Part shown: positions 1-34,947 of the stretch, in pieces
How the letters are laid out: each line of letters opens with the position of its first letter
How positions within the stretch are numbered: position 1 is the stretch's first letter
Assembly (NCBI GenBank): GCA_937870915.1
Contig: CALMZQ010000036.1
Location: forward strand, 1 to 34,947
Reading direction: 5' to 3'
Length of the DNA stretch: 34,947 nucleotides
From: an uncultured Ignavibacteria bacterium
GTDB taxonomy: Bacteria > Bacteroidota > Ignavibacteria > Kapaibacteriales > Kapaibacteriaceae
Translations under genes and position numbers: made by a program
Notes under the pieces: generated by a model
What the model was told of the DNA's origin: nothing
Seen by the model: the letters and a program-made list of their open reading frames with translations, nothing else
Databases searched by the model: none

Positions 1-209
1 AGGTTGAGCAGCTTTGTACTGAATCTTTGTCCACCCCAAATACGGATGGACCATTTGGTCATTTACATAGAAGGGGCGACGAAATCGAGCGCATCGAGAT
101 GGAGTGGGGTGAGCTAAGAGGAAGAGGGACCGTGCCTCGATTACGCTCGGCATGACGCACTGTTTTCGCTGTCCGCTGTTCGCTGTTCACTGTTCGCTGT
201 TTCCCGTTC
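1..209. repeat. Intergenic segment with dispersed repeat and CTGTTC-type tail
   Basis: No convincing gene is visible here. Positions 131-158 are a 28-base sequence found identically at 5683-5710. In both places it is followed by a low-complexity run of CTGTTC/CTGTCC-like units (about 160-205 here, 5711-5730 there). The shared block plus the shared simple-sequence tail marks this as one copy of a dispersed intergenic repeat rather than chance similarity. It lies just past the stop codon of the minus-strand gene beginning at 1640. Confidence 0.6.
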
Positions 210-1640
210 TCACTTCACAAATACTTTCCACCACTGCAGCGGCGATACCACACCCTGCACAGCAGTCACAACCGAATAGGTGGAAAGCTCCTTTTGATAC
301 CGTACAAAGTGGCGATCCAGCACACAGTTCCGCATTGAGAGTCCGTTACGTGCGTAGATACTAACAATACGAGAGAGTAACCATAGCGGTCGATCACGGC
401 GAAGCTCACGGGTACGGTCAATATGGCTCTTCATCGACTCTAACGATCTGATGGTCTCAGGGGTCCTGCCGTGATGACGGTAAACTAAGGCTGAGAGCAT
501 GAGAATGTCGAGTGGTTGCTTGCAGTTCGACTTGACGTTTCTGATCGTAATCGATGTATCGTGACTCAAGACCCGTGCATACACCATGCCAAGCTTTAGC
601 TTAACGATTAGGTCGGCTGACTGCCTTTTTAGAGTCTTTTGCGAATCAATGAGATCGGCAGTATCAGCCGCGCGACGATACTCACCGCTCTTGAGTTGAA
701 AACGTAGCAGGACATTGATCGCATTGAACCAATCCGTTGAATCCGGATCACATGATTCTACAACCCTGCGAGCAGATAGAACCCCTCGTTTGTAGTCATT
801 AGCCGTATTGAAGATGAATGCTCGTTGGGCATGATACTCCCGAAGAGCAACGGTATCAAATCGACCCTCCGTCGTCAGTGCCTTTCGTGAGCGATCCAGC
901 CAATAGAGACCAAGTTCTGTGTCGCCCACTAACTGAGCAAGTGTTGTGGCAAGTCTTGCCGCAGCCATTGCAATTAGGCTAGATGTGTTGGTTTTGGCCT
1001 GTTCGGCGAGAAGTGTTCGTGCCCTTGCGATATAGGGCTTGCGCCGCTCCTTGTCCGTCTTTCTATGGAGTGGGATAGAGATCTGTATCCACAGTTCAAG
1101 TAGGTCGTGGACGCGCATCGCTTCTTCTGCCGCTTCTCTTCCGCGTCGGAGCTCAAGACGTGCACTGCGACCACGTCTATTGAAGCCATCATAATAGGCC
1201 AGAGCAAAGTGAATAGGTGGCGCATACCACATAAGCTCAGGATAGACAATCGCCCTTCGGGCTGCTAACAAATGCCAGCGATTCGTATACGTACCATCTG
1301 CACGCAAGAGTGTTTGACCGATGAGGAGGTTGCGCAGACAGGCTATTGATGTCAAACGCCGAGCCCCTAATGCTGGCGATAGGGGGCATGATAATACGAT
1401 CTCGGCCAGTCGGTTTTCGAATCGCGCAACTCTCCTGCGGTATCTCCCATCTACGGATGCAGTGGGACCGTAGAGCAACAGAGCGTATGCGAGATCATTC
1501 ATGGGCTGTCTCGAAATAAGCACTTGTAGCATTGTCTGATCAGAAGTCGACAATGAAGCCATGATTGATTCATCGTCCATCCAGCCCTTACCATTAATGA
1601 TAGAGAGGCAGTTGACATATTCGAGTACTTGTGCAAGCAT
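210..1640 (-). CDS. Hypothetical helical (TPR-like?) protein, 476 aa
   Basis: Long open frame of 476 residues with no recognised catalytic motif, no signal peptide and no membrane segment. The sequence is rich in Arg, Leu and Ala and reads as successive amphipathic helices (for example the stretches around residues 165-205, 215-260 and 310-345), which suggests an alpha-solenoid of TPR type, though no clean TPR consensus can be read. The start is uncertain: ATG at 1640 gives the longest form, but Met21 or Met27 are possible and no strong Shine-Dalgarno is seen. It is transcribed away from the exported-protein cluster that starts at 1773, with a 132-bp divergent spacer between them. Function unknown. 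Confidence 0.6.
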   Translation of the reverse strand: MLAQVLEYVNCLSIINGKGWMDDESIMASLSTSDQTMLQVLISRQPMNDLAYALLLYGPTASVDGRYRRRVARFENRLAEIVLSCPLSPALGARRLTSIACLRNLLIGQTLLRADGTYTNRWHLLAARRAIVYPELMWYAPPIHFALAYYDGFNRRGRSARLELRRGREAAEEAMRVHDLLELWIQISIPLHRKTDKERRKPYIARARTLLAEQAKTNTSSLIAMAAARLATTLAQLVGDTELGLYWLDRSRKALTTEGRFDTVALREYHAQRAFIFNTANDYKRGVLSARRVVESCDPDSTDWFNAINVLLRFQLKSGEYRRAADTADLIDSQKTLKRQSADLIVKLKLGMVYARVLSHDTSITIRNVKSNCKQPLDILMLSALVYRHHGRTPETIRSLESMKSHIDRTRELRRDRPLWLLSRIVSIYARNGLSMRNCVLDRHFVRYQKELSTYSVVTAVQGVVSPLQWWKVFVK

Positions 1641-1772
1641 AGTTCGCGTGAATCAGAAGTCTTTAAAAGTATTGTCTCAATATATGCTTTAGCGATACGG
1701 TTAAGGTCAGGATATCCCGATACGTTGTGAGTGAAGCTCATACACACACACACACAATCGTTGAGGGACGCA

Positions 1773-1976
1773 ATGGAGATGTTGTTGGCAATTCTGCTCT
1801 GGCTCGGCTGTATAACAGCACCAAACACCTACTACCAACCGCAGATCGACTCCTATGCAAATCAGAATCAGGAAGTGATCAATGGTGTAATGGCAAGCCC
1901 GACCCAGCAGGAGTTTGTCTGGAGCCAATATGGGGCGGCCACCGAGAACGTACAGGTCATTGATCCATACAAATAG
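1773..1976 (+). CDS. Small putative lipoprotein, 67 aa
   Basis: The start at ATG 1773 is chosen because GAGGG lies 6 bases upstream and the N-terminus is then a short hydrophobic segment (MEMLLAILLWLGC) ending in Cys, like a lipoprotein signal, although the lipobox (W-L-G-C) is imperfect. The remaining 54 residues are Gln/Asn/Tyr-rich and polar, ending DPYK. An (AC)n microsatellite at 1742-1756 sits in the leader just upstream and could be a slippage site. It may be the first gene of a run of exported proteins (2077, 2812, 5277), with a 100-bp gap to the next. No family recognised. Confidence 0.5.
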   Translation: MEMLLAILLWLGCITAPNTYYQPQIDSYANQNQEVINGVMASPTQQEFVWSQYGAATENVQVIDPYK

Positions 1977-2076
1977 CAAGCTCAACCATGTCTAGTTGAA
2001 CCATACAACAAAGGACTCCGACTTGTCATTGTGCCAAGCCGGAGCAATGTTCACCAATATTCTCGTGAGGGTACAA

Positions 2077-2721
2077 ATGACACCCGTTTCTCTGAAGCAC
2101 TCGCTTCATACCACCGTCGGCAAATACATCTTCGCATGTATTGCTGCACTGCTCCTTGCTTGTTCGACCGTCCCGATGAGGGCAGATGTTGATGATTGTA
2201 CATGCACAATTGATAGCCTGATTTCTGACAATCTGGCGATTTGTATTGGCGGGACAAACTATGTAGTCGATGTGTATGGGTGCAGAAGGGTTGGATATCC
2301 ACCACTCTATCTTGCGGAAATATGCTCGGGTTCCCTATTGCAGAATCAATACACGACCATTACGCGAGTGTGTTTTGTTGGGGCAAAGCCCCTGCCTATC
2401 GACCCACAGGCGACTTTTAATGCAATATTGTGTGCGTGGGATCCGTGTGTGACACCGGGAATAATGGGAGCCATTGTTCCACCATTAGCAGGGGCTAGGT
2501 ATTGTTGGACTACATTCTTCCCCAAATGTGTGAATGTGGACAACGGAACAGGCTGCATTTACAAGTGCGGTGATGGATGCTGCATCATGGCCCGCAGGTT
2601 CGAACGTCAAGTTGATGGATCTTGTCGTGAAACATTGCGAAAAATATGTGATGTTGCAACTACAACCTGCGTGAGTCCTTGCATTGAAATAGAATGTCCA
2701 GAGCCGGTCTGCTGCGACTGA
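2077..2721 (+). CDS. Exported Cys-rich hypothetical protein, 214 aa
   Basis: The start at ATG 2077 places GAGGG upstream and gives a normal signal peptide (positive VSLKHSLHTTVGK, hydrophobic YIFACIAALLLAC, then TVPMRA before the mature DVDDC). The mature part of about 175 residues holds 21 cysteines, including C-x-C near its start, a G-C-C pair in the middle and a terminal C-C-D. This implies a heavily disulfide-bonded or metal-binding extracellular protein. No catalytic motif and no T9SS tail are seen. An upstream in-frame ATG at 2047 is an alternative start. It is followed after 90 bp by the Asp-box protein and is probably cotranscribed with it; a CCCTGGA/TCCAGGG inverted repeat at 2741-2773 lies in that gap. 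Function unknown. Confidence 0.65.
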   Translation: MTPVSLKHSLHTTVGKYIFACIAALLLACSTVPMRADVDDCTCTIDSLISDNLAICIGGTNYVVDVYGCRRVGYPPLYLAEICSGSLLQNQYTTITRVCFVGAKPLPIDPQATFNAILCAWDPCVTPGIMGAIVPPLAGARYCWTTFFPKCVNVDNGTGCIYKCGDGCCIMARRFERQVDGSCRETLRKICDVATTTCVSPCIEIECPEPVCCD

Positions 2722-2811
2722 TAATTCTTTACGTCTTGTTCCCTGGAGTAGAGGTCGCTCCGATATTCCAGGGAGCTGGATGGTTTGTCGAACTTCTGAA
2801 TGGCATGATTC

Positions 2812-5265
2812 ATGCACACACTAATTCGCTACATATTGGTTCTACTTTTAGTCGAAACAGGCTACTCAACATTGTGCTCACAGAATGTGCAATTGGTGTA
2901 CCGCGAGCGGGAGTCGTCTATTTCACAAGCACCACTTGTCCTTATGCACAAAACGAATTCGAGGCTATTTTTCGCGTTTAGCAATGTTGGTGTGTTTACG
3001 ACGACTGGACTCTCCAATTCGCTAGTTCCTGTTGAAGGGGTAAATGATGCGTATGGGTATCAGGCGAACTATGCGTGCGATTGTGCAAATGGAGACTATC
3101 TCTTGCATCAGTATGGTTTTCTTGGAAATCGCATCTTTCGACTAGACAGCCAGGGGGCAGCGCAAAAGGTGATCATTGCAGATGGTGAGTTGCTAGGCGT
3201 GGACATGCGCGGCAACGGCGCAGTTGTTTGTCAGTTAAAGAGTCCAACGGGTGTAGCCTCCCGTTGGGTCACTCTCGACTGTGGTAGATCGTGGTTTCAG
3301 GAGGACGGGTTCCCATCAATAGCCCTGAGAAGCGCTGTTCTACATGAACATTCTAATCCTTTCCGATACAGCCTCTCACGCGGAGGACTCGGCAATAGGG
3401 CATTCCCCACGTCAATCCGAGCGAAGAACGGACTTCATTCTGTTTCGATATTAGGACAAGACAGTATTGTGTGGATAACGAGGGGACGCAACTCCTTAGT
3501 GACCGATACGATCTGGTACTCTGATATTCGAGACAGTACAAGAAAGAGCTACGACACAATACTGCAAGTGATTGGAGTTCAAGATAGCATCAAGCTCAGA
3601 GATGTGAGATTGATTGCCACCAACAGCGGAAATGTATTCATGTTCCATCAATCAGGATGGTATGCCAATCACTCCGATGGAAGGTGGAGGGTAATCGATA
3701 CCCTGCCAAAGATGCTTTCCATGCAATTCACATCATCCTCATCAACTTCATCGGCTGATGATATACTGCGCTATGTGAGTGTGGGTCTGCCTAATCAACA
3801 ACTCGTTACAGTATTTCTTGATAGTACGTTCAAGCCAAGTCTTGTTGAAACTCCTGATCCTCCGCTTCTCGACATGCTTGCGATAAGCGTGGTTTCTCCG
3901 GAGTTGACATCAATACTATGGCGGAGCACGACCTCTCCTTTGTGCTTGTATTCTGATGCAGAGGGGATGCAAGTGATAAACAGCATCACGAAGGATATTG
4001 AGAGTCTACCTTTGACGCCAATCCTGTTCGGCTTTACTAGTCCGAAAAAAGAACCAATCGTTGTGCCATACAGTGATTGCTCCGTCTTGGTGAGAGAGTC
4101 AGGAATAGGATTGCTTAGGGCTACCAACATCCGCGGTGAGTATTGGGTCGAAACTGGCAATCACGGACCAAGGATCCAGACTTCTCAAGGTCTGCGCACT
4201 CCGTTTGTTGGAAGAGGTGAAGTGATATTCCCGGGTAAAAACGTTCGGCAGTATACTCGCGATGGAAGACTTTCACGGGTCCTCAGTTCGACCCCAACAA
4301 CAGCCGTTTTCCGTTTGGAAGACAGTACGCTATTAATGGCTCAGGGTTCTTTCATTACACGATTGGGTACAAACGGAAACAGGGACACGGTTGACCTTAC
4401 TCGGATCGTTTGTTCACCATCTGACACGGTTGGGTACGTTAACACATTCGTCCCAACAGTTGACGGCTCCCTAATCGTTCTTGTAAACGGACTGCGCCTA
4501 CTCGACCTCGAAACGCTTGGAACCAAGCCATGGAGATGCGGCGGGGTACTTCGATCTATAGACGCTGGTCGTACATGGATGCGATCGACAACCCCTTTGG
4601 AATCTCCGTACTTTCTTGGAAGTCTCCGGACGCCTTCTGGCGTCATAGTTGCATCAGTTACTTCTGTGATACGAGACACCACATATCAAACCTCAGAGGA
4701 TCAGGCACCTCTTGTTGAATCAAGGAACCATACTTTCAATGATCGCATGGTCATCCGCTCAACCGATAACGGTGTCACGTGGACTGCGGTCTATCGTTCA
4801 CCAACGAGTAGTTCCTTTAGACTCGTTGGCGGAGACGGCGTGATCACCAAGGACGGAACACTCCTACTTATGACAACCGACGGAGTTCTGAAGAGCACCA
4901 ACGACGGACTTGACTGGGACTTCCACGATCCTATTGGTATGGACGCAGGCGCAGAGATCATCTCCATGTTCCAAGACACCGTTGGGTCGCCTGTCTACTA
5001 CTGCACAACGGTTGGTCTCTACAAAGAACAACCCGTTACAGATGTGCACGAAGATCAACACCGATCGAGACCACAGCTCCATGCAGCCCGGACGTGGAGT
5101 AACCATGTATCGTTCTGGAAACGAGATGGTATCGAAGTCAAGCGACTCTTCTCTGTCTTGGGTGTCGATATGCCCCTTATCGACCCTCCGCCGGGATTGT
5201 ACATGGCTGAGTGCGCAACGGATTCGGGTGTTCGTGTTGAGCCGATACTCATTGTACCAGAATAG
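2812..5265 (+). CDS. Secreted Asp-box (BNR-like) repeat protein with T9SS-like tail, 817 aa
   Basis: N-terminal signal peptide (MHTLIRYILVLLLVETGYS, cleavage near CSQ). Four Asp-box-like motifs are readable: TLDCGRSW near residue 154, SIDAGRTW near 582, STDNGVTW near 649 and STNDGLDW near 695. These mark the beta-propeller fold of sialidase-like and photosystem-assembly-like proteins; no sialidase catalytic set is evident, so enzymatic activity should not be assumed. The last 50 or so residues (FSVLGVDMPL, PPGLYMAE, ending ILIVPE) have the pattern of a T9SS type-A sorting domain, predicting export to the cell surface or medium. It sits between the Cys-rich gene and a small CTD-like gene whose ATG begins 11 bp after this stop, so the three look like one transcription unit. 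Confidence 0.75.
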   Translation: MHTLIRYILVLLLVETGYSTLCSQNVQLVYRERESSISQAPLVLMHKTNSRLFFAFSNVGVFTTTGLSNSLVPVEGVNDAYGYQANYACDCANGDYLLHQYGFLGNRIFRLDSQGAAQKVIIADGELLGVDMRGNGAVVCQLKSPTGVASRWVTLDCGRSWFQEDGFPSIALRSAVLHEHSNPFRYSLSRGGLGNRAFPTSIRAKNGLHSVSILGQDSIVWITRGRNSLVTDTIWYSDIRDSTRKSYDTILQVIGVQDSIKLRDVRLIATNSGNVFMFHQSGWYANHSDGRWRVIDTLPKMLSMQFTSSSSTSSADDILRYVSVGLPNQQLVTVFLDSTFKPSLVETPDPPLLDMLAISVVSPELTSILWRSTTSPLCLYSDAEGMQVINSITKDIESLPLTPILFGFTSPKKEPIVVPYSDCSVLVRESGIGLLRATNIRGEYWVETGNHGPRIQTSQGLRTPFVGRGEVIFPGKNVRQYTRDGRLSRVLSSTPTTAVFRLEDSTLLMAQGSFITRLGTNGNRDTVDLTRIVCSPSDTVGYVNTFVPTVDGSLIVLVNGLRLLDLETLGTKPWRCGGVLRSIDAGRTWMRSTTPLESPYFLGSLRTPSGVIVASVTSVIRDTTYQTSEDQAPLVESRNHTFNDRMVIRSTDNGVTWTAVYRSPTSSSFRLVGGDGVITKDGTLLLMTTDGVLKSTNDGLDWDFHDPIGMDAGAEIISMFQDTVGSPVYYCTTVGLYKEQPVTDVHEDQHRSRPQLHAARTWSNHVSFWKRDGIEVKRLFSVLGVDMPLIDPPPGLYMAECATDSGVRVEPILIVPE

Positions 5266-5276
5266 TGAGGTCTGCG

Positions 5277-5633
5277 ATGCCTCGAGTAACGAAACAACTA
5301 TTCGCTGTGCTGTTCATGTTGATGTGCACGGTGGCTATAGGATCAAGCACGCCGCCCGTGCCTGGTTTTGGTGTAGATGCGCAACCGCGTATTGTTAGTG
5401 GGGAAGTCAAGGTGTCTATTGCAAACTCCGATCTCGCCATCGGTGGTGTGCAATCCCTTGCCATTGTGAGTGCTACGGGAGTTCTCATCGAGGATATCAG
5501 ACCGCGATTAGTGTCGGGCACTGCACTGCAAGAAATACAAATACCAACAAAAGACTGGGCAAGAGGCATGTACATCCTTGTGGTGGCAGATGGGTCTAGT
5601 CGAGGTATCATTAAGATTCTCAAGCTCGACTGA
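5277..5633 (+). CDS. Small exported protein consisting mainly of a T9SS-like C-terminal domain, 118 aa
   Basis: ATG 5277 is preferred over the GTG at 5265 because GAGG lies about 7 bases upstream and the signal peptide (VTKQLFAVLFMLMCTVAIGS) then starts cleanly. After a short Pro-rich linker, the rest (VSIANSDLAIGG, LAIVSATGVLI, then DWARGMYILVVADGSS and a final IIKILKLD) matches the strand pattern and the G-x-Y motif of a T9SS type-A sorting domain. There is almost no passenger domain. It could be a decoy or assembly partner for the T9SS cargo encoded immediately upstream, or a degenerate remnant of a larger protein; the intact signal peptide and ribosome site argue it is expressed. Confidence 0.65.
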   Translation: MPRVTKQLFAVLFMLMCTVAIGSSTPPVPGFGVDAQPRIVSGEVKVSIANSDLAIGGVQSLAIVSATGVLIEDIRPRLVSGTALQEIQIPTKDWARGMYILVVADGSSRGIIKILKLD

Positions 5634-5639
5634 ACGTCA

Positions 5640-5730
5640 CCCCGGGCGAAGCCTGTCCTGCCGAAGGGAGGATCGAGGGTGTCGTGCCTCGATTACGCTC
5701 GGCATGACGCTCTGTATTCTCTGTTCTCTG
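5640..5730. repeat. Dispersed intergenic repeat, second copy
   Basis: Contains at 5683-5710 the 28-base block identical to 131-158, followed by the same CTGTTC-like tail. The block ends (CACCCCGGG near 5638 and CTCGGCATGACG near 5697-5709) are imperfect inverted repeats. It lies between convergent genes (the CTD-like protein and vapC), where a transcription terminator would be useful. Confidence 0.6.
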
Positions 5731-6141
5731 TTACCTAAGAAATGGATTCACGATTCTCGTGTTCAATATCTTCAGTCCGTGGTGCATATCCTCAGATAAC
5801 ACTTCGTTGCATTCTTCTGACAAAGCCGTAGCAATGATCAGTGCGTCATAGTAGCTCAATGAGTAGCGCTCCATGATCGAAAGAGCTAGCGTTGGAAGTT
5901 CTTCAGTGATTGGCACAACCTTGCAATACGCACGTACCGTTTTCAACGCATGATGGATCTCAGTAGGGGGCATGCGGAGTTTGCGAGAACAGACATTTGA
6001 GATCTCGTTGAGGACCTGCACGCTTGCAACGCCCCCTTCAATCAAGATCTTTTCTGCAATGGGTGTTCGACGTGGATCGTCAGCAAGCACATAGATCAGA
6101 ATGTTTGAGTCGAGGAACCTACTACCGGGCATTTGCATCAT
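5731..6141 (-). CDS. vapC: VapC-family PIN-domain toxin
   Basis: A 136-aa PIN-domain protein, the usual size of VapC ribonuclease toxins. The acidic residues expected at the metal-binding site are present in order: D11 (FLDSNILIY), E46 (VLNEISN), D99 (SYYDALIIATA) and D118 (LSEDMHHG). The family cleaves RNA, commonly tRNA, when released from its antitoxin. Its 5' end overlaps the antitoxin's 3' end by 20 bp if ATG 6141 is used, or by 11 bp from the third Met at 6132, implying translational coupling. Context and motifs make the assignment firm; the RNA target cannot be read from sequence. Confidence 0.9.
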   Translation of the reverse strand: MMQMPGSRFLDSNILIYVLADDPRRTPIAEKILIEGGVASVQVLNEISNVCSRKLRMPPTEIHHALKTVRAYCKVVPITEELPTLALSIMERYSLSYYDALIIATALSEECNEVLSEDMHHGLKILNTRIVNPFLR

Positions 6142-6355
6142 CCCGATCGAAACGAAATCCCTTTGGCAGGCGCCGACGTTGCTTGCGCAATTGATCCAAC
6201 AGTTCCTGCGGACTATCGAGCCTACTCACTACGAATGTGTGAAGGTCAGGAGTCACGCTGAACGCAATCTCATCGCCCTCCATCAATCCCAACTCCAGTA
6301 CCAACTCCCGAGGAAGTCGCACACCAAGACTATTGCCCCATTTAGAAACTCGCAT
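6122..6355 (-). CDS. vapB: AbrB/MazE-type antitoxin partner of VapC
   Basis: A 77-aa protein starting MRVSKWGNSLGVRLP, the signature opening of SpoVT/AbrB swapped-hairpin DNA-binding antitoxins; a C-terminal Arg/Lys-rich tail (LLDQLRKQRRRLPKG) would wrap the PIN toxin. A longer in-frame start at 6415 exists but would place the inverted repeat at 6371-6399 inside the gene and lacks family similarity, so ATG 6355 is preferred. It would neutralise VapC and repress the operon by binding upstream. Confidence 0.88.
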   Translation of the reverse strand: MRVSKWGNSLGVRLPRELVLELGLMEGDEIAFSVTPDLHTFVVSRLDSPQELLDQLRKQRRRLPKGFRFDRDDANAR

Positions 6356-6370
6356 CACATTCTCTTCGAA

Positions 6371-6399
6371 ATGATATACATGGCACAAAGGTATATCAT
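6371..6399. promoter_or_regulatory. Perfect inverted repeat, probable vapBC operator
   Basis: ATGATATAC at 6371-6379 is perfectly inverted as GTATATCAT at 6391-6399, with an 11-bp spacer, ending 16 bp upstream of the antitoxin ATG. The position and symmetry fit the autoregulatory operator of an AbrB-type antitoxin. The AT-rich arms could also contain the -10 element. Confidence 0.6.
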
Positions 6400-6519
6400 G
6401 GCGACTAAGAATCAAAAGGCATTGGTCACCACATATCTCAATGAGAGTGCACTAATCCGGTGCACAGGTGCCTACTTTTGAGTGATTTCGTAAGCGAACA
6501 TTTAGCAATGGAGTACGTC

Positions 6520-6714
6520 ATGGCATCCGACAAAAAGGTCATCATCAACAACGATGGAATGTGGGGCCTTGTCTGGTTCCTCGCTACGGTTGGTGCGGCC
6601 ATCTACTACGTTCAACAAGCAACCGACTTTTGGGGCGCTGTTCTCGGCATCTTAAAGGCACTCGTATGGCCTGCCATGCTGATGTATCGTGTGTTGCAGA
6701 ATCTCCAGATGTGA
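6520..6714 (+). CDS. Small conserved membrane protein, 64 aa
   Basis: The start at ATG 6520 is supported by GGAG six bases upstream; an earlier in-frame ATG at 6460 adds an implausible leader. One or two hydrophobic stretches are visible (WGLVWFLATVGAAIYYV and FWGAVLGILKALVWPAMLMY). The pattern of a charged polar start, an aromatic first helix, then FWG and ALVWPA resembles small uncharacterised membrane proteins seen in many bacteria. It is closely followed by the tspO reading frame on the same strand, so the two are probably cotranscribed. Confidence 0.65.
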   Translation: MASDKKVIINNDGMWGLVWFLATVGAAIYYVQQATDFWGAVLGILKALVWPAMLMYRVLQNLQM

Positions 6715-6734
6715 TCGTGATTGCGCGATCATCA

Positions 6735-7210
6735 ATGAAGCAGCTTCTTGGCTTGTTCGTGTGCCTTGCTCTGGTCTTTCTTGCCGCAGCAGCCGGTGGA
6801 CTTGCTTCTGCCAGTGCCGGCAGCTTTTTCATGGAGCTCGATCGACCTCTCTGGCGCCTCCGGCATGGTTGTTTGGTCCGGCATGGACGGTCCTCTACCT
6901 TCTCATGGGAGTTGCGTCGTGGCTTGTATGGCGAAAAGGGGGCTTTTCTGATGCCCGCCCAGCGTTAACTCTATACGGCGTTCAGCTTGTGCTGAACGCC
7001 ATGTGGACCTGGCTCTTCTTCGTCATGCGGTCCGGCAGTCTTGCCTTTGTTGAGATCATCATCCTCTGGATCTTGATCCTCGCAACCGTCATCGCGTTCT
7101 GGCGAAAGAATCGTCTCGCAGGAGTGATGCTCGTGCCGTATCTGATCTGGGTTGCCTATGCATCGGCGCTGACATTTTCGTTGTGGCAGCGAAATCCATC
7201 GGTGTTGTGA
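6735..7210 (+). pseudogene. tspO: TspO/MBR family protein, disrupted by a -1 frameshift
   Basis: Two overlapping frames together make a typical TspO of about 158 residues with five membrane segments. The first frame (from ATG 6735) gives the opening helix and FMELDRPLW; the second carries WLFGPAWTVLYLLMG, YGVQLVLNAMWTWLFF, FVEIIILW and PYLIWVAYASALTF, all family landmarks. The break is near 6855-6862: one extra C would restore the expected RPPAWLFGP. There are no stop codons in either half, so this is a very recent mutation or a sequencing/assembly error. No slippery heptamer is visible that would support programmed frameshifting. TspO proteins bind porphyrins and act in the membrane in tetrapyrrole or stress regulation. 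Confidence 0.8.
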
Positions 7211-7261
7211 GGCGCTGTGTAGATAAGAAGCTGATCTTACCGCAGCTCATCAACTCGCAAA

Positions 7262-7324
7262 GGTCCCTCGTCGCTTCGGGCACGGCATGCCGTGCCCCTA
7301 CGCTTCTCGGGATGACGCTGACCT
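7262..7324 (+). repeat. Hairpin repeat, copy 1 (palindromic tip)
   Basis: Outer arms GGTCCCTCGTCGC (7262-7274) and a 25-base segment at 7295-7319 are found inverted at 7452-7464 and 7406-7430. The centre, 7278-7297, is a perfect 20-base palindrome (GGGCACGGCATGCCGTGCCC). Part of the right arm (CTCGGGATGACGCTGACCTG) recurs at 8461-8480, so this belongs to a dispersed intergenic family. Confidence 0.75.
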
Positions 7325-7341
7325 GGCGTAGTGTTTGCAGA

Positions 7342-7380
7342 AGAAAAGCGAGCACCATCACTGATGGTGCTCGCTTTTCT
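7342..7380. terminator. Perfect 19-bp-stem bidirectional terminator-like hairpin
   Basis: A perfect palindrome: a 19-base arm beginning AGAAAAGCGAGCACCATCA, a single C at 7361, then its exact complement ending GCTCGCTTTTCT. The A-run on one side and T-run on the other make it a strong intrinsic terminator in either direction. It lies exactly between the two inverted hairpin repeats, downstream of tspO. Confidence 0.85.
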
Positions 7381-7399
7381 ATCTATAGATAAATCCGAT

Positions 7400-7464
7400 C
7401 AGCGTAGCGTCATCCCGAGAAGCGTAGGGGCGAGGCCTTGCCTCGCCCTGAGCGACGAGGGACC
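7400..7464 (-). repeat. Hairpin repeat, copy 2 (inverted, different palindromic tip)
   Basis: Inverted partner of copy 1: positions 7406-7430 are the exact complement of 7295-7319, and 7452-7464 of 7262-7274. The tip differs in sequence (GGGCGAGGC, CTT, GCCTCGCCC, about 7428-7448) but keeps full base pairing, which points to conservation of structure rather than sequence. Confidence 0.75.
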
Positions 7465-7621
7465 TCACAAATGAAGAAATGACAAAGTGACGGAATGGCA
7501 TAATGACGAGAATCACGAACCGATCTAGATTACCAAACCGCCAGAGTTTCCGATCGACAAGGATTGTGGCTGGGTCGCAATCGTGTACATTGCAATATCT
7601 ATGAGGGTGAGAGGGAAGCTT

Positions 7622-8428
7622 ATGGCAACTGTCCATTTAACGATGTTTTGCAAGTGCCTGTCGCATTGTGCTCAAACACTGCTTATCGCATGTTTGTTGA
7701 TTCTTGCTTCGATTTCAGCCCAGGCTCAAAAGCCCAAGCTCAAACTTCTCGAGTACAATCTTCCTGAAGACTCGTCTATTGTATGCAGTCTGGGTCCCTA
7801 CTATGTTGAAGAATCGGTACAGAGGCAACCCGGTGAGTTAGTCGATAAGCGAATCGTATATAGCCAGAACTGTTGGTCCGTAAGGGTTAGAGAAATGTCG
7901 GTGAGCACTGTTGCTGACGAGTTCAGTATGCACATTGGAGATACGGTTACGGTGGAAACTTGCGAGTATCTTCCTGACTCATCACGGGCTGTGCTGCGCC
8001 GCTTTGTCGAAGCCAACGGACCCTGTAAGCTTCGTAGGGCGGATGCTTCTTCGAGTCCTACGCAACCATTTCTTGGATATGATATCATCTTCGACGAGCC
8101 TACGAAGTATGGACCGGTCGCTGATTATGTAGATTCTATGAACGAAGATCGGCGGACCGTCATTGCCGTGTCATCGGGACCGGGGTGCGTGCTACTCCAC
8201 ACAAGTGTGCCGAACGAACTTGTGAGAACAAGTCAACATTCGATTCTGATCGAAGGTGATCTGCGTATTATCGAGCAGGGAGAGTATGTGGTGCTCGACC
8301 TGAATGGACGAGCTGTTGCTCAGGGCTATGTTGCCTGGGGTAGCCAAACGCAATCAATTGTCGTCAGGCCCGGTGTGTATATCGTGATGACGCGTACCTC
8401 GCGTCGGCAGGTGATAGTGCTGCTGTAG
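7622..8428 (+). CDS. Exported hypothetical protein with T9SS-like sorting domain, 268 aa
   Basis: ATG 7622 is chosen for the GAGAGGGA run just upstream; the upstream ATG at 7583 would add residues before the signal peptide (HCAQTLLIACLLILASISAQAQ, cleavage after AQA). The mature body is not recognised. The last 60 residues (GEYVVLDLNGRAVAQG, then VVRPGVYIVMTR and RRQVIVLL) match a T9SS type-A sorting domain with the usual NGR and G-V-Y-I-V landmarks. It is therefore predicted to be exported across the outer membrane by the T9SS. It stands alone between the hairpin repeat block and a convergent hypothetical gene. Confidence 0.65.
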   Translation: MATVHLTMFCKCLSHCAQTLLIACLLILASISAQAQKPKLKLLEYNLPEDSSIVCSLGPYYVEESVQRQPGELVDKRIVYSQNCWSVRVREMSVSTVADEFSMHIGDTVTVETCEYLPDSSRAVLRRFVEANGPCKLRRADASSSPTQPFLGYDIIFDEPTKYGPVADYVDSMNEDRRTVIAVSSGPGCVLLHTSVPNELVRTSQHSILIEGDLRIIEQGEYVVLDLNGRAVAQGYVAWGSQTQSIVVRPGVYIVMTRTSRRQVIVLL

Positions 8429-8460
8429 ACATGATCTCGCTGTAGTGCAGCTCGTCACTC

Positions 8461-8502
8461 CTCGGGATGACGCTGACCTGCTGTAATGTGTGCGGAATCT
8501 CC
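8461..8502. repeat. Composite fragment of two repeat families
   Basis: Positions 8461-8480 match the right arm of the 7262 hairpin repeat, and TGTGCGGAATCTCC at 8489-8502 matches the right end of the 171-bp element copy that ends at 24995. It lies between convergent genes. The second match is only 14 bases, so that part is tentative. Confidence 0.4.
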
Positions 8503-8509
8503 TACACGT

Positions 8510-9379
8510 TCAGTCTTTCAACCTGCTTGAGTTGAGAACTGAGGTCGCAATGTATTCAGGTATGGGGCTCGTAGATCCCACCTTCCTGCTGGTTGTAACG
8601 AAGGACTTCATGTAGCCCTTCTTTACATAGCGTTCCATGACCGAGATCGCCACCGAGGGCACACCATGAACAGGGAAGCGCTCCATACGTACATTCATAT
8701 GTGCAATCTCCTCATCACAAATACCGCTCACTGAATCTATCAATACTGTTCGGATGATCGTGTCCTGATTCGCATGCGATTGTTGTCCTGTTTCGGACCC
8801 AGTTGTTCTACCAATCTGTTGAATTGCCGACCTAAGTAGTATTGTATCTCTATACGGATTTCCCACGTGATGAGACGTTCCCTGGTGATACGGTGCCATC
8901 AGAGCGTATTCAGTTGGGATAGTAGAGAGTATGTGGGTCATTGCGTCTGAGTCATGTAACAGCGTTGCAATATTCCCATGGACATCCAACGTTGCTTCAT
9001 ACATAGGAATAGCAAACGCAAGGCGTACTCCAACGATTTTCATTTCTGTAGACTTGGTCAGAAAGATCGTATCAGATGGTATGAGTTCACCCGCGGATCG
9101 CATTTCAACAGAGATGTGCGAATTTCCATCAGCATCTTTATGAAGAATGGCAATGGTATACACAGCTGATATACACACACCTCTTCCATTCACAACATGC
9201 TGGTCTACTCTGAGCCTATATGTCAGGACACGGCCAGTTTGTAGTTCTGTGTAGGTGCTGTCGTTGAGAATAGCTGGTCCAATATCTATGATGGGCTTCT
9301 TGTTAGTGACTTGCCCCTTACTTACACTTATAGATAGTAAAAACAGCCAAATACAGATTGGTAGTAATAAAAGCTTCAA
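8510..9379 (-). CDS. Exported hypothetical protein, 289 aa
   Basis: Clear signal peptide (MKLLLLPICIWLFLLSISVS, cleavage near KGQ). The mature part is a mostly beta-type sequence with regions such as GRVLTYRLRVDQHV and HISVEMRSAGELIPSDTIF, reminiscent of the periplasmic DUF-type proteins in which a measured quantity and its variants are processed, but no family can be named. No lipobox, no T9SS tail and no membrane helices after the signal. Transcribed alone on the minus strand, divergent from the ATPase gene at 9544. Confidence 0.6.
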   Translation of the reverse strand: MKLLLLPICIWLFLLSISVSKGQVTNKKPIIDIGPAILNDSTYTELQTGRVLTYRLRVDQHVVNGRGVCISAVYTIAILHKDADGNSHISVEMRSAGELIPSDTIFLTKSTEMKIVGVRLAFAIPMYEATLDVHGNIATLLHDSDAMTHILSTIPTEYALMAPYHQGTSHHVGNPYRDTILLRSAIQQIGRTTGSETGQQSHANQDTIIRTVLIDSVSGICDEEIAHMNVRMERFPVHGVPSVAISVMERYVKKGYMKSFVTTSRKVGSTSPIPEYIATSVLNSSRLKD

Positions 9380-9502
9380 TTGATGGTGCTCAAGTCAGTT
9401 GTAAGTAGTAAACATTACTACTAACCGCCTTCTGACGCCTATGTTCACCCTTTTGTTTCCAACAGTTTGATATCTATTGAATATCCTCGAAAAGGCGCAA
9501 TG

Positions 9503-9541
9503 ACCTTGTAAATACGGAATGCCATTCCGTATATTCAAGGT
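9503..9541. promoter_or_regulatory. 39-bp palindrome abutting the DUF4143 ATPase start codon
   Basis: 18-base arms around a GCC loop (ACCTTG..ATACGGAAT, then ATTCCGTAT..CAAGGT) with only two mismatches, ending two bases before ATG 9544. In mRNA it would form a strong hairpin over the ribosome-binding region; in DNA it is a dyad that could be an operator for autoregulation. No separate Shine-Dalgarno is visible for this gene. Confidence 0.55.
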
Positions 9542-9543
9542 AA

Positions 9544-10725
9544 ATGATTGCCCGACACCTCCATAATGACCTTGTTGAGAGACTTCGTTTAGTACCTGCT
9601 GTGGCGTTACTAGGGTCGCGACAAGTTGGGAAGACTACTCTGGCGCGGTCACTTACGTTGGATAAGCCCCTTATATATCTTGACTTAGAGAGACCCTCAG
9701 ATCTCGCGAAGTTGGAGGATGCAGAGCTCTTTCTTGGGAAGGTGGCAAACACACTGGTTGTTGTAGACGAGGTACAGCGCAAACCTGACCTTTTCCCACT
9801 CCTTCGTTCGCTGATCGATGAACGGAGACGCAATGGAGAACGGGCCGGACACTTCTTGTTGCTTGGTTCTGCATCTCCGGATCTGTTAAAACAAGGGTCC
9901 GAGACACTTGCTGGACGTATAAGCTATCTAGAGATGACGCCATTCCAATTGAACGAGATCGGTGCAGATTGGGCTACGATAGATCGTCATTGGCTACGAG
10001 GCGGCTATCCGGAGAGCTATCTCGCGTCTGATGATTCGTCGGCTATGATGTGGTGCAACGATTTCATCACGAGTTACATTGAACGATATCTACCCATGAT
10101 GGGAGTAGCGGCCTCTCCCATTCAACTGCGTAGGTTTTGCACGATGATCGCCCATCAGCAATCTGCGCTCGTTAACCTTACACAGGTGGGCAACTCTTTG
10201 GGGATCGATAGTAAGACCGTCCGCTCGTACCTCGACCTTCTTGAAGGCCTCTACCTTATCCGTCGAGTTCCGGCGTGGTCGAAGAATGTCGGCAAACGTT
10301 TGGTCAAATCATCCAAGATTATGTGGAGAGACAGTGGATTAGTACACGATCTCCTTTCAATCCAATCCATGGATCAACTCCTTGGACATCCTGTCTGTGG
10401 GCACTCATGGGAAGCATATTGTATCGAGCAGATATGTAATGTGTTGCCCAAGGGCACATCGGCATCATACTACAGAACCCAAGCCGGTGCTGAGATTGAT
10501 CTCGTACTAGAGTCTGCTGATGGTACTATCCACGCCATCGAAATCAAACGAACGTTGTCTCCTAAACTGTCACGGCCACTGATCGAGAGCATGTCCACGA
10601 TCCAGGCAACATCTGCAACGATCATTATACCTAGCGGCAATCCGTATCCGTTATCCGAGAATGTAATGGCAATGGGGCTCCCTGAATTCCTGATAACACT
10701 CATTGGCGACTCTGGCTCACGTTGA
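9544..10725 (+). CDS. AAA+ ATPase with DUF4143 C-terminal domain, 393 aa
   Basis: N-terminal AAA domain: Walker A GSRQVGKT at residues 24-31, Walker B LVVVDE at 71-76, and the sensor region LLLGSASPDLL near 106-115. The C-terminal DUF4143 region has an AEIDLVLE ... IEIKR pattern (E317, D319, E333, K335), the arrangement of a PD-(D/E)XK nuclease-like fold. This is a widespread stand-alone family in bacteria and archaea, often lineage-expanded and mobile; its biological role is unsettled, with DNA-related or defence-related roles suggested. Its stop codon TGA (10723-10725) lies inside the first bases of a 171-bp-type repeat, so the last few residues (GDSGSR) may be repeat-derived. Confidence 0.88.
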   Translation: MIARHLHNDLVERLRLVPAVALLGSRQVGKTTLARSLTLDKPLIYLDLERPSDLAKLEDAELFLGKVANTLVVVDEVQRKPDLFPLLRSLIDERRRNGERAGHFLLLGSASPDLLKQGSETLAGRISYLEMTPFQLNEIGADWATIDRHWLRGGYPESYLASDDSSAMMWCNDFITSYIERYLPMMGVAASPIQLRRFCTMIAHQQSALVNLTQVGNSLGIDSKTVRSYLDLLEGLYLIRRVPAWSKNVGKRLVKSSKIMWRDSGLVHDLLSIQSMDQLLGHPVCGHSWEAYCIEQICNVLPKGTSASYYRTQAGAEIDLVLESADGTIHAIEIKRTLSPKLSRPLIESMSTIQATSATIIIPSGNPYPLSENVMAMGLPEFLITLIGDSGSR

Positions 10726-10851
10726 CCACTGCATCCAGAGGTAGCTGACTAGCTAAGCCCAATGCTAGATTGCAGTTGCCAAGGCGTAGGAGTGGGATCT
10801 CAAGGGGCCACGGCATCTCGGATTGTGAAGGTCAAGACAGGCGGAATCTCC
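10722..10851 (+). repeat. 171-bp element family, copy A (left-truncated)
   Basis: Follows the same order of landmarks as the intact copies: TTGACCAC, then CCCAATGCTAGATT, then CAAGGCGTAGGAGTG, and the right terminus CGGAATCTCC at 10842-10851. The left inverted repeat is missing or buried in the ATPase 3' end. The remaining sequence to the next gene (10852-10945) shows nothing definite beyond likely promoter space. Confidence 0.65.
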
Positions 10852-10945
10852 ATATTTTGGTGCGCAATCCTATTTCTCATATGTCTACGGTAAAAGCTGT
10901 ATTTGCTCGGGTGCATACCGTGGTTTTGCTAGTATTCAAGTATAC

Positions 10946-12979
10946 ATGAAGCGTACATCAATTCAGTTCTGCCTCACCGTCAGCTGCATACTGTTCTGCA
11001 ATGTTCTTGCCTTTTCGCAAACTAGGCCGGCGTATGGGGTATTCGGCGATTACAATCTCAATATGTACAAAGCGGATTTTCGCACATTCCCAAATGTACC
11101 TTCATGTTGCCCTCTGTATGAAGACGGCAGTGGGGGCGGCTTTTCAATTGGATTGTTCTATGAACTTCCTCTTGCTGAGAAGCTCAGGCTGGCATTGAGA
11201 GCTGGGTATTCAACAAGGGGAGGAGTGTTACTCCGAGAAGAGAATGTGGTAGTGTCGGGCAACGTACCTGGCGTCTTTGAACATTCAGTTGACGTATCGC
11301 TTGCTGATATAGGAATTGAGCCGCTCGCACAATACAACCTGTTCGGTTCGCTTTGGCTCAATCTCGGAGCAAGGGTCGCATATGTAACAACGCAAACCTT
11401 CTCTCAAAAAGAGTCAATAGTTAGCCCTTCCGACGGAGTCTTCTCGAATGGCTCAAGTACGCGCAATGAAATCAATGATCAACCTATTCCATCGAGTTCA
11501 GCTCTGTTTGCCGGTGTACTTGCTGGAGTGAGTTACGATGTGCCGTTGAATGCAAACGCAACTGTGATTCTTGCTCCTGAAGTGTTCTATTGCCTTGGCA
11601 TCACACCGGTTGTGTCGGATCTGGATTGGACGACAAATTCTCTTCGCATAGGACTGGCGCTGAAATTGTCGCCGCAACAGCCCGGAAGTCCGATCGAACG
11701 AATCGAAGAGAAGCAAAACGTTGATACACTGCTTGTTGTGCGACCAGTTGCTGTAGACTCCATTGCGACCGAACGTGACGCAACACAAACACTCCTTACT
11801 GTTGGTGTTTTAGCAAAAGGTGTTGAAGCAAATGGAGAAGAGAAGCCAACAGTAACATTGCGCGTCGAGGAATTTTCATCAGTACTAATGACGCCCCTTC
11901 TCAACTATGTCTTTTTTGAAGAGAATAGCTCGACACTCCCCTCGCGATATAGAGTTCTGAGTACCGACGAGGCCAACAGCTTTGATGAAAAAGGGGTCAA
12001 CAGCATTGACCGACTCTCAACGTATTATCACCTTCTCAATATCGTTGGCAAGCGATTGCGCCAGAATCCATCTGCTACCATAACTCTTGTTGGTTGCAAT
12101 GCAGACGTTGAGATGGAAAGGGGCAATCTTGCACTATCAACAAGACGTGCTGAGTCGGTTAAGGAATACCTTGTTAAGATATGGGGCATTGCAGACGTGA
12201 GAATCAAGACCGAGTCACGTAATCTTCCAGAGAAGGCTGCGTTCTCTCAATCGGCAGAAGGGTATCAAGAAAATCGTCGAGTTGAAATACTAACATCAAG
12301 TACCGAAATCACTGCGCCGATCATAACGAAGGACACACTCAGAAAAGCGAACCCACCCATCCTACGTTTCTACCCTAGGGTAGAGAGTGACGTTCCATTG
12401 TCGAAATGGATTCTCACAGCAGAACAGAATGGAATGATCGTAAAACGGTTTGAAGGAAGTGGAAACGTTCCGAGTTCACTTGATTGGACGATGGACCAAG
12501 AAGGCTCACACCCTCGTTCAGAAGGTTCAATGGTGTATTCACTGCTGGTGACGGACACAAACAACAGAACAGAGACATCGAGTGGAATGATCGCAGTGGA
12601 ACAAAACACCATACATCGCAAGAAGATTGAGCGAAGGGGCGACAAGGAGATCAACAGGTATTCGCTCATTCTCTTCGAAGTGCGCTCTTCCGATATTACA
12701 TCCGCGAATAGACCAATCATTGATCTCATTCGGAAGAACATCGCGCCAAATTCTACTGTGAGCGTAGCCGGATATACTGACCGACTAGGTGACCCTAAGG
12801 CAAACCAGACTATTGCTGAGGGTCGCGCAAAGGCCACGGCGAGCGCACTACGTCTGCAAGGCGACAACGTGAGCATCTCCGGGCAGGGTAATGCCGACAC
12901 CTACAACCCCGATCTGCCTGAAGGTAGACTTTACACCAGAACGGTAGATGTAGTCATCGAAACACCGGTGAAGGAGTAA
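10946..12979 (+). CDS. Outer-membrane protein with two OmpA-like domains, 677 aa
   Basis: Signal peptide at residues 1-25 (cleavage near FSQ). Residues about 30-245 alternate as beta strands with closing hydrophobic strands (NSLRIGLALKLSP), consistent with a small outer-membrane beta-barrel. Two OmpA-like peptidoglycan-binding regions follow. The first, near residues 310-455, carries FEENSSTLP, TITLVGCNAD, LSTRRAESVKEYL and ENRRVEIL. The second, near 565-675, carries STVSVAGYTDRLGD, GRAKATASAL and TRTVDVVIE. A double OmpA module is uncommon. Such proteins tie the outer membrane to the cell wall. The stop overlaps the start of the VWA/WD40 gene by one base, so the pair is translationally coupled. 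Confidence 0.78.
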   Translation: MKRTSIQFCLTVSCILFCNVLAFSQTRPAYGVFGDYNLNMYKADFRTFPNVPSCCPLYEDGSGGGFSIGLFYELPLAEKLRLALRAGYSTRGGVLLREENVVVSGNVPGVFEHSVDVSLADIGIEPLAQYNLFGSLWLNLGARVAYVTTQTFSQKESIVSPSDGVFSNGSSTRNEINDQPIPSSSALFAGVLAGVSYDVPLNANATVILAPEVFYCLGITPVVSDLDWTTNSLRIGLALKLSPQQPGSPIERIEEKQNVDTLLVVRPVAVDSIATERDATQTLLTVGVLAKGVEANGEEKPTVTLRVEEFSSVLMTPLLNYVFFEENSSTLPSRYRVLSTDEANSFDEKGVNSIDRLSTYYHLLNIVGKRLRQNPSATITLVGCNADVEMERGNLALSTRRAESVKEYLVKIWGIADVRIKTESRNLPEKAAFSQSAEGYQENRRVEILTSSTEITAPIITKDTLRKANPPILRFYPRVESDVPLSKWILTAEQNGMIVKRFEGSGNVPSSLDWTMDQEGSHPRSEGSMVYSLLVTDTNNRTETSSGMIAVEQNTIHRKKIERRGDKEINRYSLILFEVRSSDITSANRPIIDLIRKNIAPNSTVSVAGYTDRLGDPKANQTIAEGRAKATASALRLQGDNVSISGQGNADTYNPDLPEGRLYTRTVDVVIETPVKE

Positions 12980-15900
12980 TGATGAAGAAATACTATCTGC
13001 CGAATGGCTCCTTCATGAAACTCCTCATTGCATCGATTCTATGCCTTGCATGTTTGAATCAAGCAAGTGCTCAATCTATAACACTCTTCGATGTTGACGC
13101 CTCCAACTTCCCAACATTAAGGGCGAAGTTCTACGCCATTGATGCGGCGGGCAATCAACAACGACCAAGTGCTGGTGAGCTTTCTTTGTCAGAGAATGGT
13201 CAGGCGCGGACGATTACTAGTGTGACATGTCCGCCACAACAACCGCCCAAGGCACTCTCCGTGGTTTTGGTGATTGATATAAGCGGTTCAATGGGGTCGG
13301 GTTATGGTTCAGTGCCGAATATTGAGTTAGCAAAATCTGCTGCTAGGGCATGGGTCAATGGTCTGCCCCTTGGCAGTAGCGAGTGTGCTATCACAAGTTT
13401 TAATGGCTCAAATTATTTGAACCAAGATATTACGACCGACATAAAAAAGTTACAGAGCGCGATATCACTGTTGAGTCCTGGCGGTGGAACCGATTACGAT
13501 GCCGCGCTCATCAATCCAATGGCAGGTGGATTGATTGTTAGCATGCGAGGCATACATCAAAAGGTAATTGTATTCCTTACTGATGGACAGGGTGGAGGAA
13601 CAGAAAACGCGATTGTCGCAGAAGCAAACAGCCAAAACTGCATTGTGTATTGCGTCACTCTTGGAATGCCTGCTCCCGACATTCTCGAGAACATTGCTAG
13701 CCGCACGGGTGGGCAGACCTACGAGAACGTAACAACGGTAGAGGGAGCAGTGGATGTGTACAATCGAATTCTCCAAGTAGCTCAAGGAAGCTCGCCGTGT
13801 GACATTGCCTGGATTAGCGAAGCGCCATGCTCCTCTGTCATTACTGCCGTAGAATTGACATGGCAAGGACAGAAATCTCAAACAGGCTACGCGCCGCCGT
13901 CCGGTGCCATTGCTTCGCTGACTGTAGCACCGTCCTATGTTGCCTTTGGCAAGCGACTTCCTGCTACACAAAACGATACAACGATCACGCTCACCGCTCA
14001 AAATGCAGACTTCACCGTAACGGGCATAACGCGAACATTTGGCTCCGCTGATATTGCAGTTGTCAATACAACGTTTCCGCTTTTGATTCCGCAAAACACC
14101 AGCCGAACAATTACTCTCCGTTTATTGCCGAGCGACTCAAGTTTTAAGTATGCAAGTTTTGAAATCACAACTGACAAATGCTCTGGCCACTTTAGCGCAA
14201 ACGGTGGCTTCCCGGGAAAGAAAGTAGCTTCAACCCTGAAGCTCACGCAGCCAAACGGTGGCGAGACCTATGTAGTCGGAAGCGATACACTGATATCATG
14301 GACAGGCATTGCACCAAGTGATACGGTGCTATTGCAATACAGTGCAGATAATGGCATCACTTGGAAAATAATCACTCGTAAAGCGACAGGGCTGAACTTT
14401 ACATGGAAGAATGTACCAAGTCCGCCAAGCACGCAGTGTTTAGTCAGGGTAAGCCAAGGTGAGAACACCACCACTGCCGATACTAGCGGCGAGATCCTCA
14501 CACTAAAAGGACATACTGACGCCGTTTATGGTGTTGCCTTTAGCCCTGATGGTAGTAGAATAGCTACGACAAGCCATGACGGTGCCACCGGGATTTGGGA
14601 CTCAAACACAGGCGGATTGATTCGCACACTAACAGGCCATGCTGACGCAGTTTTAGATGTTGCCTATAGCCCAGATGGGAGCAGACTTGCTACGGCAAGC
14701 CGTGACAACACTACCAAGATATGGGACACTAATTCTGGTGCGCTCCTCAGCACACTTACAAGTCATTACAATGGTGTTTATGGTGTTGCCTATAGCCCTG
14801 ACGGGAGCGCAATTGCTACGGCAAGCGGTGACGGAACAGCCAATATATGGGACTCTAATACGGGCGTGCTCATTCATACACTCACTGGACATACAAGCGG
14901 TGTTATGGACGTTGCCTTTAGCCCTGATGGTAGTAAAATAGCTACGGCAAGTGAAGACTATACGGTAAAGATCTGGGACGCAAGTACAGGGGTACTCACT
15001 CAGACATTAACTGGGCATAATAATGGAGTCTATGGTGTTGCGTTTAGCCCTGATGGGAGTAGAATTGCGACCGCAAGCAATGACCAGACAGCAAAGATAT
15101 GGGACGCAAATACGGGCGTGCTTATTCGCACACTAGCAGGACATACTCTCTATCTTACCGGCGTTGCTTTTAGCTCTGATGGGAGCGCAATTGCTACGGC
15201 AAGCCATGACCAATCAGCAAAGATTTGGGATGCAAATACGGGCATGCTCATTCGGACGCTAACAGGACATAATGGCGGTGTTTCAGGCGTTGCGTTTAGC
15301 CCTGACGGCAGCCGAATAGCCACGGCAAGCTGGGACTATACCGCAAGGGTGTGGGATATTGGGGGAGCGCCGCTACAAGAAGATGTTTCCGATGCAGTCT
15401 TCTCCATCGTCGCACCTTCCCCTGCAAGCCAAAATGTAGATATGCGTCAATGCTTGGTTGGTAGTGATCGAGATTCTTTGATTTCATCTTTTGCTCGCAA
15501 TGCTGGCACCTATCAATATCGTGTTGATTCCATCGCGATCGTAGGCTCTGACGCCTCTCAGTTCTCACTCGTGTCGGGCATACCACCTTTCACTGTGCCA
15601 ACGAGCAGCTCAAGGGCAGTGGAGTTTCGGTTTTCACCTACTTCAACAGGGACAAAAACTGCACAACTGATTGTCTTCACACAATCCGATACGCTGCAAC
15701 AAACAATTCGTGGCGAAGGAATTGCACCATCGCTTGCCGTGTTGAGTGATGTGATCGACTTCGGCGCGCTACTAGTTGGAGTAGCAAAAGACACTCTGCG
15801 TGCAATCACTATTAAAAACGTAGGCAGCGCACCGCTGAGCATTACCGCAACGCGCCATGCCGGACCAAACGACTTCGACTTCTCGACTCTTTCTGGCGGT

Positions 15901-16746
15901 GGGAGCTTCATGTTAGCGCAAGGCGATACGGCTAGATTGGATCTGCGGTTTCTGCCATCGGATGTAGGTAGGACCAGCGGACGTTTGTTGTTCGAGTATA
16001 GCGGTGTTGGGAGTCCAGCCACTGTGCAACTCTTTGGTGAGGGAACTGTCAACAGCTTGGATACAGCGCGCACTACGGTTGTTGCCCAGGATATCATAGG
16101 CCAAGCAGGTGAGAGAGTGAATCTCACGTTAACGCTCCAAAAGCAGACTGGCTTGCAGCTCACCGGCGCGCCAACAAAATGGTATGCCCGTATCCGCTAC
16201 AATTCATCGATACTCTTCGTTGAACAAAGCAGCAGTGAATGTACCGGTTCAGCTGATAGCTGCATGCTCGAACTCACAGGGACGTACAATCCGGCGAGCA
16301 ACGAATTGATTTCTGTTCCGTGTATTGCGACACTTGGCAATACCGACAACTCATCGATCATCATCGACGAATTCCGCTGGACAAATAGCGGAATTGTTTC
16401 TGAGACGTTGACTCAAGATGGCAGAATACAAATCAATGGGGTATGCGAAGATGGCGGCCCGAGACTGTATATCTCAGCAAAGAACTCTACGTCGTTGACA
16501 ACCCGCCCCAATCCAACACAAAACTCGATGGAGATCCATTACGGTCTCCGTGAACCGCTGACTATCACTCTTGAACTGTTGAATATGATGGGTCAGGTAG
16601 TACAGACCTTTGTGAGCAACAAGGCTGAAGCCGCAGGCGGTTATGTCCTCACAACAGACGTCAGTGCCATAGGTAACGGGGCGTATCAGTTGCGGATGGT
16701 AACTAACAAAGAAACGCTAACAACACGTGTTGATGTGGTCAAGTAG
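12979..16746 (+). CDS. T9SS-secreted VWA / Ig-like / seven-blade WD40 protein, 1255 aa
   Basis: Start at ATG 12979 (or 12982) with AAGGAG immediately upstream; the signal peptide ends ASAQ-S near residue 32. Order of domains: VWA (MIDAS D100-I-S-G-S104, later LTDGQGG); a beta-sandwich; an Ig-like module starting PNGGETYVVGSDTLISW near residue 423; a WD40 propeller of seven repeats (about 505-795); the apparent rest of the Ig-like module (DVSDAVFSIV); two choice-of-anchor/ASH-like beta modules (PFTVPTSSSRAVEFRFSP; DFGALLVGVAKDTLRAITIK); a cohesin-like region; and a T9SS type-A sorting domain at the end (RPNPTQNSMEIHYGL, LLNMMGQVVQ). Likely a large cell-surface adhesion or interaction protein partnering the OmpA protein. 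Confidence 0.85.
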   Translation: MMKKYYLPNGSFMKLLIASILCLACLNQASAQSITLFDVDASNFPTLRAKFYAIDAAGNQQRPSAGELSLSENGQARTITSVTCPPQQPPKALSVVLVIDISGSMGSGYGSVPNIELAKSAARAWVNGLPLGSSECAITSFNGSNYLNQDITTDIKKLQSAISLLSPGGGTDYDAALINPMAGGLIVSMRGIHQKVIVFLTDGQGGGTENAIVAEANSQNCIVYCVTLGMPAPDILENIASRTGGQTYENVTTVEGAVDVYNRILQVAQGSSPCDIAWISEAPCSSVITAVELTWQGQKSQTGYAPPSGAIASLTVAPSYVAFGKRLPATQNDTTITLTAQNADFTVTGITRTFGSADIAVVNTTFPLLIPQNTSRTITLRLLPSDSSFKYASFEITTDKCSGHFSANGGFPGKKVASTLKLTQPNGGETYVVGSDTLISWTGIAPSDTVLLQYSADNGITWKIITRKATGLNFTWKNVPSPPSTQCLVRVSQGENTTTADTSGEILTLKGHTDAVYGVAFSPDGSRIATTSHDGATGIWDSNTGGLIRTLTGHADAVLDVAYSPDGSRLATASRDNTTKIWDTNSGALLSTLTSHYNGVYGVAYSPDGSAIATASGDGTANIWDSNTGVLIHTLTGHTSGVMDVAFSPDGSKIATASEDYTVKIWDASTGVLTQTLTGHNNGVYGVAFSPDGSRIATASNDQTAKIWDANTGVLIRTLAGHTLYLTGVAFSSDGSAIATASHDQSAKIWDANTGMLIRTLTGHNGGVSGVAFSPDGSRIATASWDYTARVWDIGGAPLQEDVSDAVFSIVAPSPASQNVDMRQCLVGSDRDSLISSFARNAGTYQYRVDSIAIVGSDASQFSLVSGIPPFTVPTSSSRAVEFRFSPTSTGTKTAQLIVFTQSDTLQQTIRGEGIAPSLAVLSDVIDFGALLVGVAKDTLRAITIKNVGSAPLSITATRHAGPNDFDFSTLSGGGSFMLAQGDTARLDLRFLPSDVGRTSGRLLFEYSGVGSPATVQLFGEGTVNSLDTARTTVVAQDIIGQAGERVNLTLTLQKQTGLQLTGAPTKWYARIRYNSSILFVEQSSSECTGSADSCMLELTGTYNPASNELISVPCIATLGNTDNSSIIIDEFRWTNSGIVSETLTQDGRIQINGVCEDGGPRLYISAKNSTSLTTRPNPTQNSMEIHYGLREPLTITLELLNMMGQVVQTFVSNKAEAAGGYVLTTDVSAIGNGAYQLRMVTNKETLTTRVDVVK
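14485..15366 (+). repeat. Seven tandem 126-bp WD40-coding repeats
   Basis: The GH dipeptide (SH in repeat 3) opening each blade begins at 14509, 14635, 14761, 14887, 15013, 15139 and 15265, an exact 126-bp period with no indels. Blades keep the pattern GVAFSPDGSRIATAS..D.TAKIWD.NTGVLIRTLTG in pieces. High blade-to-blade similarity implies recent internal duplication or gene conversion. Confidence 0.92.
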
Positions 16747-16841
16747 GATGAAGGAATTAATGTCGATGAGATTCCGCTTGGGTTGAAACTCGATCTCAGT
16801 TAGAAGACCAACTATTCAACGGATACCCGGTTGCGAGAGCC

Positions 16842-17387
16842 ATGATAAAACGCCTGTTCGATATCGTCGTCTCTGGCATCAGCACAATACTATTGTTGCC
16901 GATGCTGATCGTGATCGCAGTGGTGATATGGGTCGCCGATCGACAGAACCCACTATTTCTCCAAGAGAGACTTGGCGTAGGGATGAGCCCCTTCATCATT
17001 ATCAAGTATCGTTCAATGAGACAGGGGGCTATTACACCGTTTGGTCGGGTACTACGCAGCACTGGGATCGACGAGCTGCCACAACTCCTTAATGTTGTGT
17101 TTGGAACGATGAGTCTGGTTGGACCACGACCGCTCACACATGCAGACGTTGTTCGCCTTGGATGGAACAACGATCGATATCGTAGCCGTTGGTCCCTAAG
17201 GCCCGGCATCGTTGGGCTTGCTCAGCTATCAAATGTATGTGATGCTAAAATGAGTTGGTTGTATGACCGTTCGTATGCACGCGATCGGTCGCTGTGGATG
17301 GATATCAAGATCCTGGTTGCATCGGCAATAATTGTGATTGTCGGGAAGAGACACGTACAACAATGGGTGCATCGGAGGAGACGATGA
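16842..17387 (+). CDS. Bacterial sugar transferase (undecaprenyl-phosphate glycosyl-1-phosphate transferase type), 181 aa
   Basis: Family landmarks in order: [10 protein letters not shown] with a first hydrophobic helix, [41 protein letters not shown] and [11 protein letters not shown]. These enzymes transfer a sugar phosphate to the lipid carrier at the inner membrane to begin capsule, O-antigen or glycoprotein glycan synthesis. At 181 residues it is a minimal version lacking the N-terminal membrane domain of WbaP/WcaJ. The start ATG 16842 has only weak ribosome-site support. The stop overlaps the next start as ATGA, coupling it to the GAPDH-like gene. Confidence 0.88.
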
Positions 17388-18379
17388 GGGTTCTCGTCAC
17401 TGGGTTGGGCAACATCGGCACCACGCTTTCATCACTGTTGCTATACTACAGAGAGCAGCTTGGTATTGATGAGATCGTCGCACTAAAACGAACGAACACA
17501 GGCTGGGGTGCCTCAAATCACACTCCCTTAATTGATAGGGGGCTAATTCTATTCCCTTATGCAGGAGAGTTCGAGGCTCAAGCTCGACGGGCAGACTATG
17601 TGTTCGAAACAACGGCAAACGGTGTGGGGATGAGGATGAGGCCGTTCTATGCCAACCTCGACAACCTACGAGGCGTTTCGGCACAGGGAAGCGAAACCGG
17701 GTTTGGCCTGCCGTTTATGTCTGGCATAAATGATTCCGCCGTGCTAGGTGAACGGTATGTGCAAGTAGTGTCTTGTAACACCCACGGAGCGGCAGCGCTT
17801 CTACATGGTTTATCGGGTGGCGATCTATCGTCGATCAATCATGCCGACATGGTTGTTGTGCGTAGGTCAGAAGATCTTGGACAACATCAGCGACTTGTAT
17901 CCGGGAATGTGGTATCACGGCATGTGGATTTATCGAGTGGCACACATCATGGGGTGGACGTCAAACGACTGTTAGCAACGATCGGTGCTGAGGCGCCGAT
18001 CATAACGTCAGACATCACAACGCCGAGTCAGCTCTTGCATAGCATTCGATTCATGATAGAATTCAATTGCCCCTTAACTGAAGACGTTGTGCATAAGCGG
18101 ATATCAGAGACGAACCTATTGGCGTCGACACATAAATTCGACAGCAACGTCATCTTTGAGCAGGGCCGTCGCTACGGCCATGCCGGACGGATCTATTCTC
18201 CGGCCATCGTTGTGTCGAACAACATGCTTATAGACGAAAACACCGTGCGAGGCTGGGCATTTGTTCCTCAGGAGGGAAACACACTGCTATCGACGATTCA
18301 CGCGTTCATTCTGCAAACGCGGGGTGACGAAGCAGTTATGAAAACCATCGTAAGCGACCTGACAAGAACGATGTGGTGA
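17384..18379 (+). CDS. Type II (archaeal-type) GAPDH-like dehydrogenase, 331 aa
   Basis: ATG 17384 is chosen because GGAGGAG lies 3 bases upstream and it overlaps the previous stop as ATGA; a longer frame from 17294 is not supported. The N-terminus [14 protein letters not shown] is an NAD(P)-binding loop. The segment AQGSETGFGLPFMSGIN, then VVSCNTHG with Cys131, then VVVRRSED, and GTHHGVDVKRLL with His188/189 follow, in order, the layout of archaeal glyceraldehyde-3-phosphate dehydrogenases (catalytic Cys in SCNT and His in HHG-D-V). Length is also near the usual 335-340 residues. Coupling to a sugar transferase suggests a role in glycan precursor metabolism instead of glycolysis, or a different aldehyde substrate. 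Assignment is by recalled motif order; no alignment was run. Confidence 0.7.
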   Translation: MRVLVTGLGNIGTTLSSLLLYYREQLGIDEIVALKRTNTGWGASNHTPLIDRGLILFPYAGEFEAQARRADYVFETTANGVGMRMRPFYANLDNLRGVSAQGSETGFGLPFMSGINDSAVLGERYVQVVSCNTHGAAALLHGLSGGDLSSINHADMVVVRRSEDLGQHQRLVSGNVVSRHVDLSSGTHHGVDVKRLLATIGAEAPIITSDITTPSQLLHSIRFMIEFNCPLTEDVVHKRISETNLLASTHKFDSNVIFEQGRRYGHAGRIYSPAIVVSNNMLIDENTVRGWAFVPQEGNTLLSTIHAFILQTRGDEAVMKTIVSDLTRTMW

Positions 18380-18480
18380 TGTGATCTTCCCCTGCTTACA
18401 TAGAAACGTTGGATGATCTCGCTGTTGAGATATATGTTGTTCTCAGTTTGCAAAGATCCATCCTCACTCCGGATACTGTT

Positions 18481-18630
18481 GCGAAAGAAGCGCTTATCAC
18501 CTTCACCGGCCACAAGAACTACAAGACCATGAAGAAGTATATTGCGATGGATGAGAAGGGGCGTAGGAAAGACGTGGAGAAGGTGTTTGGGTGTAAGGAG
18601 TATGATCTGATGCACTACTCAGAGGAGTGA
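18481..18630 (+). pseudogene. Tyrosine recombinase 3'-end relic 1
   Basis: The last about 45 codons of a recombinase: TFTGHKNYKTMKKYIAMDEK then GRRKDVEKVFG. This aligns with the final part of the intact integrase ending at 23941 (FTGHRSFKTMKKYIAL, GRKEDVEKVWG). It retains the catalytic His and Tyr but lacks the Arg and His-x-x-Arg parts. Homology begins at about 18490; upstream bases to 18380 match nothing recognised. Its stop TGA overlaps the ATG of the following lipoprotein (GTGATG). Confidence 0.8.
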
Positions 18631-19088
18631 TGGTGAGCTCTTGTATTTGCTTTTCTGCAGCCATTCTTGTGGTCATACTTACTGGTTGTTCAGATCCGCC
18701 TGCGCAGCAACAAACTGCTTTCATTCCCTATAGAATAGAAAACGAGCACATTGAGTATGATTGGTATCAACTGACTTATTGCGATAATAGATTCGACTTC
18801 AGAAGTGACATAATAAACGGAGATGTTACTCTGATTACGTATGGAATGCAGGATTATAGATATGTTTCAACGCAACAGATACTCGCTCGACAGTACGGCT
18901 TCTACTACTCTAACCTTGGTTGCATTGTATCTGACAACGATATCGAATGCGCAAACATCTATAACAAGAACGTGATCGCATTTCTATCGCTTAGAAATGG
19001 TAAGAAATGGTATGAAGAATTCAACCAACGACTCGACTCTGCTTGTAACGCTATTACCTACAAGCGACGGAATAGACACAATAACTGA
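18630..19088 (+). CDS. Putative lipoprotein, 152 aa
   Basis: Lipoprotein signal MVSSCICFSAAILVVILTGC with a good lipobox (L-T-G-C). The mature part is AT-rich, Tyr/Asn-rich and unrecognised, with three further Cys residues. The AGAGGAG that could serve as ribosome site lies inside the upstream recombinase relic, whose stop overlaps this start, so the gene is probably translated by coupling to the relic's reading frame. Confidence 0.6.
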   Translation: MVSSCICFSAAILVVILTGCSDPPAQQQTAFIPYRIENEHIEYDWYQLTYCDNRFDFRSDIINGDVTLITYGMQDYRYVSTQQILARQYGFYYSNLGCIVSDNDIECANIYNKNVIAFLSLRNGKKWYEEFNQRLDSACNAITYKRRNRHNN

Positions 19089-19142
19089 CAAGCATGTGTG
19101 TCAGTCAATTAATATCAGACCACACACACGCCGGTAAACTCT

Positions 19143-19499
19143 ATGACGAGTCACTTCAATATCAAGAAGATGGTTGAGATTCATGATCTCATATATGTGT
19201 TACTCGTTCTCGCCTTTATCGTGAGCATGGAGATGACGAAAAAAGTATATCGCGAATCGAATTGCAACCCCACAGATCAAACATGGCAAGCTACATTTCT
19301 TATCATAGGTGTAGTACTATTCGTGTGGTCTTCGGTTGGTATTGTAACTCTGCTTGTGGCAAGGGCTATAGAACTAATTCATGGAGTTAGTGTGATTCAC
19401 AGTCTGATACGTCGAAAATGGTTCATCAGTGCATTTGTAGTATTCGTATCGATTGTTGCTATGCTAAGATCAAATTTACTCGGTGTATACATTGATTAG
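19143..19499 (+). CDS. Small membrane protein, 118 aa
   Basis: Three hydrophobic segments are visible: near residues 15-31 (LIYVLLVLAFIVSM), 50-72 (FLIIGVVLFVWSSVGIVTLLVA) and 92-110 (WFISAFVVFVSIVAM). A short cytoplasmic or periplasmic loop carries charged residues. No family recognised. It lies 54 bp after the lipoprotein and may form a pair with it. Base composition is AT-richer than the core genes to the left. Confidence 0.5.
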   Translation: MTSHFNIKKMVEIHDLIYVLLVLAFIVSMEMTKKVYRESNCNPTDQTWQATFLIIGVVLFVWSSVGIVTLLVARAIELIHGVSVIHSLIRRKWFISAFVVFVSIVAMLRSNLLGVYID

Positions 19500-19501
19500 A
19501 C

Positions 19502-19590
19502 ATTCCGCTCCCCTTCACAACTCAATTACACAAGCAACTGACCATGGGATCGTGCTCTCAAGTAGTCACTTTGCAGCGGAATGATGCGAT
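19502..19590. repeat. Degenerate 171-bp-element fragment (copy G)
   Basis: ATTCCGCTCC near 19502, AACTGACCAT near 19538 and a CAAGTAGTCAC...GCGGAAT stretch near 19560-19580 occur in the same order as in the intact copies but with large gaps. Weak; reported because position (after a cargo gene) fits the other copies. Confidence 0.35.
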
Positions 19591-19649
19591 CTCTTAGCGC
19601 GGAACATACACCTGGCTAGCCAGCAAGAACTTTCATTCCGCACTATCAA

Positions 19650-19874
19650 GTTCGTAGGAGCGGTCAGACATCAACCGAGAAGCACGGTCCCACCTGAGAG
19701 CTTCTGTCCAGTCACGTCGCCCGTAAAGCCTTTGTCTCCATCTCACTTGAAAGGGGCATGCGTCCCGAAGTAGTGATGAGCTTCACCGGTCACACAAGCT
19801 ACAAGACGATGAAGAAGTATATTGCGCTGAACGAGTAGAGCCGCAAGGAGGATGTGGAGAGGGTGTGGGGATGA
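19650..19874 (+). pseudogene. Tyrosine recombinase 3'-end relic 2
   Basis: Closely matches the final 75 codons or so of the intact integrase: from AACCGAGAAGC, through the catalytic HVARKAFVSISLERGMR block and MSFTGHTSYKTMKKYIALNE, to GGATGA at 19874. An in-frame TAG interrupts after ALNE (19838-19840 region), and the catalytic Arg is lost, so it cannot recombine. Homology continues past the stop into the flank shared with 23943-24080. Confidence 0.85.
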
Positions 19875-19942
19875 GGTGGCCATGATCAATTGGGTGTGGC
19901 TGTGAATGAGAGATCCAATTCAGGGCAACCACGACTTTACAC

Positions 19943-20075
19943 TTAGAGATCAAAACATCAGCAGCCCTATAGTTAACCCATGAATCCAACCATCCTGAAT
20001 GTCTCCTGCTTTTGTAGCGCCTATCTACCCACAGGTCGTGGATAAGGCGCAGTGGGTATGGGCTATAAAGGAAAT
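19943..20075. repeat. Duplicated integrase 3' flank with hairpin (att candidate)
   Basis: Colinear with 23943-24080 downstream of the intact integrase (shared TTAGA.CTCA.AACATC, CACTGAAT.TCT-like and TTTGTAGCG segments). It contains a hairpin GCGCCTATCTAC (20017-20028) with GTGGATAAGGCGC (20038-20050). About 70 bp between the relic stop and this block are unmatched. The leader of the next lipoprotein gene is included at its right end. Confidence 0.6.
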
Positions 20076-20645
20076 ATGCGCAATCTACCTATGCACACAT
20101 TTAGGCATCTCTTGATTTCAGCTCTTATGCTTCTGCTTGTTTCGTGCGACGAAGTTCAAAATCGTTCGCAGGATATCGCAGATGAAAAAGATTCATTGTC
20201 AATAGATAATTCTGAATTCTACATTCGATACCCTTCGACGTGGACTTTAGATCGAAGTGGTAAAATGGGCTCCAACTTTATTCTGTTTGCTTCACCTGAT
20301 AATGATACTGATGACTTTAGGGAAAACATTAATCTGATGATTCAGAATCTTGCAGGGGCCAACGTGGATATGGACAAGTTCGTTGAAGTTTCTGAAAATC
20401 AGATTAAATCAAAGACAATGCCCAATTCGCAGTTAATTTCGAGCGAGAGAAAATCCTTAGCCGATGGCGAATATCATAAACTGATTTATACAGGTGATCA
20501 AGGTATTCACCACTTACAATTCGAGGCGTATTGTTGGATTAAGAATGAAAAGGCCTATGTTTTGACCTTCTCGGCCGAGCAAGTAGAATTCAAGAATTAT
20601 CAATCGATCGCTGAATCCATACTTGACTCATTTAAGTTGAAGTAG
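20076..20645 (+). CDS. Lipoprotein with PsbP/DcrB-like fold, 189 aa
   Basis: ATG 20076 is chosen for the AAAGGA just upstream; ATG 20091 is also possible. Signal HLLISALMLLLVSC with lipobox V-S-C. The mature part begins SLSIDNSEFYIRYPSTWTLD and contains NFILFASPDND and a C-terminal YVLTFSAEQVEF, then IAESILDSFKLK, the layout of the DcrB/PsbP-like lipoproteins (a short domain with F.I.YP..W at its start and a final S...SF.). It is AT-richer than its neighbours and Lys-rich, typical of Bacteroidota genes acquired by transfer. Confidence 0.65.
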   Translation: MRNLPMHTFRHLLISALMLLLVSCDEVQNRSQDIADEKDSLSIDNSEFYIRYPSTWTLDRSGKMGSNFILFASPDNDTDDFRENINLMIQNLAGANVDMDKFVEVSENQIKSKTMPNSQLISSERKSLADGEYHKLIYTGDQGIHHLQFEAYCWIKNEKAYVLTFSAEQVEFKNYQSIAESILDSFKLK

Positions 20646-20674
20646 ACTGTGCATGACAACGCATTGGCACCACT

Positions 20675-20840
20675 GGAGTTTCCGCCCGCGTTGACCACTT
20701 CATTCCGCACACAACTGACCATCGCATCATATGGTATGCTTACTTGCAAAAACCAATGCTAGATTGTGGTCCATGGCCTTGGAGTACAGACGCAAGTGGT
20801 CGCGGCAACGAGGATTGTGCTCGACTCAATTGGCACCTTG
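20675..20840 (+). repeat. 171-bp element family, copy C (right end degenerate)
   Basis: Starts GGAGTTTCCG, then has the two internal units TTGACCACTTCATTCCGCAC and ACTGACCATCGCATC, and ACCAATGCTAGATTGTGG. The right half (GCGGCAACGAGGATTGTG) is recognisable but the final CGGAATCTCC is not. It occupies most of the gap between two cargo genes. Confidence 0.7.
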
Positions 20841-20906
20841 AATTCGTGAACATCGCTGTCCAGAATATGTTGATACGTTCCGCTCTGAGGAGGCAAGGGT
20901 AACCCC

Positions 20907-21677
20907 ATGAAGCTGCTTCTAACCCTTATCATGCTGTTGTGTTCCGCCGTCTCCGGTGTTGCATTATGCACTGCGGAAGGACTCTATGTCTATCCAAGCG
21001 GTCGCACCATAAAGCAGAATTCAATGTTTATCGTCAGAGGCTACGCAGAGAGTCAGAGTGTTGTACTTGGCCTTAACAAAAAGTACAATATCTACCTTAG
21101 GAGCGGAGGCACGATTGTTCGTCTCGTTGTCAAAGAGATATGTGTTGGGCAATACCAATTGACACAGGCAATCCTTAAGCCTGAAAGAGAGTTGGAAGCG
21201 GGACGAGAATACACCGTCATTATAGACAGCTTGCCGAAACGTGAGGAGCTAGAGAGAATCAGCGATAAAACAGACAACTCTGGGGTTCCGTCCTATAAAG
21301 TTGTTGCGGGCATAGATGCCACTCGACCAGAGGTGACTTCGAAGCCAGTAATTCTGAAGAAAAGATACGCGCAGTATGGTTGCGGACCAGCTATTTATGT
21401 TGAGTTTAGTAATCCTGCTAAGGACGATTCAGAGCTATGGGTGAAAACGACCGTTAGAAGTCTTAAATCGGGAAAGGAAGCTACGTTTTACCTTGTACCA
21501 GATGGAGAGAAAATCTACGTTGGGCGCAGCATGTGTTCAGGTGCCTTCGCGTTCAGAGATGACGGTAGCTACGAAGTCGAGTTTTCGTTTGTGGATAGCT
21601 GCGGTAATCTGACGGCCTGGGCCGGGGAGAGAATGGTTTTTACGAAACCAGACGTCAGATCTGACGATGAAGACTAG
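20907..21677 (+). CDS. Exported hypothetical protein, 256 aa
   Basis: GAGGAGG upstream of ATG 20907; signal peptide MKLLLTLIMLLCSAVSGVAL with cleavage near CTAEG. Residues about 25-110 and 135-250 look like two beta-sandwich modules (NSMFIVRGYAESQSVVLGL; AIYVEFSNPAKDDSELWVKT; DGSYEVEFSFVDSCGNL). No family named. It is enclosed by repeat copies C and D, so it can be seen as a single-gene cassette. Confidence 0.6.
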   Translation: MKLLLTLIMLLCSAVSGVALCTAEGLYVYPSGRTIKQNSMFIVRGYAESQSVVLGLNKKYNIYLRSGGTIVRLVVKEICVGQYQLTQAILKPERELEAGREYTVIIDSLPKREELERISDKTDNSGVPSYKVVAGIDATRPEVTSKPVILKKRYAQYGCGPAIYVEFSNPAKDDSELWVKTTVRSLKSGKEATFYLVPDGEKIYVGRSMCSGAFAFRDDGSYEVEFSFVDSCGNLTAWAGERMVFTKPDVRSDDED

Positions 21678-21680
21678 TTT

Positions 21681-21857
21681 ATTGGAGATTCCGCTCCTGC
21701 TAACCACTTCATTCCGCCCGTGTATGACCCCCGCGTCCCATGGAATGCTGACTTATTAAACCCAATGATAGTTTACAATTGCCAAGGCGTTGGAATGCGA
21801 TCCCAAGTGGCCACGGCCACGCGGATTTTGATGGTCAGGTCGGTCGGAATCTCCAAT
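21681..21857 (+). repeat. 171-bp element family, intact copy D
   Basis: Core of 171 bp from GGAGATTCCG (21684) to CGGAATCTCC (21854), with the perfect inverted repeat extending to 13 bp (ATTGGAGATTCCG and its complement, 21681-21857). Two left-end units ATTCCG-7 bases-TAACCAC and ATTCCG-7-ATGACC occur near 21688 and 21711. No coding potential. Confidence 0.85.
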
Positions 21858-21935
21858 CACAATTGGGCCATCAAACGGGGCAGGTCTAATTGATCTGAGC
21901 ATCAGGATGAGTTTGATGATGTTGTACATTCGTAC

Positions 21936-22439
21936 ATGACACTACTGAACAGGTTCATCATCATCTTCAGCTTCGTGGCGATCTCGGTGTCGGGACAGGT
22001 GGTGGATTCGAATGATAGCCTGCAACAGGAATACCTTTGGAAGAAACAGTCGTTTCTGATCCTGAAGTCAACGCGGGACTACAATGAAGCGAGGGTGTTT
22101 GCAGCAAACGCTCGGAAGCTGTTGAATGCCGGCTCGGACGATCGAGACCTTGAGCAGCATGACGGTCTTGGTCTGACGCTTCCCAAAAGCGTCTGTCTTG
22201 AAGAGGGGGACACATATCCGTGCTATGTCGTGCGTGGAAGAGATGGCCAAGACTCACTTTGGACAAGCGTGGATCTATCCTCTGCTTATACTGGCTTCGC
22301 CAACGGCTACTTCATAGTGATTCTTGCACATGGCAATCCAGAAAACCCGTTTCTTCGAGAAGCTCTTGATAGAGCTCACAAGTTCTTCCCGGATGCATAC
22401 CTCAAGCTTACCGAGGTGTACATTGGGTGCATGCATTGA
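21936..22439 (+). CDS. Exported hypothetical protein, 167 aa
   Basis: Signal peptide MTLLNRFIIIFSFVAISVSG (cleavage near QVV). The body has LILKSTRDYNEARVFAANARKLL, later EGDTYPCYVVRGRDG, AYTGFANGYFIVILAHG and PDAYLKLTEVYIGCMH. The alternating layout (a helix with K.Y.EA, then a final Y-I-G-C) resembles a family of uncharacterised secreted proteins of Bacteroidota with a SPOR-like sequence pattern; this is by recall and weak. Two to three Cys residues may form a disulfide. It lies between repeat D and the tRNA-fragment/integrase block. Confidence 0.6.
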   Translation: MTLLNRFIIIFSFVAISVSGQVVDSNDSLQQEYLWKKQSFLILKSTRDYNEARVFAANARKLLNAGSDDRDLEQHDGLGLTLPKSVCLEEGDTYPCYVVRGRDGQDSLWTSVDLSSAYTGFANGYFIVILAHGNPENPFLREALDRAHKFFPDAYLKLTEVYIGCMH

Positions 22440-22480
22440 GGCGAGTGCTCTATCAAGCCGTGAGCCATGCTATAGAACCG

Positions 22481-22516
22481 AAAAACCCTTGCAACTCTAT
22501 GAGTTACAAGGGTTTA
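22481..22516 (-). terminator. Intrinsic terminator read on the minus strand
   Basis: Stem AACCCTTGCAACTC (22484-22497) and GAGTTACAAGGGTT (22501-22514) with a TAT loop and one mismatch; on the minus strand it is followed by TTTTTC. It lies directly 3' of the tRNA-like fragment on that strand, the place expected for a terminator captured with a tRNA gene's 3' end. Confidence 0.6.
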
Positions 22517-22529
22517 CGTATTCTGGGAG

Positions 22530-22555
22530 TAGCGGGGGCAGGAAATGAACCTACG
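22530..22555 (-). other. tRNA T-arm/acceptor-end fragment, possible attachment site
   Basis: Read on the minus strand it gives GTAGG, a 7-base loop TTCATTT, CCTGC, then CCCCGCTA, i.e. the T-stem, a T-loop and the 3' acceptor strand of a tRNA. The loop lacks the conserved A58 pattern, and no D-arm or anticodon arm precedes it, so it is a relic and not a working gene. tRNA 3' ends are common targets of tyrosine integrases, and the integrase begins 157 bp away. Confidence 0.45.
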
Positions 22556-22711
22556 TTTATCCTGAGATATCCCGAGATATCAGAACGTATGATTACTTGC
22601 TTATATAGCATGGACTTACGTAGATTGTAGACGTCTGGTGATATCTCGAATAATCCCGAGATCAAGTAAAAAACCGTCACCTGTACCGTCACCTGAGTAT
22701 GAAGGAATGGC

Positions 22712-23941
22712 ATGGCACAGACCCGTCTATACCTCAAGAAGGACATCAATCGTGATGGCCGTTCGGCAGTGATCCTCAGCGTATTCGTGAACAATGCCCG
22801 AATGAGACTGGGTACTGGCGTGACGGTTAGGCCTGGTGACTGGAATGAGGATAAACAAGAGATCAAACGCTCTGAGCCAAGTTATTCCGCGCTGAACGCC
22901 ATACTAAAGGCGCGGACAATCGAGGTTGAAACGGCTGTCTTGAATGGGATTGCTACTCACGGGGAGGCGTTCTCGTTGAGGATCCTAACCGAGGAGCTGT
23001 CGCGCCGTAGGGTGGATCGTACCCCAAACGACTCAGTGGAAAAGGCTCTCTCGTTCTGGGACTTCTATGCCCAGTTCATAGCATCTAAGAAGAACGAACT
23101 GGAGCCCCGGACTATCGCGAAATACAACACACTGAAAGTGATCCTGAAGGAAGTGGAGAAGGGCAAGGACCCATTGAAGTTCGAAAACATCGACCATAGC
23201 TTCTATGATCGAATCCGGAATCACATGATCAAGAAGCGGAAGCTGACCAACAACACCATTGGCAAGTACGTGAGCACCTTCAAGACATTTTTGTCGTGGG
23301 CAGTGGACAGGGGAGCCCCTGTTCACCCAGCCTACCGCAAGTTCAAGGTCGATGAGGAAGACGTCGAGGTAGTGGCCCTCACATGGGACGAACTCCAGCT
23401 CCTTGAGAAAGTCGATCTCTCCGCCAACCCACGTTTAGACCGTGTGCGCGATCTCTTCCTTCTTGAGTGTTACACCGGAGCACGGTTCGGTGACATCCAA
23501 ACCATGCACTACGATGACATTCGCGATGGCGTATGGTGTCTGCGTCAACAAAAGACCAAGACCGAGGTTCGCATTCACATTTCCAAGCGTGCCGATGCCA
23601 TCATCACCAAGTACCGAAGCATTGGCAGTCCACTTCCGTCCATAAGTTCCCAGAAGTTCAACGGTTACATTAAAGAACTCGGTAAGGTCGCCAAGTTAGA
23701 TAGTCCCTTCAGACAAGTACGACGAAGTGGTAAGACTGCAACCGAGAAGCGCGGTCCAAAGTGGGAGTTCTTGTCAAGTCACGTAGCGAGAAAGACGTTT
23801 GTGTCCATCTCACTTGAAAGGGGCATGCGCCACGAGGTCGTCATGAGCTTCACAGGACACAGAAGTTTCAAAACGATGAAGAAGTATATTGCACTCACCG
23901 AGAAGGGGCGTAAGGAGGATGTGGAGAAGGTGTGGGGGTGA
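22712..23941 (+). CDS. Tyrosine recombinase/integrase, 409 aa (intact)
   Basis: N-terminal arm-binding domain (MAQTRLYLKKDINRDGRSAV to about residue 90), a SAM-like core-binding domain (about 110-205) and a catalytic domain. Catalytic residues are all readable: R258 (YTGARFGDI), a beta-strand Lys in QQKTKTEV near 283, H357-x-x-R360 (SHVARK), H383 (FTGH) and Y392 (KKY). Length and order match Bacteroidota integrases of mobile islands. Its 3' end and flank are duplicated at 18481-18630, 19650-19874 and 19943-20075. Confidence 0.93.
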   Translation: MAQTRLYLKKDINRDGRSAVILSVFVNNARMRLGTGVTVRPGDWNEDKQEIKRSEPSYSALNAILKARTIEVETAVLNGIATHGEAFSLRILTEELSRRRVDRTPNDSVEKALSFWDFYAQFIASKKNELEPRTIAKYNTLKVILKEVEKGKDPLKFENIDHSFYDRIRNHMIKKRKLTNNTIGKYVSTFKTFLSWAVDRGAPVHPAYRKFKVDEEDVEVVALTWDELQLLEKVDLSANPRLDRVRDLFLLECYTGARFGDIQTMHYDDIRDGVWCLRQQKTKTEVRIHISKRADAIITKYRSIGSPLPSISSQKFNGYIKELGKVAKLDSPFRQVRRSGKTATEKRGPKWEFLSSHVARKTFVSISLERGMRHEVVMSFTGHRSFKTMKKYIALTEKGRKEDVEKVWG

Positions 23942-23942
23942 T

Positions 23943-24080
23943 TTAGAACTCAGAACATCCATAGCCCATTCACTGAACGAAGAGCCCAACACCACTGAAT
24001 ATCTTCTGCATTTGTAGCGTCTATCCACGCAGAAGTCGCGGATACAGTTCAATGAGTAAGGGTTGTAATGGGTTATGCCG
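23943..24080. repeat. Integrase 3' flank, copy matching 19943-20075
   Basis: The segment after the intact integrase stop is colinear with the flank of relic 2, including GCATTTGTAGCGTCTATCCACGC (first 20 bases shared in pattern) and a weaker hairpin TATCCACG/CGCGGATA near 24028-24052. It ends about 40 bp before the methyltransferase start. Bases 24081-24123 show nothing further. Confidence 0.6.
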
Positions 24081-24123
24081 CATTCTAAATGGCGACACCG
24101 AAACATAAGAACGAGATAGAAAG

Positions 24124-24753
24124 ATGGAAAACTTTGATCGCAAGAAACATTGGGAAAACATCTACCAGACAAAAGATCTGAAAGATGTTAGTTGGTTTCA
24201 ACCGACACCAGAAACTTCATTGGACTTCTTTAAACAATTCAACGTGCCGACATCTGCAAAAGTGATTGACATTGGCGGTGGTGACAGTTATTTAGTTGAT
24301 CATCTACTCGACTTGGGTTATCAAGACATTTCTGTTCTCGACATTTCAGTGGCAGCCATTGATAAAGCAAAACAACGACTTGGCGACAAAGCAAAAAATG
24401 TAAAATGGATAGTTGCAGATGCAGCGACTTTTAAGCCGACAGAGAAATATGATTTTTGGCACGACCGAGCAGCCTTTCACTTTTTGACAGACGAACAAGA
24501 AGTATCGAACTACTTACAGACGGCTCAAGAGAACATCAATCCGACAGGTGTATTGGTAATCGGGACCTTTTCGGAACAAGGACCGAAAAAATGTAGCGGA
24601 ATAGAAATAAAACAGTATTCAGAGACGACAATGACAGACCGACTGAAAGAGTATTTTGAGAAAATTAAATGCATAACGGTTGACCACAAGACACCTTTTG
24701 ACACAATTCAGAATTTTGTTTTTTGCAGTTTCAGAAAATTGCAAGCGTCTTGA
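24124..24753 (+). CDS. Class I SAM-dependent methyltransferase, 209 aa
   Basis: Motif I VIDIGGGDSYLVDHLLDLG (residues about 48-66), then VLDISVAAIDKAKQRL, IVADAATF and DFWHDRAAFHFL, the order of small Rossmann methyltransferases. The substrate cannot be told; similar proteins act on small molecules or thiols. The gene is markedly AT-rich and Lys/Asn-rich compared with flanking genes, indicating recent acquisition. ATG 24124 is supported by GAAAG close upstream. It lies between the integrase flank and repeat copy E. Confidence 0.85.
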   Translation: MENFDRKKHWENIYQTKDLKDVSWFQPTPETSLDFFKQFNVPTSAKVIDIGGGDSYLVDHLLDLGYQDISVLDISVAAIDKAKQRLGDKAKNVKWIVADAATFKPTEKYDFWHDRAAFHFLTDEQEVSNYLQTAQENINPTGVLVIGTFSEQGPKKCSGIEIKQYSETTMTDRLKEYFEKIKCITVDHKTPFDTIQNFVFCSFRKLQAS

Positions 24754-24822
24754 CACAATACGAATAGATAGAAAAGCGAATGTGTAAAACGGGGTTGGCA
24801 AAAGTAGCGGTTCAGTGTTCTG

Positions 24823-24997
24823 CTGGAGATTCCGGTTGCAGTGACTACATTATTCCGCACATGATTGACCACCGCATCTAATGGTATGCTGACTTGCTAA
24901 ACCCAATGCTAGATTACAGCTATCAAGCCGTTGGAGTGTGATCTCAGCTGGTTGCGGCAACGAGGATCTTGATGGTCAAGGTGTGCGGAATCTCCAG
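24823..24997 (+). repeat. 171-bp element family, intact copy E
   Basis: The core GGAGATTCCG (24825) to CGGAATCTCC (24995) is 171 bp, the same length as copy D; the inverted repeat extends to 12 bp (CTGGAGATTCCG). The left half has ATTCCG-CACATGA-TTGACC and the right end carries the inverted unit ATTCCG-CACACC-TTGACC. It separates the methyltransferase from the end of the metal operon. Confidence 0.88.
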
Positions 24998-25040
24998 AAG
25001 TCGGTGACGACAGCATTGCTGGGTACAAGCGTGGACGTTC

Positions 25041-26339
25041 TTAATGTGCATGCCCCTCCCCTTTATTATTCATCTTTGCCAAGATGAAGAACGCGCCCTT
25101 TACGGCGACCCTGCTGTTCGCGGGGATCTCTTTCAGTAAGGTTATTTCACTGTAACCAACATCGGTGGTGCCTTTGCGAATAGGGATCCGTTCGAACGTT
25201 GTTCCTTTTTCCTTGTGTTTGGATTCGTCTCTTGCTTGGTGCTTGGGCTCCTCTTTTTCGCCGTGACCATGTCCCTGCTCATCGTGTTTGTGTTCGGTAG
25301 TCTCCGACTCGCTGTGATGTTCTTCTTCCGCGTGAGCATCGGTAACGATAAAGATGTAGTCCTGACCCTCGTGGTTTACAATAGCATCGGTAGGTACGGC
25401 ATCAACGGTGGCATTCTCCAGGCTCACTAACGCGGTAATGCTCATTTTGTCAATCAATCCCTGCTTGTTTCCTTTGACGATTGCATGAACGGCAACGGCC
25501 TTAGACGTTGGGTCGAACGTGTTGCTGATTGCATAAATATCGGCGTCATACTCCTGGCCCGGATTGTTTGTGAGTGTGAAGTGAATTGTTTGCCCAACTC
25601 TCATTTTCGGCAAATCCTTTTCGTAAACAAATAAGTCTAAATGTAGTTGACTGTTGTCCACTATTTCAGCGATGGGGCTGTTCGCATCCACATAACTGCC
25701 GATGTTGACCTTTACGTCGCGGATTACTCCGCCTATCGGACTTCTGATGCTAACTGTTGACTGTATGTTTTCGGTCGTAAGTGCCTCAGCACTGATGCCG
25801 ATTAGTTCCAATTGTTTACGCAAGCTTGCCCGTTTTGCTTTTAACGTCTTGAGCTCTGCATCCGCGCTTTGTAGATTCTTGAGAGCGGTGGCGTTACCCT
25901 GTTGCAGTTCCTTTTGCCGGGCATACTCTAATTCTGCCAGTTCGGATTTCGATGAAACACTTAAATAGTCTTCTTGCAGGGTTATGAAGGAACTGTTGGT
26001 GATGGTAGCAATGACCTGCCCTTTGCGGACGTTACTTCCCGTTTGTACCTGGATCGATTTTATTACGCCACCCATTGATGCCGTAGCGCTGGCTTTGTTT
26101 TGATTTGGCACCTCCAATATCCCGTTCGCCCTAAGCGAGGCAGTAAGCTGTTTCCGCTCGATACTACCAAACTGAATGTTTATGGATTTCATCTGCTCGT
26201 CAGTGAGCATGGCTGTGTTCTTATTCTCATGCACCTCGTGTTGCTCAGTCTCGACGGCTGGCGATTCGAACTTTTCGCTTTTGCACCCCGCAACAACCAT
26301 TGACACTGCGAGGATTACTATTATGATTGCACTTTTCAT
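25041..26339 (-). CDS. RND efflux periplasmic adaptor lipoprotein (CzcB/CusB type), 432 aa
   Basis: Lipoprotein signal MKSAIIIVILAVSMVVAGC. Typical adaptor order: N-terminal beta-barrel strand, biotinyl-lipoyl half (ASMGGVIKSIQVQTGSNVRK), a helical hairpin (SKSELAELEYARQKELQQG to RKQLELIG), second lipoyl half (IRSPIGGVIRDVKVNIGSYV), then a membrane-proximal barrel. A His/Glu-rich insertion near residues 330-380 (EHHSESETTEHKH, GHGHGEK and others) and a C-terminal GEGHAH would bind divalent metals. It lies 12 bp downstream of the pump gene in the same operon. Substrate among Cu, Ag, Zn, Co, Cd is unclear. Confidence 0.88.
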   Translation of the reverse strand: MKSAIIIVILAVSMVVAGCKSEKFESPAVETEQHEVHENKNTAMLTDEQMKSINIQFGSIERKQLTASLRANGILEVPNQNKASATASMGGVIKSIQVQTGSNVRKGQVIATITNSSFITLQEDYLSVSSKSELAELEYARQKELQQGNATALKNLQSADAELKTLKAKRASLRKQLELIGISAEALTTENIQSTVSIRSPIGGVIRDVKVNIGSYVDANSPIAEIVDNSQLHLDLFVYEKDLPKMRVGQTIHFTLTNNPGQEYDADIYAISNTFDPTSKAVAVHAIVKGNKQGLIDKMSITALVSLENATVDAVPTDAIVNHEGQDYIFIVTDAHAEEEHHSESETTEHKHDEQGHGHGEKEEPKHQARDESKHKEKGTTFERIPIRKGTTDVGYSEITLLKEIPANSRVAVKGAFFILAKMNNKGEGHAH

Positions 26340-26351
26340 TTTATTGATTTT

Positions 26352-29300
26352 CTATTGGTTGATTAAGAGGTTGATGCTGACAACAGCTTGGTTGATCTGG
26401 CTTACTGCTTGAAGAAAGTTCAATTGTACATCTGTCGCTGTTTGCAATGCCTGTAGAAACTCAACGTAGCTGATGGCACCACTTTTGAAACCGAGGGTTG
26501 CCGTACTGATAATTGATTCGGCATTGGGCAATGCTGTGGATAGGTAGTATCCATAGTGTGACAGGTATAGCTCGTAACGGTAGAAGGCGTTTTGCAGTTG
26601 ATTCTGCAACTGCTGCCTGCGGTTGTCGGCCTCTTTCTGCAACGCTTGATACTTGTAGTCCAGAGACTTGATCTTAGCAGCGTTGCTGAAAAACGTTACC
26701 GGTATGCTTATGCCGACATTAAAGCCCTGAAAGCGTTTGCTACCGTCAAAGTACACATCAGCACCATCAACACTTTGTACACCTATTAATGACTGGTTGA
26801 AATAGCCAACATTGAAGTCCGGCAACGTGGATGCCGTTTCCACCTTGATGTTTTGTTCCGCCACTACGGCTTGCTGATACAGCACTTTCACCGATGGATT
26901 ATTGGCAATTAGAGACGTATCGAACGATCTGCTTAATACGAGTGGCTGCAAACTATCGGTGAGGGCAATCGTAAAATCCTCGCTTGAATTCATCAGGGTT
27001 TTCAAGGATCGGTAAGCAGTCAACAATTCGACATCGTATTGCTTCACGAGCAGCGATAGCTGTCCTCGCTTGGTTTCGGCGGTTGTTTTTTCGAGAAGAT
27101 TCGTTTCTCCGGTTTTGTAGCGCAATGCAACAGTAGCTTCAAAATCCTTATACATGCTGTCTAACCGCAGCAATTGCGTTCTGGCGGTTTGCAAGTACTG
27201 CAACTGATGATACCAGTAAAGAACCTGAGCCTTTGTTTCACTGACCGTTGCTTCATGCTGCAATTTGCTGCTTTGTAGTTCAGCCTCGAACAGACTGGAT
27301 CTAGCCGTGTAATAGGTGGGGAAAGGAATGCTCTGGGAGATCTGAAATGCTTGGTCCTGATTTATGCTGTTGTATTGCCCGAACTGTACGTTGACACCCG
27401 TTTTGGGTAGCTCGAACACTGACTTTTTCAACGCCGTTGCTGACTCCACATTCAGTTGCTTCGACTGGATGTCAAAATTGTTCTGTACGGCTATGCTAAC
27501 CGCATCATCGACTGAAATGCTCTTTGTGGTTGGTGTTTGGGCAATTGCCACGCTGCACGAAAGAAAGGCAACGACGCCGAGAGCTGCGGATCTGCTGAGC
27601 TTCCACGTTCGTTTACCAGAAAACAACAGGTAGAGCAGGGGCAGAACAAACAGCGTTAAGAATGTGGCCGTGACGAGTCCGCCTATCACGACAGTTGCCA
27701 GAGGCTTTTGCACCTCTGCACCAGCCCCAGTTGATACTGCCATTGGGATGAAGCCAAGTGAAGCAACAGTCGCGGTCATCAGCACGGGTCGTAGGCGGAT
27801 CTTTGTGCCTTCTATAACTCGCTGAATCGTATCGGTCATTCCGTCTTTCTCCAATTGATTGAAAGTGCTGACCAATACAATTCCATTTAGTACAGCTACA
27901 CCAAACAAGGCAATGAATCCAACGCCTGCCGATATGCTGAAAGGCATCCCACGAAGCAGCAACGCAAAGACGCCCCCAATCGCTGCCATTGGAATGGCCG
28001 TGAAGATCAACGCAGCCTGTTTGATAGAAGTGAAAGCGAAATAGAGTAGCATGAAAATGAGCGCCATTGATAACGGAACTGCTATCATTAATCGTTTCGT
28101 TGCGGCCTGTAGGTTTTCAAATGTGCCCCCGTACGTGTAGTAATATCCCTCGGGTAGTCTCACTTGTTGGTCGAGTTTATTCTGGATATCAGTCACGACA
28201 CTTTGTACATCTCTGCCGGTCACGTTAAAGCCAACGACAATCCTGCGTTTAGCCTTTTCGCGACTAATCTGTGCCGGACCCAATTCCAGTTTTATATCCG
28301 CCACTTGCGATAGAGGAATTTGTGTTCCATCGGCGGTCGGTATATATAAATGGCTTACATCTTCAATGTTGTTACGATGTGTGCTATCCAGTCGAACCAC
28401 TAAATCGAACTTGCGTTCATTCTCAAATACAACGCCTGCCTCGCCCCCAGCAAACGCAGTGCTAACGATGTGGTTGATGTCTTCAATGTTCAGGCCATAA
28501 TTAGCAATTTGGGTTCGGTTGTAGTTAATGACGATTTGTGGTAGTCCCGCGACTCTTTCCACCATTGGCTCCGTGGCACCTTCCACGCTTTGGACCACTT
28601 CATTTACCTTCTCAGCATAGAATAAAAGAGTATCCATGTTTTCGCCAAAGATTTTTACTGCTACATCCTGGCGAATGCCAGTCATTAGTTCGTTGAAGCG
28701 CATCTGTATTGGTTGGCTTTTTTCAAAGAAGACGCCGGGAATGTTCTCTAGCTTTTCATTGATTTCATCGGCCAAATCATCATAAGAAATATCTCGTTTC
28801 CATTCGTCTTGAGGTTTCAGAATTACCATCAAATCGGTTGCTTCGGGTGGCATGGGGTCCACCGGAACTTCGGCCGCACCAGTTCTGCCGACTACCATCT
28901 TTACTTCGTCAAATACTTTAATAATGCGTGACGCCTGCATGGAGGTTTCGATGCTTTGCGACAGAGATGTACCCTGCGGGAGAATACAATGAAAGGCAAA
29001 GTCGCCTTCGGCTAATGTAGGTATGAATTCGCCTCCCATTCTTGAAAAGACAAAAACGGCGACAAAGAAAACAGCTACTGTTATTCCAACCACGTACCAT
29101 TTTGCTTTGATAGCTCCGGCTAAAAGCGGAGCATACGTACGCTGAAAAAACGCCATCATTTTGTCGGAAACGTTCTGCTTATGGGCTACTTTTCTGCTGA
29201 GGAAAAGTGCAGACGCCATTGGTATATAGGTAATCGAGAGGAGGAAAGCACCGAGAATGGCAAATGAAACGGTTTGGGCCATCGGACCAAACATCTTACC

Positions 29301-30719
29301 TTCAATACCCACGAGAGATAGGATCGGCAAATACACAATCAGAATAATGATTTCTCCGAATGACGCTGAATTCCTAATGCGCTTTGCGCTTTCGAGAACA
29401 GTTTCATTCATCTCTGCTTTTGAAAGCTCTGCTTTTCCGCTCTGCAATTGTGTGGTGCTAATACGGTGGAAAATACTTTCCACAATAATCACCGCACCAT
29501 CCACTATCAATCCAAAATCAATGGCGCCCAAGCTCATCAGATTAGCACTGACACCAAACAAATTCATCATGCCCAGAGCAAACAACATGGAAAGTGGAAT
29601 AGCAGAAGCGACGATCAGGCCTGCTCTTAGGTTGCCCAGAAACAATACCAACACAAATATTACAATCAACGCTCCTTCGATTAGGTTCGTTTTAACCGTG
29701 TTGATTGCGCGGTTTACTAAATCTGTTCTGTCTAAGTAAGGCTCTATTACTACATCGGCGGGCAATGACTTTTGAATCGTAGCCATCTTTTCTTTTACTC
29801 GATTGACCACATCCGCGCTGTTCGCACCTTTTAGCATCATTACCACGCCACCAACTGCATCTACCTCGCCATTGTATGTAAGTGCACCGTAGCGGACGGC
29901 ACTGCCGAATCCTACCTCCGCTACATCTTTGATTAAGATGGGAATTCCGTTTGCGTTATTCTTAACAGAGATGTTCTTGATATCCTCAATTGACCTAATT
30001 AAGCCGACTCCTCGAATGAAGTAAGCGTTCGGTCTCTTATCGATGTATGCCCCCCCTGTGTTTTCATTGTTCTTTTCCAAGGCAACAAAGATTTCGGGAA
30101 TTGTGATACCCATTGCAACCAAACGATCGGGGTTTACCGCAACCTCATATTGTTTGAGTTGTCCACCGAAGCTGTTCACCTCTGCTATACCGGGCGTCCC
30201 ATAGAGTTGGCGGGCTACGATCCAATCCTGCATGGTTCGCAGATCCATAGCAGTATATTTTGATTCGCTACCTCTTTTAGGATGAATAATGTATTGGTAG
30301 ATTTCACCTAACCCTGTGCTGACGGGTCCTAACTCGGGCGTTCCAATACCTTTCGGAATTTTCTCCTGGGCATCTAATAATTTTTCGTTTATCAGCTGTC
30401 GTGCAAAGTAGATGTTTACTTTGTCGTCGAACACAACTGTAATTACCGAAAGACCGAACCTAGAAATGCTTCGCAACTCTATCAGATCAGGCAGATTGGC
30501 AATGCTCTGTTCAATGGGATAGGTAACGAGCTGTTCCACTTCCTGCCCTGCAAGCGTGGGGCAAAGGGTTATTATTTGCACCTGATTGTTGGTGATATCA
30601 GGAAGTGCATCGATGGGGAGTTTGGTTGCACTCCATACACCCCAAATGATGAGAACAAGAGTCATCAATACTATGATGAACTTATTCTTTATGCTGAACG
30701 TGATTATGTTGTCTAACAT
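26352..30719 (-). CDS. CzcA/CusA-type RND pump fused to a TolC-like outer-membrane factor, 1455 aa
   Basis: ATG 30719 (MLDNIITFSIKNKF) is chosen; a 17-residue extension to 30770 does not look like family sequence. Residues 1-1035 are a heavy-metal RND transporter: TM1 then LPIDALPDITNNQV, two large periplasmic halves, GAIDFGLIVDGAVI near 397-410, and FPSGRT-like pore region absent. After LLFSGKRTWKLSRS (W1039) a second signal-like segment (AALGVVAFLSCSVAIA, then Q1061) precedes a TolC-like domain (SVDDAVSIAVQNNFDI to LLINQ). Such fusions occur in Bacteroidota. Function: export of divalent or monovalent heavy metals across both membranes with the adaptor downstream. Confidence 0.9.
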   Translation of the reverse strand: MLDNIITFSIKNKFIIVLMTLVLIIWGVWSATKLPIDALPDITNNQVQIITLCPTLAGQEVEQLVTYPIEQSIANLPDLIELRSISRFGLSVITVVFDDKVNIYFARQLINEKLLDAQEKIPKGIGTPELGPVSTGLGEIYQYIIHPKRGSESKYTAMDLRTMQDWIVARQLYGTPGIAEVNSFGGQLKQYEVAVNPDRLVAMGITIPEIFVALEKNNENTGGAYIDKRPNAYFIRGVGLIRSIEDIKNISVKNNANGIPILIKDVAEVGFGSAVRYGALTYNGEVDAVGGVVMMLKGANSADVVNRVKEKMATIQKSLPADVVIEPYLDRTDLVNRAINTVKTNLIEGALIVIFVLVLFLGNLRAGLIVASAIPLSMLFALGMMNLFGVSANLMSLGAIDFGLIVDGAVIIVESIFHRISTTQLQSGKAELSKAEMNETVLESAKRIRNSASFGEIIILIVYLPILSLVGIEGKMFGPMAQTVSFAILGAFLLSITYIPMASALFLSRKVAHKQNVSDKMMAFFQRTYAPLLAGAIKAKWYVVGITVAVFFVAVFVFSRMGGEFIPTLAEGDFAFHCILPQGTSLSQSIETSMQASRIIKVFDEVKMVVGRTGAAEVPVDPMPPEATDLMVILKPQDEWKRDISYDDLADEINEKLENIPGVFFEKSQPIQMRFNELMTGIRQDVAVKIFGENMDTLLFYAEKVNEVVQSVEGATEPMVERVAGLPQIVINYNRTQIANYGLNIEDINHIVSTAFAGGEAGVVFENERKFDLVVRLDSTHRNNIEDVSHLYIPTADGTQIPLSQVADIKLELGPAQISREKAKRRIVVGFNVTGRDVQSVVTDIQNKLDQQVRLPEGYYYTYGGTFENLQAATKRLMIAVPLSMALIFMLLYFAFTSIKQAALIFTAIPMAAIGGVFALLLRGMPFSISAGVGFIALFGVAVLNGIVLVSTFNQLEKDGMTDTIQRVIEGTKIRLRPVLMTATVASLGFIPMAVSTGAGAEVQKPLATVVIGGLVTATFLTLFVLPLLYLLFSGKRTWKLSRSAALGVVAFLSCSVAIAQTPTTKSISVDDAVSIAVQNNFDIQSKQLNVESATALKKSVFELPKTGVNVQFGQYNSINQDQAFQISQSIPFPTYYTARSSLFEAELQSSKLQHEATVSETKAQVLYWYHQLQYLQTARTQLLRLDSMYKDFEATVALRYKTGETNLLEKTTAETKRGQLSLLVKQYDVELLTAYRSLKTLMNSSEDFTIALTDSLQPLVLSRSFDTSLIANNPSVKVLYQQAVVAEQNIKVETASTLPDFNVGYFNQSLIGVQSVDGADVYFDGSKRFQGFNVGISIPVTFFSNAAKIKSLDYKYQALQKEADNRRQQLQNQLQNAFYRYELYLSHYGYYLSTALPNAESIISTATLGFKSGAISYVEFLQALQTATDVQLNFLQAVSQINQAVVSINLLINQ

Positions 30720-30865
30720 TTTTGTAATCAGTTTAATGAGTGAACCAAGGTGCCTGCGACAAGCCCGCATTCGATCGTTGGGTGTGAACGGGAGGCAACA
30801 GCAGACAACGTCATCGTGATGGGTGACGCAGAGTTGTAGTTACAAAGGGGAGAGCGTGAGTGCTC

Positions 30866-31282
30866 TTAGGCGCGTGGAGGCTGAAAGATCGACGCGAGGG
30901 GCTTGTCAGTATACAGGTCTACAGACGTTTTGGACGACTGCTTACGGTCGTCGCCGATAACGGGCGGAAGTACAATAGCGCTCGGTGGCACAGCCAACTG
31001 GGCGATGCAGCCCGTGCCGCAGTTCTTAGGTCCTGTTTGATCGTGATGCCGATTGTGTTCGGAGTCTGATGACGAAGTATCATGCGTGTCATCATGCGTT
31101 AGGCACTTCAAGATGTCCTGCACCGACTCATCGTGGTCAACCAAGTGATGCTCGATATGCACGAGCTGCACGGCCGCCTTCACGATATTGTTAAGGCATA
31201 GACCAAGGAGCAATGACCATACAAGGATGGTGCCGAAGATGATACGTAGTGTACGCGAACGCATAATTGGCAAGTTACGCAT
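30866..31282 (-). CDS. Small His-rich metal-operon protein, 138 aa
   Basis: ATG 31282 is preferred; it overlaps the P-type ATPase stop by 8 bp. A signal or membrane segment near residues 14-32 (IIFGTILVWSLLLGLCLN) is followed by His/Asp clusters (HIEHHLVDHDE, CLTHDDTHD, SEHNRHHDQ) and two Cys (KNCGTGC). Proteins of this design accompany RND metal efflux genes in Bacteroidota; it may buffer or sense periplasmic metal. A 146-bp gap separates it from the pump gene. Confidence 0.6.
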   Translation of the reverse strand: MRNLPIMRSRTLRIIFGTILVWSLLLGLCLNNIVKAAVQLVHIEHHLVDHDESVQDILKCLTHDDTHDTSSSDSEHNRHHDQTGPKNCGTGCIAQLAVPPSAIVLPPVIGDDRKQSSKTSVDLYTDKPLASIFQPPRA

Positions 31283-33488
31283 TATCTGTTTTAGGAGTTT
31301 GTAGTAGCCGCAGGGCATTTGCTATAACCAGCAGCGTTGCACCGGTGTCAGCCAGGATGGCAAGCCATAGACTCGTCACGCCAATAAACGCCAGCACGAG
31401 GAACAATGCCTTTAAGCCGAGGGCAAATGCGATATTCACCTTGATAATCCTTGCCGTTCTCTGCCCAAGTCGGATCACTTCAGGAATCTTTCGAAGTTCA
31501 TCCTGAACGAGTGCGATGTCTGCGGTTTCAATGGCAGCATCGGTACCAACGCCGCCCATAGCAATTCCTATGCTGGCAATGGCCATAGCAGGTGCATCGT
31601 TCACACCATCGCCCACCATGCCCACGTGTTTGTATTCAGCAACCAAAGAGCGAATGCGTTCAACCTTGTCCTCTGGAAGCTGATCACCGAACGCTTCATC
31701 GATACCGGCTTGCTTGGCGATCGCATTAACCGTACGCTGATTGTCGCCGCTGATTATTACAACCTTCTTAATGCCAACAGAGTGCAGTGCTTGAATTGTT
31801 GCTACTGCATCTGCGCGAATAGTGTCTCCGATGGCGATGATTCCCAAAACCACACCCGTTGTGCTGTCGCCCACCTGTCCAACTACCACCACGGAGAGTC
31901 CCAGTGATTCAATCTCAGCCAGCGCTGTTTCTAGGGCGGGCGTACACACACCCATATCATGTGCGTATCGATGATTACTCGCGAAATACCGTTTGCCTTC
32001 GACATCGGCTTCAGCCCCTTTCCCACTGATTGCTTTGTATCCACTACTCTCAGGTGCGACTATCCCACGTCCGGTTGCGTACGCAACGATTGCACGAGCT
32101 AACGGATGTTCCGAGTATGTATCAACCGCAGCCGCGATCCGCACGACGGTGGCCTCGTCATTATCACGCCATGGAGTAACGGAATGCACGGTTGGTTTGC
32201 CCGAAGTAATTGTTCCTGTCTTGTCCACAGCAAGCACCTTCAACCGTCCAACCTCTTCGATGTGCGCTCCGCCTTTCACCAGCACACCACGGCGTGCCAT
32301 CGCGGTAAGTCCGGACACGATAGAAATAGGTGTCGAGATAACGAGGGCACACGGACATGCAATAACAATCAGCACCAAGGAACGGTAAATAGACTCCTCC
32401 CATCCACTGTCAAAGAACACAGGCGGTACAAGGAGCACACCCAACGCAAATACAAAAACCGCGGGTGTATAATATTTTGCGAACGTGTCGACGAATCGTT
32501 CTGAGGGGGCTTTCTGCGCCTGTGCAGCTCCTATCATTTGCACGATACGAGCGAGAGTACTTTGCGATGAGACACTTGTTACGCGGACCTCAAGGAAACC
32601 ATCTTCGTTGATTGTCCCGGCGTACACCGTATCGCCCGGAGCCTTCGCCGCGGGTGTCGACTCACCAGTAATAGGTGCCTGATTAACAGTCGATTCTCCT
32701 TTTGTAACTACGCCATCGAGGGGTATGTTCATACCCGACCGAACTATGAAGGTGGCACCCACAGCAACATCTTCGACGCGTACTTCTCTTTGCACATCTC
32801 CCTCTTGAACCAACGCTGTTGCTGGGGCGATGTCAAGTAGTGAACGAATCGCGCGTCGTGCACGAGCAAGACTAAACGATTCCAACAACTCCGATAACGC
32901 AAAGAGAAAGGCTACGGCAGCCCCTTCCGCCCATTCCCCGATAATAGCAGCACCGATCACGGCAACAGTCATCAGCATGTTCATGTCGAGAGTCAAATGC
33001 CTTAAAGACCGCAGTGCCTTTGGTGCCACATACCATGCGCCTGCTACAGTGGCAACTGCGTATAGGACGATGGGTGTCCATGTTGCAAGTCCCACCCCGA
33101 GCCATTCGATCAGAAGTCCGATTCCTGTCAGCGCTCCAGAGATGACCACCGCATAGAGCTGCCCACGCTGAGCGTCGAATAATCGTTGCCTTTCTAGTGA
33201 CGTGCGTGGCACGGAGGTCGTGGTTGTACCTGAGGAATTGTCCTGTGTTGCAGTACCCGGTGTATCACGCGCCTCGTTTCCTTGTTCAATGGAAGCGCGA
33301 AGGCCAACTTTACCGAGGGCAGTTATGATCGCAGCAGTGCTCGCAGTGTCATGATCGACAGTTACTGTTCCGAGAACAAGGTTGACCTGTATATCGTTGA
33401 CGCCCTTCATCGGCCGTAGCGCACGATCTACTGCTGCCACCTCATCGGCGCAGTCCATGCCCTGAACGTTGAATGTAGTTTTTTGCAT
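31275..33488 (-). CDS. Zn/Cd/Pb-type P1B ATPase, 737 aa
   Basis: An N-terminal heavy-metal domain with GMDCADE (single Cys13 plus acid, a Zn-type variant). Then membrane pairs, the TM metal site ACPCAL (C378-P-C380), the phosphorylation motif D422-K-T-G-T, SEHPLA, and GDGVNDAPA near 620. The last membrane region (ALKALFLVLAFIGVTSLW, ADTGATLLVIANALRLL) has the Lys and Asp-x-Gly signature of ZntA-type P1B-2 pumps. Exports Zn, Cd or Pb from the cytoplasm using ATP. It is first in the operon; its GC content is higher than that of the RND genes. Confidence 0.92.
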   Translation of the reverse strand: MQKTTFNVQGMDCADEVAAVDRALRPMKGVNDIQVNLVLGTVTVDHDTASTAAIITALGKVGLRASIEQGNEARDTPGTATQDNSSGTTTTSVPRTSLERQRLFDAQRGQLYAVVISGALTGIGLLIEWLGVGLATWTPIVLYAVATVAGAWYVAPKALRSLRHLTLDMNMLMTVAVIGAAIIGEWAEGAAVAFLFALSELLESFSLARARRAIRSLLDIAPATALVQEGDVQREVRVEDVAVGATFIVRSGMNIPLDGVVTKGESTVNQAPITGESTPAAKAPGDTVYAGTINEDGFLEVRVTSVSSQSTLARIVQMIGAAQAQKAPSERFVDTFAKYYTPAVFVFALGVLLVPPVFFDSGWEESIYRSLVLIVIACPCALVISTPISIVSGLTAMARRGVLVKGGAHIEEVGRLKVLAVDKTGTITSGKPTVHSVTPWRDNDEATVVRIAAAVDTYSEHPLARAIVAYATGRGIVAPESSGYKAISGKGAEADVEGKRYFASNHRYAHDMGVCTPALETALAEIESLGLSVVVVGQVGDSTTGVVLGIIAIGDTIRADAVATIQALHSVGIKKVVIISGDNQRTVNAIAKQAGIDEAFGDQLPEDKVERIRSLVAEYKHVGMVGDGVNDAPAMAIASIGIAMGGVGTDAAIETADIALVQDELRKIPEVIRLGQRTARIIKVNIAFALGLKALFLVLAFIGVTSLWLAILADTGATLLVIANALRLLQTPKTDNA

Positions 33489-33507
33489 GGACTATTTCGA
33501 TATGATT

Positions 33508-33522
33508 CAATGCATCGCATTG
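33508..33522. promoter_or_regulatory. Inverted repeat upstream of the P-type ATPase, candidate operator
   Basis: CAATGC-ATC-GCATTG at 33508-33522, about 20 bp upstream of ATG 33488 and inside the promoter-sized gap. A metal-responsive repressor site (ArsR or MerR type) would be expected here, but no regulator gene is in the window. Confidence 0.4.
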
Positions 33523-33552
33523 CAATATAGACAAGTTCTTCGTTTGCTCAGT

Positions 33553-33613
33553 AAAGATTCCGCTCGTTTTGACCACATCATTCCGCACGTAACTGACCAC
33601 AGCTTCTAATGGT
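33553..33613 (+). repeat. 171-bp element family, copy F (left part, interrupted by IS)
   Basis: Begins AAAGATTCCG, followed by units ATTCCG-CTCGTT-TTGACC and ATTCCG-CACGTAA-CTGACC, and continues TCTAATGGT as in copy E, where it is cut off by the IS end. The missing half should lie beyond the IS, outside the window. Confidence 0.7.
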
Positions 33614-33619
33614 TGTAGA

Positions 33620-33736
33620 TTCCGGAGCATGTTGACCCCCCTGTACCGGAGCATATTGACCCCCCCGTACCGGAGCATGTTGACCCCCCCTTGGGGGTAT
33701 TGATTCATGACATTCCGGCAGATACTGACCCCCCTG
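33620..33736 (+). repeat. IS left-end tandem repeats (four units)
   Basis: Units CCGGAGCATGTTGACCCCCC occur near 33622, 33646 and 33670 (about 24-bp spacing), and a diverged unit CCGGCAGATACTGACCCCCC near 33715. Multiple end repeats are a known feature of IS21-family elements and probably bind IstA. Confidence 0.8.
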
Positions 33737-33790
33737 TGGTCGGTATAGGACAATTGGCTGATTATTGGTCTTTCTATTCAAGGAGACCAA

Positions 33791-34947
33791 ATGGCAGGCA
33801 AGCCAATTGCAATGAACAAATACAAAGAACTGATCTTGCTTTTCCAACGTCGTGTCTCCATCAAGGAGTCAGCACGCACACTGTGCATCAGCCGTAACAC
33901 GGTCAGACGCTACCGGCTTCAACTGGTGAAACACCCGCACCTGCTCGAGGAGCTCTTAGCCATGGAAGAGCCGGAGCTCTCTGCCTGGTTCGCATTGCCG
34001 CCGGCAGAGACGGTTGACACTGATAGGTACACGGAGTTCGTGCAACGTGTGCCGGCCATGCTGGCCGAACTCAAGTCAAAGGGAGTTACCAAGTACCTAC
34101 TCTGGAGCGAGTACCGCCAAGAGTGCGGCGAGGGGTACGGCTATAGCCAGTTCTGCTACTACCTGCGCCTGCAGTCCAAGGCTGATCAGGTGAGCATGGT
34201 TCAGCACTGGGAGCCGGGTGAAGTGCTCTTCGTCGACTTCGCCGGTCACACCATGGATGTGACAGACCCGCACACAGGTGAAGCCATTGCGCGGCAGATC
34301 TTTCTGGCAACGATGGGCCATTCACAGCTGACCTATGCCGTTGCCATTGCCCGGCAAACGGTAGAGTGTTTTGTTGAGGCCCTTGAGAATGCGCTTCAGT
34401 TCTTCCAAGGTGCGCCCCAGCTCTTGGTCTGCGACAACTTGAAGTCTGCCGTGGTCACACCCGACCGCTATGATCCGACGCTCACACGCGCGCTGGCCGA
34501 TGTGGCCGCGCACTACAACATGGTCGTGATGCCTGCCCGTGTAAGCACACCACAGGACAAGTCACGCGTAGAGCTTGGCGTCAAGCACTTTTATCAGCGT
34601 GTGAAAGCGCCACTGCGCAAGATGAACTTCTTCAGCGATGCAGATCTCAACAAGGCCATCACCGAGAAGATCACTACAAGCAACAATACGCCTATGCAGC
34701 GCTCAGGAGCGTCGCGCCAAGAAGTCTTCAACAGCAAAGAACGCTCGTCTCTCTTGCCATTGCCGGCCCAGCGCTTTGAGCTCAAGTGGCGCAGGTCTCT
34801 CATGGTACAGAAGAACAACCATATCTATCTCGCCCGCGACAAGACCTACTACTCGGCGCCATACATCTATGTTGGCCGGCGTGTAGAGGTGATCTACACG
34901 GCAACGCTGGTAACCATCTATGCCGATGGCAAGCGCGTAGCAACTCA
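33791..34947 (+). CDS. istA: IS21-family transposase IstA, 3' truncated by window end
   Basis: AAGGAG lies 5 bases before ATG 33791. The frame is open to the window edge (385 codons, no stop). An N-terminal helix-turn-helix (SIKESARTLCISRNTVRRYR, residues about 23-42) is followed by a DDE integrase-type core: D149 (LFVDFAGH), D215 (LLVCDNLKS) and E261 (QDKSRVELGVKHF). It catalyses cut/copy and insertion together with the ATPase IstB, which should follow just outside the window. Confidence 0.9.
   Translation, partial: MAGKPIAMNKYKELILLFQRRVSIKESARTLCISRNTVRRYRLQLVKHPHLLEELLAMEEPELSAWFALPPAETVDTDRYTEFVQRVPAMLAELKSKGVTKYLLWSEYRQECGEGYGYSQFCYYLRLQSKADQVSMVQHWEPGEVLFVDFAGHTMDVTDPHTGEAIARQIFLATMGHSQLTYAVAIARQTVECFVEALENALQFFQGAPQLLVCDNLKSAVVTPDRYDPTLTRALADVAAHYNMVVMPARVSTPQDKSRVELGVKHFYQRVKAPLRKMNFFSDADLNKAITEKITTSNNTPMQRSGASRQEVFNSKERSSLLPLPAQRFELKWRRSLMVQKNNHIYLARDKTYYSAPYIYVGRRVEVIYTATLVTIYADGKRVAT

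Follow-up and report, generated by a model that had tools for sequence, protein, structure and literature searches.

Genes and features of the locus

The window analysed here comprises 34,947 nucleotides from the genome of an uncultured Ignavibacteria bacterium (contig CALMZQ010000036.1). An earlier note, made from the letters alone, had described three copies of one tyrosine recombinase 3' end in a single orientation. All three were recovered on the plus strand, two as relics and one as part of an intact gene (Table 1). A protein search placed relics 1 and 2 at aa 363 to 409 and aa 324 to 409, respectively, of the intact protein. At the DNA level, homology of relic 1 to the intact gene was strong (77% identity over 18501-18593; onset near 18455, read off the alignment), and relic 2 was 80% identical over 19647-19874 (intact gene, 23714-23941). 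The intact recombinase matched Phage_integrase (E = 3.7e-12), Phage_int_SAM_5 (E = 1.8e-15) and Arm-DNA-bind_5 (E = 5.5e-9), and it has both the catalytic and the arm-binding domains of tRNA-targeting tyrosine-recombinase elements.

Table 1. Features of the window
Feature	Position	Strand	Basis or remark
Palindromic repeat, left arm poorly kept	10681..10853	+	Behind DUF4143 ATPase gene
Relic 1, recombinase 3' end, most diverged	18455..18600	+	57% aa identity over aa 363-409
Lipoprotein gene behind relic 1	18627..19088	+	No Pfam match; lipobox by eye
Small ORF, second behind relic 1, putative membrane protein	19143..19499	+	By eye; sub-threshold Pfam match only
Repeat, degenerate and shortened, just left of relic 2	19490..19633	+	Two partial profile matches, E = 0.0011 and 0.0073
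Relic 2, recombinase 3' end with stop codons	19638..19874	+	79% aa identity over aa 332-409
Common flank, relic 2 side	19875..20087	+	Alignment
PsbP-like lipoprotein gene	20052..20645	+	PsbP_2, E = 2e-6
Palindromic repeat	20673..20849	+	Profile match
256-aa gene flanked by two repeats	20907..21677	+	ORF list; no Pfam match
Palindromic repeat	21682..21856	+	Profile match
167-aa gene 3' of repeat	21936..22439	+	ORF list; no Pfam match
Terminator-like left flank X	22473..22528	+	Sequence comparison
Attachment core GTAGCGGGGGCAGGA, 15 bp	22529..22543	+	3' end of tRNA-Met(CAT)
28 bp holding ACCGTCACCTG twice, putative arm-type sites	22669..22696	+	Identical to C132 10718-10745
Intact tyrosine recombinase, 409 aa	22712..23941	+	ORF list; Arm-DNA-bind_5, Phage_int_SAM_5, Phage_integrase
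Common flank, intact-gene side	23942..24087	+	Alignment
Methyltransferase gene	24124..24753	+	Pfam match
Palindromic repeat	24823..24997	+	Profile match
Half repeat	33543..33613	+	Adjoins apparent left end of another IS21-like element (junction by eye)

The genes behind the copies differ, as had been claimed (lipoprotein, PsbP-like and methyltransferase), but the claim of a single gene behind each fails at relic 1, where two ORFs stand between the relic and the next repeat, a degenerate copy. PADLOC matched two of ten proteins, a type IIG restriction enzyme on contig C132 of the same genome and the window methyltransferase, the latter to mad2 through its methyltransferase domain; this match was not taken as an assignment to defense.

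The flank said to be shared by two copies was confirmed for relic 2 and the intact gene, whose flanks aligned locally (z = 7.2, 60 shuffles; 74% identity between 19995-20087 and 23995-24087). The flank of relic 1 aligned with neither (z = -1.7 and -0.3). Compared with the flanks of the four relics outside contig C210, the intact-gene flank aligned with that of relic 2 only. A hairpin in the shared flank was considered as a recombination site and rejected, its folding energies being ordinary (z = -0.85 and 0.08).

Beyond what the earlier note described, the genes of the array are separated by palindromic repeats of about 173 bp with IS21-type ends. In the array, a full copy lies behind each of three genes: the PsbP-like gene, the 256-aa gene that comes after it, and the methyltransferase gene.

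The intact integrase adjoins a copy of the tRNA-Met 3' end

The attachment core, located 5' of the integrase gene, agrees base for base with the 3' end of tRNA-Met(CAT); as in integrative elements, the integrase stands beside a core that copies the end of a tRNA. ARAGORN found no tRNA gene in the window, where only this 3'-end copy is present. Allowing three mismatches, the core matched the window once, and no match occurred in 100 shuffles. Allowing two, it matched four places in the genome: upstream of both related intact integrases, at tRNA-Met on C132, and at a tRNA-Pro (two mismatches). The reversed control pattern matched the genome once. The 28-bp arm repeat of the window integrase recurs without change on C132, where it adjoins the intact tRNA-Met.

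Overlaps between contig tips were searched in 14 contigs. The tip of C210 overlapped C132 by exactly 77 bp up to the core, after which an integrase took the place of the tRNA. In a second assembly, G005, contigs C72 and C81 branched in the same way right after the core, with an overlap of 129 bp. The other tip overlaps were those of C105 with itself (77 bp) and of C217 with C138 (55 bp). Repeated insertion at tRNA-Met is supported because the same left flank runs past the core into either the tRNA or an integrase in two assemblies, this genome (G000, C210/C132) and G005 (C72/C81). Occupied and unoccupied sites were both seen in these assemblies, in which strain mixture and tandem copies are not separated; the two-way junctions could reflect either, and they do not prove active excision. 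The two ends of an element never lay on one contig: the window has one core only, and a candidate for the other end is on C132. Around tRNA-Met in 16 relatives, the side at which elements would enter holds mostly unrelated genes.

The stretch 22473-22554, which includes X, was 90% identical to DNA beside tRNA-Met in the related genome G003. Since G003 and G010 have X-like sequence beside an intact tRNA-Met, X may be the native flank of the tRNA. Relics 1 and 2 lie to the left of X; if X is native, they are outside the insertion point and would need another history.

Three of six relics begin at the end of a palindromic repeat

Four additional relics were located on other contigs of this genome, as was a second, related intact integrase (55%). 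One of the relics, C210a, was 93% identical in DNA over 152 bp to the intact integrase of the same contig. Every one of the six partial copies preserves C-terminal sequence, and none consists of the N-terminal part only; the codons of the integrase at which they begin differ (about 301, 324, 355, 363 and 379). In three of the six, integrase sequence starts at the first base past the terminal CA of a repeat, each time at a different codon. After the repeat, 38, 41 and 35 of 45 bases matched intact integrases (shuffled maxima of 25, 25 and 27), and to the left of the junctions only 7, 7 and 6 of 20 bases matched. A degenerate repeat lies close to relic 2, with no exact repeat junction, and no repeat was found at the 5' limit of relic 1 or of the relic on C14.

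The repeats have TG...CA ends with repeated subsites, as do IS21-like ends, the comparison being with an IS21-like element of contig C184 at its left end. That end has TGGAGATTCCGC and, like the arms of the repeat, carries repeated units of GTGACCAC and of ATTCCGC-like sequence; it is the only end of the element seen, on a chimeric-looking contig. The transposase-like protein of the C184 element was 33% identical to the transposase ORF (33791-34945) of the apparent IS21-like element at the half repeat, and transposase relatives were found at four places in 20 genomes. Single repeat copies fold into long hairpins. A target duplication of at least 4 bp was found at none of 29 full repeats, and mismatch-tolerant tests did not rise above shuffles, which gives no support to the repeat being an ordinary transposon copy flanked by target duplications. 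When an empty counterpart of the repeat locus on C209 was sought in the other members of the genus, matches lay mainly to the right of the repeat. For a repeat locus of G012, G017 showed no clean empty site: separate matches lay to the right of the repeats, and an identical piece of 75 bp, guessed to be a tRNA, was 12 kb away.

A probable history of serial insertion and truncation at tRNA-Met

We consider it likely that the window is part of an island at the 3' end of tRNA-Met(CAT), where integrases were inserted serially and deletions from repeat ends left relics. Elements built of core, arm sites, integrase and cargo would enter the tRNA-Met site repeatedly and in one orientation, so that older elements end up farther from the tRNA. 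The island has also filled with the palindromic repeats with IS21-family-like ends. Deletions running from the right end of a repeat into an integrase would then strip older integrase genes of their core and 5' part, and what remained would be an integrase 3' scrap with its adjoining cargo gene. The relics of the window lack a core, and their place in the insertion history is therefore one that we infer.

The earlier note had left a choice: either integrase-bearing elements had inserted repeatedly at the same site, or the array is a cassette-like system in which the recombinase end plus flank is the recombination site. The first option is largely supported, given a core identical to the tRNA-Met 3' end, the alternative junctions at that core and the close likeness of C210a to its intact neighbor. 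The second is not supported: the breakpoints differ, one of four flanks aligns, the core lies elsewhere, and among the genomes searched only the window's own is rich in repeats and also has close relatives of this integrase.

The last step may have run differently, a repeat inserting in an integrase and recombining by homology with an upstream repeat rather than a transposase making the deletion; this is conceivable, although we do not favor it. The distances of the two repeat halves correlated at 0.32, below random block splits (mean, 0.52; range, 0.33 to 0.64), as expected of mosaic copies. However, noise may affect the alignment in its outer quarters, and homologous exchange is disfavored because matches to the window repeat are only 65 to 88% identical.

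Gene-repeat arrays and tests for an integron

It seems rather unlikely that the palindromes are borders of single-gene cassettes and have had their right ends joined again and again, with no target duplication, to fresh genes or gene fragments. On that reading, a transposase-end system would build arrays resembling those of integrons, with no integron integrase, and would also disarm the integrases of the host island. Somewhat more doubtful still is an integron-like system in which each mobile unit is a single gene with palindromic recombination sites at its borders and integrase scraps enter as cassette sequence, the enzyme being this integrase or another. Such movement would fit the hairpins and the missing target duplications noted above, as well as C135 and C82, on which single ORFs alternate with repeats, mostly in one orientation. 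It would also fit a gene present on C138, C217 and C89 of G003, which is more alike than the repeats that precede it: identities in 25-column windows were 0.88 to 1.0 in columns 251-425 and 0.40 to 0.88 within the repeat (columns 26-200), and the left-hand ORFs did not match each other; the DNA upstream of the gene was 93% identical for both C138-C217 and C217-G003. The DNA of a DUF4143 gene is 92% identical between two genera and points the same way: on the left the shared block ends near a sequence like a repeat end, and on the right just past the stop codon.

Against this, the repeat beside the gene shared by C138, C217 and G003 is in part conserved along with it in its right half (0.84 in some windows). 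Repeat and gene orientations disagree on C210, C91 and in G012, and in G010 and G012 there are also repeats that stand alone. In this genome (97% complete, 233 contigs), six weak matches to the integron integrase model TIGR02249 were found, none over the cut-off. Rfam gave no match in 18300-25100, an alignment of 21 repeat copies held no consensus pair, and arm complementarity was 0.506 within copies versus 0.499 between copies (36 copies), with no covariation. On these four results, a canonical attC site or integron was rejected.

Distribution argues likewise. Repeats and integrase relatives were searched in 39 other genomes, and only the window's own genome was both rich in repeats and provided with close integrase relatives. 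The repeat-rich G003, G010 and G012 (20, 8 and 16 matches) have no close integrase relative (best match E = 1.4e-33, none at 1e-20, and E = 6.5e-60, respectively); conversely, G005 and G015 have close integrase relatives and 0 and 1 repeat matches.

That single integrase insertions merely rotted in a variable region, with the repeats nearby by coincidence, is very improbable: the two relics with no repeat at their 5' limit and the three of four relic flanks that fail to align would suit it, but the three exact junctions and the uniformly C-terminal partial copies would not.

Relation to known systems

In tRNA-targeting tyrosine-recombinase elements, the integrase adjoins a core copied from the tRNA 3' end, and one site can receive serial insertions. 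The serial insertion proposed here follows this plan, with the window integrase beside such a core; unlike in those elements, the other end lies off this contig. Integron arrays consist of single genes alternating with palindromic sites. Our arrays share the alternation but differ in having no integron integrase, no arm covariation and another end sequence.

The ssrA-specific islands of Dehalococcoides are described as several islands in a row on the downstream side of a single RNA gene; copies of the 3' end of that gene form their boundaries, integration genes adjoin one boundary, and the cargo varies (PMC3146451). The island at tRNA-Met resembles them, as outlined in that report, in its proposed tandem insertions, its RNA-gene 3'-end boundary, the integration gene beside it and its variable cargo. 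There, a serine recombinase, a tmRNA and a 20-bp repeat are named; here, the recombinase is a tyrosine recombinase, the target is tRNA-Met and the core has 15 bp. Our island also differs from the Dehalococcoides islands as outlined in its truncated integrase relics and in the palindromic repeats scattered through it. IS21-family ends are described as having a terminal CA and multiple repeats (PMC10122671). To the extent of that description, the palindromic repeat is alike in its terminal CA and multiple repeated units; unlike IS21 elements, it has no transposase gene and no target duplication. A limited literature search found no paper combining Kapabacteria, an integrase and a genomic island, from which we claim no absence from print.

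The locus and its relatives offer a natural series of integrases at one tRNA site, from intact genes to scraps, with some cut points exact to the base. Such a series makes it possible to test what becomes of old integration modules in a hot spot. If it is true that the repeats bound exchangeable genes, cassette arrays would arise without an integron integrase.

Integrase gene and 3'-end relics

An earlier note on this DNA had described three tyrosine recombinase 3' ends in one orientation, and this was borne out: the window carries an intact gene and two relics, all oriented alike. Relic 2 matches the intact 3' end at 80% of bases across 228 bp. The further flank claimed for two copies was recovered for relic 2 and the intact gene, which agree well above shuffles (74% across 94 columns; z 7.2), but alignment of the relic 1 flank to that of the intact gene did not exceed shuffles. 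The claim of a single accessory gene after each 3' end stood in part: genes for a lipoprotein, a PsbP-like lipoprotein and a methyltransferase follow relic 1, relic 2 and the intact gene, respectively, but a second small ORF also follows relic 1.

Coordinates of the integrase-related and repeat features in the window
Feature	Position	Remarks
Attachment core GTAGCGGGGGCAGGA	22529-22543	upstream of intact integrase gene
Intact tyrosine recombinase gene	22712-23941	Pfam domains Arm-DNA-bind_5, Phage_int_SAM_5, Phage_integrase
Relic 1, recombinase 3' end	about 18455-18600	same orientation as intact gene
Relic 2, recombinase 3' end	19638-19874	same orientation as intact gene
Half repeat	33543-33613	directly joined to apparent left end of another IS21-like element (by eye)

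A search of the window's own genome (G000, of which the window is contig 36) with the integrase protein matched 13 places. Six were partial copies, of which the window carries two, contigs C14 and C132 one each and C210 two (C210a and C210b). All six are C-terminal parts, none extending upstream of residue 292; C210b ends at residue 342, and the other five run to residue 407-409. The window gene is one of the remaining seven, which encode complete or almost complete integrases; its closest match among the others lies on C210 (55% identical). No N-terminal-only piece was found in this search, which a diverged piece might escape.

Elsewhere in the window, by eye, a metal-efflux block (25041-33488) adjoins the array, with an HlyD-like protein, a P-type ATPase and a 1472-aa RND pump apparently fused to a TolC-like part; overlapping VapC-like and AbrB-like ORFs at 5731-6415 are probably a toxin-antitoxin pair. 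A 1255-aa ORF (12979-16746) contains six tandem units (14530-15356; 126-bp spacing, 71-77% alike), and its translation shows, by eye, WD40-like repeats next to a vWA-like part.

Attachment core and tRNA-Met

The 15-bp core is unique in the window at up to three mismatches. A search of G000 for the core with its continuation, allowing up to two mismatches, found it upstream of both related intact integrases and in a tRNA-Met(CAT) gene on C132; a tRNA-Pro matched with two mismatches. Reversing the pattern as a control gave one match. A 28-bp double ACCGTCACCTG motif lies directly before the window integrase and is repeated exactly beside the tRNA-Met on C132. The first 77 bp of C210 are identical to C132 through the core inclusive, after which C210 continues into an integrase whereas C132 continues into the tRNA. 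We can only infer that 77 bp is the assembler's word length, because contig C105 also overlaps itself by 77 bp and a third contig-tip overlap is 55 bp. In G005, listed in the window's genus, two contigs have 129 bp in common and diverge after the core, one into tRNA-Met and the other into an integrase that is 71% identical to the C210 integrase across 213 aa and ends at the contig end. In two assemblies, therefore, a single left flank leads into both junctions; a mixture of strains, active exchange or copies in tandem may account for this.

The tRNA-Met query matched 34 of 40 genomes, own counted. In 13 of the 16 relatives read around the tRNA-Met, its neighbor on a given side comes from a single family of large proteins, a count that takes in some genes cut by contig ends and G012, where the gene is two ORFs further away; most of the genes on the other side match nothing in the set. 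A TspO-like ORF (named by eye; 6689-7210) is 80% identical across 118 aa to an ORF about 1.3 kb from the tRNA-Met of G003 and may be island flank or cargo common to both.

Palindromic repeats with IS21-type ends

The array genes are divided by a palindrome of ~173 bp, single copies of which fold as long hairpins. A sequence-only model gave 52 matches in G000, 20 in G003, 8 in G010 and 16 in G012, where both strands of one copy may count twice; 12 of the 40 genomes, own counted, had any match at E 0.01. The arms contain TGGAGATTCCGC plus repeated TGACCAC and ATTCCGC units, and an IS21-like element on contig C184 has a similar left end. We use the IS21 name in part for the 33% identity of that element's ORF to the window transposase ORF, which has Pfam matches to Mu-transpos_C_2 and HTH domains. 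C184 is likely a chimera or contaminant, because the IS21-like ORF also has a ribosomal S5 domain (Pfam); the element is joined there to high-GC ribosomal genes (S5 by Pfam, others by eye). According to PMC10122671, IS21 ends are made of multiple repeats with a terminal CA.

None of 29 full repeat copies had a target duplication of at least 4 bp (shuffles average 0.10), and mismatch-tolerant versions of the test did no better, which counts against an ordinary transposition history. An attC-like role is disfavored, as the arms showed no matched pairing and no consensus structure emerged. We therefore name these elements palindromic repeats with IS21-type ends and assign them to no family. The short contig C105 carries direct repeats 95-98% alike at 218-388, 5997-6129 and 6949-7151, one copy lying at the contig tip.

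Truncation of three relics at repeat ends

In the C132, C210a and C210b relics, integrase homology begins at base 1 after the terminal CA of a repeat. To the right of the junction, 38/45, 41/45 and 35/45 bases matched, respectively (shuffled maxima, 25, 25 and 27); to the left, 7/20, 7/20 and 6/20 did. The codon at which homology begins varies (379 and 301 in window gene numbering; 355 in C210 gene numbering). Relic 2 has a degenerate repeat immediately on its left; no repeat was found at the 5' limit of relic 1 or of the C14 relic. These junctions fit a deletion that would start at the right end of a repeat and run into the integrase gene. Insertion of a repeat in the integrase gene followed by repeat-repeat recombination is a close rival. 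Either the deletion or this second route would leave a 3' scrap beside a cargo gene, the pattern from which the earlier note had started.

Possible exchange of genes at repeat boundaries

One gene family is present on C138, C82, C217 (5' end only) and contig C89 of G003. Upstream of the gene, C138 and C217 share 93% DNA identity, as do C217 and G003; 25-column identities among these three are 0.88-1.0 at columns 251-425 versus 0.40-0.88 within the repeat on the left, the right half of which is partly conserved along with the gene. The left-hand ORFs do not match one another. On the right, C138 and C82 meet the middle of a repeat, and G003 meets a repeat start a few bases later (by eye). G003 and G015, members of different genera, share a DUF4143 ATPase gene at 92% DNA identity (loci L113 4704-5919 and L128 2564-3780); the common block runs from repeat-end-like sequence to just past the stop codon and excludes the right repeat. 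Recent transfer between the two genera is the apparent explanation. These comparisons suggest past exchange of gene blocks at repeat boundaries. The window integrase is not the likely agent, because among the 39 other genomes its close relatives are absent from the repeat-rich ones and present in G005 and G015 (the latter listed in the window's family), which gave 0 and 1 repeat matches, the one being weak.

Two peptide patterns, run against named genomes in a scan that was not exhaustive, gave five loci, the closest two in a Candidatus Kapaibacterium MAG and an Ignavibacteria MAG. Integration hot spots with serial elements are already known from the Dehalococcoides ssrA islands (PMC3146451). 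A cassette system is a less likely reading of the gene-repeat arrays; together with the exact truncation of integrases at repeat ends, these arrays are an unusual variant of the known hot-spot kind.
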